This document shows, piece after piece, positions 1-64,000 of a DNA stretch of 64,000 nucleotides (position 1 is the first letter of the stretch; each line of letters opens with the position of its first letter). The stretch is from Owenia fusiformis (lineage: Eukaryota > Annelida > Polychaeta > Sabellida > Oweniidae): positions 6,779,815-6,843,814 of the forward strand of contig CAIIXF020000003.1 in the NCBI GenBank assembly GCA_903813345.2, given 5' to 3'. The notes under the pieces are model-generated. The model saw only the letters and a list, made by a program, of their open reading frames with translations, ran no database searches and was not told the origin of the DNA. The translations under genes and the position numbers were made by a program.

Positions 1-869
1 CTACTTCCTGGTCATTTTTATCATGTAATGTTCAAAATGAATAGGTACAGTAAGTATTTATAAAATATGATTTGTTTTGGGATTCACTACTGGAGTTGCA
101 GCGTTCTAGAATTATTCAAGTTAAAGGTGTTTGTGACGTTTACCTGGTTGGTGAACCAATATTGATATGCCAAGCTTAACATAAATATTGTACCAAACAT
201 ACATCATAAAACTGAATTTGAAGGAAGTCAAAAAAATTTAGTTTGAGGATGAGGTCATTTCAGTTTCTTTAATTTTATTGAGAGTTTATGGGTTGTTGCA
301 ACTTCCTGATTCACACTTGGCTACTGTAAATTGACACTGTAATTTTCAAAATTTATTTTTGAGCATAAACTGAATACTAACCTTTAATATGTTGATAACC
401 TATTGTTTTTCATGAAGTAAAATTTACTGACACTAAATATGACACAAAGTTCAACAATCCTGGCTGCTAACAATTGAATCCCCTATAGTGACTGTTTCAT
501 AACTTGGGTATGAGGGACAAATTCTTTAAAATCCATAACATTAAAAGTTCTTAATTTGGAGATAAGCAAAATAAATTTTGAAAGTAACCAAGACAAGTAC
601 TAGTCTGTATAGGGACTCTGTTTGGATTTACAACAACCCTATTACATTGATTGATTATATTGTGTTTATGTCAAATACTTTTAGAATACACAACTCAATG
701 AGAAAATTTGTGTTTTATGTGGTGACTCAATACAAATTTGGTATGAATAAACGTCCTGGTTGATGTATGGACATAAAAAGCATTTTAAATGTTGACTGTT
801 TATTACATATTTGTTGGAATGATTTAGTTGATGATTAAGACACTTTAACCATCAGAAAAGTTCCCTACA

Positions 870-1255
870 AGTGAATAACTTACCAGCAGATAACTGATAA
901 CAGTGAATAAGTAGTTCATACCATTGGATACCTGTGTAACTTATCAGTGGATAACTGTATTTCATACCAGAAGATAACTGTATTAGATTTCATTGGATAA
1001 CTGTAGTATGTACCAATGGATAACTACATGTAACATACCAGTGGATATATGTATAACATACCAGTGGAAAACAGCTGTATAACATACAAATAGGTAACTG
1101 TATTAGATTTCATTGGATAACTAGTATGTACCAAATGGATAAATGTATAACATACCACTGGATAACTGTACTGTAGAACATACCGGTGGATAACTGTGTA
1201 ACATACATGTACCAGTGGATAACTGTATTAGATAACATTGGATAGTCATAACTCA
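870..1255 (+). repeat. Degenerate GGATAACTG repeat leader of TLR-A
   Basis: Many imperfect copies of a short unit of about 20-30 bp, roughly 'ACCAGTGGATAACTGT', end a few bases before the TLR-A start codon. Each unit contains TAACTG, which fits the MYB consensus YAACKG, and GATAA. The block must be promoter or 5' UTR. It is shared with copy B (10965-11300), where the order of variants differs. A regulatory role is inference; it could equally be a passive minisatellite. Confidence 0.75.
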
Positions 1256-1261
1256 TTCATA

Positions 1262-3565
1262 ATGGATAGAATGACATTGATGCTGTTTTTTCTGGTAGTA
1301 AGTTTCATAAATGTGAAAGGATGGGTTGACAAATCAGGGAATGGAGATTTATATGAGGTCCAATACAATGAAACAAGTGAGGAGATCAGAAGTCAGCAGT
1401 GTCAGAAGTGCAACTGTACTTTGCAGATTGCAGACTGTAGTAATAGGAATATTGATTCGCTACCTTTGGATCTCCCAGAAAATATAACAATGCTGAATTT
1501 ATCCAGGAACCGTATAAGAAAGCTACCCGACTATTTCTTGGGTAGATATTATAAAAATTTACAGACTTTGGACATACAATACAACTCTCCAGCGTTGCAT
1601 CTCAATGAAAATGTATTTGAAGGACTTGACAAACTTCAGAAACTTTACATTACAAAAGATACAATGGTACATCCTCTTGTATTCAAACCTTTAAGGAATA
1701 TCCAAATCATTGAGGTGTATCCAGGAAATACACGTACAAGAAGTGCATCACCTATTTTGAGAGATGCTTGGCTCGATGCATTCAAAGGGCTTCAAAACTC
1801 AACCATTGAGAAATTAACTTACCAACACATCTCATCAATTCCATTTATATTAGGAGAAAAAGGTTTCACATATTTAAAAAACTGCCAACTGAAAGAATTA
1901 TATTTGTCCGATAATAAGATATCTGCAATAGAAACAGGTTTTCTAAATTATCTCCCAGAACTGGAAATACTAGATTTAACAAAAAACATGATAGGAGCAT
2001 TAATTCCTTTTTCAGGTGTTATTCAGTTTTTTAAAATGATTCATTTGAGAGTGATAAGATTAGGTTATTCAAACAGAAGGGTTTTTAAAAACCTTGATTA
2101 TCCTCGGATCCACAAATGTGTAGATACAGAATGGCCATTACCAATTGGACTTGAAGAACTTGATCTTAAGTGGGCTTCAATTGATAATCAACCTGCATCA
2201 GTTCCCTGTGAATTCAAGTTCCAACCAGAAAACAAGCTAAAGGTTCTTAATGCTGCTTATTCCAATGCTGTGATCTACTTTGGGAGTCCTTTGAAAGGAT
2301 TGGTTAATCTGCAGCAGTTTATTTACAACAACAATGATTGTAAAATTGAACCTGATTTTTTCACATGTGCAAATGGCTATTTTGAAAGTTTACAAGTTCT
2401 AAATTTAGCCTACAACAGAGTCCAGTTGTTTAAACCAAGCTCCAATTTTTCACTGTTTGAGAACTGTTCAAAGTTGCTACATTTAGACCTATCATACAAT
2501 AACTTGGCAGACATTCCTTATGATATTCTTAAGGATGTTCCTTCTGCACAGATTGTGGACCTGAGTGGAAATAAGTTAGTCAACTTTAATATACACTTAA
2601 CTACACAAATCTCCCTGAAATTGCTGAATTTATCAAATAACAATCTCCATGGTCTCAACGAACCTGCAAGAAATTATATCGCTGCTGCAAATGAGAGGTC
2701 AAATGGCAAGTTTACTGTTGACCTTAATGGCAACCCATTAATATGTGACTGTGATTCAATCCCATTCATAAATTGGATTCGGAATCACATTGACATCATC
2801 TACCAAGGTTCTCATCTAGAATGTCATTATATTAATGGATCACAGATTAAGTTCACACACTTGGATGTATCTTATATGAAAATTGAGTGCTGGAAAAGTG
2901 TTATTATTGCATCTGGGACATCAGTTGGATTTGTTTTGTTGATTGTTGGAATTGTTATATATGGATATAAGCGAAGGTATAAGATCATTTACATAGCTCT
3001 ACATTTGAGGGCATTACTGAGACGCAAGGAGTTGCTAGACATCAACTTTGATTTTGATGCATTTATAAGCTACAGTTCTTTGGACAAAACCTGGGCTATA
3101 AATAAAATTTATCGTCAGTTAGCTGGTCAGTATGGATACAACATTTGCGTGGATGACCGTAACTTCAGACCTGGATCATATTTATCTGACATTATCGTGG
3201 AGAGTATCAGCAAGAGCAACAAAATCATACTGGTTATCAGCCAGAATTTCCTTAGAAGTGGCTGGTGTAAATTTGAAATGAATCTGGCAAGGGGTGAGCT
3301 GGCAACAAGGGGACGTGATTGTCTGATCTTGATTCTCAAAGAGCCAGAAGAGTTGCTTCCCCCAGAGCTGATCACACCAACACTGCGTTCCCTACTTGAT
3401 ACAAGGGTGTACCTAGTGTGGAGTGAAGAAGAGGACAGAAAATTGCTGTTCTGGAGGAAGCTGCAGGATGCTTTAGGGGAACCTAGATTCAGAGGAGAAG
3501 ATAATAATCGATATCTGTATATGAACAATGATGGAGATGAGGAGATACTTCGAGATCTCTTATAG
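1262..3565 (+). CDS. Toll-like receptor A (single cysteine cluster type, intronless)
   Basis: Predicted membrane pattern-recognition receptor of 767 residues. Start ATG 1262 is chosen because the frame upstream opens only with a TTG (1238) and TLR-B starts at the equivalent place. Residues 1-20 are a signal peptide. C47, C50, C52 and C59 form the N-terminal cap. Leucine-rich repeats fill about 60-490, with several N-glycosylation sequons. C495, C497, C521 and C543 form the single C-terminal cap. Residues about 547-570 span the membrane and are followed by a basic KRR stop. The TIR domain is about 595-735: box 1 FDAFISYSS, a BB loop with RNFRPG (proline 637) and box 3 FW at 730-731. The family signals through MyD88-type TIR adaptors. 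No middle cysteine cluster is seen, so this is the vertebrate-like rather than Drosophila-Toll-like architecture. The C-terminal half is nearly identical to TLR-B. The ligand cannot be deduced. Confidence 0.95.
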   Translation: MDRMTLMLFFLVVSFINVKGWVDKSGNGDLYEVQYNETSEEIRSQQCQKCNCTLQIADCSNRNIDSLPLDLPENITMLNLSRNRIRKLPDYFLGRYYKNLQTLDIQYNSPALHLNENVFEGLDKLQKLYITKDTMVHPLVFKPLRNIQIIEVYPGNTRTRSASPILRDAWLDAFKGLQNSTIEKLTYQHISSIPFILGEKGFTYLKNCQLKELYLSDNKISAIETGFLNYLPELEILDLTKNMIGALIPFSGVIQFFKMIHLRVIRLGYSNRRVFKNLDYPRIHKCVDTEWPLPIGLEELDLKWASIDNQPASVPCEFKFQPENKLKVLNAAYSNAVIYFGSPLKGLVNLQQFIYNNNDCKIEPDFFTCANGYFESLQVLNLAYNRVQLFKPSSNFSLFENCSKLLHLDLSYNNLADIPYDILKDVPSAQIVDLSGNKLVNFNIHLTTQISLKLLNLSNNNLHGLNEPARNYIAAANERSNGKFTVDLNGNPLICDCDSIPFINWIRNHIDIIYQGSHLECHYINGSQIKFTHLDVSYMKIECWKSVIIASGTSVGFVLLIVGIVIYGYKRRYKIIYIALHLRALLRRKELLDINFDFDAFISYSSLDKTWAINKIYRQLAGQYGYNICVDDRNFRPGSYLSDIIVESISKSNKIILVISQNFLRSGWCKFEMNLARGELATRGRDCLILILKEPEELLPPELITPTLRSLLDTRVYLVWSEEEDRKLLFWRKLQDALGEPRFRGEDNNRYLYMNNDGDEEILRDLL

Positions 3566-3612
3566 TTAACACGTAGGCTTCATGTATATGTTACCCTATT
3601 AGCGCCTGCTTG

Positions 3613-3618
3613 AATAAA
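3613..3618 (+). promoter_or_regulatory. Polyadenylation signal of TLR-A
   Basis: AATAAA lies 48 bp after the stop codon and is followed by a T-rich and TTG-rich stretch. It is conserved in copy B at 13663-13668. The 3' UTR would be very short. Confidence 0.7.
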
Positions 3619-4092
3619 TTGTATTTTTTCTTGATTTTGTTTTTCAAGTTGCTAGTCTTTCTTGGAAAAGTTTGGTGTACGTTTATTGGAGTGTGCGCTT
3701 CTATTAAAGATAATACGATAGTTAATACATATACTTGATGTACACTGTTGCTCATAAATATGGAATATTAGATTTGGCAGCTCAGAATTCAAAGTTTAGA
3801 GTACGAGAAGTTTTATTTGGAGTTGGCTCAGACATTTATGTTCTAGGCAAATCATAACCACATATTTCACCTACAAATCAACATTATTTAGAAAAAAAAT
3901 ATTTGCATTTAAGTTTAGAAAATTACCGTTAGTTAAACAGGGGTACGCTAAGAATTTTTGCATTTTCAAAACACCCCGATCCAAATCGTCATGTAAAACA
4001 GATCAAACAAAATAAACATCTGGTCATGAAGATTGAAGTGTCCTCTATCCAATGAAAGCACTGATATGTGTTATGTCCTCTTTGTGCTGCAA

Positions 4093-4912
4093 TCAGAGCA
4101 TCAACCCTACGGGACCAGCATTGAATGAAACATCGGACTTGTCAAAGTGAAATAAGGCCCCATTCCTCAATCTTGGCAGTGCGTCAACGTGTCTAAATTT
4201 TGAGGTGGGGGTCCAAGTCACGAATCTCATTACCAAGGTCATCCCACATTTGCTCTGCATTAGCCTGATTGGCTGACTTTTGTGCCCATGGTAGCTGGTC
4301 CACATTGCCTGCCCTGATGTAATCCAGCACGATGCCACTAGCATATGCAACAGCATGATCATTCTGCAGTTGAATGTTGCCCCAAAACAATCTGTTTACA
4401 TCTGGTACTTGATGGAGGTCCAAAAGGTCAATATACTCTGAAATTATGTTTGGGAATCACCAAAGGGGATGCAATTTCTGTAGTACTGCTCCAAACAACC
4501 TCTGTAATACTGCTCCAAACATAAATAGGGTTACTTTCATGGACTGCCACATCAGTAAGTGTCCTTATTGTCTCTTTCCCCTGGTCTACGACAGAAACGA
4601 ACACAATTATCAACTTTGTGGAGGACACATCTTATTTCTTCACATGCTGTCATATTACACCAAAGATTAGGTCCAACGGTTTGTTATGATCAGTTAGCTG
4701 TGGTCTCTTTAAAGGTCTCATGGCCTTGCGTCCGTTATAAAGTAATCACTGGTTGTCTTTAGCTCTGGAACACGGGTTTTGAGGTGAGACAGCCATTCAT
4801 CTCGTAGACTACTGGTTGACTTAAAGCGATTTTGATGACATAAATGCAGCAGGTGGTGGTCTTTTCTTACATTTTTCTCTCTAGGGCAACTATTGCTGTG
4901 ATCTGGAGTCAT
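4093..4912 (-). pseudogene. Tc1-like transposase, central and C-terminal part (broken)
   Basis: Read on the minus strand in several frames. Near 4912-4718 is a second DNA-binding segment with a REKNVRKD and NRFKSTSSLRDEW pattern. Near 4628-4430 is a block ending VIPKHNFRVY, matching the Tc1 core strand before the second aspartate. Near 4423-4193 is the stretch LQNDHA, LPWAQKS and EQMWDDLGNEIR, aligning with the family's LQxDNA, LPWPAxSPDLNPIE and LWDxLGxxVR blocks. The glutamate-containing SPDLNPIE motif is decayed and frames change at least three times. This is a relic without function. Family recognition is firm, exact boundaries are not. Confidence 0.85.
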
Positions 4913-4957
4913 ATTCCAGTGCCTTTGCTACCACTGCAAAATTTTAGAGACTCACTG

Positions 4958-7803
4958 CCCTTATAAAAAATTCAACCTTGAAAGTCCGAATTTAAACCGT
5001 TGCACAATCATTGTACAATTATTGATCCGATCATTTATGCAACCATGCCAACCGTTACGATGCAACCATTACAATTTTGGTTGTAAACTCATTGAAATGT
5101 TTCAATCATATATAATCATTGTAAACGCTTGACAATTTTGGTTGCATTTCTTGCAACCGTTTCAATCGAATGCAACCCTTTAAAACTATGGCAATTTTAT
5201 CTCAATACAACATAAAATAATTATTATCTTGCTCTTTAAAAAATATATTTCTAATGTGTGTATTTCATGCATACTGTACATGTCAGAATTTAAATGGTTT
5301 GATCAAAAAGATATTTAAATTATTGAAATAGTTAAGTAAACTTGTCTTGTGAATGAAAATATATTGAACCAATTTTCATCTAACTTTGAAGGATGGTGAT
5401 TGTCCCACTCACATGTATATTATCTAGATAACAGCAATGCTTAGGCATAGCAAATCCCCCTTGCTGTCATGACTATAATTTTTACAAAATCACTTCACTA
5501 CTTTTTAAGTTATTGCAAAATCATTTGAAAAAAATTTGATTTGGTCAAGTCTTGGATTTTACACTTCACCTTGCAATCATCGCAATTATAAAGGAAGGAA
5601 GATGTGTCTGGAAGGAAGAAATCCTTCAATGGGAAAATAATCTGTTTTGATTTGATATTTTTGATTTGATAGAGAAAATGCAATCAGACATTACAGGATG
5701 TGTTTTAAATAATTAAGTCGATAAGCATAACTTAAAAAACTCTGATTACAGTTAGACTCAGTCTATCTAGTTTGATTAGAGTCTGCTTTGAAGGATGTGT
5801 CTAAAGAAACTTTATTAATCCATTAATCCATAAACAAAACAAAAATAATTCGGCAAGGCAAAACAAACCTTATTATATCAGTTTGATTAGAGTCTGCTAT
5901 AAAGGAAATTCCATACACAGAACTTGATAAATAATTTGCCAAAGAAAATCTCCCATATTTTCCTCCAGATTTTTCCAAGTTTAGAGTTTTGAAAAATAAG
6001 CCCTGTTTTTGGTTTTTATTTTTTAATCATCAACACATATCATTTAAACTGAAAACACTTTTCAGTACAAATGCTCTGCCCTAGTGAATAAAGTAAAACC
6101 ATGGACTTTCAATCTATTGAATGCCTATGGTAAAACAAACTAAATAAAAATGAAATAAAAAATTCTGAAAATATTATTTGCAGTTTCATATACTTGCTAT
6201 TTGAGATTTCTCAGCACTTATTGAAGTAATTCAATTAAGAAATAAACCCTCAAAAATCTGAAAACACTTTTTAAATTTTAACTCCCCCCCCCTCTGCATG
6301 AAATAGATAATTAAAATAAATATATAGTATAATACAAGATGAAAATAGATATAACAGAAACTAGGGCTATGAACCTTTTTTCTGGTCAAGCATTTTTATT
6401 AGCCGTTCAACCGTTTTAATTAGCTGTTCAACCGTTTTAATTAGCTGTTCAACCGTTTTAATTGGCTGTTCAAGCATTTTGATTTTCTTAAACCCATGAG
6501 AATATCAATATGTAGTAGGTATTGTTGTGTTGAGCATTGTTATAAAAAATATTTGTTAAGAAAGAACATGGTAATTAAATCTGTTGTGAATAATGTGTTT
6601 CACACATAATATACAGTCAATATCAAAATAGTCCTCTTGTTTGTATTTTTTAAATTTTAGTGAGTCATACTCTTGATATTTGGTGTTAACTACACATGGA
6701 TACATTTGAAGACCCATTTTGCTGGGGGGGCTGACTACTGGCCCGTTCATTGTATATAAACTTTTGCGGGGGTCCTGAGCTAAACCCTCCGATATCAATA
6801 TGTTCCCAAACCAATCTATTTGTATATCATGGGTATAGCATAATCCATCTACCTTGACAAAATTTTACTGAAATTATTGATTCAGATGTTTTCTATTGAA
6901 ACTGTGAAAATTAAGTCTTTGGTGCCTGAATGCATTATTACTATAAAAACATTTTCACTAATTAAAGCAATCAACTTGTGATTACATGTTTGTATTATTT
7001 TGTACATCATACCCTGCTTCTTTTGATCATACATGTATATCAGTCTAATCATGAACAAAAACAATGGTGTCTCATCTTGTGATTTTGTTAAGTTTAAAGG
7101 AAATCTTAAGATTTTCCTTGGTCAATTTCTTAACCAAATTGGAATTTTGCTCAATTCTTTTCATAATTAACATTAAAAATAAATTATTTTGGCAATATCA
7201 GATAACGGGAGATAAACACTAGATATGGTACTTTTAATTGTGTAAACAATGTAAATGACAGAGAACATAAATTATCATATGCCATTGAGTGGAAAACTAG
7301 TCTGGTATCGCATTCCTAAATCCGTACTGGAGAAAGAAACATATGAACATGAATTTAGTAATTCACTATAATAAACATGCATGTATGCTTGCAGAAAAAA
7401 AATATCCTAATATACTGTTGTTGAATAGAGGTAGATTCAAATCCTTACTTAAAGATAATTTTAATTCAAGTAAAATGATTATTTTTTGGAACGATACTAA
7501 TTCAGGATGGTTGCAGGGCTTGAACTATGTAATCATTGAACAAAACGTATTGCAACCATTTACATTTCAATGTGAAATGGTTGCAGTTTACAATGGTTGC
7601 AGATTACAATGATTGTATAGAAATGGTTGCGCAGTCATTGAAAAAGAGTTGACTTTGTTTGGTTGAGCGCAATGGTTGCACAATGATTGCTTATCACCCT
7701 ACAATGGTTTTTCCTTTGATCTTAGTAGTTGAAACAATCAGTATTCAATGATTGATGGAAACGGTTTAAATTCGGACTTTCAAGGTTGACTTTTTTATAA
7801 GGG
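4958..7803. mobile_element. Non-autonomous element with 44-bp terminal inverted repeats, nested in the Tc1 element
   Basis: The terminal repeats at 4958-5001 and 7760-7803 begin CCCTTATAAAAA and match over about 44 bp with very few differences. Inside each end lie many short variants of 'TGCAACCATTGTAA' on both strands (5003-5190 and 7540-7750), like the subterminal repeats of a transposase-binding region. The 2846-bp body has no credible coding region. No clear target duplication is visible; both flanks show TG, and joining the flanks directly keeps the transposase frame. Superfamily not assigned. Confidence 0.85.
6398..6482. repeat. Short tandem repeat inside the nested element
   Basis: About four copies of a ~23-bp unit around 'GCTGTTCAACCGTTTTAATTA'. 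No function is visible. Confidence 0.8.
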
Positions 7804-7895
7804 TGTTCCTGACACACTCCTAGGGTCCTGGCAATGGCAGTTTGTTTCATGCCAGAGAGCGCCATCCCTATGACATGCCATGCTCTTTTTCGCTC
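7804..7895 (-). pseudogene. Tc1-like transposase, N-terminal helix-turn-helix fragment
   Basis: On the minus strand this reads ERKRAWHVIGMALSGMKQTA then IARTLGV, the first helix-turn-helix of Tc1 transposases. It is separated from the rest of the gene (4093-4912) by the nested element at 4958-7803, which interrupts the codons right after this motif. Reading across the two flanks stays in frame for about 20 more codons. Confidence 0.88.
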
Positions 7896-8210
7896 ATTCT
7901 ATGGGGCATGCTTTTTAAAAACTCTTCCGACTCTAAATTAAATGTATATAAAATGTGCACAATGATTAAAACTACGATTTGGACACCTTATTCAAGTTTC
8001 CAAAATCATGAGGTCATGGGGTCACCTGAGTGAATACAAGTTTAATCAACCATAAATGTTTTAACTTTTCATACCAATCAGTTTTATATGCAAAACTGAT
8101 GAGGGAACGAGAACACATTACAAATTTTCATCAAAATGCTATAATTTTGTAGAAATTCCATCAAACAGTTCGAATCTATAAAATATTCCATATTTATGAG
8201 CAACAGTGTA

Positions 8211-8760
8211 TATATAGACAATGGTATAGTCAAACGTCTACATAATAAACACTTATACTTGATGTGAATATAGACAATGAGTTATTCAGACTTCTATATA
8301 TAGACTAATAATTAATACTTATACTTCATGTGTATATAAACATAATATATTCAGACTTCTATATAATTAAGACACATACTTTGTGAATATAGACAATGAG
8401 TTATTAAAGACTTCTATATAATTAATACTTATACTTGATGTGAATATAGACAATGAGATATTTAGACTTCTATATAATTAACACATATACTTGATGTTTA
8501 TATAGACAATGAGATATTCAGACTTCTATATAATTAATACTTATACTTGGTATGTATATAAACATAATATATTCAGACTTCTATATAATTAAGACATATA
8601 CTTTGTGAATATAGACAATGAGTTATTCAGACTTCTATATAATTAACACATATACTTGATGTGTATATAGACAATGAGTTATTCAGACTTCTATATAATT
8701 ATTAATACTAATACTTATTATTAATACTTATTATACTTATTATTAAACTTAAATACAACT
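8211..8760. repeat. ~56-bp minisatellite, 3' flank of TLR-A
   Basis: About nine imperfect copies of a 55-58-bp unit with the landmarks ACTTCTATATAATTAA, TATACTTGATGTG and ATAGACAATGAG. The same array follows TLR-B (13794-13916, 18517-18796, 19633-19990). The sequence just left of the Tc1 element belongs to the same array. Confidence 0.93.
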
Positions 8761-9072
8761 TATGGAATTGGGTCAAGCAATTTCTGTCACTCATTTCAAA
8801 ATGTCCCTCATTTTCATAAAAAATGTAATACCAGTTGACAGATATGTTTCATGCTGATGCTTGAGGGATTTAGGACTCTGCTGCAGAAGGAATTTTCAAG
8901 ATGACCATTCTTTTCAAAATGGCCACCATTATTTGAAATTGACTGTTTAATTCCAAGTCATTGCTTTATTAAAATGTATATATAAATATGTTCCGAGATT
9001 TAATATAATATCAATCCTTGACAGGTCACGTTATTGGAGTAGATTTTGCCAAAATGAGACTACACAACTCTA
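8761..9072. other. Non-coding spacer between duplication copies
   Basis: About 310 bp of AT-rich sequence after the minisatellite and before the point where similarity to base 1 of the window begins. I see no gene or repeat here. It probably belongs to the 5' flank of copy B, whose counterpart in copy A would lie left of the window. Confidence 0.5.
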
Positions 9073-9625
9073 CTACTTCCTGGTCATTTTTATCATGTAA
9101 TGTCCAAAATGAATAGGTACAGTAAGTATTTATAAAATATGATTTGTTTTGGGATTCGCTACTGGAGTTGCAGCGTTCTAGAATTATTCAAGGTCAAGGT
9201 GTCTGTAACATTAATCTGTTTGGTAAACCAATTGATACATGTATACCTAGCTTAACATAAATATTGTACCAAACATACATAAAACTAAATTTGAAGGAAG
9301 CCAAAAAATATTTAGTCTGATTATGAGGTCATTTCAGTTTCTTTAATTTTAAGCCAGTTTAAGGGTTGTTGCAACTTCCTGATACACACTTGGCTACTGT
9401 AAATTGACACTGTAATTTTCAAAATTTATTTTTGAGCATGAACTGAATACTTACCTTTATAGGTTGATAACCTATTGTTTTTCACGAAGTAAAATTTACG
9501 GACACTAAACATGACACAAAGTTCAACAATCCTGGCTGCTAACAATTGAATCCCCTATAGTGTTTGTTTCATAAATTGGATATGAGGAGCAAATTCTTTA
9601 AAATTCATAACATTAAAAGTTCTTA

Positions 9626-10302
9626 ATTTGCAGATAAGCAAAATAAATTTTGAAAATAACCAAGACAAGTACTAGTCTGTATAGGGATATTGCAGATAAG
9701 CAAAATTATTTTTGAAAATAACCAAGACAAGTACTAGTCTGTATAGGGATATTGCAGATAAGCAAAATCATTTTTGAAAATAACCAAGACAAGTACTAGT
9801 CTGTATAGGGATATTGCAGATAAGCAAAATCATTTTTGAAAATAACCAAGACAAGTGCTAGTCTGTATAGGGATATTGCAGATAAGCAAAATTATTTTTG
9901 AAAATAACCAAGACAAGTGCTAGTCTGTATAGGGATATTGCAGATAAGCAAAATCATTTTTGAAAATAACCAAGACAAGTACTAGTCTGTATAGGGATAT
10001 TGCAGATAAGCAAAATCATTTTTGAAAATAACCAAGACAAGTACTAGTCTGTATAGGGATATTGCAGATAAGCAAAATCATTTTTGAAAATAACCAAGAC
10101 AAGTGCTAGTCTGTATAGGGATATTGCAGATAAGCAAAATTATTTTTGAAAATAACCAAGACAAGTGCTAGTCTGTATAAGGATATTGCAGATAAGCAAA
10201 ATCATTTTTGAAAATAACCAAGACAAGTACTAGTCTGTATAGGGATATTGCAGATAAGCAAAATCATTTTTGAAAATAACCAAGACAAGTGCTAGTCTGT
10301 AT
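9626..10302. repeat. 62-bp tandem array upstream of TLR-B
   Basis: About eleven near-identical copies of a 62-bp unit with landmarks TTGCAGATAAGCAAAAT, AACCAAGACAAGT and CTAGTCTGTATAGGG. Copy A has one unit (about 555-618), and one further unit sits after an interruption at 10668-10735. The low divergence between units points to recent expansion after the TLR duplication. Confidence 0.95.
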
Positions 10303-10665
10303 ACATCATGATAAACCATGCCATCTCAAATCTTCTCAGCCCTGAGATGCCATGATATAATGAGCTTGATTTGGCGATCCAGGAGAGCCCAAAATTGAGG
10401 ATTTTTGAGATCTTTCATCCCAGCTCATATTTCATCTAATTGGGGTCATTAAACTTGTGTAACTGTGCCTGTTGTAATATCTGCTGTTAAATACAATGCC
10501 TATTATGTAATGTATTGACATTAAGGTAGATAATTACATGATAACAATCACACTTATTGACAGTTATAACTTTTCCCATCTGATTTGCTCAGATCACAGA
10601 ATATGCCTCATAATATCAGAGCATGTTTCAGGTGAAACAGAAAGATGCTATGAGTATCAGAATGG
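10303..10665. mobile_element. Inserted dispersed segment breaking the 62-bp array
   Basis: This 363-bp segment is absent from copy A and interrupts the array between two units. Parts (10304-10365 and 10628-10665, with TTTCAGGTGAAACAGAAAGA) resemble 39825-39905, so it is probably a copy of a dispersed element. No clear terminal repeats were found. Confidence 0.5.
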
Positions 10666-10964
10666 TCTGTATAGGGATATTGTAGATAAGCAAAATCATT
10701 TTTGAAAATAACCAAAACAAGTACTAGTCTGTATAGGGACTCTGTTTGGATTTACAACAACCCTATTATATTGTGTTTATGTCAAAGACTTTTAGAATAC
10801 ACAACTCAATGAGAAAATTTGTGTTTTATGTGGTGACTCAATACAAATTTGGTATGAATAAACTTCCTGGTTGATGTATGGACATAAAAAGCATTTTAAA
10901 TGTTGACGGTTTATTACATATTTGTTGGAATGATTTAGTTGATAATTTATGAGACACTTTACCA

Positions 10965-11300
10965 GCAGATAACTGATACCAGTGAATAACTAGTTCATAC
11001 CATTGGATAATTGTTGTATGTACCAGTGGATAACTACATGTAACATACCACTTGATAACTGTATTAAATTTCATTGGACAACTGTAGTATGTACCAATGG
11101 ATAACAGTGTAACATACCAGGGGATAAATGTACTACATATCATTGGATAACTGTACAATATACCAGTGGATAACTGTGTAACATACCAGTAGATAACTGT
11201 AATGTACAATATACTTGTGGATAACTGTGTAACATACCAGTAGATAACTGTACTATAGAATGTACTAGTGAATAATTGTATTAGATAACAACAGATAGTC
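10965..11300 (+). repeat. Degenerate GGATAACTG repeat leader of TLR-B
   Basis: Same type of short repeat as 870-1255, ending about 10 bp before the TLR-B start codon, with many TAACTG cores. The number and order of units differ from copy A. Confidence 0.75.
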
Positions 11301-11311
11301 ATAACTCATTT

Positions 11312-13615
11312 ATGATGGAAAGAATGACATTGATGCTGTTTTTTCTGGCAGTTGGTTTCATGAATGTGAAAGGATGGGTTGCCGAATCAGGGAATATGGA
11401 ATTATATGAGGTCCAATACAATGAAACAAGTGCAAACACAGAGATCAGAAATCAACAGTGTCAGGAGTGCAACTGTACTTTGCAGATTGCAGACTGTAGT
11501 AATAGGAATATTGATTCGCTACCTTTGGATCTCCCAGAAAATATAACAATGCTGAATTTATCCAGGAACCGTATAAGAAAGCTACCCGACTATTTCTTGG
11601 GTAGATATTATAAAAATTTACAGACTTTGGACATACAATACAACTCTCCAGCGTTGCATCTCCATGAAAATGTATTTGAAGGACTTGACAAACTTCAGAA
11701 GCTTTACATTGGAAAAGATGCAATGGTACATCCTCTTGTATTCAAGCCGTTAAGGAATATCCAAATCATTGAGGTGTATGGAAATAGAAGAAGTACATCA
11801 CCAATTCTGAGAGATGCTTGGCTCGACGCATTCAAAGGACTTCAAAACTCAACCATTGAGAAAATAACTTACGAACACATCTCATCAATTCCATTTATAT
11901 TAAGAGAAAAAAGTTTCACATATTTAAAAAACTGCCAACTGAAAGAATTATATTTGTCTGACAATAAGATATCTGCAATAGAAACAGGCTTTCTAAATTA
12001 TCTCCCAAAACTGGAAATACTCGATTTAACAAAAAACATGATAGGAGCATTTATTCCTTTTTCAGATGTTATTCAGTTATTTAAAATGATTCATTTGAGA
12101 GTGATAAGATTAGGTTATTCAAACAGAAGGGTTTTTAAAGACCTTGATCATCCCCGGATCCACAATTGTGTAGATACAGAATGGCCATTACCAATTGGAC
12201 TTGAAGAACTTGATCTTAAGTGGACTTCACTTGATAATCAACCGGCATCAGTTCCCTGTGAATTTAAGTTCCAACGAGAAAACAAGCTGAAGGTTCTTAA
12301 TGCTGCTTACACCAATGCTGTGATCTACTTTGGGGGTCCTTTGAAAGGATTGGTTAATCTACAGCATTTCATTTACAACAACAATGATTGTAAAATTGAA
12401 CCTGAATTTTTCACTTGTGCAAATGGCTATTTTGAAAGTTTACAAGTTCTAAATTTAGCCTACAACAGAGTCCAGTTGTTTAAACCAAGCTCCAATTTTT
12501 CACTGTTTGAGAACTGTTCAAAGTTGCTACATTTAGACCTATCATACAATAACTTGGCAGACATTCCTTATGATATTCTTAAGGATGTTCCTTCTGCAGA
12601 GATTGTGGATCTGAGTGGAAATAAGTTAGTCAACTTTAATATACACTTAACTACACAAATCTCCCTGAAATTGCTGAATATATCAAATAACAATCTCCAT
12701 GGTCTCAACGAACCTGCAAGATATTATATCGCTGCTGCAAATGAGAGGTCAAATGGCAAGTTTACTGTTGACCTTAATGGCAACCCATTAATATGTGACT
12801 GTGATTCAATCCCATTCATAAATTGGATTCGGAATCACATTGACATCATCTACCAAGGTTCTCATCTAGAATGTCATTATATTAATGGGTCACAGATTAA
12901 GTTCACACACTTGGATGTATCTTATATGAAAATTGAGTGCTGGAAAAGTGTTATTATTGCATCTGGGACATCAGTTGGATTTGTTTTGTTGATTGTTGGA
13001 ATTGTTATATATGGATATAAGCGAAGGTATAAGATCATTTACATAGCTCTACATTTGAGGGCATTACTGAGACGCAAGGAGTTGCTAGACATCAACTTTG
13101 ATTTTGATGCATTTATAAGCTACAGTTCTTTGGACAAAACCTGGGCTATAAATAAAATTTATCGTCAGTTAGCTGGTCAGTATGGATACAACATTTGTGT
13201 GGATGACCGTAACTTCAGACCTGGATCATATTTATCTGACATTATTGTTGAGAGTATCAGCAAGAGCAACAAAATCATACTGGTTATCAGCCAGAATTTC
13301 CTTAGAAGTGGCTGGTGTAAATTTGAAATGAATCTGGCAAGGGGTGAGCTGGCCACCAGGGGACGGGACTGCTTGATCTTGATTCTCAAAGAGCCAGAAG
13401 AGTTGCTACCCCAAGAGCTGATCACACCAACACTGCGCTCTCTACTTGATACAAGAGTGTACCTGGTGTGGAGTGAAGAAGAGGACAGAAAATTGCTGTT
13501 CTGGAGGAAGCTGCAGGATGCTTTAGGGGAACCTAGATTCAGAGGAGAAGATAATAATCGATTTCTGTACATGAACAATGATGGAGATGAGGAGATACTT
13601 CGAGATCTCTTATAG
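11312..13615 (+). CDS. Toll-like receptor B (single cysteine cluster type, intronless)
   Basis: Tandem paralogue of TLR-A, 767 residues, starting MMERMTL. Same order: signal peptide 1-21, N-terminal cysteine cap, leucine-rich repeats, C-terminal cysteine cap, membrane helix about 547-570, and TIR from about 595 with box 1 FDAFISYSS, RNFRPG in the BB loop and FW in box 3. Relative to TLR-A the N-terminal half has a dozen or more amino-acid differences and small indels (for example GNRRSTSP against GNTRTRSASP). The last ~385 residues differ at only about five positions. No frameshift or stop is seen, so it should be functional. Its upstream region differs from TLR-A by the 62-bp array and an inserted segment, so expression may differ; that is inference. 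Confidence 0.95.
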   Translation: MMERMTLMLFFLAVGFMNVKGWVAESGNMELYEVQYNETSANTEIRNQQCQECNCTLQIADCSNRNIDSLPLDLPENITMLNLSRNRIRKLPDYFLGRYYKNLQTLDIQYNSPALHLHENVFEGLDKLQKLYIGKDAMVHPLVFKPLRNIQIIEVYGNRRSTSPILRDAWLDAFKGLQNSTIEKITYEHISSIPFILREKSFTYLKNCQLKELYLSDNKISAIETGFLNYLPKLEILDLTKNMIGAFIPFSDVIQLFKMIHLRVIRLGYSNRRVFKDLDHPRIHNCVDTEWPLPIGLEELDLKWTSLDNQPASVPCEFKFQRENKLKVLNAAYTNAVIYFGGPLKGLVNLQHFIYNNNDCKIEPEFFTCANGYFESLQVLNLAYNRVQLFKPSSNFSLFENCSKLLHLDLSYNNLADIPYDILKDVPSAEIVDLSGNKLVNFNIHLTTQISLKLLNISNNNLHGLNEPARYYIAAANERSNGKFTVDLNGNPLICDCDSIPFINWIRNHIDIIYQGSHLECHYINGSQIKFTHLDVSYMKIECWKSVIIASGTSVGFVLLIVGIVIYGYKRRYKIIYIALHLRALLRRKELLDINFDFDAFISYSSLDKTWAINKIYRQLAGQYGYNICVDDRNFRPGSYLSDIIVESISKSNKIILVISQNFLRSGWCKFEMNLARGELATRGRDCLILILKEPEELLPQELITPTLRSLLDTRVYLVWSEEEDRKLLFWRKLQDALGEPRFRGEDNNRFLYMNNDGDEEILRDLL

Positions 13616-13662
13616 TTAACACTTAGACTTCATGTATATAATACCCTATTAGCGCCCGCTCG

Positions 13663-13668
13663 AATAAA
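13663..13668 (+). promoter_or_regulatory. Polyadenylation signal of TLR-B
   Basis: AATAAA lies 48 bp after the stop, in the same context as for TLR-A. Confidence 0.7.
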
Positions 13669-13791
13669 TTGTATTTTTTCTTGATTTTTGTTTTTCAAGT
13701 TGCTAGTCTTTCTTGGAAAAGTTTGGTGTACGTTTATTGGAGTGTGCGCTTCTATTAAAGATAATACAATAGTTAATACATATACTTGATG

Positions 13792-13793
13792 TA
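13792..13793. other. Empty paralogous target site of the Tc1 element
   Basis: In copy B the sequence ACTTGATGTATATATAGAC is continuous across the TA where copy A carries the 3743-8208 element. It confirms the element's exact ends and its TA target duplication. Confidence 0.9.
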
Positions 13794-13916
13794 TATATAG
13801 ACAATGATGTAGTCAAACTTCTACATAATAAACACTTATACTTGATGTGAATATAGACAATGAGTTATTCAGACTTCTATATAATTAATACTTAAACTTG
13901 ATGTGTATATAAACAT
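13794..13916. repeat. ~56-bp minisatellite, first part after TLR-B
   Basis: About two units of the same array as 8211-8760, cut at 13916 by the tyrosine-recombinase retrotransposon. The array resumes at 18517. Confidence 0.9.
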
Positions 13917-14030
13917 TTAATAGTTTTTCTTTAATCACCAACGCAATAATCAAATGACAGAACAAGTCGTGTTGGGCTAAAATGGACGATCATTTATTCC
14001 AATTCTTATTTTATAAAATAATAACCGCCC
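13917..14030 (-). repeat. Split direct repeat B2 (3' terminus of the Ngaro element)
   Basis: 114 bp matching 14279-14392 with about one mismatch. It forms the 3' end of the element in minus-strand orientation. Confidence 0.93.
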
Positions 14031-14157
14031 TTAGTAAAATTAAATAACTTGAATCAATTATAAACAATTTTTTTTGATATTTGTGTTTTCTTATAAAATA
14101 CAATTATAATACTTATATACATACAATTAAACCATAACAATGGGTGGGTGGGTGTGG

Positions 14158-14278
14158 TCGATCATATTTTGACTGAATGAATTCAATTGATCTGGCCTGG
14201 ACGTGAGCCAACCCACTCCATGCATGAACGCTTACAATCAGTATACCTATTAAAACCTATTTATAGGATAAATATTCA
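14158..14278 (-). repeat. Split direct repeat A2 (internal)
   Basis: 121 bp matching 18396-18516 with about two mismatches. It abuts B1 at 14278/14279, the internal junction that templates the ends during circle formation. Confidence 0.93.
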
Positions 14279-14392
14279 TTAATAGTTTTTCTTTAATCAC
14301 CAACGCAATAATCAAATGACAGAACAAGTCGTGTTGGGCTAAAATGGACGATCATTTATTCCAATTCTTATTTTATAAAATAATAACCACCC
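14279..14392 (-). repeat. Split direct repeat B1 (internal)
   Basis: 114-bp partner of B2. The A2-B1 junction here reads TATTCA/TTAATAG, exactly the two outer ends joined together. Confidence 0.93.
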
Positions 14393-14462
14393 AAAAGCGC
14401 CCAACACGACCTGGACGTAGAAGTCATTACATTACGCTTTTATTAATACTATTGCCTAATAA

Positions 14463-15431
14463 CTACTGCTGTATCAATCGTTTTGAGAAATTAGCTAACA
14501 CCTCGATGGGCGTTCTTATGTACCTCTTATAGCAGTCACTTGACCACCTTCCCAACACTTTTAACTCCCATTCTTCGAATTGGGCGTTTTGCCCCTGACG
14601 TAGCACCTCCAATTCTATAGCTATGTCCACTGCATTTTTTAGGATCAATACCTATTATTGATAGACACTTTCTAGTATGACTGACAAAGACTTGGCGTGA
14701 TAGAATTGAACCATTGTTCAGAACGAATAACGGTGTATCTTTTTTATTTTCACTGAAAAGTGACAGGTTGTTCTTCATGGCCCATACTGCGCATACGTTT
14801 GTTTCTGTACATCCAATTATCACTTGAACTCCGGTTCCAATTGTATCAGTTTTTGATTGTTTTAAGATTACTTTCATAAAAGTTCCATTTACACCTTTGT
14901 GAAATGAGATGTCATTGGTAGTCATGTTCTTATTAGGACAGAACTTTGAATTATCTGGTATAGTGATTTCGTTACACCTGAATAACCCGAAGAATGCTAG
15001 AGTCATTGCTGACCACATAACTATGGTATCATGTATTTTACTTCTATGAAGAGTTTCTAAAGATTTCATAATTTGATGGTCTATAGCCAGTTTTTGATTA
15101 CATGTATTATCTTGTTTTGTATGAATAGCTTTCAATGCTCTCTTGACTGAAAAGTTATCTTTTAAAATGTCACCATGACCGTTTTCTAGATGCATTGATC
15201 GAATAGCATAAAGGTAATTAACAATGGTACCATGTCTAAGATTTCGTTCGTCACAATCTGCTATATAAGCCAAGATAGATGTTTGAGAGGCTGGGCAATA
15301 TTCAAGTGAAAAACGATCACAGAAATTTATGAAACTTTTCTGACCTGCCAGATACGTTTTTTGTGTTGACATTTGAAGTCCATTTTTTATGAGTAAATCT
15401 GATTTCTTGACCAGTCTCTCAAGCTCAGATC
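14463..15431 (-). pseudogene. Tyrosine recombinase of the Ngaro element (frameshifted)
   Basis: Integrates the circular DNA copy of the element. The frame from ATG 15372 covers the core-binding region, then the first catalytic arginine block (FGLFRCNEI) and the H-x-x-R block (GHSYRIGGATSGAK). About 14577-14597 the frame is lost: the original frame ends at 14536 and the terminal block WELKVLGRWSSDCYKRYIR, with the catalytic tyrosine, is in another frame down to the TAG at 14463. The coding frame is open upstream of 15372 and reads ELERLVKKSDLLIKNGLQ from just after a splice-acceptor-like TGCAG at 15432-15436. The N-terminus may therefore be joined by splicing. The single frameshift probably inactivates this copy. 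Confidence 0.88.
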
Positions 15432-15598
15432 CTGCAATCAGAATTTGACCAAATTAATACATTAAAATCAAAATTAAACAACGTATGTACAGTAAAACAC
15501 TTGTAATTAAACAATATCAGATCTCTGAAGTGTACATATGCTGATGAAAGTAACTGACCACATGTATACAAATTACTTTACACTCAATATACGTTTAA

Positions 15599-17308
15599 TC
15601 AATAAAATAGTTTGATTTCTTGTGGTTGCGTAAATTGTGTTTTTGTTTTAACAAGTTTATCAAATCGCTCAAAGTCTAATCTACTGATACTGTCAGCGAT
15701 TCCATTTTCTGTTCCTTTATTGTACATTGAGCAACATGTACTTTGATGTATGGCATTGTAATAAAATAGCGATCTCACTAACGCCATTAAATGTTTGTCT
15801 CTACATGCTCCTTTGTTGACAACGTGAACAATTGCTTCATTATCGCAGTGTATGATTATTTTTTTCTGAGAAAGTTCATTTCCCCATGTCGCCATTGCAG
15901 TCACTATAGCAAAAAGTTCTTTAAATGCGATGCTACGTTTGGCGTGTTCGTCCGTGAAGATTCCATATGTAAATTTGCCGTTAAAGAATGCACCATATGA
16001 ATTAGCGCAAGCGTCTGTGAACAATTGAAGCCTGGAACTCGGCGTCCATTCGTCGTCGAAAAATAAACTAGTTCCTCCCCATGAGGGTAGGTGGCTTAAC
16101 CACCAAGATATGTCCGATCTGAAAGAATTGTTGATTTTCATCTTGTGATGTAAGTGTTTTAACTTTGTTGAAAGATCAATGATCCTTCTCCAAAACAGTT
16201 TTCCTGCGTATATGACTCGGCAAATGAACGTCAGTTTACCTATCAGAGATAATATTTGTCGCTTTGATGCTCTTTTCCTGAAGAGCCATTTTTTCAAATC
16301 TGTTGTGATGTCTTGGAGCTTATCTTGCGGAATTTGGATTTCAAATTTGTTCGAATCTATGATAAGTCCAAGAAATTCTATGGAGGTGCACGGTTGTACG
16401 AGTTTCGACGGATTGATGCTGAAGCCAACGTCGGCACATGTCTGTACCATTATATCGAGATTATTCTTACATACGTCACTGTTTCTAGGTCCACATGTGA
16501 AGTAATCATCTAAATAATGGGGACATACTGTTGCACCATTTTGTCGCATTATAAATTCCAAGGCGTCTGCAAATTCGCTAAACAATTTTGGCGAGCTGCG
16601 TGCGCCAAACGGTAGAACTAAGTCAATGTAATATGTCGTGACGTTCTCGCCCGTGATGTCATTTCGTGTTTCCCACGTTGTTCCAAGGAGTTCCCAATCA
16701 GATTTATGTACTGGAATAAATTTGAACGCGTCAGCTAAATCCAGCTTGCTCATTAGCGCTGATCTTCCACATTGTTTCACTAAATTAATTGCAGTATCGA
16801 TACTTATGTAATGGCATCCACATTCTTCTTTGGAAATAAATTCGTTCACGGATTTCCCTGGGGGCCATGAGAGGTCGTGTATAATGCGATATTTTGTAGG
16901 GTTTGAGTGCTTTTTTGCATATGCACCCATCGGAGATCCGACGTACTTTTCACACGGTATAGAACTGAATGCTACTTTCCTTCCTTTGGACATTTCTTTA
17001 TCGATGTTTTGTTGTATGGCTTCGCTATTGTCTAATGCTGATTTCCAATTTCCATGAATATGGAATTCCCTTGGACCATTGTACCCAAGTTTAACACCAT
17101 GTGTGGCATTTTCAACAATATAATTTACAAAATTTTTGTCGGGGTGATTTCTTAACCCGTGGGCTAAAGCTATTGGGCACAATGGTTTGTAGGGCTTAAT
17201 TTCCTCCAATGCACTTTTTATTACATTTGTATTTTGGGATATCACTTGCCCCACAACCTTGGCATTTGTGAATTCTGAAGCACTGTGATCCATATTTACA
17301 TTCTCCAT
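15599..17308 (-). CDS. Reverse transcriptase / RNase H of the Ngaro element
   Basis: Copies the element RNA into DNA. The open frame extends up to 17446, but that position is GTG; the first ATG is 17308, giving 569 residues. The reverse transcriptase has LDLADAF near 189-195, PFGARSSP near 233-240 and the YLDD active site at 265-268. RNase H carries the acidic set D432 (LFTD), E464 (FKEL), D489 (HCDN) and D539 (IADS). The frame is uninterrupted. It overlaps the end of the gag frame, so expression probably needs frameshifting or reinitiation. The YLDD form fits the DIRS/Ngaro group rather than Ty3/gypsy. Confidence 0.93.
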   Translation of the reverse strand: MENVNMDHSASEFTNAKVVGQVISQNTNVIKSALEEIKPYKPLCPIALAHGLRNHPDKNFVNYIVENATHGVKLGYNGPREFHIHGNWKSALDNSEAIQQNIDKEMSKGRKVAFSSIPCEKYVGSPMGAYAKKHSNPTKYRIIHDLSWPPGKSVNEFISKEECGCHYISIDTAINLVKQCGRSALMSKLDLADAFKFIPVHKSDWELLGTTWETRNDITGENVTTYYIDLVLPFGARSSPKLFSEFADALEFIMRQNGATVCPHYLDDYFTCGPRNSDVCKNNLDIMVQTCADVGFSINPSKLVQPCTSIEFLGLIIDSNKFEIQIPQDKLQDITTDLKKWLFRKRASKRQILSLIGKLTFICRVIYAGKLFWRRIIDLSTKLKHLHHKMKINNSFRSDISWWLSHLPSWGGTSLFFDDEWTPSSRLQLFTDACANSYGAFFNGKFTYGIFTDEHAKRSIAFKELFAIVTAMATWGNELSQKKIIIHCDNEAIVHVVNKGACRDKHLMALVRSLFYYNAIHQSTCCSMYNKGTENGIADSISRLDFERFDKLVKTKTQFTQPQEIKLFY

Positions 17309-18331
17309 GTTGATATTTATTGCAGATTTCGTTTTTAATCTTATCCTTGCTGTATGTTGTTGTTGTTGTCGTAGACGGCGCCGACGACGTCGCCACCGTG
17401 GTCCCCGCTTGAAACGGGCAATTGGAGACCTTATGATCTCCTGCACAGCGATAACATTTGATGATGTGTTGCTTTACAGCTGTCGAGTCGAACGTTGTCA
17501 CGTATAGTTGTGTGTCAATATTCCCGAAATGTTGACTTTTTGTTTGTGATAATTTGCTTCTATATTTGACGTCATAGGCGTTGACGGCGTTCCACTTGAA
17601 TTTGGCGTCGACTTCTTGGATGATATTTCGATATGTACATAATCCAGGATAGGTGTGTGGTGCATTTTGTACAATGATAGCCTCAAAATATTCCAGGCGC
17701 TCAGCCATTGGGAGAAATTTTCAATTATTTTGATTTTTCTGGTTTGTTTTTGTCGCAGTTGGCCATTTTCAAGTGACAATATCGGATCGGGATTTTCATG
17801 ATGGTCGTGCAGTAAATTGGCGGGTAAAATGTCAATCATTTGAACAAACTCACCGTTCTTTATGGTTTTTATGACTTTTTCTGGAACCGGGACGTTTAAT
17901 ACGTTTGTCGTGTCATGTGTTGCTGTTGCCGTATCGGAGATGGAGTTCTGTTCCCCGGCTGATGTTTGATCCACGGCGGTCGATCTTTGTTCAATGGGTG
18001 TGGCTTGTCGCTGAGTTTGAATTTTTATCTCCCCCAATTCTTTTGTTATGCGCACAACTTGTTCCCTCGTGTTATTTTGTTCGACTTGCAAGTCCTTCGT
18101 AACCGCAATTAGTCCAGATATCTGTTGAGACACTTCCATCAAAGCAAGTTGCCATCCTGGAATGTCTTGTTTTGTATCGGCCGTGGAAACCGGTTCTGGG
18201 CGTGGCAGCTCGGCCTCGGCTTTCACGTCTAAATTTGAACATTTTGGTCCTATGGGACCTTTATGTCCACGAACTAGTTCCTTGCATTGTGTGCAGCGTC
18301 TACCTTGTTCTTGTGTGTCTTGTAAAGTCAT
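17196..18331 (-). pseudogene. Gag-like ORF of the Ngaro element (frameshifted)
   Basis: Putative nucleic-acid-binding structural protein. The frame from ATG 18331 starts with a zinc-finger-like CTQCKELVRGHKGPIGPKC, followed by a low-complexity and probable coiled-coil region. It reaches ENFSQW, then near 17690-17710 the continuing coding signal jumps to another frame (ATG 17708, ending 17196). That part has a CCHC knuckle (CYRCAGDHKVSNC), a threonine run and a CCCH finger (C-x7-C-x5-C-x3-H, around KYQHGECKYGSQC). The tail of the first frame down to 17498 is probably out-of-frame shadow. Gag identity rests on position and zinc motifs. Confidence 0.75.
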
Positions 18332-18395
18332 AATTTGTAATAAATAATTAAAACGTATAAAATTGACTACATAAAATCCGAAACGTCCTGCTCAA

Positions 18396-18516
18396 TCGAT
18401 CATATTTTGACTGAATGAATTCAATTGATCTGGCCTGGCCGTGAGCCAACCCACTCCATGCATGAACGCTTACAATCAGTATACCTATCAAAACCTATTT
18501 ATAGGATAAATATTCA
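18396..18516 (-). repeat. Split direct repeat A1 (5' terminus of the Ngaro element)
   Basis: 121-bp partner of 14158-14278. It is the 5' end in minus-strand orientation and directly abuts host minisatellite at 18517. Confidence 0.93.
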
Positions 18517-18796
18517 AATATATTCAGACTTCTATATAATTAACACATATACTTGATGGGTATATAGACAATGAGATATTTAGACTTCTATATAATTAAG
18601 ACTTATACTTGATGTGTATATAGACAATGAGGTATATAGACAATGAGATATTCAGACTTCTATATAATTAAGACTTATACTTGATGTGTATATAGACAAT
18701 GAGGTATATAGACAATGAGATATTCAGACTTCTATATAATTAAGACTTATACTTGATGTGTATATAAACATAATATATTCAGACTTATATAATTAA
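18517..18796. repeat. ~56-bp minisatellite, second part after TLR-B
   Basis: Continuation of the array after the Ngaro insertion. It includes a locally duplicated 'ATAGACAATGAGGTAT' variant and ends at the TTAA target of the next element. Confidence 0.92.
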
Positions 18797-19632
18797 AGGC
18801 CCCATGTAAAGTTTAAACCACTTTGGCTTATATTGTAGTCTCACCCAATGTTATCAAAGTGTGATATGTGAAACTTTTTTTTTTTAATTTCAAAAAGTGG
18901 TTTTTTGAGAGACTTTTTGTTCCAAAATTTGTGAATTTATTTAAAACCAACTTTTAGAGGTCACTCATATCTTCTAATTAGCCACAATTCATACCAAGGC
19001 ATAGCATACATCCTCCCATGTTTTTTGCTGAAAAAATTAAGAAAATCGGTTGATAAACAAGCGAGAAATGAACTTATCAGTGCATGAAAATGGTTCTGAG
19101 AAAAATGCATTTCAAAATTTTAGTTCTCATAGAAACCAATGGTACAATGATATCTAAAACATAATTTATTCTTCCTTTTAACCTGGTTAGACAATCAACA
19201 TTGGTTTTTTTATGAAAGTCTAGCATATTTAGAAAAGATTGACATCGAAAAAAAAAATTCAATTTTTTTCAAAAAGTTTTTGTTACCTTAGTGACATCAC
19301 TAATGTTTCAAAATATTTTTGATAAGCTAAAACATTGAAGTGGCCCATTAAATATGACATTTTATTATTGAAATAGTGTGTCTTTTGTTCAATCTTTGCA
19401 TTGGTGTTAAAAATATAATCTTTTTTGAAATGGATTAAGAAATATTTGATGATTAAGAAATTTCAACTTTTTTTGAATAATGGCGGGAAATTTGAATATT
19501 TGAGAAATGAAATGCTCACAACTTTTTTTTCAAAAAAATTTTTTGTTCAAAAATCTCTAAAATCACTTTTTAAGTCCTGACAAATAGTAAATGAATGATA
19601 AAAAAAATATTTTCAAACTTTAGACGGGGACT
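18797..19632. mobile_element. TTAA-flanked MITE (836 bp), piggyBac-like target
   Basis: Imperfect ~20-bp terminal inverted repeats: AGGCCCCATGTAAAGTTT at the left, and the complement AGTCCCCGTCTAAAGTTT at the right. TTAA flanks both sides (18793-18796 and 19633-19636). The flanking minisatellite reads AATTAAGACATATAC once the element is removed, as in other units. There is no coding region, so it is non-autonomous. Confidence 0.88.
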
Positions 19633-19990
19633 TTAAGACATATACTTTGTGAATATAGACAATGAGTTATTCAGACTTCTATATAATTATTAATACTTAT
19701 ACTCGATGTGAATATAGACAATGAGATATTCAGACTTCTATATTATAATTAACACATGTACTTGATGTGAATATAGACAATGAGTCATTCAGACTTCTAT
19801 ATAATTAATACTTATACTTGATGTGAATATAGACAATGAGATATTCAGACTTCTATATAATTAACACATATACTTGATGTGAATATAGACAATGAGATAT
19901 TCAGACTTCTACATAATTAACACTTATACTTGATGTGTATATAGACAATGATATATTCACACTTCGATATAATTAACTGTTTATATAGAC
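19633..19990. repeat. ~56-bp minisatellite, third part after TLR-B
   Basis: About six further units of the array, ending in non-repeated sequence at about 19990. Confidence 0.92.
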
Positions 19991-20481
19991 AAAGAGATGC
20001 TTATTCACATTAGTTTTGAATTGTTCCTCCATCTTTACCCAATAAAGGTACAGCTTATACGTTTACATCTTTTATTGTTTTAAACCACAGAGTCCTGTTT
20101 AAAACTGATTTTCTCTTTTAAAACTGTTTTTCTCTTTAAAACTGATTTTCTCTGACAACCCATTTATATGTATCTGATCCTGTATCAGTTTTAATGCAAT
20201 ATGTCTTACATGTAGGATACCTCTGATGTTCATTCCACTTTGTTGTCTGGTTGCTATATCACCACCAGAGGTGTTATAGTCTCCAACATTTTTCTTGCAC
20301 AGTGTTCGGCAGTTGGCATCTGTAACAAATGACGTTTGGTGTTTGACCTCTTTAACAAATGGCTCGTAGTGACATTTTGCATGTTTGCCTTTGTTTTTAA
20401 ACAAAACAATCCGTTTTCAAAAATGAACCATGTGTAATTGTTTTTCCAACTTACAAGCTTTAACATCAACATATTTTACAG
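19991..20481 (+). other. Intron sequence before CLC exon 1 of the window
   Basis: Non-coding. It contains a short triplication of 'AAAACTGATTTTCTCT' near 20098-20150 and ends in a pyrimidine-poor but valid acceptor (TTTTACAG) at 20481. An open frame on the minus strand here has no recognisable content. Confidence 0.5.
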
Positions 20482-20676
20482 GTTGAAAAAGGGCTAGCAA
20501 TCAACATCCTGGCATTTATACCATCTGCCGTATTAGGAGTTATTGGAGGAATTCTAGGGGCATTATTTACATTCCTCAATCTCAAGTTTGCTCGTGCTAG
20601 GAAGAGACTATTGTCTAATATTAAAGCTCCATGGAAACAGAAAATCATCAGACTTGCTGAACCACTTATCATAATG
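20482..20676 (+). CDS. CLC exon 1 of window
   Basis: 65 codons, phase 0 at both ends, from VEKGLAINILAFIPSAVLG to KIIRLAEPLIIM. It covers a glycine-rich transmembrane helix pair and a basic cytosolic loop. Acceptor ACAG, donor ATG|GTGAGC. Confidence 0.9.
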
Positions 20677-23600
20677 GTGAGCTAAATACACATGTTATTA
20701 GAGAAAATCTTAATTAATATTCTAATTTGAATCAGTTATTTAGAACATGGAAAATTGACTCAAAGGAAAACCTTTTAGGAAATGAATTAGTCTTGAATTA
20801 TTTTAAATATTCTTATTTTTTACTATAATACACAAAATGATTGCCAATTACTAGAATATGTTACATTTTTATAAAAGAATAACAATAGTCACATCCAATT
20901 TTGGGTTCTTCACCCTATACAATGAGACCTTTATATCTGAACACCTCTCTAATCTGAACACCTCTCAATATGAACACTTCTTCTTGGTTCCGTTTGGTAT
21001 CTCTCTTTCATCAAATTTTTAAAAACCTTGAAATGTGAATCTTCTTTTTGATGGATCCAGTGGTGTTTTGATGAGACAAGTTTTACTGAATATCACTGAT
21101 TTAAGGCATGCATGTTTTCCCATTGCAGAGTATAGTCAGCACTGTATCAGTGTTTCTACCAGCAGCATTCAGTTGTAGCCAATACACATGTGTGCACCCT
21201 AAAGATGGCCAGACAAGGTAATATTTGTACATATAGCCAATATACATGTGTGCACCCTAAAGATGGCCAGACAAGGTAATAGTTGTAATATAGCCAATAT
21301 ACATGTGTGCACCTTAAAGATGGCCATACAAGGTAATATTTGTACATATAGCCAATATACATGTGTGCACCCTAAAGATGGCCAGACAAGGTAATAGTTG
21401 TAATATAGCCAATATACATGTGTGCACCTTAAAGGGATAATAACCTCAAGTAAAAACTATGATTCATCAGAATAATAAGTCTATAATCAAAAACATGACC
21501 CGGGTATGAGCGACGATCTTCTAATGCATCGGCAGATATATTGGGATTAATTTTGAGGTATTGGATCTTCACCTGGATTATGGAGGTCGCCATAACCTAC
21601 CTATGAATATTCATGAGCGGCGTCACTACGACTCGACAAATTCCAGCATTTTGATTGGCCCGAAAAATGCGCATGCGCAATTGTAGCGGGGCGGCCACAT
21701 TGAAAAATATCACGAACTTCTTAACAAGAAAATGGAGCAATTTGAAGATTTTGACGATGTATTTGGCATATTGACATACTATAATATGATATCACATGGT
21801 CGAGAAAAACATGACCATGTTCACATCAATACTTACAATTCATAGAATTAACTCCCAAAGTGCCAATCAAAACCAAAAACTGACCAACTCGTGAACGTTG
21901 GTTACCGACATGACAGGAAAATGCGTTAATTTTATGTTGACAATCAATTATCTCTCGATCGTTTTGCTTGAAGATTAAACATATTCGGATCTTTTATTTA
22001 ATAAAATGACGAATGGCAGATATTAATTGGATTTTTGACACTCTGTTATAAATATAAGGCAGAACTGATAATGTATTCCCCGTCATGAATGATCGCGATC
22101 GATGACGCAAGGTTCGTCATTTCGATCACCATGGAGGTGTATTTCTGTTGTGTTTACGGTAGACAACAAACAATTTAAAGGCTCGTAGACCTAGTATGTT
22201 ATATTTATTTCACAAATATGGTATTAAGTTATAAAGCTATTAAAGACATACGATACGATACGATACGATACGATACAATTCAAAAAGTTTTTTCAAAATG
22301 GCGTCGACCTAACCGGCACATGGCCTGGTTCAGTTCTCTTTTTGGGACCGGATTGCTCGCCTCGAATCCGTTTTCTTTGGTTTCTTGTGAGAGAATATGT
22401 ATGGTATGGCAACTGCCCGAACGACAGTGAGATTCCATTGTCGATAACGACAGTGTTATTTCTGTTGCCGATAGCAAACTGCCGTGGGTAAACCCGGAAG
22501 TAAAATTGTGTTCAATCTACGCCGTTTGAGGAGAAAATCAGCTAAAACAACTTGCCCCACGTGTCTAGAACCATCATCACTGTAGCGTCTATATGATCAA
22601 TACTTACTTGAAATATCCTGACATCGAACTAAATAAACCACTCTAACTTCAGTTGTTATTCATTTTTATTCACCAATCTATTTTGAAGAGCTTTTGAAGA
22701 GCAATTTCAGCATTTGAGGCAATCTGCGCCAGTTCCTCTTGATTCGGAATCTAGTTCAGGCGCATTAGAATGAATAATTTGATTGGCTTAATTCCAAAAA
22801 CACATGCGCACTTGTAAATTATTTCAAACTACTAGGCATGCGCGAAGAGTTGAAGCAAAAACGAAACTGCTGCAGATTACCCTACTTATTCGATGGGGGA
22901 ATATTGGAAAATTCTTTATTCAAAATGTTTTCCCGTATTGGGGAGAAAAAACACAACCCCAGGATAGATATAGGACGACAAAGACAATAATAAGTAGGAA
23001 TCTTTGATTGTTAAAAGCCGTACATGAAACTTGTGGTAGAGCCCATGGTGACACTGTTTTAAATGTGTTCTATTCCCCGGGGATTCGGTCCACGACAACG
23101 ACAGCTGGTTTTAACTGTCGACAGATTTTAATTCTACTGTCACCAGCCGACTGTCGTACTGTCGTTCAGGCATTTCTTTTAAAGTCCTTATCCCAAGTCT
23201 AGCTCTTTCAGTGGAAATATTTGAACAATTTACCGCACAACACATAGGCATTTTCCTTTGTTGTGAATGCTTTCAAGATGGCGGCTCAGGTCGCAGAAAC
23301 GTCACACTTCCGGTCTACATTCGGGTCTCTGAGGGAAATATGGCTAGCCCCGTCCAACAGACAACTGGGTCACTGGGTCAATTTATGATTTTTATTTTCA
23401 ATATTATACAAAAACTAACACATAACAAGATTTTCAACTTATTGCATTTTATTCAGTAGTATTGTAACTACATATAATGATGATTAGAATACCTGACATT
23501 ATTTCCGCTTTAAAGATGGCCATACAAGGTAATATTTGTACATATAGCCAATATACATGTGTGCACCCTAAAGATGGCCATACAAGGTAATTTTTGTAAT

Positions 23601-26600
23601 ATAGCCAATATACATGTGTGCACCCTAAAGATGGCCATACAAGGTAATATTTGTAATATAGCCAATATACATGTGTGCACCCTAAAGATGGCCAGACAAG
23701 GTAATATTTGTACATATAGCCAATATACATGTGTGCACCCTAAAGATGGCCAGACAAGGTAATAGTTGTAATATAGCCAATATACATGTATATGTGTGCA
23801 TCCTAAAGATGGCCATACAAGGTAATATTTGTACATATAGCCAATATACATGTGTGCACCCTAAAGATGGCCATACAAGGTAATAGTTGTACATATAGCC
23901 AATATACATGTGTGCACCCTAAAGATGGTCAGACAAGGTAATATTTGTACATATAGCCAATATACATGTGTGCACCCTAAAGATGGTCAGACAAGGTAAT
24001 ATTTGTAATATAGCCAATATGGCCATACAAGGTAATATTTGTACATATAGCCAATATACATGTGTGCACCCTAAAGATGGCCATACAAGGTAATATTTGT
24101 AATATAGCCAATATACATGTGTGCACCCTAAAGATGGCCATACAAGGTAATATTTGTACATATAGCCAATATACATGTACATGTGTGCACCCTAAAGATG
24201 GCCATACAAGGTAATATTTGTACATATAGCCAATATACATGTGTGCACCCTAAAGATGGCCATACAAGGTAATATTTGTACATATAGCCAATATACATGT
24301 ACATGTGTGCACCCTAAAGATGTTCATACAGAGTAATATTTGTAATATAGCCAATATACATGTGTGCACCCTAAAGATGGCCATACAGAGTAATATTTGT
24401 AATATAGCCAATATACACATGTGTGCACCCTAAAGATGGCCAGACAAGGTAATATTTGTACATATAGCCAATATACATGTGTGCACCCTAAAGATGGCCA
24501 TACAAGGTAATATTTGTAATATAGCCAATATACATGTGTGCACCCTAAAGATGGCCATACAAGGTAATATTTGTACATATAGCCAATATACATGTGTGCA
24601 CCCTAAAGATGGCCATACAAGGTAATATTTGTACATATAGCCAATATACATGTGTGCACCCTAAAGATGGCCTTACAAGGTAATATTTGTAATATAGCCA
24701 ATATACATGTGTGCACCCTAAAGATGGCCATACAAGGTAATATTTGTACATATAGCCAATATACATGTGTGCACCCTAAAGATGGCCATACAAGGTAATA
24801 TTTGTACATATAGCCAATATACATGTGTGCACCCTAAAGATGGCCATACAAGGTAATATTTGTAATATAGCCAATATACATGTGTGCACCCTAAAGATGG
24901 CCATACAAGGTAATATTTGTACATATAGCCAATATACATGTACATGTGTGCACCCTAAAGATGGCCATACAAGGTAATATTTGTACATATAGCCAATATA
25001 CATGTGTGCACCCTAAAAATGGCCATACAAGGTAATATTTGTATATATTTCCAATATACATGTGTGCACCCTAAAGATGGCCATACAAGGTAATATTTGT
25101 ATATATAGCCAATATACATGTGTGCACCCTAAAGATGGCCATACAAGGTAATATTTGTACATATAGCCAATATACATGTGTGCACCCTAAAGATGGCCAT
25201 ACAAGGTAATATTTGTACATATAGCCAATATACATGTACATGTGTGCACCCTTAAGATGGCCATACAAGGTAATATTTGTATATATAGCCAATATACATG
25301 TGTGCACCCTAAAGATGGCCATACAAGGTAATATTTGTATATATAGCCAATATACATGTGTGCACCCTAAAGATGGCCATACAGAGTAATATTTGTAATA
25401 TAGCCAATATACATGTGTGCACCCTAAAGATGGCCATACAAGGTAATATTTGTACATATAGCCAATATACATGTGTGCACCCTAAAGATGGCCATACAAG
25501 GTAATATTTGTACATATAGCCAATATACATGTACATGTGTGCACCCTTAAGATGGCCATACAAGGTAATATTTGTATATATAGCCAATATACATGTGTGC
25601 ACCCTAAAGATGGCCATACAAGGTAATATTTGTATATATAGCCAATATACATGTGTGCACCCTAAAGATGGCCATACAAGGTAATATTTGTATATATAGC
25701 CAATATACATGTGTGCACCCTAAAGATGGCCATACAAGGTAATATTTGTACATATAGCCAATATACATGTGTGCACCCTAAAGATGGCCATACAAGGTAA
25801 TATTTGTATATATAGCCAATATACATGTGTGCACCCTAAAGATGGCCATACAAGGTAATATTTGTACATATAGCCAATATACATCTGTGCACCCTAAAGA
25901 TGGCCATACAAGGTAATATTTGTATATATTGCCAATATACATGTGTGCACCCTAAAGATGGCCATACAAGGTAATATTTATATATATAGCCAATATACAT
26001 GTGTGCACCCTAAAGATGGCCATACAAGGTAATATTTGTATATATAGCCAATACACATGTGTGCACCCTAAAGATGGCCATACAAGGTAATATTTGTACA
26101 TATAGCCAATATACATGTGTGCACCCTAAAGATGGCCATACAAGGTAATATTTGTATATATAGCCAATATACATGTGTGCACCCTAAAGATGGCCAGACA
26201 AGGTAATATTTGTATATATAGCCAATATACATGTGTGCACCCTAAAGATGGCCATACAAGGTAATATTTGTATATATTGCCAATATACATGTGTGCACCC
26301 TAAAGATGGCCATACAAGGTAATATTTGTACATATAGCCAATATACATGTGTGCACCTTAAAGATGGCCAGACAAGGTAATATTTGTACATATAGCCAAT
26401 ATACATGTGTGCACCTTAAAGATGGCCAGACAAGGTAATATTTGTACATATAGCCAACATACATGTGTGCACCCTAAAGATGGCCAGACAAGGTAATATT
26501 TGTACATATAGCCAACATACATGTGTGCACCCTAAAGATGGCCATACAAGGTAATATTTGTATATATTTCCAATATACGTGTGCACCCTAAAGATGGCCA

Positions 26601-29600
26601 TACAAGGTAATATTTGTATATATAGCCAACATACATGTGTGCACCCTAAAGATGGCCTTACAAGGTAATATTTGTACATATAGCCAATATACATGTGTGC
26701 ACCTTAAAGATGGCCATACAAGGTAATATTTGTACATATAGCCAATATACATGTGTGCACCCTAAAGATGGCCATACAAGGTAATATTTGTACATATAGC
26801 CAATATACATGTGTGCACCCTAAAGATGGCCATACAAGGTAATATTTGTACATATAGCCAATATACATGTGTGCACCCTAAAGATGGCCATACAAGGTAA
26901 TATTTGTAATATAGCCAACATACACGCGTGCACCCTAAAGATGGCCATACAAGGTAATATTTGTACATATAGCCAACATACACGTGTGCACCCTAAAGAT
27001 GGCCATACAAGGTAATATTTGTACATATAGCCAACATACACGTGTGCACCCTAAAGATGTTCATACAGAGTAATATTTGTAATATAGCCAATATACATGT
27101 GTGCACCCTAAAGATGGCCATACAAGGTAATATTTGTAATATAGCCAATATACATGTGTGCACCCTAAAGATGGCCATACAAGGTAATATTTGTATATAT
27201 TTCCAATATACATGTGTGCACCCTAAAGATGGCCATACAAGGTAATATTTGTATATATTTCCAATATACATGTGTGCACCCTAAAGATGGCCATACAAGG
27301 TAATATTTGTATATATTTCCAATATACATGTGTGCACCCTAAAGATGGCCATACAAGGTAATATTTGTATATATTTCCAATATACATGTGTGCACCCTAA
27401 AGATGGCCATACAAGGTAATATTTGTACATATAGCCAACATACACGTGTGCACCCTAAAGATGTTCATACAGAGTAATATTTGTACATATGGGCGACTCA
27501 GTGTTCACATTGAGAGATGCTCAGTGTAGGGATGTTCTGATATATAGATTTTACTGTACTGATTTTCTATATATGTATACATGTTTTCCCCCATAAGGTG
27601 GTCTCCCCCTCTATGTGTCCTTTGAGGGGAAATGAGTGTTCAGTATGCATAATAATATAATCCATGAGTAATCCAAGTAGTATTTGTTTTGAAAAAGGGT
27701 TTTTACATTTTTTTTATATTTTTTACATTTTAGAAAAACAACTTGGAAATATCTTTGTTCCGATGCTTCATGTAGATTAGCTCATTGGTGTTTTATTGTA
27801 TTTTCTTTTCATGGAGATTATGTATTATCTTTAAGTTAAAAGATGCACCTATTTACATTATCAGAAAATTGCCACAATCTAAGATATTGGTTGCTATTCT
27901 TACTATCATTCTTTATTTTTCAGTCCAAACTGTCTTGGTGCTTCCCAGAATCCTTTGCATGTTGAGCCCAGTGTCTCCCCCTATACCTGTCCAGCTGGTG
28001 TTAATATTCAAAGAGGAAATTACACTTGGACAAATAACACATATAACCAAGGTATTGCCTTTTAGTTACACATATAACCAAGGTATTGCCTTTTAGTTAC
28101 ACATATAACCAAGGTATTACCTTTTAGTTTCTTTTTGTAATTGAACTTATATCACACTTGTATCCCATTCCCAGTTATGGGCCTTTCAAAAGGGGCCTTG
28201 TGTTCTACCAACATATTTTATTTACATAAGTTGAGGACCATGTGCTCAAGTATGTACATTCATACAATGCAGATTTTTGCCTGAACCAGCAATTAACCAA
28301 GATAATCAGGAGCGCAGCCTCAAGATCTATTTAAGGCTCAGCTAATTTTAATAAGTGTGGAAAATAAGGCTAAATGGGGTGCAACCGTGCAATGCTACCA
28401 TAATACTTCATTTTGCAGTTTTTGTTTATAAAACATCTGCATAAATATATTTCTGTTGAATATTAGTGAGGCATGCCTCATGCCCAGCTATGCCCATGTC
28501 CGTTTTTAGCAGATATACACAGCCAATGTAATTCGACATTGATTCAACGTAGATAAAATTTGACGTTGATTCGACAGTTCTTACAACGTTGTTTCGACAT
28601 AGTTTTGACATCAAATGTTTCTTACTAAAATCGACATTTTTTTCAACATCGAATTGGTGCCGAAACAGGTGTATATTCAAACATGCATGTTCTGCCACTT
28701 CAGCTATATTTCCGCGATATATCCAGGCTGGACGGTTAATGCTATTTGTAAGGTCATGAAGAAATAACTACTTTTACAACACAACAGGTCTTTTATACTT
28801 TCAGTTGCTACTCTACTATTTGTAACGGGGGAGAAAGCAATTCATCACTTATTTTCCCGCAATACTCATCTCGAGTTTGACTACTTGCCGTTATTAACAG
28901 TGCTCGCCATCTACTTCCTGTTAGCATGCTGGACAGCAGGGACATCTATATCTAGTGGCCTTGTTGTGCCAATGCTGTAAGTGCCCCCTACATTATACCA
29001 TTGGCTTTCTCTAAGAAGCCCATTGTACAAAAGGACTAAAGCCCATAAGAAGTCGATTCTTTGTTTTGTGTCCTGGCAAAATCCTAATCATGCAAGGGTA
29101 CAAGGAAAACAAACACAAACTCAAGAAAAAACACAAACTTGTTTGCTGAGAAATGTATACATTTTATGGGCATAAGAAGGGATGACATATGCAGTGATTA
29201 CAAACACATATCTATACATTTTATACAATATATTTAAACATAGCTATTATTCAAGTGTAAAAAAATAAGAAAATACACAATGTCAAAGTAATCAATAACA
29301 CTGTCATTTTTGATGCACATCAAATTATCTGCCATTTCGTCTGGTTCTTATTGAACGTAATGTGATGGTTCTTTCAGTCCGTTGTGATTGTTATTTAGAT
29401 GTGTTTGTTTTTCCTGATTTTCTCAAAATCGTGCAAGCAATGGGACGCAAAACAAAGAATCTACTTCTTATGGCCTAATTAAGTATATTGCTTTTATGAT
29501 TTTTTGATGAATAATCTTGTGTTTTCTTTCAATATATTGATCTCAACCTGACTTCATAACAAACAATAGCTTAAAGCAATTAAAAAAATTAGCTATAAAA

Positions 29601-32600
29601 GGTCATACTATTAAATAAATACATATTTCCATGTAACACCAAAAAATTAGAATAACAGTCACACTCATAGAGATCATTAATTTGGGTATTGTAGTTTTGG
29701 AGAGAAAATGTGAAATACAGTACTAAAACCTGTCTAAGTGGAACACCTTTCTTACCTCTAAAAAGTGTTCCACTTGTAGAGGTTCATTTGACATTATAAG
29801 TTATTGAATGATTTGAAGTGCAATACAGAATATATTCTGCTTGAGAAATTTTGTATTGGAACGAGACGAAGTCAAGTACCAATTCAGAATATCGAGAAAT
29901 TTTGTATTGGAACGAGATGAAGTCGAGTGCCAATACAGAATATCGAGACAGAATATGTCCTGCATTGCACTTCAAATTATTCAATAAGGTTTTTATCGTG
30001 TGATCCTCTGCATTGCTAGTGAGATTGTCCCCTCCGTATCAATATTTTCTGTATTGCGACGGAGACGATCAACGAGGACAATCTCAGTAGCAATACAGAT
30101 TGGTACAGCACAAGTGCTGACCAATCAGAGAGCTTTATTTTACAGATCATACGATAATATATTATGTGAGTTGGTTTTAGGACTCTGAAGTGTTCCACCA
30201 ACAGAGGTTTCTATTTCTAGGGGTGTTCCACTTTACAGGTTTCACTGTATGTATGAACAGTGAGATCTAAACATGGCTTGATGATCTTTTTCAGCTTCAT
30301 AGGTGGCCTTTATGGGCGCATAATAGGACGAGCCTTGGTTTCAATGTTTGGAGTGCATACCTCGGGGTACTGGGCCTGGATGGACCCTGGGGCATTTGCA
30401 TTGGTGGGGGCAGCATCATTCTTTGGTGGAGTCTCGCGTCTTACGATGTCGCTCACTGTTATAATGGTAAGGAGTTGTCACTAGGTCAATATTTTCATGT
30501 AGCCATTAAACTTAATTACATTTCAGACTCTAACATATACAAAAATGGAAATGAGATTTTGGATTGGGTATGCCAGTCCTTCATTTCTCAACCAATTTCC
30601 TGAACATGTACAATTTATTTAATTGACATCACAAACATTGAAAAACTGACTTATGGGTCAGAAAGTTGTCTTTTTGCTATAGAAATACATTAAATATCAG
30701 TGCATTGATTGCAACCACAATGAAACAAAATGATCTGATATATATTTTTGGATGGAAATGAATATTCTGCAACATAAGTTAATGATTGTTTATTTTTAGA
30801 TGGAGATTACGAATGACATCCAGTTTTTGCTATTAATAATGGTGGCAATTATGGTTGCTAAATGGGTCGGGGATTTTGTGACACACCCCCTCTATCATGC
30901 GTTGCTGGAACTAAAGTGTATTCCTTTCTTAGATGCTGAACCTGTCATAGTACATGGATCCAATGAAACGTAAGTTTATAATTTGCTCAGTAGTAGAACT
31001 TTTTTAGAAAATTCATATCTTTTAATAGATAACACACATTCTATGCACATTCAAAGTGCAAGAATCTTGTACATGAATCTATTGAAATTGATATTATATA
31101 TCAAATGATTTTTAATGTAATAGGCGACATTTTTTATCTGATCAGATAGATATTCATTATTATTATTATATCACGGTCATATTCCTCACTCTCTTATTGG
31201 TCCATGTCCTACACGTGACTAAAAAATAACTAGCGATATTCAACGGAAGTCACGTGACTTCCGGTGAATATCAAATGATATTCAACGGTCATGACTTATA
31301 CATCCCTGAGGTTGACTTAGTACAGTGTAATTTTCATTTCAATCTGGAGAATGAGCCATGTAGTGATTTAGATGATATATGATTATATTGTTAGAAGAGA
31401 TATAAATGTATTTCAATGTTAACATTTGACTTATTTAATTATAGAAAGTGTTATGACAGTGATATGATAAAACAAATATTTAATTCTATTTTCGGTGAAT
31501 ACCTGTGACACTTTCACAAGATGATATTCCTCTAGCCATCACTTGTGAAAGATGCACAGGTATTCACTTCAATAGAATTAAATCATTTTTGATTTTTAGG
31601 GAGGTTGGGTCGGGAATGAAATCATAATTGTTTTACCCAACTGAGACAGCGACACTACCCTGTGATGAAATTGCATTTGTTTCAAAAAGTTCAAAAAGTT
31701 TCAAAATCTATGTCAAATTAGTGTCACATGTGCATTTATTTGATATGTGAATATATAAATACTCCTTGCAGGGTTAACTTAGAGCTGTATTGTGCCAAAC
31801 ATATAATGTCTACCCCTGCAGACACGGTGAATTCTGTAGAATCCGTGCAAAGACTTGCACAATTATTACTAGAAACCCCGCATGGAGGTTTCCCAGTGGT
31901 GAAAAAAGACAAAGGGGACCAGTATTTCCATGGATTTATAACAAGGTAATGTTTATCATAAATCTGAGGTTGTTATATAAAATAATATTATCATGGACGA
32001 TATACAGTACATATAAATGGAAAATGAAATATTTAAACATCAAAAATATATCTTACAAGACATAGATATTTATATGTTTTGATCTTCATTTCAGCTAATA
32101 TTTTGAATTGTTATTTTGTACTTGTTTTATAGATTAGAATTGACAGTGCTACTGAAAAATGAAGACACCTTTGAAACCGAAATTGATTTGAATCCACTAG
32201 ATGAAGATAGCCACATAGAAGTCACTCATACAGAATATGAACAGGTGCATACTTTGGGCCAAGTCCCTTGCATCCATAGTTGGAGCTGGGCTGTCTAGTT
32301 ACATTGAGATTTTAAACTTCTGTTTTTATATAGCCCTTCAATTTCTTATCAAACTAAGCCTCTGTATCGCACAATCTCCTTTTTGGCCTTCGAGTCCCTC
32401 ATTTGCAAAAAGTCCAATTGTGTCCCTATCTTACATCAATCCCTGCCTTTTATTAAGAGTATCATTACCGTGCTATGGTGAACTAAATTCAACATTGTTT
32501 TTCTCTTGAACCAATTATTTGGTCGTGAATCGCTACAATATAGTGTCTTTGATATCGTCAATGACAACAGAATGTAAATTTGAAATAATTGACAAAGACA

Positions 32601-35600
32601 ATGGCATATGGTAATACGGTGTAGGGGGCCCAAATTTCAGGTCAGAGAAAAAATCCCGCGAAATTATTTTTTGAAATTTTGAGGCCCATTTTCTTCAAAT
32701 TTTGGTCTGAAATTAAAAATAAGGCCTTTAAAGGTCCAATGATGATAAAAAAGTCTCACTTTTTGGGGCCTCAAGGCCTTTTTTGGTCCAATTTGGCCCA
32801 ATTTTTTTTTCTGGGCCCATCCAACGAGGGGGGGGGGGCAGGCCAGGTGTTACATATATAGTTTCTAAATAGCTGAAAACGCTGACATAATAGATGACAC
32901 CCTTGTTTGTTTTTGATTTTCTTGGGCCAGACCTCCATTCACTTCAATGCTAGAAACTTTCAATAGACACTTAATTTTATGATTTATCAAAAAGTCTGAA
33001 ACTTGAATAGCATAATATTGGATGACCCTGTCAATGTACATATTGTGATTAATAAACATGAAAATATTGGTTGTCATACTAATAAGCCACCGAGTTTTCT
33101 TAAAATGCCATAGAAGATGATTTAAATGACAGAACTGTGTAAATCAAAGCTAATATTGGAGAAAACTTGTCACTAAATTCAAATATGCTATGAAAAATAA
33201 AGAAAAGTAACTCATTGAGGTAAAAAATGTTTTTCTCTTAAAATCACATGTAAAAATGAGAATAAGCGAGATTTCAAAGCTATTTAGAAATGGGACAGCA
33301 TCTTTTCCATTCAATCCAGGTTGGGTCATGCAGCCAAAGGTAAGCCATACAATCGAAGGTAAGCCATACAACCAAATTTTGCCGATTCAATCTGACGGAG
33401 AATGCCGAGCCTCTCTTTTTGACCAATTAGAGACGTCCTCTTCACATTCGAGGTACCCTCGGCCAACTTCGTTTGCAAAGAAAATCTTCGGTAATATCAG
33501 GCTTTTCTTGAGGTATCTTCGGTTGCAAGCCAAAAGTCGACACCCATTTCGAAACTCCTCTATTCTTAGAAAAGGAGACACTATCTTTTGTTGGTATTGT
33601 TTAATCACTTCTCCTTGTACCATGAGTATTTACAGTAGCAGTACACTTTTAATGTACATAATGTAGATTCTATGTTCTAAGTATAGAGTATTATTGTACC
33701 CAAAGTTAGAAAGGTCAGATTGTATGAAAACAAATCACATAACATATACAAACCTGCTTCATAATCATATAAAAAGTAGAAGGAAACTTCTGTCAAAGAA
33801 TTAGCTTTCAATTTTTGGGATCAACAATAGTTCATTGTATAAAGCGATGGGCCATTTCTTCCATATTGATTTCTGATTTTCAGCCAATCACAGCATAGAA
33901 TGTGACACAGCACTGCATGATTATAATAAAGTTTTATCAAACAATAATTTGAAAATCATCTTTCAATAATTTTAATGCTATCAAAATAGAAATAAAATTA
34001 CCATCATTACAAAAAATATAATTTTATGATGAACTATTACCCTGGTTTTTTAATAATGCTGCAAACTAATAGTGGTAATACAATAAGTAAAGCAGATATT
34101 TCAGAAAAAATTCATACGCTCATACTAACACAATGTTAACAGATGAGTTAAAGTAAAATTTTGACAATTGTTTTTTTGTAACTTTGGCAATTTATAGCCA
34201 AAGTAAATTCTATTGAGTAATAGATAACTCTCGCTCCACAATACTCTAATTTGTAGGGAATTGCACATCCATTATTTCTGTGTATCCTTTAATATCCCAG
34301 ATGCGAGTAGAAATGATCTTGATTTACGTCATTAAAAATTAACAATTCAGTCAAACTGATGTCATATTAGGAATCTACATGTAAAATTACTTCTAGAAAT
34401 GTGGTTTTGAAGAGAGTTTATCAACTTTGAAAATTTAATTTTCTTTGAAAATGTGACTTCTAGGTCGGGGAGATTCCCCATAGAGCCCATGTTGTAAAAC
34501 CACAAAAAGTGAAATATCTTTTCTTGTGTTGGGCAGATAATATTTTCTTTTACTGGACATATTTTAATCTGTATAACTATCAGATACATAAAGGTAATAT
34601 GAAAAGTGAACCATTAAAACTGATGCATATTCAAGTTTAAGGGAATTTTGTAATACCCTGCCATGTTAATTCCCCCGAATCAGCCACCTGGTGGTGAAAC
34701 TGGTAACTACCAACTCGCATCTGAGTAATTGTTTCTACATTTATACTTATACTACTGAAAAAGTAGATGGAAACTTCACCCGAAGGATTAGCTTTGAATT
34801 TTTGGGATCAACAATAGATCATTGTATAAAGTAATGGGCCACCTCCCTCAGTTTTATTCATCTATATTAAATTATAACAATGCTATAAATATAAGTAGAA
34901 CGTGGAAGTGCAACTTTTTTTCGGATGGAGGGTGAGAACAAGTTGACAAGGCTATACTAAAGACAGAAAATATAGCTCAGTATCATTCTAGAATTCCTCT
35001 CTTCAGCTATTATTCTTGGCAATTTCACCCATGAAACTGAAAAAAAGGTGTGACATATTTTCATGTTCATGTCTTGTTTTTTTTTTTAGTTGACGCTAGA
35101 CAAACTTTCTCAACCTGAGCAGATGCAGGCCATGCTCCAGCAATACCTGGATGATGACAGATACAAAGACCTTTATATTAACTTAGTGAGTACCTTAGGT
35201 TATCAAAGTAAAAATAGGATTGTCAAAGTCCCTATCTTGGGTGTAGCCTTGTGAGTCAATTTCCCGATGAAGTTCTTATCAAAATCTCAACCGCTCTGGG
35301 GCATTACTGCATGTCCCGAACGAATATTTAGGATAATTATTATCAATTGTGCTGAAGTTTCTTTGTGTACCTGATGTTAAGTAAAAGTGTACATGCACCT
35401 ATAAATATTTATTTCCAGAATCCTTATATCAACCAATCAGCTGTCACAGTTCAAGATCGTTTCTCCCTACATCGAACATATATCATATTCCGAACACTCG
35501 GTTTGCGCCATTTAACTGTAACGAACCACCACAACAAAGTTGTAGGAATTATAACACGTAAGGATTTAATGGGATTCAATATGGAGGAAAAATTACAAGT

Positions 35601-35676
35601 CGTCATGGCAACATCTCTTCCCCATTCTGGACGTGTTGTTGAATTGTCAGAGAATGCACGGTTACAGATAGCTTGA
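20482..35676 (+). CDS. CLC-family chloride/proton exchanger, C-terminal part (10 spliced exons; 5' exons outside window)
   Basis: A membrane anion transporter, probably of intracellular organelles. Joined exons 20482-20676, 21129-21217, 27924-28051, 28805-28976, 30295-30466, 30800-30969, 31772-31945, 32133-32244, 35090-35185 and 35419-35676 give 521 residues with consistent phases. The content runs from the middle of the transmembrane core (GVIGGILGALFTFLN) through the anion-site block SSGLVVPML and the core helix block GVSRLTMSLTVIM to two cytosolic CBS domains, ending GLRHLTV, VVGIITRKDL and stop. Best resemblance from memory is the CLC-6/CLC-7/plant CLC branch. The gating-glutamate and GSGIP motifs are encoded upstream and not visible, so channel versus exchanger type is inferred. 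Both TLR genes lie 5' on the same strand, so the missing exons are probably beyond them. Confidence 0.92.
20915..21095. repeat. Dispersed MITE-like fragment ('CTGAACACCT' family)
   Basis: Repeats of 'TAATCTGAACACCTCT' near 20940-20980 and a terminal AAGTTTTACTG near 21085 match the layout at 61393-61560. Related ends occur near 27500-27560. It lies in the first intron of the CLC segment. Confidence 0.6.
21129..21217 (+). CDS. CLC exon 2 of window (source of the splice-site array)
   Basis: 29 codons plus 2 nt, SIVSTVSVFLPAAFSCSQYT then CVHPKDGQT, phase 0 in and 2 out. Acceptor CATTGCAG; donor ACAAG|GTAATA. The last ~43 nt and the first ~15 nt of the intron form the unit amplified downstream. 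Reading past the donor gives an immediate TAA stop. The segment encodes the end of a helix and the start of a lumenal loop. Confidence 0.87.
21170..21432 (+). repeat. Exon-2/5'-splice-site array, first block
   Basis: The genuine exon end (21170-21217) followed by about four more copies of the 57-58-bp unit, up to the TTAA where the 21433-23509 element is inserted. Each unit carries 43 nt of exon 2 and AAG|GTAAT. Confidence 0.93.
21433..23509. mobile_element. TTAA-flanked non-autonomous element (2077 bp) inserted in the array
   Basis: TTAA flanks both ends (21429-21432 and 23510-23513), inside the array-unit variant CACCTTAAAGATGG. Terminal inverted repeats are short and imperfect (AGGGATAATAACCTCAAGTA against the complement of the right end, AGCGGAAATAATGTCAGGTA). 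The GC content is higher than its surroundings. The inside holds a (GATAC)n run at about 22250-22275 and stretches rich in CGACAGT. No convincing coding region, so a piggyBac-type non-autonomous element is likely. Confidence 0.78.
23514..27490 (+). repeat. Exon-2/5'-splice-site array, main block (~69 copies)
   Basis: About 3.98 kb of a 57- or 58-bp unit: TATAGCCAATATACATGTGT, then GCACCCTAAAGATGGCCATA, then CAAGGTAATATTTGTA(CA). The unit is the last 43 nt of CLC exon 2 plus the start of its intron. Variants (GTAATAT/GTACATAT ends, GATGTTCATACAGAG, ATGTACATGTG insertions, TTTCCAATA) occur in higher-order blocks. Copy number is length divided by unit. Long minus-strand open frames across the array follow from the period and are not genes. 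Confidence 0.95.
27491..27923 (+). other. Intron sequence between the array and CLC exon 3
   Basis: AT-rich and non-coding. Near 27500-27560 is a remnant of the 'TGTTCTGATATATAG / TTTTACTG' repeat family. It ends in a good acceptor, CTTTATTTTTCAG, at 27923. Confidence 0.6.
27924..28051 (+). CDS. CLC exon 3 of window
   Basis: 128 nt (1 + 42 codons + 1), from PNCLGASQNPLHVEPSVSPY to GNYTWTNNTYNQ. It encodes a cysteine-containing lumenal loop with N-glycosylation sequons, resembling the 'FxCPxxxYN' loop of CLC-6 and plant CLC proteins. Donor CAAG|GTATTG. The end of the exon is triplicated with its donor. Confidence 0.9.
28038..28130 (+). repeat. 31-bp triplication of the exon-3 end and its 5' splice site
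   Basis: Three head-to-tail copies of a 31-bp unit, ACACATATAACCAAG|GTATT then GCCTTTTAGTT. The first copy spans the real exon/intron border. Using a later donor adds 31 nt and an in-frame TAG in the unit. Confidence 0.95.
28131..28804 (+). other. Intron sequence between CLC exons 3 and 4
   Basis: Non-coding. Around 28525-28660 it contains alternating 'TTGATTCAACGT / CGACATTG' elements on both strands, suggesting a decayed inverted-repeat element. It ends with the acceptor TTATACTTTCAG. Confidence 0.5.
28805..28976 (+). CDS. CLC exon 4 of window
   Basis: 172 nt (2 + 56 codons + 2), V|ATLLFVTGEKAIHHLFSR to SSGLVVPM. It contains the conserved YFLLACWTAGTSISSGLVVP block that contributes to the anion pathway in CLC proteins. 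Donor CT|GTAAGT. Confidence 0.93.
29034..29480. mobile_element. MITE in CLC intron (~445 bp)
   Basis: Long imperfect terminal inverted repeats. CCCATAAGAAGTCGATTCTT and TTGTTTTGTGTCC on the left match the complement of GGACGCAAAACAAAG and AATCTACTTCTTATGG on the right, and CATGCAAG / CGTGCAAG follow on both sides. TA borders both ends. No coding potential. Confidence 0.75.
29716..30251. mobile_element. MITE in CLC intron (~535 bp, 'AAACCTGT..GTGGAACACC' ends)
   Basis: The left end, ACAGTACTAAAACCTG then TCTAAGTGGAACACC, and the right end, GGTGTTCCACTTTACAGG then TTTCACTGTA, are inverted repeats. Inside are further inverted segments (29840-29950, and 30020-30095 with TGAGATTGTC / GACAATCTCA). 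Non-autonomous, family not named. Confidence 0.75.
30295..30466 (+). CDS. CLC exon 5 of window
   Basis: 172 nt (1 + 57 codons), FIGGLYGRIIGRALVSMFGV to GGVSRLTMSLTVIM, phase 0 out. Covers the conserved PGAFALVGAASFFGG helix and the SRLTMSLTVIM segment. Acceptor TTTTTCAG, donor ATG|GTAAGG. Confidence 0.94.
30800..30969 (+). CDS. CLC exon 6 of window
   Basis: 56 codons + 2 nt, MEITNDIQFLLLIMVAIMVA to PVIVHGSNE. Encodes the last transmembrane helix, the AKWVGDF motif and the linker to the CBS domains (KCIPFLDAEP). Donor AC|GTAAGT. Confidence 0.93.
31235..31272. promoter_or_regulatory. 38-bp palindrome with an E-box flanked by ETS-type sites
   Basis: The centre CGGAAGTCACGTGACTTCCG is a perfect 20-bp palindrome; the outer arms (GATATTCA ... 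TGAATATC) extend it with one mismatch per arm. It holds CACGTG between two CGGAAG cores. Binding by bHLH or ETS factors is inference; a transposon hairpin is the alternative. Confidence 0.55.
31474..31583. repeat. Large inverted repeat (hairpin arms ~45 bp)
   Basis: TTTAATTCTATT, GTGAATACCTGTG and CTTTCACAAG on the left arm recur as complements on the right, with a loop of about 15 bp around 31525-31540. It could be a decayed palindromic MITE in the CLC intron. Confidence 0.75.
31772..31945 (+). CDS. CLC exon 7 of window (CBS domain 1)
   Basis: 174 nt (1 + 57 codons + 2), VNLELYCAKHIMSTPADTVN to QYFHGFIT. Encodes the first cytosolic CBS domain, with the IMSTP start and the GGFPVVKKD strand. 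Acceptor CCTTGCAG, donor CAAG|GTAATG. Confidence 0.93.
32133..32244 (+). CDS. CLC exon 8 of window
   Basis: 112 nt (1 + 37 codons), R|LELTVLLKNEDTFETEID to EVTHTEYEQ. End of CBS 1 (LTVLLKN) and an acidic linker. Acceptor TTTATAG, donor CAG|GTGCAT. Confidence 0.88.
32636..32850. other. Low-complexity intron stretch
   Basis: Alternating T-rich and GGCC/GGCCTT blocks, plus a run of nine or more G near 32829. No coding signal. Confidence 0.5.
33770..34860. repeat. Direct repeat pair in CLC intron (33770-33850 and 34755-34838)
   Basis: Both copies carry GGAAACTTC, GATTAGCTTT-type and TTTTTGGGATCAACAATAG blocks and CATTGTATAAAG. They lie about 985 bp apart in the same orientation. Confidence 0.75.
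34290..34725. repeat. Inverted repeat arm upstream of the last two CLC exons
   Basis: Matches 36070-36440 in opposite orientation. Shared blocks are AAAATTAAATTTTC, GGGGAGATTCCCCATAGA-like, AAATATCTTTTCTTGT, CCACCTGGTGGTGAAA / TTTTCACCACCAG and AATATTCAAGTT. The arms flank about 1.3 kb that includes exons 9 and 10. Confidence 0.75.
35090..35185 (+). CDS. CLC exon 9 of window
   Basis: 32 codons in phase 0, LTLDKLSQPEQMQAMLQQYL then DDDRYKDLYINL, in the linker between CBS 1 and CBS 2. The acceptor has a long T run (TTTTTTTTTTAG); donor TTA|GTGAGT. Confidence 0.9.
35419..35676 (+). CDS. CLC exon 10 of window (CBS domain 2 and stop)
   Basis: 85 codons plus TGA. It starts NPYINQSAVTVQDRFSLHRT and contains the diagnostic CLC CBS-2 block FRTLGLRHLTV, VVGIITRKDL, then a ~30-residue tail. 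The stop TGA at 35674-35676 is directly followed by a strong donor-like G|GTAAGT, so an intron in the 3' UTR is possible. Confidence 0.93.
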   Translation, partial: NPYINQSAVTVQDRFSLHRTYIIFRTLGLRHLTVTNHHNKVVGIITRKDLMGFNMEEKLQVVMATSLPHSGRVVELSENARLQIA

Positions 35677-36069
35677 GGTAAGTGCGCCATCTATTATTTC
35701 AGATCACTAGGTTGAAATTTGACTTGATACAGTACAGACTTAAAAATTAAGATCTTAGAAATCTTAGAAGTTCCATAACATTTTCTGAACAATATCATGC
35801 AAGCCTGAAAAATTGATAGATGTCATCCTTCAGCAATGGGAATATAAAACATGTGGTTAACAAAAATAATTTTTATCTCAACTGATAGATGTCATATTGT
35901 GCCTATGGAATGTAAAACAACATAAAACCTTAGTTTCTGTAAATAAACCTATTCAAATATTTATAGATGTCAGTTGTAGTAAAGTCTCTTAGGCGAGACA
36001 AAGTCTGTTTTGGTCATACAGTGTGGGGTTGATCATTTTTTGTTTAATGTCTAATTACCATGATGCGAT

Positions 36070-36440
36070 TAAGTAGTAACCATTTTCACCACCAGCTAAA
36101 TAACATGGCAGAGTATAAGAAAATTCCCTTGAACTTGAATATTCATCAGTTTTTGTTGTTCAATTTTCATATTACTCTTGTGTATCTGATAATTGAAATA
36201 TGTCCAGTAAAAGAAAATATTATCTGTCCAATACAAGAAAACATATTTCACTATTTGAGATTTTATAACATGGGGTCGATTTGGAATCTCCCTGACCTGG
36301 AAACCTCATTTTCAAAGAAAATTAAATTTTCAAAGTTGATGAACACTTTTTAAAACCACATTTCTAGATGTAATTTTACATTTGGATTTCAAATATGATA
36401 TCACTTGACGGAATTTTGAATCAAGATTATTTCTACAAGC
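36070..36440. repeat. Inverted repeat arm downstream of CLC
   Basis: Opposite-orientation partner of 34290-34725, probably two copies of one dispersed element. It lies about 400 bp past the CLC stop codon. Confidence 0.75.
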
Positions 36441-36529
36441 ATCTAGTCTATTCTCCCCCCCTGGACTGTCTGTGATAGATAAGAATCAGTATAGATTTTT
36501 ATCACACCATCGGTGGGATATAGTCGTCA

Positions 36530-36572
36530 TACTGGTCGTGGTCGTGGTCGTGATCGTGATCGTGATCGTCCC
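36530..36572. repeat. Hexanucleotide repeat (GTCGTG/GATCGT)
   Basis: About six copies of a 6-bp unit in a short block. Confidence 0.85.
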
Positions 36573-36574
36573 GC

Positions 36575-36990
36575 TTTTTGTCATTGCCGTTTAAGGAAAA
36601 CTGCTCATCAGATTTTCTCCAAATTCGCAGAGATGATAGAGTATATGAAGTACTAGAGCTGATTAACATTTGGGTGGCCATCTTGTTTTCTGGCGGCCAT
36701 TTTGAAGGTTTTTCGAAAAATCTTGTCATCGCCATTTCAGGAAAACCGCTCATTGGATTTCCTTCAAATTTACACAAATGATAGAGGATATCAAGTACTA
36801 GAGCTGATTAACTTTTGGGCGGCCATCTTGTTTTCTGGCAGCCATTTTGAAGATTTTTCGAAAAATCTTGTCATCGCCATTTCAGAAAATCCGCTCATCG
36901 GATTTCCTTCAAATTTAAACACATGATAGAGGATATCAAGTACTAGAGCTGATTAACTTTTGGGCAGCCATCTTGTTTTCTTGTTCTTGA
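36575..36990. repeat. 145-bp tandem repeat, about 2.8 copies
   Basis: TCATTGCCGT (36581), TCATCGCCAT (36726) and TCATCGCCAT (36871) mark unit starts. Units share ACTAGAGCTGATTAAC, GGCCATCTTGTTTTC and TTTTTCGAAAAATCTTG. Confidence 0.92.
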
Positions 36991-38399
36991 AATTTGTAAA
37001 CATAATAGGAGAACAGTTTTCCTGGTTCATAGTGTCTGCCTATTTGATGGTGTGATCTCGTTCACGTCCTGTGCCTTGTTTTAAATCATGACCCTTCTGA
37101 AACGTTTTTCTACTTGCCTCGATCTGTTTCCATCTATTTTCTCTGTCATTGTTTTTCACCAAATTGTCTTTCCATTAAAAGACCTTTTGGTGTTTTGTTT
37201 TTATTTACATTGGATTATTTAATTTAAAATGTTACACTAGCATTTTTAACATTGCATTTGAGAATCTCCAGGGTTATTGTTAGTTCATTTTGACATTATA
37301 CAGGGAAAATTATAAAATAAATTCTTAATTGAAAGGTCACACAAATATTGATGGTTCCAGGATGGATGTTAAGGGAGTTGTCCAATGTCCAAGCCCCCTC
37401 TTAAGTGAATATTTTTTTGTTGACGTTTCATTTTTTGTTATTTCTTCTTTATCCTTGTCCATAGTATAAGCAAAATCAAAAAATGATGACATGTTGTAAT
37501 GTTATAGCAACCATTGTGACCTTTGATAGGCATTCAAATGTCTGTCTGATCTTATTGGCCTCAAGCACAGCTTTCTTTGAATTTTGAATGTGAAATAAAT
37601 GTGGTGAATTGTAGAGAATTTCCTGCACTCTCTTGGAAAAACTGGTACAGCCTTGACATACTTACCTCAAAATCCTCACCTATATCTGAGAACCTAAAAG
37701 TCTAAAACTAACACAAAATTTACATAAAGCATATTCATACTGACTAATACGTCATGTCATGACATCTTAAGAGTCAATAAAAGATATATATATACATCTC
37801 CAGATTGTAAATCAGATGTCACATAAAGTTTTAAATGGAAGAATTTTTTGGGGTTCAATGCAAGAATAAGTATTTTCTATTTTTACATTTTTTCTGAGAA
37901 TTATATATTATGTTTCTAAGTTCTTTTGACACATCATAAATTATGTTTCTGGAAATACTGTCTCTATGACTTTGAGAGGTTCAGGGTAATAGGCAAGTCG
38001 CCATCACTCTGTTGTATTTTTCATAACATTTGATTATATCATGATATGATTTACCATTGGAGATACAATATTTTAAGGAGTTCACAATACTTTGCATGAC
38101 TGCTTACGATCCAAAATTTTCTAGAAGCATGACCCATGACTCCCCCCATTCTGCAAGCATTGTATTTAGAAATAAATAAATATGTAATATATATTTTATT
38201 TTTATACATTTAAAGTATTGGCTTTATGGCTGTTTCTTTCTTTCTTGCTTTTTCCACTCTATTTTGGATATAAAACATGACCATTTCAAATTCTTGTTCA
38301 ATGAAAGGGGCTGTTTGTCTTTTGGAGCTTCCTTTGTAAAGATTCTCCTCACCTGTTACGAGAATATTGTCTGTTCTTTGCTATAGCATGTGTTGCCTG
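36991..38399. other. No gene seen
   Basis: AT-rich sequence 3' of the CLC gene. Possible polyadenylation signals (AATAAA near 37310 and 37595) might serve the CLC transcript. No coding signal. Confidence 0.5.
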
Positions 38400-38575
38400 T
38401 CCCCCAAAAGGCCGTCTGCTTACTCTTATTTCTCCCAATTCCTCTCTAAAATTTGAATAAAGTGTTGGATTTTTTGGAATTTTCATACAATTTAGAGTGT
38501 CTAGTTCATGCCTATTTATTTCATTTCATTCTCATTCCTCTATTTTTGTCACATTTTACAATTTAAAAGATGACC
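38400..38575 (+). repeat. Dispersed ~170-bp repeat family, copy 1
   Basis: Landmarks of the family: CCGTCTGCT at the start, TTTCTCTCTAAAATTTGAAT, TACAATTTAGAGTGT, CATGCCTGTTTA and a terminal TTTAAAA-type tract followed by CATGACC. This copy is full length in plus orientation. Confidence 0.85.
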
Positions 38576-40248
38576 CTCAGAAATTTTTCTTATGAGCTCA
38601 GTAACTGCAGGTCGTGGGAAAGATGCTCATCCTCACTTTGGTTTTTTGTTGTTTTTAATATTTCATTTTTATTTGTACCTGTTGTTCAATGTCTGTCTTG
38701 CTATAACTTGTGGCAACCCTTTGTAAGATCAATTTCAAATCATACTCTTTCAATCCCTTATAAACTTGACTAGCTCTTGGTCACTCTTAGTTTAAAATTG
38801 CCAGCTCTACCATGATTTTCTATGTACCGTATTCTCTCCAATGAGTGCACAGTTCCAATCAGAGCACATAAAACTTTTATGTTGAATACAGTCTAAAGAA
38901 GGCTCAAAGTTTCAATTATTTACATAACAAGATATCGATTGATGATTAAATTTGATGCAGAAAAAGAAATACAAGAGTTGTAGAGTATGTAAACCTTAGT
39001 GACAACAACTAAAAAGATTATCAGCGATAATTTTTCTTAATTGTTTGTATGTACGCTTTTTGGAATCTCTCAATATCTTACCCTTTTAAATCTTAATTTG
39101 GAAACTGCACTGTACGCTCAATAGAAAGAATATAATAAATAAAATTATTTTGCATGGGTCTGTTAATAAATACTCTCTTTCAGTTATTGCTCCTAGTCAG
39201 AGGGGGGGGGTCTACTCACTTACTCTGAGCTCAGGGTAACTTTGTGAAAAACATTTCTTTAAGAAGGAGATTGGTTTTATCAACAGATTTAACTGCCATC
39301 AATTCATTTAAGTACAGCTCATATCCGAAGGACCCAGCCACCAGTGGCATATTCCTCAATGATTATGTAGAATTTAAAGATTCAAAACATGCTAAACAAT
39401 GATATGAGAAAAAAGGCATTTTCAAAGCAGATAAAACGCACAATAAAGTTTGAAAACACCGATAAAAAAAATAAAAAAATGATGAAATGCTGACACAACA
39501 TTTTTTGTGGGTAAAGTGGGTGCTGAGTTGAATATTGAGGTATTACATGGTTGCATTGATAAAGATGCATCTACATGTAGCTAGTTTGGGAAGAGTTGTC
39601 ATGGTAACAATTACTAAATAATGCTTATAAAAATGTGAAAGACAATCGCCTGAACAGTATAAAAGTTCCTTTTCCTTTGGTCCTTCAACATTTTTTTACA
39701 AAAACTTAATGTTCTCACTCCTCCTTAGCAGAAAATCAGAAAAATAAAAATAGTTTTGATTTTAGTTCCTGATATTGATAGCTATAGTCATACTTACCTT
39801 TTTGGCTTTGCTACCACAACCCCATCATGATGGCATCTTATTTCTTCTCCATCCTGAGGTGTTTCAGGTGAAGCAGAAAGATTCCATGAGGGTCAGAATG
39901 ACCACAGCCCCTAATCTTAATTTTGATATAAGAAATTTAATTCTGATCAGTATTGAGCTTGTCACATTTTTATCTGAAAAAGTTGAAATCAAATCAAGGG
40001 TGGTTTGATAGAATGCCCATAGCAGTATAAAGTAAATAATGCTCTAGGATTTGCCTTTTGCATTTGTCATGATTGTGTGTTCCATAAATAAAAGTACATC
40101 TCCTTGATTTCTATTTTGGTTTTAAGTCAAAATGATTTACTCCCAGAAAGTACTGTACACCTTTAATTGCAGAACATAAACTTTACTTAGACTTTTAGAG
40201 ACATTTTGCACAGATGCGACATAATATAATATGACTTTAATCTTTACG
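38576..40248. other. No gene seen
   Basis: AT-rich. 39825-39905 resembles parts of 10303-10665 (CATCATGAT, TTTCAGGTGAAGCAGAAAGA), so a dispersed element remnant lies here. A short G run occurs near 39202. Confidence 0.5.
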
Positions 40249-40515
40249 AAACTTCTTTCGTATAGATATATTGCAGAATAGAATTTAAACTGGATAGTCA
40301 ATCAGTTTCACCAATGGAGTGAAAATAGTGAAAAAAGAGACAATTTTAGTGATACAATGATCAGAGGAGTGGGTGGGAGTACGAGACTTCTTTCGTATAG
40401 ATATATTGTAGATTGGGTTTAAACTGGATAGTCAATCAGTTTCACCAATGAAGTGAAAATAGTGAAATAAAGAGACAATTTTAGTGATACAATTATCAGA
40501 GGAGTGGGTGGGGAT
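40249..40515. repeat. ~136-bp direct tandem duplication
   Basis: Two copies, starting ACTTCTTTCGTATAGATATA near 40250 and 40386, both with TTTAAACTGGATAGTCAATC and ending AGAGGAGTGGGTGGG. Confidence 0.92.
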
Positions 40516-41082
40516 GTTCAGCTTTCGTTTTGAGAACCATAAGGACAGGTGGACCAGTGAGGAAAATATATATCTCTGGGAACCATCTTCAATTATTCAT
40601 AACAAAATCGCAGACGTCACATCCCTTACAAGTTACTTAAACACATGCACGTCTCACGGAATTCATTTTTGCTAGTTTTGAATGGGGTAATGAAATGAGC
40701 CAATTTTAAATCCTGTATTTAAAGATATCTAAGGAGAGTTCTTTGTACTTGGGCCTAATTCTTTTTTATCAATTCTACGTTATTTTATTATTTATTAAGA
40801 ACGAACTAGCAAACAAAGAAACAAGCAAATGGTCAGATAAAAATAGAAACAAGCAAGTTGACAAACAAACATGTTACACCTTGACTATTAAAATAGATTC
40901 CACTTGCATGTGCTTTGATGGAATTACATTTATATATAAAACAGCTCCTGTATGATGCAAGTAGTATGGAAGATCTGCCTACCTCCCTCGAAGTTGAAAA
41001 ATGGGACATTTTGGAAAATGGGATTAGAATTCTGAAAAACTGGAGCCAAATATGTTAAAACAAATCTCACCTTTTCTGCTCC

Positions 41083-41102
41083 CCTCCCCCCCCCCCCCCC
41101 CC
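41083..41102. repeat. Poly-C run
   Basis: An almost pure run of about 20 C. Such runs are prone to length error in sequencing. Confidence 0.9.
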
Positions 41103-41344
41103 GTTCTCCATCGATTTCCAGATCCTCCCCACTGTAATACGCAAATTTGATATGTAGTGTTCTGCCATGTCCACGATTGATTGCCTAATACTCCCAAACT
41201 GACACAGCAATGTCACACAAAATATATTTGACATTTTTTACATAAGCTGAGGGTTTCCCATGACCCTTACATTGTTTGTGAATACATATGTTCCTACAAC
41301 ATCCCTGCAATGCTTTGGATATGTTAAAAATGCCCTAACTACAT

Positions 41345-41525
41345 CATAATCTTTCCGTCTGCTTGTATCATTTCACTCAGTTTCTCTATAAAATTTGAAT
41401 GAAGTATCAGATTTTTGGGTATTTCTACACCATTTGGAATGTTGACTACATGTCCATATTATTTATTTGCCCCAGATTTCACTTTCTTATATACTATTTT
41501 GAATTTTAAAGCATCAATGTGTGTT
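41345..41525 (+). repeat. Dispersed ~170-bp repeat family, copy 2
   Basis: Diverged plus-orientation copy: CCGTCTGCTTG, AGTTTCTCTATAAAATTTGA, CCATTTGGAATGTTGACTAC, TTTTGAATTTTAAAGC. Confidence 0.8.
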
Positions 41526-41689
41526 GTTTTTTCCAGGGTAAATTGTGTTGTGATCGGGGTTGGGGAATGTTGAGGGTAAAGTTTTTACAGCCTTTTCCTT
41601 TCACCTGGTCTTAAATTGTAGAGAATAGTATCTTCCCACGATGATCTTCAAACGTCAACAACAAAGTCATGCTCCAAAATGTTAACCAT

Positions 41690-41845
41690 GCCAGAAGAGA
41701 AGAGGAATAAAGGAGAAGTCCGTGTTCTTGAAATTTTGTGGCATGCACTATTGGACAATAAAGTGGAAAAGAGAGTTTAAGAAATAAAGGAAAAGTCAGA
41801 CTTATTGTGTTCTTGAAATATTGTGACATGCACTATTTAACAAAT
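41690..41845. repeat. Imperfect tandem duplication, period ~100 bp
   Basis: GTGTTCTTGAAAT(A)TTGTG then CATGCACTATT occurs twice (about 41722 and 41809), each preceded by AATAAAGGA(G/A)AAGTC. Confidence 0.8.
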
Positions 41846-43251
41846 ATACTGTGGCTATTTATTAGATTCCAGATTTCTAAACAAAGAGTGCCCATATTGG
41901 TCAAGAATTTTTACTAAAGAGTGAAAAGTGTGAAACAAACAAAGTACATGTAACATGAAATAATCATAATATTATTACTCAATATTATTCAATTTTCTTT
42001 CAGAGATCTTTCATTGTTTGTTTCATGAACTCTTGAATTACCATATCAATATAGAATATACCCATATTACCCTCTCCCATAGTATTCAATGATAATGAAA
42101 TGGGATAAACCAAGCACTAATGATATAAATGCCTTTAATATGTCTTGTTAATTTGCATTATAATAAATCCAAATCTCACAAATTAAAAAATGTCAAAAAT
42201 GATGATTTTCGGAAATATTTGGCAAAACTTAACTCCTTGACGTCGGATCGATCATATATGATCGATTTGACGGGTTTATGACGTCACCTGATAAAGAAAA
42301 ATCTTACCAAAATATAATTGCATCTTTCCACGCTATTTCCCTATAATTGTTATATAAAGTTGTGAAATAAATATAAATACATTCATAGAATACTGCTTTG
42401 TTCACTTATTTTGACCAATTTTGTTGTTATTGACCAAAAAATAATGCAAAAGAAAAAATTTAAATATTTTTGAAATTATTGATTTCCGGTTCGACCAAGA
42501 GGCTGAACCGCGAAATTTAAAATATAATTATTGAAATATCAAGCCATCTAGGGGCAACAGATGCACTTTCTGAGACTAGTTTCAAGTATTATAATACTAG
42601 GGGTATCAGCGAACGTAGAGAAGATGAGCTAGATTGATGAAAAAGGTTAGAATACGTTCGTTTTCATTCAAGTCAATCAAGGCCCGATTTCTGAGAAAAA
42701 TTCAATTTTCAATCTAAAAATATTTTCTCAATATCCATGCTTTGTGAGGTCAGTTCATCAATATTTCCAATTGAAACACATATATAGGGTGTAAAGGGTT
42801 ACTATATTGTTAATTTTACTACCTTTATGCACCTACAAAACCTTGAATGGCAGATGAATTCACTCTGTTAATTTTTATGGCCGATTTTATAGTGGGCGAT
42901 AATAGGTGAAAAGCTTTATTTTTTCACTATTTTTCGTCTTTCCTCACTCTTATAGCTACTGTAAGATGTCATGGCACATTAAAATCTTGTTGCAAGGTGT
43001 GTAGGACAATCAACACAAATATATTTTGAAAAATGTTGAGTAGTATAGGGAGGGGGGCATAGGAATTCAGGGGGGAGCATAGGGATTCAGGGGGGGGGTG
43101 TATCAGAAGCCTTTGTTGGGGAAACCCATGGAAGGCCAAGCAGTTTGAGGATTAATTGCATGTTCATGATCTATCTGGTTTATTAGCAATCAAACATAAT
43201 GAGTACATGAACAAACAGACATTCACAAGCAGAAATTTGCTTTTAACACAT

Positions 43252-43474
43252 TGTAATGATCTGATAGATCGGTAGATATTGATTGGTTATTGGTTATTGA
43301 TGTGAGTCTATAGAATATAATAATGACAAGCACAAGATGTAGTGTGTTCACTCATGGTGTATATTCTTATAACTGATGAACCAGGATGTCTCCTGGTAAG
43401 ATGATACATATGGGTACATGTGGTCAGTGGTCAGTTAGTACAACATATGGTATTATATAAATGAGGTCATTACA
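43252..43474 (-). repeat. 3' LTR of the Ty3/gypsy element
   Basis: 223 bp, identical by eye to 47795-48017. In minus orientation it starts TGTAATGACC and has a TATA-like TTTATATAATA about 12 bp in. Confidence 0.96.
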
Positions 43475-43485
43475 TCCCTCCTTTT
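43475..43485 (-). other. Polypurine tract
   Basis: On the minus strand AAAAGGAGGGA directly precedes the 3' LTR, the expected priming site for plus-strand synthesis. Confidence 0.9.
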
Positions 43486-43816
43486 GTTTAGATTAGAAAA
43501 TACATATACAGGTTTTGAACTTATGATATAGAGATAATATAAGTTATGATATAGCAGTAATATAAACAGTATTGTACATAAAGATTATGGTAATTCACTT
43601 TGCTGATTTGCACTATAACAATAGATAGTTTCTGGTAGATCAGCTGATGTGATAATAATCTCAAGAGTTCATGACTTATGATAATGAGGGTTACTCTGTG
43701 GTCAAGTGTCTGTTTATAAACATTCCATAGTAAAAGTCAATGTTTGTAAACATTCCATAGTATTTCAGATTTCATTCATGGAACTGGGTCAAACTAAAGT
43801 TCATTGTGTATCAGCT

Positions 43817-46800
43817 TCAGAGTCTATGAGGGGGTACACCGCGGTTGTGCCTTACGGGATATCTTTGGTGTTGTTCAGGTATTTCATCCTCCTCATTTCT
43901 TAATGGGATATTGGGGTGGTATTCCTGATTACGCTGAGGCTGGGGTGGTTGGCGAGATGCTGGTATTGGGTCAGGGTTTTGTAGTAGGGGTTTGAAGAAT
44001 GATGAATTCCTTGTTCGTGTGATGTCATCATTCTTGGCGGTGATAGTGCTTCCTCTGACTTTGGTAACTGTCATAGGTTTGGGGATATATTTTGGTATAA
44101 GTTTGCCTTTCTTGGTGTCCTTGCAAAGTACCTTGTCGCCAACTTTGATGGTATGTTGTTTTATCGACCTGTGATTCTCGGCATTTGTTTTCATTGCAGC
44201 CTTTCGTTTTTGGTCTGCAGTGCGGAGAGGGTGGTCAATCTCTGGGTTTGGGGTAGGTCCAAGATCAGGGATGCCTATGTACATTTTGCGATTGAACATA
44301 GCTTCATAGGGGGATATTCCAGTGGTAGAGTGGGGTGTTGCATTGTGGTTACGTAGCCATCTAAATAGTTGCTGTTTCCAGTTTTGGCCTTCTACGATTG
44401 CTGCCTGGGCTACTTTGTTGATGTTTTTCATGATTGACTCAACGCTGCCATTACTTTCTGGCCAGAGTGGTGTGACTCTGTGGTGGTTGATTCCATTGTG
44501 AGTCATAAATTTGGCGAATTCATGACTATCGAAGGGTGGGCCATTGTCGCTTTTCAGATTGCGGGGTGTTCCAAAAGAGCTGAACATTCTGTCCATTTTG
44601 GGTATAACTGCTCTTGATGATGTGCTTGTGGTTATAGCAATGTCCAAATATCTTGAGTAGTCATCTTTTACAACTAGGACATACTCATTGGATGGGTAGG
44701 GTCCAGAGAAGTCAACTGATAAGTTTGTCCATGGGGCAGGTGGTAGCTCGCTCATCTTGATGGGGTCACGGGGAGGGTTTGTTGTGGTTGCCTGGCAGGG
44801 AATACACGTTTTAACTTTGTGTTCTACCTGTTCATTAAGGTACGGGAACCAAACTTTGGTACGCAACAACGATTTTGTCTTTGTAGCTCCTTGATGACCT
44901 GCGTGTGCTAATTCAATAGCCTTGGATTGAAGATTCTCTGGTAGGACAAGGAGGTTTCCTCTTATGATGATGTCGTCCTGTGTAACAGATAGTTCGTCTC
45001 TCACCTTGGCATATATTGCCATGTGACGTAGGTTCACAGCTTGATCAGGGGGTTGTTGTGAGATATGCCACTGGTTGGACGTGATTATCTGACGCAGCCA
45101 CTTGAGGGTAGGGTCAGTGGTACTGGCTGATTTGACCTCAGCTAAGGTCATGGCCTTGGGTATATCATACTCAGAGACTAGGTTCAGATAGCTCTCTGCG
45201 ATTTGTGATAATTGCTCATTACCAGATGTGGGTAGGGGGTGTCTGGATAGGTAATCAGCAGGGTTGTTGTTTCCAGGTTTGTATACAACAGTAAACGTAT
45301 AGTCCTGTAGTCTCAGCATCCATCTTTGTATGCGTGGAGGGGGGTTAGCTCCAGGGTTACTGAACATGGGGACTAATGGCTTGTGGTCTGTGGTTATGGT
45401 GAACGGCTTTCCAAGCAGATATAGACGGTTAGATTCTATACCCCAGCATGCACCAAGGGCCTCACGCTCGGTCTGTGAGTATCTGGCTTCAACGGGGGTC
45501 AGGGATCTGCTTCCGTAGTGGATGATTTTACCATTTTGAGATAATATGGCTGATAGTCCAACTGGGGATGCATCAACATGCACTATGGTATCCAACTGGG
45601 GGTCAAAGTAAGCCATACAGGTTTCAGATTTGAGGGCGGCTTTGGTTGCATCAAAAGCCTGTTGGTGGGTGGGGGTCCATGTCCATTTGACATGCTTCAG
45701 GGTGAGGTCACGAAGGGGTTTGGTTATGGTTGCTAGATCCTTCATGAATCGTGCGCAGTAGTTGATCATTCCAAGATATGATCTAACTTCGCCAGCATTG
45801 GTAGGTTGGGCCATGTTTAGGATAGAGGCCACTTTTACGGGGTCGGGTTTGACGCCATCTTTGGTGAAAAGGTGTCCAAAGAATGATATTTCACTTTTGC
45901 TGAACTCACATTTTTGGGAGTTTATTGTGAGATTGTTCTCATCCAAGCGTTGTAGTACAGCCTTCAGTGCACGATTGTGGTCATCAGTGGTTTTTCCGAA
46001 TATGAATATGTCGTCACTGATGTTGATTTGATTAGGTATGCCTTGTAGGACTTGACGCACTAGATCCTGGAAAACCTCACTGGCGCTACATATTCCAAAG
46101 TTCAGCCTTTTATAGCGGTATAGGCCACAGTGCGTCTGAAATGTGGTAATGTATCGTGACTCAGGATTTAGCTCTATTTGGTGATATCCTTTGTTGAGGT
46201 CAATTTTGGAGAACGTGGTCGCGCCATTGACCTGGCGTATGATATCATCCATGGTGGGTGTGAAATGACGTGTTCTCATGATGGCGGTATTCGCGGACCT
46301 CATATCAGTACAGATTCTGATTTGATCCGACTGTTTCTTGTTAACGATAACGATAGGTGATACCCATGGGGTAGGGCCGTCAACTGGTTCGATGATATCA
46401 TGTGATAGGAGACTTTCGATTTCAGCCTCTACTTTTCCACGAAGATGAAAGGGAGTTCGGTTGTGTGTTTGGGCAACAGGGGGTACGGTTTTATCAATGT
46501 GTAGTTTCACTTGTTTGTCCTTTAGTTTCCCTATTCCCGTTAAGATGGAGCTGTGGTTGTTTAAGATATCCTGAATAACTGAGGGTGTCCCAGCATGGTT
46601 GAGGTTGTAGGTTATGTTGATGAGCTCCAGCTGTCTTGCAGCTTCATAGGATAGGATGGGTGTTATAGAGGGGTCATCTATAACATGGATGGTGGTAGTA
46701 ATAGTTATGCTTCCATAGCTAAGGGAGGTCTTGAAGCTTCCCATAAAACTCAGGGGTTCCTTTCCTGCAAAGGCATACACAGGGGATCTGATTGGTGCCA

Positions 46801-47794
46801 GTTGTGGTTCTGGGTGTAGATTCTGCAGTGTCTGGTTATTGATCACATTAACAGAGGATCCTGTATCCAGCAGGAAATTGATATCCAGGTTATCCAATTT
46901 CAGGGTGATATGTGGGCATCTGGGTGAGGATTTGAGAGGAAATGCGTAGTCTGCAGACGGGTTAATGGGTGCTTCGTCTGGATTGGCCATGTGCTCAGTG
47001 ACCTGTCTGACCTTCTGGCTTTGGCTAGGGGCTGGTTTCTGCCCTGATCTACACATCTTCGAAAAATGGTTCATCCTCCCGCATTGCCCGCAGTGCTTTC
47101 CTTTTGCTGGGCATGTAGATGTGTGGGGGTACGGTCCGCCGCATAGTCCACAAGTAGATGATTTCTGGTTGGTTGAGGTAGTTGAGGTTACATTGTTATT
47201 CCTTTGGCGATATGCCTGCTTATGTAGTGCATTAATGTCCTCTTTTGTGGTTTTTGTTATGTCCTCTGCTTGGGACGATGATTGGATTTGGTACCTGGCG
47301 TAGTCCAGTAATTTCTTGAGGTCCCAATTGTTTGACGGATTTAGTGCCTTTTTTCGCAAGGTGTCGTCAGTGGTGCCGACGATGATTTGCCGTTTCACCT
47401 CGATATCCTCCTGGTCGTTGAAGTCGCAGTTTACGCTTTGTGATCTCAGGCGTGTGTAAAACTGCATGATGGTTTCAGATTCCTCTTGTTTGAGCAGCCT
47501 GAATGATATAATTTCAAAGTCAATATTCTTCCTTGGTTCGAAATACTCCAAGAGGTTCTGTTTTGCTGATTCGAAGTCATCATCCGATCCAGTGTTTCCC
47601 AATGTTTCGAATAGATCGTGGAGTTGAGGACCTCCAAAATGCAATAGCATTGCCCTTTGCCTTTTTGCATTGGTAATGTTTTCAGCAACTAGAAACGTCT
47701 CAAATCGCCGAATCCATTTCTTCCAAGCGGTGGATGCGTTGGTTTGGTGGATGTCAAATGGTGGGAACGTGATGCCGTTACTCCTCGTCGCCAT
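43817..47794 (-). CDS. Gag-pol polyprotein of the Ty3/gypsy element
   Basis: 1325 codons in a single frame. Gag capsid-like region about 20-180; two zinc knuckles at 215-228 (non-standard spacing, CGLCGGPYPHTSTC) and 235-248 (CGQCGRMNHFSKMC); aspartic protease with DTG at 310-312. The reverse transcriptase has ISDD at 592-595 in place of the usual YxDD. RNase H has D741, E778 and D803. The integrase zinc finger is H964, H967, C997 and C1000, with catalytic D1028, D1083 and E1119, then a GPY/F-like C-terminal module (KVGDKVLCK). Gag and pol are fused with no frameshift. The ATG is the first triplet after the 5' LTR. No stop interrupts the frame, so the copy may be active. Confidence 0.96.
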   Translation of the reverse strand: MATRSNGITFPPFDIHQTNASTAWKKWIRRFETFLVAENITNAKRQRAMLLHFGGPQLHDLFETLGNTGSDDDFESAKQNLLEYFEPRKNIDFEIISFRLLKQEESETIMQFYTRLRSQSVNCDFNDQEDIEVKRQIIVGTTDDTLRKKALNPSNNWDLKKLLDYARYQIQSSSQAEDITKTTKEDINALHKQAYRQRNNNVTSTTSTNQKSSTCGLCGGPYPHTSTCPAKGKHCGQCGRMNHFSKMCRSGQKPAPSQSQKVRQVTEHMANPDEAPINPSADYAFPLKSSPRCPHITLKLDNLDINFLLDTGSSVNVINNQTLQNLHPEPQLAPIRSPVYAFAGKEPLSFMGSFKTSLSYGSITITTTIHVIDDPSITPILSYEAARQLELINITYNLNHAGTPSVIQDILNNHSSILTGIGKLKDKQVKLHIDKTVPPVAQTHNRTPFHLRGKVEAEIESLLSHDIIEPVDGPTPWVSPIVIVNKKQSDQIRICTDMRSANTAIMRTRHFTPTMDDIIRQVNGATTFSKIDLNKGYHQIELNPESRYITTFQTHCGLYRYKRLNFGICSASEVFQDLVRQVLQGIPNQINISDDIFIFGKTTDDHNRALKAVLQRLDENNLTINSQKCEFSKSEISFFGHLFTKDGVKPDPVKVASILNMAQPTNAGEVRSYLGMINYCARFMKDLATITKPLRDLTLKHVKWTWTPTHQQAFDATKAALKSETCMAYFDPQLDTIVHVDASPVGLSAILSQNGKIIHYGSRSLTPVEARYSQTEREALGACWGIESNRLYLLGKPFTITTDHKPLVPMFSNPGANPPPRIQRWMLRLQDYTFTVVYKPGNNNPADYLSRHPLPTSGNEQLSQIAESYLNLVSEYDIPKAMTLAEVKSASTTDPTLKWLRQIITSNQWHISQQPPDQAVNLRHMAIYAKVRDELSVTQDDIIIRGNLLVLPENLQSKAIELAHAGHQGATKTKSLLRTKVWFPYLNEQVEHKVKTCIPCQATTTNPPRDPIKMSELPPAPWTNLSVDFSGPYPSNEYVLVVKDDYSRYLDIAITTSTSSRAVIPKMDRMFSSFGTPRNLKSDNGPPFDSHEFAKFMTHNGINHHRVTPLWPESNGSVESIMKNINKVAQAAIVEGQNWKQQLFRWLRNHNATPHSTTGISPYEAMFNRKMYIGIPDLGPTPNPEIDHPLRTADQKRKAAMKTNAENHRSIKQHTIKVGDKVLCKDTKKGKLIPKYIPKPMTVTKVRGSTITAKNDDITRTRNSSFFKPLLQNPDPIPASRQPPQPQRNQEYHPNIPLRNEEDEIPEQHQRYPVRHNRGVPPHRL
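47782..47793 (-). other. Primer binding site (tRNA-Ser), overlapping the start codon
   Basis: On the minus strand the LTR ends CATTACA and is followed by A then TGGCGACGAGGA. From memory, those 12 nt are complementary to the 3' end (UCCUCGUCG plus CCA) of metazoan tRNA-Ser(GCU). The T of the TGG is the second base of the gag-pol ATG. Confidence 0.75.
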
Positions 47795-48017
47795 TGTAAT
47801 GATCTGATAGATCGGTAGATATTGATTGGTTATTGGTTATTGATGTGAGTCTATAGAATATAATAATGACAAGCACAAGATGTAGTGTGTTCACTCATGG
47901 TGTATATTCTTATAACTGATGAACCAGGATGTCTCCTGGTAAGATGATACATATGGGTACATGTGGTCAGTGGTCAGTTAGTACAACATATGGTATTATA
48001 TAAATGAGGTCATTACA
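47795..48017 (-). repeat. 5' LTR of the Ty3/gypsy element
   Basis: 223 bp, the promoter-bearing LTR in minus orientation. It ends directly at the ATG of gag-pol, so no untranslated leader exists beyond the LTR. Confidence 0.96.
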
Positions 48018-49039
48018 CACATCTTTATACCTATTATTTCTTCAAAACATTGTAGAGTCATGATTTTCATCGATTTGTCAAATATCAGTACCTTATCGCA
48101 GATCGTCTTTGGTTTATTCTAGTGAGTCGTGACAGTATATTATTTTTCTATGCTTCATGTAGTTTATCATTTTAAAGCTGTTATGAAACAGAACTGGGTT
48201 ATTAAACATTTATCAACTGAATCTCGGGTAATAAAAATTATTTATTCCTGAATATGGAATTTAGTTGACGGAACAAACCGTTCTTGCGTCATCTTATGAC
48301 ATCGCTATATTTTCATAATATATGCAAATTAGGCAAAAACAGTATATGAGCAATCCCCCTTAGTATGGCCTATAATATATAATAAAAATTATTCAAGTTA
48401 AAAGTTTATTTGTTATAGATTACATATTTCAATTAAACATCATTTCGACATAATTTTCCGAGATTTTCCACGATTCCTGGAATTTTTGGCTCGGCATCGC
48501 AAACTTTAGCATAATCTAGTTACACCAAATCTTCCTTATACCCATCATGTAATATACCATTTTAAAGCTTAAATCAAGAAGAACAAATCCATGTTTTTCA
48601 AAATTGCAATAATTGAACAGTATTTGAGAAAAACTGTATTGACTGTAGAGATATGACTCAATTTAATGAAATAAAATGCTCAATTTCAGCCTTGTGACGT
48701 CACTATGACATCATTATTTTTGCATAATTTATGCAAATTAGGTAAAAATGAGAAATATGGGTAATTCTCTTCATTTTGATATATGACAGTCATATATTTG
48801 TATAATATTGAATAAAAAGCATTTAAATTAATATTTAATGCACATTTCACCATTTTTAACCACTTTAAGGATCAGGCGTTAAGGAGTTAAAAAATGATTT
48901 GATTTTATCTCTATGGTGATTTACTAATTTACTTTTTTCAGCTGTTTGTTGAACATTAAGTGAGCAGGTAAACTGTCTGATCCCAGCTAACAAAATAACC
49001 TGTGAGTCTCAGATCTCTTTAGATGTGGTCATATTTAGA

Positions 49040-49195
49040 AATGCAAAATACAACAAAAATGCTGAAATAAGCATGGAATAAAGTAAACAGGCATGTAGGG
49101 GACACTCTAAATTGTATAAAAATGTAAAAAATTCAGATAGTTTATTCAAATTTTGAAGAGAAATTGAGCAAAATATAAAGCAGACGGATTTTAAA
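49040..49195 (-). repeat. Dispersed ~170-bp repeat family, copy 3
   Basis: Reverse orientation: GGAATAAAGTAAACAGGCAT, CACTCTAAATTGTATAAAAA and TTATTCAAATTTTGAAGAGA, ending GCAGACGG. Confidence 0.85.
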
Positions 49196-49499
49196 CATGC
49201 ATGATGCGAGTGATATTTTGCAGGGGTGAGGAGTCCATGCATCACCTGTGCTAGGAGATAACTCATGCTCATCTTTCTGTTGTCAGAGGTCAAATGGAAT
49301 CATCTCAGAGGGCATGGGAAGTCTCAACTAGAAAAATAAAACAAATTCCAAAAGAAAACATTAAAACAACAGTAACTCAGAGTTTTCATCAAAGAGTTTC
49401 CAAGAACTTTTTTGTGAATGAAATTTCTTAATTGCGTAATTATTGCCAAAATGCTTTAGATGTTTTAGGATGTTCCTGGGGTCAAAAGATCACTGTCCT

Positions 49500-49650
49500 C
49501 TTGCATGGTAAAAAGCCGTCTGCTTATTATTTTACTCGATTCCTCTTCAAAGTTTGAATAACCTATCCAATTTTTTACATTTTTACACAATTTAGAGTAT
49601 CCACTACATGCCTGTTTACTTAATTCCTTGCTAATTTCACTGATTTTTTT
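49500..49650 (+). repeat. Dispersed ~170-bp repeat family, copy 4
   Basis: AAAAAGCCGTCTGCTTATT, AAAGTTTGAATAACC, ACACAATTTAGAGTATCCAC and CATGCCTGTTTACTTAATTC. It lies about 300 bp from copy 3, in the opposite orientation. Confidence 0.85.
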
Positions 49651-52579
49651 TTATTTCCTATTGCAACAAGAGATTTAATACCCAAGGGGAACTATTATAG
49701 GGTTGATTCTCTCGGAAAATATAAAACAGGGGAGGTGTACATTGGGCATTATAGGGGAGGCTATTACCCAGGGATCATTATTATTAAATATGTTATGGAA
49801 GTGATGGTTTGACATCAGTTGCAGGCCTGTCAACTGTCCCGCAATTTGCGTATTTGTCACGCATTTGCTGAGGAAATTGAGGTCATGCCAGTTTTTTTCA
49901 CACAAATACGCATTCATTCTGATTATTGTCAAGCAAAAATATTTATGGAGAACAATATAAAAAAACTAATGCCGAAACATCAAAAAACGAATACTGATAA
50001 AATTAAATGCAGTTTGTTCAAAATTTTCATGCGATTTGCGTATATGTCTCGCATTTTTCCGGCCCATACCCTGAGTAAGATGGAAATGAAGAGGTAGGGT
50101 CTCGTGATCCGACTCATCCGAATGCTACTGGGATCTGTCAAAGGTGTTCTGATTAGCAGGTGTTCACATTTTACAGGTGTTCACAGGGAATGTTCGGTCC
50201 TGGGATTTCTATTGTCATTGATAGTTTTACATATTTCATGACTAGACATTATTCCCTTGACTTAAACAAAACAATTGTTGATTTCTCAGTCAAATAAAAT
50301 TGTATACCTCATCATTTAACTTTCAAAGTACTGTTGACTTCATATTCTGGTTTACCAGACTCCATCTTATCTGCTGCTTATTTGGAGAGTTCAAGAAAAA
50401 AGGGGCACAAGTATCTTGATGTTGACCCCAGTCTCAGTCAATAGTACTTTCAAGGCTACTTTCGATGGGTTCCTGTTAACCTTGAAAGAGGTCTACAATT
50501 TTAAGAAAGCATTATATTTACTTCATTCATTTACCCAAAGAGCATTGTAAAAGCAGGGGGAAGGGTTTAGTTAAGGTATGTCCTTACAAAGGTGAACTGG
50601 GAATATTGTGAACCCCCATTTTTATTGTAGAAACCAGTTTGTTTACTAATCTAGTTTGCATCCTTTCTACTTTATTTTGCATTTTATACAGATGTTCATT
50701 CAGTGAAGAAAACCACATTATAACAACATATGTAATTATTTTACCCAAGGAGGTGCCTCCACCTATATTATATTTTGAGAATTAACAGTTTCTAAAATTG
50801 CTTTTATGTAAGTACGATTAGAATTCTACGCTGCATTTTAGAGAAGAGAAAAAAATCTGTAAAACACATGGAATCATGTTTTGGTGGGTTTAATGGCATA
50901 TAATGCTAATTTGTTTTTCCCCTAATGTAACATTTTCCACAGTCAAAACAAGTATGATAAATGAGATTTTTTTGATTTTTTTTTAATTCTTGTAAGACAG
51001 ATGTATATATTGAAAACTATTTAATTGCTTATTGATTTAAATATTTTAATTGCTTGTTTTGGTAACAATAAATACAGGGTTATAGTTAGATGACTTGATC
51101 ATTTATGATCATTTTTTAAGATCAAAGGTACAGGTGTTACGATCCCTGTGGATCCAAAGAAGATCACAGGGATCCAATGTTAACAATTAATCGTAATTGA
51201 AAATGCCTTTTAAATCATTAGAATTGAATAATTACTATGCATTTAATTTAATTGCATTGATCATTTTTAGATCTTCTTCGATCATAATTACTATTGAATT
51301 ACATTGATCATTTTTGATCTTTTTCGATCATAATTACTATTATAATTACATTGATCACTTTTGATCTTTTTCATCATTTCTATTAATTGGAGACTACTAT
51401 TAATGTGATCGTTTTAGATTATTGTTTTCAACTTTGTTTATAACATTCTGCCAAAGTACTTAAAGAATTATTTACTTATCCTCAAAATATAATAGGCAAA
51501 TGGAAAGCGATAAGGGGAAAATTATTTTGTATTAATCTCCCCCTAAAGGTAATTAAATGTGGATAGAGGCTGATGAAAAACTCTGCCACCAAATTTACTT
51601 TTTGTAGGGAGGGGCAGAAAATGTAAACTTAGGTACTTGGTCACCTATATAGAAATCAGGATACATCCCGACTGATGGAATCTCTTCCCCTGAAGGTCCA
51701 GCGTATCGCAGTCACACTTATGTACAAGTTAATAACATGTTTAAAACTATTAATTTAACCAATTTACTACCATTATAGAAAACAGATGGTCCCCATGTTT
51801 TATTATATGCGATATTATATTGTTTATTAAATGATAATTATTGGTCTAGCTCTAGGGATGCGTTTTATCTCATCAGTTTTATGTCAAAAACATCTTAAGT
51901 GGATCATTTTGAAATTTCATTCTTAAATATTCATTGGGGAAGGACTGCTATGTATGGATTGGTGGGCTTTTTGGCCGGAATATATTTCATTTCAGAATGG
52001 CTTGCATGTGTTCTAATGTGCTTCTTGATCTAAAAGGTTTATTGAAATCATAGCATAGTTTCACAAATCGTTTTTTTATTGTTGAATGTTGATTTTTTCC
52101 TTTGATTTTCTCACATTGCCCCTTGTGATCCACATCCCAAAATTATATCATCAACACGCTGCATCATAACATAATTTTTTTTTCTTGATCTCGTACCCAT
52201 TTCTCACATAATTTATAAAATCCTATTTCTTATAGCCGTATCTAAATATAATCTGAAATAGTCAAGTCTTAACAGTTGGAGACCAAAATGATACAAAACA
52301 ATGTGTGACAAAAATACACAATTTTTTGCAACACATTTTTTTATTTCATGTTTTCACTTCCTTAATATACCTGTGTCTTAGTTCATAAACATCATTTCAA
52401 CAGGTGGTAATTCAAACATTACAGAACCTATGGTTTCATAGCTATGGGCAAGAGGAACCACCACTTTGTGAGTGACCATGGGCAATTGGTGTTATAATTT
52501 GTAATTCTCTCAGTATGGTATCTAAATGATGTACAGTAAAGATTAGACAACCCCAAAGGCACAAAACTCATTTTAAAAT
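49651..52579. other. No gene seen; repeat remnants
   Basis: 49825-50075 has 'CTGTC(AACTGT)CCCGCAATTTGCG' and 'ATGCGATTTGCGTATATGTC' segments that look like a decayed dispersed element. 50105-50200 has 'GGTGTTCTGATTAGCAGG' remnants related to the CTGAACACCT family. The rest is AT-rich and non-coding. Confidence 0.45.
51130..51380. repeat. GATC-rich inverted and tandem repeat block
   Basis: An inverted repeat GATCCCTGTG ... CACAGGGATC (51140-51175) is followed by two to three ~52-bp tandem units with TTGATC(A/T)TTTTTGATC and CGATCATAATTACTATT. Confidence 0.75.
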
Positions 52580-52745
52580 GTCGTCTGTTCATGCCTTTTG
52601 CGGAAATTTCTCACTAAAATTTGATTGAAGTGTCAGAAATTTTTGCATTTCTCTATAATTTAGAGTGTTGACTACATCCTGATTTACTTTATTCCTTGCT
52701 AATTCCACTCTATTTTACACTATTTTCCATTTTAAAATATGATCA
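52580..52745 (+). repeat. Dispersed ~170-bp repeat family, copy 5
   Basis: GTCGTCTGTTCATGCC, CACTAAAATTTGATTGAAGT, TATAATTTAGAGTGTTGACT, TTCCTTGCTAATTCCACTCT and TTTTAAAATATGATCAT. Confidence 0.85.
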
Positions 52746-54269
52746 TCATGGAATATTATTCTAGGGTAAAAACACCTTGTAAGTAAAATAGTCTACCAGA
52801 GATTATAATGTCACATACTGAACAGAGGAAATGGTAGAACTGAGCATGAAATGATTACGATCTAGTTTGGAACCTGAACAAGATTACTGTCTTTGAAATA
52901 TTTTGCATTTTAAATACTCCAAAAATGTTTTGGGGTAATCTTTGGAGTATATACAGATACCAGTGCATTTTCAACTGAGAGTTAGGTATTTCGAAATCTT
53001 TAAAACAATGATGGCAGTTTGCATGAGACGAAACTTAATGAAATCTTGTTTTCGAAAAGGATATTAAGTTTATTTTATTAACAGATTAAAAAAACATTAA
53101 TATCTCATGCATCATGCATGTATACTGTATGTTTAAACCCACACTGTTAACAAACTAAAAAAACAAACATTAATAAAACATTATAGTAAATCACTTCCTA
53201 TGTGCCAAATTAAGCAAGATACATCCCCTTATATTCATAATTACATGTTAATTGACAGATGCACCTTTGTGTATATCTAGCACTTCATATCTCAAACTTT
53301 CATAATCACTTAAGGCTGAAATTCTAAAGAAATGTAAAAGTTATAATTTAACAGTGGAATTTGTACCATAAGTGTGGCAGGTATAGGGTGGTACATTCAG
53401 AGTGAGCTATTGTAAAGTTCAGGTGTAATTGTGCACTCTGTAGTTTTCTGTTAGATTATCAGGATTTTTACTAAAGTGGGGTTCAAAATTTTGGACATTT
53501 TCTGAAACTCGAGAAATTTTCAAAACTGGATCTTTGAATTCCAAGTGTTTATAACAACTAAAACTTTGAGAATCAAGGTGCAAAACTTGGTTTTCAACTG
53601 AATGCAATGTGATTTCAAAATCTTTACTCAGTGCAGATTTTCAATTGTCAGCTGGATGTATCCCTTGGTTACTTCATTATTCTAAGGTGCTAGATCATAG
53701 ACATTGATACGAGAGGTCTGCAGCAATGCCCCCCCCCCTTTAGTCCATGTGCCATGTATTAGAAGTCTTTCATTTAATGCTTCCTTCATGTTTTAGGAGT
53801 TCACCTATTTAGGATGGGAAAGGATGTGATCAAGCTTGTACTAGACATCATTTGTTGTATCATTCACTTATTATTCACCATATATTTTGACAATATTTTG
53901 CAACTCTAAAATGGCTTCAATCTAGTCCATTGGTATCCAATTCACTAAAACACTAATTTGATAATTTACATGGTACATGGTAATATCTATGATTTGTGTA
54001 AGGTACTACCCCGAGGTGGACTTTTGTAATGCTACGATGCTACGACGTCTCTTTCCGCAGTCTCCGTACCTCACATGAACCACGCTTTTGTACTTAAACT
54101 TTCACACTCCTATAATTTTACAAATTTTGAATGGTGTTATTATGTTTTTTGAACCCATAAGTGATTAGCTTGTTAGCTTTAGTTAATGGACATGTTCATG
54201 ATGATGTCTTTATTTACTGTATCATTTATACCTTTCAGAAAAATGTTAAGATGGTCAATGTTTCAAATG
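52746..54269. other. No gene seen
   Basis: AT-rich non-coding sequence with short A/T and C runs. A minus-strand open frame near 53419-53607 has no recognisable content. Confidence 0.45.
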
Positions 54270-54415
54270 CAGAATATGATGAAATTAAGAGAAATTAGCA
54301 AGGAATAAATATATAGATATAAAGTTGATACTCAAAATTGTATAAAAATGCAAGAAAATCATTCAGTTTATTCAAATTTTAGAGAGAAATTGAGGGGAAT
54401 AAGCATGAGCAGACG
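54270..54415 (-). repeat. Dispersed ~170-bp repeat family, copy 6
   Basis: Reverse orientation: TTAGCAAGGAATAAA, AAAATTGTATAAAAATGC, CAAATTTTAGAGAGAAATTG, AAGCATGAGCAGACG. Confidence 0.85.
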
Positions 54416-54689
54416 CCACTTTTTGTATATTTTGGGAGAAATTGGTCTGATATTTTAAGCATGAATAGCAAAATAACTAAATAATATAGTTGTCAAAATG
54501 TCTTGAGGGTTAGTATATTTTATTCAAATTTTACTAATCTATTTAGTTAAGTTTGAAAACCTTAACAATAGTTTAATGGATGAGGGGAAATTATGGGCAA
54601 ACTGTTTATATTCCCCATAAGTTCCATACTCTCAAATATAATCACTTTGGATAACACAATTTCTCTCTATATAAAAAAGAAATGTTTAA

Positions 54690-54785
54690 TTTTTTTGAGA
54701 TTGTGTGTGATTGAATGTGTCTTCTTCATGTCTATTTACTTTATTCCATGGTGATTCCACTCATTTTCACCCAGGAAGAATTTTT
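54690..54785 (+). repeat. Dispersed ~170-bp repeat family, partial copy 7
   Basis: Only the second half is recognisable: GTGTCTTCTTCATG then TCTATTTACTTTATTCC, and GATTCCACTCATTTTCAC. Confidence 0.6.
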
Positions 54786-54946
54786 AGAACTCGACCCGTG
54801 GTATTTTATTCCTAGGTAATGTAATAGTATACATTTCAACCTGGTAATACAATATATTTAACTGAACAATAATTTTTCTCATATTTATTTTATGATTTGA
54901 TTTATATCACAATTATTTTTGATTTTATGTTCTAAACCACACAATA

Positions 54947-55132
54947 GAAAGAGGGTGGAACACTTAGGAACAAGATGTCAAAGGTTCAGATTATCTGAAA
55001 GGGTTGCCCAAAATGTTCACATCTTTTTGAATAGGAAGCCAGTTCCATTATCTGACCATGATTTATTTTTCAATCATATAATTGTTGATGATTTATATTT
55101 TAATGTATGCCTGTTGTCATATGAACAACACT
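54947..55132 (+). CDS. Possible internal exon of an unidentified gene
   Basis: An open segment of about 61 codons, KRVEHLGTRCQRFRLSERVA then QNVHIFLNRKPVPLSDHD to LLSYEQHW. An acceptor (ACAATAG) precedes it and a consensus-like donor CACTG|GTGAGC follows. Residue composition looks like a real soluble protein. The acceptor's pyrimidine tract is weak, and I recognise no family. A candidate terminal partner is the acceptor at 57599 (TTCTTTTTAG), whose few codons end in TAA. A chance open frame is the alternative. Confidence 0.35.
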
Positions 55133-55479
55133 GGTGAGCTTTTCTTATATTTTTAGAAAATATGATGGACATTTTAATTTTGATCATTTTTCATTTTATC
55201 CCAAAACTTATTTAAAGCATTGGATCTAGTCTGGGCCATATGGGTTTAATCTAGGCCCCTTCCCCTAATGATTCCTAGATTTGCCTACCTGAATTGTATG
55301 TTGTAAATATGGGCTCGGGCCAGGAGGGGGGGTTGAATCCCCTGGCCAAAAGTTCATTCAAAACCATACAGCTTTTCACCATTCTGAGAACTTTTCAAGT
55401 GATTTTTTAAAAAGTGAACCCCCCTTGGCAAATCCTGGCTAGGGGCCTGGGACTTATCATTCAATACCCAACAACCAAT

Positions 55480-55545
55480 CCATGGTTTACTCAAACAATC
55501 CATGGTTTACTCAATCAATCCATGGTTTACTCAAACAATGGTTCA
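55480..55545. repeat. ~19-bp tandem repeat
   Basis: Three copies of CAATCCATGGTTTACTCAA plus a partial copy. Confidence 0.92.
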
Positions 55546-55924
55546 AGACATGCTGATGGTAACTTGAGAAATTGTCACCATTTTACAATATTCCTTGCAT
55601 AGAGTTCTGACTTTATTTCATGATAATGCTTTGATGCACTTTAGTTGGATCTCACATTTTTTAATTCTAATGAATTTGGATGTTGTTGTTTCTTAAATCT
55701 TGAATAATTCCATATTTTATCAGATATCTCAAATCATTTTTTTTTCAGATAATAAAAGGTGATTGCTTTCAACATTTTCTTTGATACATGTTTTTTCACT
55801 TTTACCTTTTTTAGATTTAAAAAAGTTTGTGTGATGATCCTGGGGAGAGTTATAATGTACTTGCCAGTACAAGTTAATATATCATGATGGTCGCGACAAA
55901 ATTTCATTTTTATTTCTGCGAATT

Positions 55925-56075
55925 TTCGCACCTTTTCTCTCTAAGATTTGAAAGAGCACTATCATTTTCTTGCATTTTTATACAATTTAGAGTATTAACT
56001 ACACGCCTGTTTATTTTATTCCTTGCTAATTCCACTCTTTTTCACTCTATTTTGCATTTGAAAACAAGACCCTGT
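55925..56075 (+). repeat. Dispersed ~170-bp repeat family, copy 8
   Basis: TTTTCTCTCTAAGATTTGAA, TTTTTATACAATTTAGAGTA, CCTGTTTATTTTATTCCTTG and CACTCTATTTTGCATTTG. Confidence 0.88.
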
Positions 56076-58552
56076 TGCACTTTCCTCATGGGGAATTTTG
56101 AGGGTTGTGTCAGGAGTTGATTTTTTGGGTTAGAGTCAACACAGGGTTGCCAAAACTTGACTCAAAATGTCTCCTCACTGATAGCAAGGTGTTAGGAATC
56201 ATAATTACCATGTTAAATAAATGTGGGATAAATTGTATATCATAGTACAGCAGGTACACTGTGTAGGATGATACGTCAGTCTATATTTGTTGATTTTATT
56301 CAAAATGAAAATAACAAAAGGTGGGATATGATGAATTAGAGATGCCAATCTCAACAAAGACATTACCATGTCATTTCAAGATTTGAGTTTTTATTTTTAT
56401 TTCCATAAAATCATATATTCACAAAATACGTATGACATGAGAAACTGTTACATGTAAAAGTCAGGATGAAATCTAGCAAGCAACCTTTCCAAAAATCAGT
56501 TCAATTTTAGAATATGCATGGCTCAAACCTTATCATTTATTGTCATATTTTCTCCCATATTCATGTGTTCTTTTTCTAGAAGCATGGATATCCACATTCA
56601 TTATTTAGCAAAATTCTTCCTAAGATGATATTTCATCACAAACTTTCATATATGTGTGGCCCAAGTCAACTGCTGCGTCTGTGGAAGCGTCATGCAGTGA
56701 CGTGTCATAGCCTCCCTTTGAAAGTGTGCCATGATAAACGTTAAACAGTTGCCTCAATTATCATTAGGTTTTTTGGAGATTCTTAACTTTGTAGTTTTCT
56801 AGAGATTACAGAGATAAACAAACCATACATGTATTGCTCTGTGATTTGTCATATCCTGAACTTTAGAATGAGGAAACTAGAATTTGTTTCTGGTTCATTC
56901 ATGGCCTGCAATATTATTTTCGCTGAAATTCTATGATCTAGACCTATGATTCTTTACTTCTAATTCTGTCAACCGAAAATGTAGACTCCATAATCTCTGA
57001 TTAAAACAGTTGATTTTGCAGTTTACATCTTGATCTTAACGATCTAAAATGCAGCTTTTATATCATTTTTAGTTTACATTTGGGCAGATATATTCTAAGA
57101 AGACATTTTGTTAATAGACCATTCAAAAGTGGCATGTGACCCCCCCTCTCTCCCTGTAAGTAGAATTTTAATTAATAGACCATTCAAAAGTGGCATGTGA
57201 CCCCCCTCTCCCTGTGAAGAACAAGAGAATTTGACACAGAATATTGTGGGTGAATAGACTCATAACTTACCTAGTTGCATCTGTTTGTTCATAATCTCAG
57301 CACCTGAATGAATATTTGTGTCCCATAAATTTTTGGATGAAGGTTTTATTATCTCTCATGTCACACATTTTGTCCATTTTTTATAGTAAAAGTACATGGA
57401 CCTCATATTTTATCTTTTGATAAATGGGTTGGGGTTGTGTTTTTGTTTTTACATGGACATGATATCTATCTTTACATCTAAAAAAGGGAACTGTTCCTCT
57501 TTTTGTCAGTCATAAGTTCAACATAATGATGACCATGTCCCATAAAACTGGGTTATTTCTAAATGAATTTAGTATCACTTCTGTCTGTTTTCTTTTTAGG
57601 CCAATGGGTCCATATATTAATTAAACACAACTAAAAGGGTGAGGATCTCATATCTTACCCTTTGATATTGTTTGGTAGGGTTGTTAAGCAGGAACTTACA
57701 CACGTTTTTCATAGGTTTTTGTGTTGTTTCTTTTTGTGTTTTTTTTAGCTTCACAGAGTACACTCAGTTAAGTTAAGTGCCCAACGAAATTGCAAAATTT
57801 AATTTTCATCAATTTTTGTGGAATTTCCGGAGGAATCAACAAATGTTTTGATCGAATGATGAATAATCAACCTTAGCTCACTAATTTTTCAGAGTTGAAA
57901 CTGAACATTTGCATTTGAGGCATTGTTTTTATTCCCATTGTTTATTGAGGTTTCATAGAAATAGATTTATTTTATTTTTCCTCAATCCTTGCCCTTAAAA
58001 ATCACAGCAAGCCAAATAATTCTACGTAAAGCCTGTATAATGCAAATGCCATTGGGGCCAGCCAAAATAGTTTTCGGATTAGCAGGTTTTCACCTTTCAG
58101 GCTTACTTAATATGTGAGTCAATGAAATGACAAAATTGGGACAGAGAAAGTGTTCCCATTGAGAGGGTGTTTGGATTAGAGCAGTGTTTGGAAACACATT
58201 TACAGAATATGTATATTGTTAATGTATGGCCAACTATCATACTAGAGTTTATGGCCAAATCATCTGGCTCCTTATTTTCATTTAATGGCTGCAAAAACAC
58301 GAGTCTCACCACAGAACAAGAAGCAAATTGAGAAATAGATTGTCTTTAAACGTATTCCACATGGAAAAATAATTTAAGTGTTAAACATGTATTGCATGTT
58401 ACAAAAACAATTCTAATGATAATGCTTGTCCTAATTTTGTTTTTATATTTCAAGTTGAGCTCATCTGTTTCAATCAAAATACAAGAATTGATTTAAGAGA
58501 CAGAGATGAGCTGCAATCTGGAATTGATTTGAAGACAAAACAATTTGTAAAA
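56076..58552. other. No firm gene; one weak terminal-exon candidate
   Basis: After a good acceptor TTCTTTTTCTAG at 56579 a plus-strand frame runs about 54 codons (KHGYPHSLFSKILPKMIFHH to VCHDKR) to a TAA near 56742. I see no partner exon, so it is not called as a gene. A 61-bp direct duplication is at 57110-57210. The rest is AT-rich. Confidence 0.35.
57108..57212. repeat. Direct duplication, period ~62 bp
   Basis: TTAATAGACCATTCAAAAG then TGGCATGTGACCCCCC occurs twice. Confidence 0.9.
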
Positions 58553-58712
58553 TGTCCCGTCTGCCAATGTTTTTCTTCTCATTTCTCTCTAAAATTTGAA
58601 TGAAACTTTAGGATTTCTTGAATTTCTATACAATTTAGAGTGTCTTCTTCATGCATGTTTAGTTTATTTCTTGCTAATCTCAATCTAATTTGAATTTTAA
58701 GATTTCTCCATC
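58553..58712 (+). repeat. Dispersed ~170-bp repeat family, copy 9
   Basis: CCCGTCTGCCAATG, TTTCTCTCTAAAATTTGAAT, CTATACAATTTAGAGTGTCT and CATGCATGTTTAGTTTA. Confidence 0.88.
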
Positions 58713-58794
58713 ACAAAATTTCATTAATGGGAAGATATTCATAATGATATACAGATTTGGACAGTATTATACTTGAAATGTTGTCTTTTTGTGC

Positions 58795-58935
58795 TTTTTA
58801 CACCTATATATTTCTAAGATTTGAAAAAACTGTACTTTTTCTGTAGATTCATACAATAAAGAGGCCACATTACATGTCTATAAACTTTATTTCTTACTTT
58901 TTCTGTCATTCATGTTCTAATCTGCAATTTAGATT
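58795..58935 (+). repeat. Dispersed ~170-bp repeat family, diverged copy 10
   Basis: TTTCTAAGATTTGAAAAAAC, TTCATACAATAAAGAGGCC and CATGTCTATAAACTTTATTT. It follows copy 9 by about 80 bp in the same orientation. Confidence 0.65.
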
Positions 58936-60209
58936 GTGACTACCATACATTTAACTCCTAGTAAGATGCACATAATGAAGAGTGTGCCCACTTTTGTTGG
59001 GTCATTTTTGATCATTTTACCAAAACAGGTGTGCACAGCAAATGTTTCTAAAAAGCTCCACATATATCATTAATAGTTTAGTTGTACTCTTAGAATAAAG
59101 TACACCGGGAATGCACAAAGGGCAACATTGCCAAAATACAATAATACAAATAACGTTGTAATATAAAACAAATGATAGGGAGTACATATACAGGATAAGT
59201 ATATTGTTTAACAATTGCAAGGTTTTAAGATCACAAAGCACCATCATATTAGTTACATATAACAAAATGGGAAGAATTTATCAAAAATATATATACCAAA
59301 ATCTCAAAAAATATAAACTGATATAATCAGCAATTGGTGCCTCACCAAAGTTGTAGTAAATACTTTTTATATGTTTTTGTGGAAACTGTCCTGAAGAAGC
59401 ATGTTCTCTTTGATTTGAATTTTGCCTGACTATTTATGTTATTTTTAATCTGGTAACATTAGGTGAATGAAGCTTTTTTAGAAGATGCAGATCAGACTAT
59501 TGGAATTTCTGAAATATGAAAGGCTGTATGGTTGCAGCATGGTATTGATCTATGTGATATATAGACACAGACTATGACAGAAGTACATACAGCCAACGTT
59601 TCTTTTGTTTAATCTTGGAGGACTTGAAAGTGTGCTCCCTGTCAGCAGTCCACCTTTAAGTCATTATCCCAAAACATGATGCACTAAAAACTAAATTGAA
59701 AGAAAAAAGGTCACTGCAAATTGGTTATGGGGTCTCCTGATTTTTGCCTCTAATAAGAGCATGGTTCTGGATCCTAGGTTTGGTTTTATGAGTAGGATTT
59801 GTGGGATTCTTCTTATGAAGTGTAATGGCATGTCTGTCATCTTAAACAATTGTAGAATGAGATAGGATCACTAAACTTGTCTCATCAGTGTGATAATGGC
59901 TTTTACAGTTTTCACCAATAAACAATTATTCCACATGTTATAACATTTTCATATTTCAAAGGTTTCAGAACTTCAAAATGAAGCTTAATGAAGATTAACA
60001 ATATACTGAATCCACAAATTGTATTTACCATTCAAACCCCTATAAGCTAAAATAAAAATGTTGAACTATTTCTTGTTAACAATATGCAATCGACTTAATG
60101 TACATGTCCATCTTATTTCAAAATATTTTATAATTCAATGAAAATGCAAAGCCATATTAGACATACAGAATATAGATTGACTGAATGTAAACAATTTTTT
60201 TATCTGTAG
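58936..60209. other. No gene seen
   Basis: AT-rich. A possible acceptor at 59461 is followed by only about 18 open codons with no donor. A strong pyrimidine tract and acceptor (ATTTTTTTATCTGTAG) close the segment at 60209. Confidence 0.4.
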
Positions 60210-60476
60210 AACCATAGTACAAAAGCCAAAGGAGGAAAAGTTTTTTGTCAAACAGAACTATCAAGCCACATGCCCATCACCTTTCAAAATATTTTAGACA
60301 CCAAACAACAAACAAACTTACTGAATAAAATCATAAATCTCCTAAGTATGAATGGAAGCAGATTTTCCCAGGAAGAACTTTTCCAGACTTCAGACAGTAT
60401 TGAGTATCAAAACTCACTACAGGAAGTCAAGAGACAAATTATCAATGACCCAAACCAAAGGTCACACATTTGTTGA
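60210..60476 (+). CDS. Possible 3'-terminal exon of an unidentified gene
   Basis: It follows a strong acceptor (pyrimidine tract ending CTGTAG) and reads 88 codons to TGA: NHSTKAKGGKVFCQTELSSH, MPITFQNILDTKQQTNLLNK, then to NDPNQRSHIC. The sequence is hydrophilic and low in simple repeats, as expected for a real intracellular protein. I recognise no family. Copy 11 of the dispersed repeat begins about ten bases after the stop, so the 3' UTR would be made of that repeat. No upstream partner exon is proven. Confidence 0.4.
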   Translation, partial: NHSTKAKGGKVFCQTELSSHMPITFQNILDTKQQTNLLNKIINLLSMNGSRFSQEELFQTSDSIEYQNSLQEVKRQIINDPNQRSHIC

Positions 60477-60486
60477 GCCCTGTACT

Positions 60487-60660
60487 TGGAAAGCCGTCTG
60501 CTCATGCTGATTTCACTCAATTTCTCTCTAACATTTGAAAGAAGTGTTTCATTTTCTTGCATATTTATATACTTTAAAGTGTTGACTTCATTCCCCTGTA
60601 TTTATTTCTTGTTAGGTTCTCTCCTTTCCTCTTTATTTTCTAATTTAAAACATGACTGTT
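60487..60660 (+). repeat. Dispersed ~170-bp repeat family, copy 11
   Basis: AAAGCCGTCTGCTCATGC, ATTTCTCTCTAACATTTGAA, TATACTTTAAAGTGTTGACT and AATTTAAAACATGAC. Confidence 0.88.
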
Positions 60661-61007
60661 TCACTCTGGAGGTTATGCATATGTGGATTGACAACAGGGA
60701 TATGTTGTGGGTCTAATATATTTCATTGCATTCAAGCTGTGATTGGCTTATCCTAGGATATGATCCATATCTTGTGGATAACTATTTTTTAATTACCTCA
60801 TGTACCTTTTTGTTTTATCTGGTGTTTCCAACTCCAATTATTTTCACATTCCTGAGTAGACTACAAATCTCTATAAATAATAAAGGAAGGAATTGAATTG
60901 TGAAGGAACAATGAAAAACTTATTAATTTTATTTGTGTAAATATGATATTTTTGAAATTGGTTCAATAAACAATCAGCTGAATATTCAACAGTGTATTTT
61001 TGGGTTG

Positions 61008-61092
61008 CAGTATTCTGCTATCCATTATGTTGCCAATTGTGGGGTTGCAATATTCTGCTATCTATTATGTTTCCAATTGTGCAGTCTCTTTG
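61008..61092. repeat. ~40-bp direct duplication
   Basis: GGGTTGCA(G/A)TATTCTGCTATC then ATTATGTTGCCAATTGTG-like sequence occurs twice in tandem. Confidence 0.88.
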
Positions 61093-61392
61093 TAATAATT
61101 AGTATATAATTGAAACCCTCTGCTATAATCATTGTCACTGTTGACCCACATGTCAGGGATCTTCTTTTATTACACCAAATGATTTACTACAAGTGTCTTC
61201 TTGTTTTTCTGTCTCTTTGGTGTCTTCTTTAACATCTACCATGTTGTCTCTGCCAATCATAATTAAGTGGATGTTTTCTGGAGTGGTTCTATCATATGGG
61301 GTGATATTGTTTATTGCGTGCCCTTTGCCAGAAATATAATAGCATGATTGTCAAAATGAAAATGCTTCACAAAAAGAGCTACAAAACACATA

Positions 61393-61570
61393 CAGTAAAA
61401 CCTGTATATCTGAACACCTGGCTAATCCGAACACCTTCCAATTTGAACACTTTTTTTCGGTCCCATTTTTTCCTCCCATTGACTCTCATGTTAAATAAAC
61501 CTTGAAATCTGAACACCTCCTAATCTGAACAGTGAACAACCAGATATGAAAAAGTGACCTGTCTAATTTG
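61393..61570. repeat. Dispersed MITE-like segment ('CTGAACACCT' family)
   Basis: Begins CAGTAAAACCTGTATATCTG, followed by repeated 'TAATC(C/T)GAACACCT' motifs and AATAAACCTTGAAATCTG. It matches the layout of 20915-21095. Confidence 0.7.
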
Positions 61571-61727
61571 AACATTTTTATCAGAAATCAAATGTCTGGA
61601 CATTTCAATAATAGCCACATATTGAGTCAATGTTATAGTTGTTATTTTTATATACATGTACTATGTAATCAAAGAACCAATACAATCAGTGACATCCCTT
61701 ATTTGTGGAAAACAACAGGATGATTTG

Positions 61728-61955
61728 AAAAGGTGTGAATAGGAGTTAATTGGTTTATCCTATTAGAAAAGAACTGAATGTTTTATGTTTGGATTAAGAG
61801 AAAGGTGTGAATCTAGAAGATAGTTGATTTATCATTATTAGAAATTACCTGGATGTTTTTGATTTGGATTAAGAGAAAGGTGAGAATCTGGGAGATAATT
61901 GGTTTATCCTTATTGTAAATTAACTGGATGTTTTTGATTTGGATTATAAACAGGT
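61728..61955. repeat. ~75-bp tandem repeat, three copies
   Basis: Units start AGGTGTGAAT / AGGTGAGAAT and contain TGATTTATC or TGGTTTATCC, then GGATGTTTTTGATTTGGATT. Confidence 0.9.
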
Positions 61956-62010
61956 CTTAGATGTTTTATATCCCATGGGTCTGTTATGATAGCTAAGATT
62001 CAATCAGTAA

Positions 62011-62256
62011 ATGTTTTATAATCACAAAGACAACACAGACACAATCGCAGACAAGATTTCACGAGAAAGAGAAAAAATTCAACTTCGTAATATCCTATCA
62101 CTAAAATGCCTCCTAAAAAGGGAGGATTATACATCATCTCGAATGAACACTCATGAAAAATTCTTTTTACTTGAAGAGGATATCTACTCAAATATTGTTA
62201 ACGCTAAAAGTGCCAGAAAACAAACCACAATGAAGGACCTTTTCAAGCAAAAGTAA
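62011..62256 (+). CDS. Small ORF or terminal exon with PIP-box-like C-terminus
   Basis: 81 codons from ATG 62011 to TAA, hydrophilic and charged (DTIADKISREREKIQLRNIL, LLKREDYTSSR, EKFFLLEEDIYSNI), ending KQTTMKDLFKQK. QTTMKDLF resembles the PCNA-interacting box QxxMxxFF, but has leucine in place of the first aromatic. It could be a separate small gene or a terminal exon beginning at an internal AG such as that near 62035. Not recognised. A chance ORF is possible. Confidence 0.35.
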   Translation: MFYNHKDNTDTIADKISREREKIQLRNILSLKCLLKREDYTSSRMNTHEKFFLLEEDIYSNIVNAKSARKQTTMKDLFKQK

Positions 62257-62467
62257 AGCAGTGCTCTGTAACCATAATATATATACTGTATAGGAGTATA
62301 TTCAAACTTATGATCTTATACTACAAAAAGTAATGTCTAACAATCTCACAGAATGCCGTACATGCAAATGCTGGTCAATAAAGCAAACCACATAAGTTCA
62401 AATGCATGGATGTAGCACCAGAAAGTTACAAGTATGCATATCAGTGATCTCCTAATGATTCTTTCTC

Positions 62468-62640
62468 AGGCGGGTGCAAAATTCTCATTTTCACAATTCA
62501 GACCAAAATTGGTCAAAATATGCCAATCTTGATTTTTCTCATTTTCAAGTGAGTGCAAATGGATTTTCAGGTGGGTGCAAGCCTATTTTCAAAATCTCAG
62601 GTTTGTGCTGCACCCAACTGCTTTATTGCTGGGGAGATTA
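62468..62640. repeat. Short repeats 'CAGGCGGGTGCAA'
   Basis: Three to four spaced copies of CAGG(C/T)(G)GGTGCAA or related sequence alternating with TCTCATTTTCA. A decayed dispersed element is likely. Confidence 0.55.
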
Positions 62641-62989
62641 CTGCATATTACCAGAAAAAGAAATTATCAGATTATATCAAAAGTCCCCCAGAAACACCCT
62701 AGTTGATCAGCATTTGGCCTCATATTATCTTAGGTAGTATTAGGGGCATACTAGCTTCAAATTTAATGCGACACCCATGAATTTAGAATATCCTACAAGA
62801 TACAAGAAAATCTCAAACAACATGTTGTTTGTTTATGAATGAACTGAAATCTGATTCTGCTCAGAGTGAAGCTGCAAGAACCACAAAATTATGAATGGGT
62901 GTAACAGTATACTTTGTTAAATCTTCTAGCAACTGTTCATATGACAGTAAAGTGGCCTGTTTACCTGTGTAAAAATGTCAATGAGGTCA
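62641..62989. other. No gene seen
   Basis: AT-rich, no coding signal or clear repeat. Confidence 0.45.
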
Positions 62990-63160
62990 TGTTTTAAATG
63001 CAAAATAATGTGAAAACCAGTGGAATTTGTGAGAAATAAAGTACATGGGCATGGAGAGGACATTTTAAATTTTATGAAAATATAAGAAAATCAGATAGTT
63101 CATTCAAATTTTTAAGTGGAATATGTGGAATAAGCACGAGCAGAAGGCTTTTTGGTATGG
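62990..63160 (-). repeat. Dispersed ~170-bp repeat family, copy 12
   Basis: Reverse orientation: GTTTTAAATGCAAAATAATG, GAGAAATAAAGTACATGGGC, TTCATTCAAATTTTTAAG, AATAAGCACGAGCAGAAGGC. Confidence 0.88.
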
Positions 63161-63884
63161 TTGGAGGAAAAAGAAAATAATGTTATTCTAATTGCCTTAG
63201 TCTGCACCAAAGTCTCCTCTACAATTTTTAACTGTCTTGTTTCAAATCAAGAATAAAACATTTGTGACACTGTGACATACAAAAGCTCCCTCCCCAACCA
63301 TTGACAGAGAAATTCAATTTATAAATAAACTTTGCATTTTATTTGAAAACATCTTGAACACCCCTGAGTATGTGTACCACAACATCTTAATTTGTTCATT
63401 ATATGATTTCGTTTTACAGCTTAGTTGCACTGGGGACTTTTGGGACTCATTCAGGTGCCCCACTTACAGATTTAATGCAATATCCAAAATCTAGCATTTC
63501 TAGCATTTGTAGTTTATCTATTGGATCTTGCAAAAATATGTTAATTTCAAATTTATAAATGTAGTGTTTCTATATTTTGGATTTCATTTTGGCAATTAAG
63601 AACTCAAGATCAAACACATGTTATTCACCTGCAGAGTCAGTCACAAAGTTAAAAATAAAAGGAACATAATGTTTGGTCATCTCAACATACATCTTACGTT
63701 TTTCTCTATCTCTTTGTTATGTACGTGTTAAGTGTTTAGTGTCTTGTGCAGTACTAGAAAATGGACTACCAATTTGAAGATTGATGATGGCTGGACAGAA
63801 CACATTAAAATCACAACTGTGGATGAACAAACAGATGCACTCTGCTTTTACTATTTATCACATAGTAAAACAATTGTACAAATA
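63161..63884. other. No firm gene
   Basis: AT-rich. A weak plus-strand open frame at 63765-63850 (KWTTNLKIDDGWTEHIKITT) has no donor and runs into the next repeat copy. Confidence 0.4.
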
Positions 63885-64000
63885 ACTCCATCTGCCCATA
63901 CTTATTCCAATCAATTCTCTCTAAAGTTTTAATGAAATAGATCTAATCTTTGCATTTTTATAAAATTTAATCTGTCCACTACCTAATTTCATAATTCTAT
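63885..64000 (+). repeat. Dispersed ~170-bp repeat family, copy 13 (cut by window end)
   Basis: TCTGCCCATACTTATTCC, TTCTCTCTAAAGTTTTAATG, TTTTTATAAAATTTAATCTG and GTCCACTACCTAATTTC. Confidence 0.8.

What the first reader, a model, noticed from the sequence alone, without database searches (positions are those of the whole stretch)
21170..27490. An exon end with its 5' splice site amplified into a ~70-75-copy array filling its own intron
The 57-58-bp minisatellite is not anonymous. Each unit is the last 43 nt of CLC exon 2 plus the first ~15 nt of the intron, and nearly every copy keeps AAG|GTAAT. The true exon border at 21217 is the first copy. The intron therefore starts with dozens of equivalent 5' splice sites. 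Using a later site would add out-of-frame or stop-containing sequence, because TAA lies directly behind the donor. The spliceosome must pick the first site, or this is a large reservoir of aberrant, NMD-sensitive isoforms.
Basis: partly seen in the sequence, partly recalled or inferred. Interest (0 to 1): 0.88.

Follow-up and report, generated by a model that had tools for sequence, protein, structure and literature searches.

The report
Exon-end splice site repeated 73 times
In a marine worm, the end of one exon of a chloride-transporter gene, with its splice signal, has been copied 73 times in a row inside the next intron, and only the first copy leads to the full protein; similar but smaller cases are known in human genes.

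Summary
The unit (57-58 bp in most copies) is the last 42 nt of a CLC exon plus about 16 nt of intron. I count 73 tandem donors (68 AAG|GTAAT, 5 AGA|GTAAT), split by a 2.1-kb insert between TTAA copies. Only donor 1 gives 865 aa; the 72 others give 439 aa. In the genome search the unit occurs only here.

The same gene has three smaller donor-spanning arrays (exons 3, 5, 11). A dysbindin gene about 85 kb away has 31 donors in an 85-bp array, and the published Owenia fusiformis dysbindin equals splicing at the first. That match also identifies the species. Five other CLC loci show one donor-side and two acceptor-side copies.

Best reading: ordinary minisatellite expansion across an exon border, tolerated because the exon-adjacent splice site is used. 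The kind is known (human CBS 31-bp VNTR, IFI6); the scale and recurrence are unusual. Donor choice in CLC transcripts is inferred: no RNA was available.

The parts
20482..20676 (+). CLC exon 9 of 18
   Evidence: open frame, tblastn to four CLC homologues, splice sites and phase
21129..21217 (+). CLC exon 10, whose last 42 nt (21176-21217) are the first copy of the array unit
   Evidence: tblastn and alignment with 16 homologues; gene model
21218..21223 (+). first 5' splice site (AAG|GTAATA), the only one of 73 that gives the 865-aa frame
   Evidence: U1 pairing -6.6 kcal/mol, U1 end recalled
21176..21432 (+). left block of the array: donors 1-4 and a part unit cut by the insert
   Evidence: TRF, unit alignment
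21433..23509 (.). insert of about 2.1 kb between two TTAA copies (21429-21432, 23510-23513), inserted into a unit of variant CACCTTAAAG
   Evidence: sequence; one match, itself, within 164 kb; genome-wide search for it not answered
23510..27490 (+). right block of the array: donors 5-73
   Evidence: TRF, donor scan, unit alignment
27924..28051 (+). CLC exon 11, joined to exon 10 in the model
   Evidence: tblastn, phase 2 join without stop
28037..28129 (+). second exon-end array in the window: 31-bp unit, 3 donors CCAAG|GTATT, starting in exon 11
   Evidence: TRF; only donor 1 gives 865 aa, others 485
28805..35676 (+). CLC exons 12-18 (28805-28976, 30295-30466, 30800-30969, 31772-31945, 32133-32244, 35090-35185, 35419-35676)
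   Evidence: tblastn, gene model. Exons 1-8 lie upstream of the window at C3:6771723-6778717, with donor arrays at exon 3 (C3:6773139-6773594) and exon 5 (C3:6774604-6774654)

Best explanation
A short tandem duplication across the exon 10/intron 10 border of an intact CLC (chloride channel/transporter) gene grew by ordinary minisatellite expansion and homogenisation to 73 copies. Shown: the layout, the copy number in this assembly, the open frame of the whole gene, and that only the first donor gives the full protein. Inferred: the spliceosome mostly pairs the exon's own acceptor with the first donor and removes the whole array as intron, probably because the 89-nt exon is recognised as a unit and its donor is transcribed first; messages from later donors carry an early stop and would be short-lived. 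The extra donors then need no function.
For: 865-aa frame without stop over 18 exons. Only donor 1 keeps it: 1 of 73 at exon 10, 1 of 5 at exon 3, 1 of 2 at exon 5, 1 of 3 at exon 11. Homologues run through the border without a repeat-like insert. Single locus in the genome search. A parallel case with a published protein: dysbindin exon 5 has 31 donors and splicing at the first reproduces the published 368-aa Owenia protein letter for letter, while donors 2-31 give 187 aa. Units diverge by 4.0% on average, neighbours are more alike (2.9% at lag 1), and donor columns show no extra conservation, as neutral turnover would give.
Against: No transcript of the CLC gene was seen. In human IFI6 two downstream repeat units are used as donors (PMC4526556, passage), so later donors can work. 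SRSF1 is reported to favour intron-proximal donors (PMC5585400, passage), which would favour the wrong end here. GTAAT is unchanged in 73 of 73 units found with that motif (the scan itself asked for it), one of 2 of 54 five-column windows without change.
Confidence: 0.8

Rival explanations
1. Regulated unproductive splicing: the array is a sink. A share of transcripts uses a later donor, is truncated after 439 aa and destroyed, so array length or splicing-factor levels tune CLC output.
For: All 72 later donors lead to the same early stop with further exon junctions behind it. The related human CBS VNTR is reported to go with lower enzyme activity as copies increase (PMC5188458, passage).
Against: No RNA evidence. 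No sign that the intronic donors are kept by selection. First-donor accessibility in folded RNA is not lower than that of the others (0.66 against 0.24-0.66).
Confidence: 0.12
2. The copy number is partly an assembly effect: the array is real but much shorter or longer in the animals.
For: Tandem arrays of several kb are hard to assemble (general knowledge); the reads were not available here.
Against: 36 distinct units in 71, shortened and 6-bp-longer units and a split by an insert are not what a simple collapse or duplication of reads gives; the same layout with few copies occurs at three other exons.
Confidence: 0.05
3. Foreign satellite that happens to end at the exon.
For: None found.
Against: All 73 matches to the unit in the 498-Mb genome lie at this locus (the tool warns that counts are lower bounds and common words are skipped). 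The exon part is coding in frame and aligns with homologues.
Confidence: 0.02

Closest known systems
Human CBS 31-bp VNTR at exon 13/intron 13, c.1444_1467+7(16_21) (passages of PMC2630376, and PMC5188458; Lievers 2001 seen only as a reference)
   Same: Unit = exon end (24 nt by the cDNA numbering) plus start of intron (7 nt), in tandem, each copy with a possible donor.
   Different: 16-21 copies of 31 bp and polymorphic in people; here 73 donors of 57-58 bp, variation between worms unknown, split by an insert, and several borders of one gene affected.
Human IFI6 (6-16) minisatellite (PMC4526556, passage; Turri 1995 seen only as a reference, and not held)
   Same: A tandem repeat that supplies many splice donors at an exon end.
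   Different: There two downstream repeat units are reported as used, giving three mRNA species; here every later donor truncates the protein. The 12-bp unit length is recalled.
Human CBS 844ins68 (passage of PMC2630376)
   Same: Duplicated intron/exon border with the site next to the intact exon used, giving normal mRNA.
   Different: A single duplication at the intron 7/exon 8 border, that is on the acceptor side (the passage says donor, its cited paper says 3' splice site); comparable to the acceptor copies in L029 and L032.
DOK7 intron 4 tandem 5' splice sites (PMC5585400, passages)
   Same: Two neighbouring donors compete and the wrong one truncates the protein.
   Different: Two donors 11 nt apart, not an array.

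Membership tests
Splice-donor-spanning minisatellite (CBS VNTR / IFI6 kind) | Repeat unit consists of exon end plus intron start | tested here: met
   42 nt of exon 10 plus about 16 nt of intron
Splice-donor-spanning minisatellite (CBS VNTR / IFI6 kind) | Tandem copies keep a usable donor | tested here: met
   73 donors with GTAAT; 68 as in the exon, 5 weaker
Splice-donor-spanning minisatellite (CBS VNTR / IFI6 kind) | First copy is the true exon end | tested here: met
   open frame and homologues; by inference, not RNA
Splice-donor-spanning minisatellite (CBS VNTR / IFI6 kind) | Copy number varies between individuals | not testable with these tools
   one genome held
Splice-donor-spanning minisatellite (CBS VNTR / IFI6 kind) | Which donors are used in mRNA | not testable with these tools
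   no transcripts; for the dysbindin array the published protein fits donor 1
CLC channel/transporter | Voltage_CLC domain and full-length frame | tested here: met
   PF00654 above cut-off; 18 exons, 865 aa; 403 homologues, 120 listed. Ion transport itself not tested
Dispersed satellite DNA | Unit present at other loci | tested here: not met
   73 matches, one locus

The most novel reading that the evidence does not exclude
In this annelid exon borders are a recurrent seed for tandem amplification: four donors of one gene, one of a gene nearby, and donor- and acceptor-side copies in other CLC genes. Splicing would obey one rule throughout: of up to 73 near-identical sites the exon-adjacent one wins (first donor, last acceptor). 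These loci would then show that local site strength and nearness to the partner site do not decide splice-site choice, and array length could act as a graded tax on expression.
Probability: 0.2. Interest if true: 0.75.

Novelty: new member of a known kind. Interest (0 to 1): 0.52.

Why it matters
Seventy-three near-equal 5' splice sites in one intron, of which only the one furthest from the acceptor is productive, are a strong natural test of how a donor is chosen among equals; the dysbindin array with a published protein gives a second test with 31. Such exons may also be lost in annotation: the Owenia genome paper removed 5,779 gene predictions that overlapped repeats (passage), and no near-identical Owenia CLC protein was among the 120 hits listed of 403. 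That the first fact explains the second is my inference; a second protein search to check it could not be made.

Tried and rejected
Foreign satellite: rejected. Selection on intronic donors: no support. RNA structure hiding later donors: not supported; unpaired probability 0.66, 0.24, 0.66, 0.50 for donors 1-4 and 0.43-0.65 for eight interior donors.

'Only donors can be amplified': my first idea (4 of 17 donors, 0 of 17 acceptors by TRF in this gene; Fisher one-sided p = 0.051), dropped. In seven genes, exons of 60 nt or more, local alignment found copies at 4 of 84 donors and 2 of 86 acceptors; exon 5 of the CLC gene fell just under that rule, and one of the two acceptors is a lone 15-nt match 374 nt upstream of exon 4. 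The two cases in L029 were missed there because of a spurious exon and a 55-nt exon; with exons under 50 nt dropped, the five other CLC loci give 1 of 63 donors and 2 of 63 acceptors. Pooled, 6 of 86 against 2-3 of 86, p = 0.28-0.50 (this total counts dysbindin's first donor, which was not tested).

Excess in this gene: 4 of 17 against 1 of 63, p = 0.006, but by the same rule 3 of 17 against 1 of 63, p = 0.029; the gene was picked for its array. Against random placement in 264 kb: P = 0.015, 0.065 without the reported array. In an earlier 164-kb sample repeat coverage was about 11% instead of 6%, which would weaken this further.

The five CLC loci were modelled with a home-made spliced aligner and distant proteins; several exons are doubtful, and one exon end in L029 was corrected by hand after reading the sequence. 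They are 5 of the 7 other places of the family search; C9 and C1:10.07 Mb were left out. Arrays with donor-like motifs at C3:6735495, 6747331, 6755603, 6763190 and 6894497 had no recognisable exon beside them. Pfam did not recognise the dysbindin pieces.

Papers: none of my ten searches listed a paper on this locus; two searches listed nothing. PMC6692358 (one passage) was not close enough to use; of PMC8724738 only passages were seen.

Full report
WHAT IS THERE. The window is C3:6779815-6843814 of a 498-Mb genome in 525 contigs. Between 21176 and 27490 lies a tandem array of a unit that is 57-58 bp in most copies (70 of 72 donor spacings are 56-64 bp). It starts inside an exon: the first copy is the last 42 nt of exon 21129-21217 plus the first 16 nt of the intron. 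I count 73 donors: 68 AAG|GTAAT and 5 AGA|GTAAT. One unit is shortened (spacing 36) and one is cut by an insert of about 2.1 kb. The insert sits between two TTAA copies, in a unit variant (CACCTTAAAG) that also occurs in units 3, 54, 55 and 60, so the array is older than the insert. The array takes about 4.2 of the 6.7 kb of the intron. Among 71 full units mean divergence is 4.0%; neighbours are more alike (2.9%), and units nearer the exon are slightly more like it (rho 0.31, p = 0.01, units not independent). In the genome search all 73 matches fall at this locus (counts are lower bounds by the tool's own warning).

THE GENE. The joined exons 9-11 match Voltage_CLC and CLC-6 of the PDB. The 5' exons lie just upstream of the window. 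The model has 18 exons, C3:6771723-6815490, and one open frame of 865 aa. The best full-coverage homologues are CLC proteins of unknown source, Lineus, Lingula, a chiton and cnidarians, up to 66% identical; one partial match (Tubulanus) reaches 71% over 73% of the query. In an alignment with 16 of the 120 listed homologues the coding sequence runs through the exon 10/11 border. Nine have the same length there, the others are 7 shorter to 4 longer, and Capitella has a longer insert further on; the letters HPKDGQT are not conserved. The 21.6-kb intron 8 holds two ORFs with LRR and TIR domains.

WHAT LATER DONORS WOULD DO. With donor 1 the frame gives 865 aa; with any of donors 2-73 it gives 439 aa, because the codon after the border is TAA. 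The donors are near-equal in U1 pairing: -6.6 kcal/mol, or -3.6 for the AGA form; the gene's nine donors in the window lie between -5.7 and -8.5 (U1 end recalled).

IT RECURS. In the same gene TRF arrays span the donors of exon 3 (91 bp, 5 donors), exon 5 (24 bp, 2 donors) and exon 11 (31 bp, 3 donors), and no acceptor: 4 of 17 donors, 0 of 17 acceptors. In all four only donor 1 is productive. On the other strand, about 85 kb away, a dysbindin exon has an 85-bp unit with 31 donors, 31 of 31 ATGAAAG|GTAAA. A protein search with its joined exons returned one protein, the published Owenia fusiformis dysbindin, 99% identical, on a contig of 34,910,993 bases, the length of C3. Splicing the genome at the first of the 31 donors reproduces that 368-aa protein letter for letter; donors 2-31 would give 187 aa. 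The genome paper states that 99.29% of its filtered transcripts have RNA-seq support (passage), so first-donor use there is probably, not certainly, read-supported.

HOW COMMON. I fetched 5 of the 7 other places found by the CLC family search, chosen before looking at their repeats. Of 63 donors tested one has a copy (L029, an unrelated stretch lying between the copies), and of 63 acceptors two have (L029, L032), the earlier copy lying upstream of the modelled exon. So acceptor borders are hit too, and my donor-only idea fell. The CLC gene of the window is enriched (4 of 17, or 3 of 17 by the same rule as the others; p = 0.006 or 0.029), with the caution that it was picked for its array and that the other models are rough.

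MECHANISM. Best supported: slippage or unequal exchange enlarged a duplication across an exon border; splicing uses the exon-adjacent copy, so the array is removed as intron and the protein is untouched. First-donor use is inferred for CLC and fits the published protein for dysbindin. Recognition of the exon as a unit and first-transcribed-first-bound are textbook ideas (recalled), not tested here. Against a simple rule: SRSF1 and hnRNP A1 are reported to favour intron-proximal and intron-distal donors respectively (PMC5585400, passages), and in human IFI6 downstream repeat donors are used (PMC4526556, passage).

KNOWN KIND. The human CBS 31-bp VNTR has the same anatomy, written c.1444_1467+7(16_21): 24 nt of exon and 7 of intron, 16-21 copies (PMC2630376, passages); more copies are reported to go with lower CBS activity (PMC5188458, passage). 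IFI6 is the second precedent (Turri 1995 seen only as a reference; not held). Hence 'new member of a known kind'. New are the scale (73 donors), the recurrence at four donors of one gene and in a gene nearby, and a species with public RNA data in which donor use can be counted.

VERDICT.

Noticed in passing
window 1232-3565 and 11285-13615 (+): Two tandem Toll-like-receptor-like ORFs (777 and 776 aa, LRR and TIR domains) lie inside CLC intron 8 on the same strand.
   Followed up: partly
window 14536-18391 (-): Retroelement ORFs in the same intron; one has a reverse transcriptase domain. The name DIRS/Ngaro-like is recalled; the 305-aa ORF had no Pfam match at 1e-5.
   Followed up: partly
window 43817-47836 (-): 1339-aa ORF with reverse transcriptase, RNase H and integrase domains, Ty3/gypsy-like (recalled).
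   Followed up: partly
window 21433-23509: Insert of about 2.1 kb between TTAA copies inside the array, with weak inverted ends; its copy number in the genome could not be searched.
   Followed up: partly
C3:6713962-6716595 (outside the window, L015): Dysbindin exon end and donor amplified to 31 copies of 85 bp.
   Followed up: yes
L029:5507-5646 and L032 (minus strand, near 8586-8628): Acceptor-side copies of exon starts in two other CLC genes.
   Followed up: partly
window 31945: CLC exon 15 ends AACAAG|GTAATG, almost the array's donor, but shows no tandem copies.
   Followed up: no
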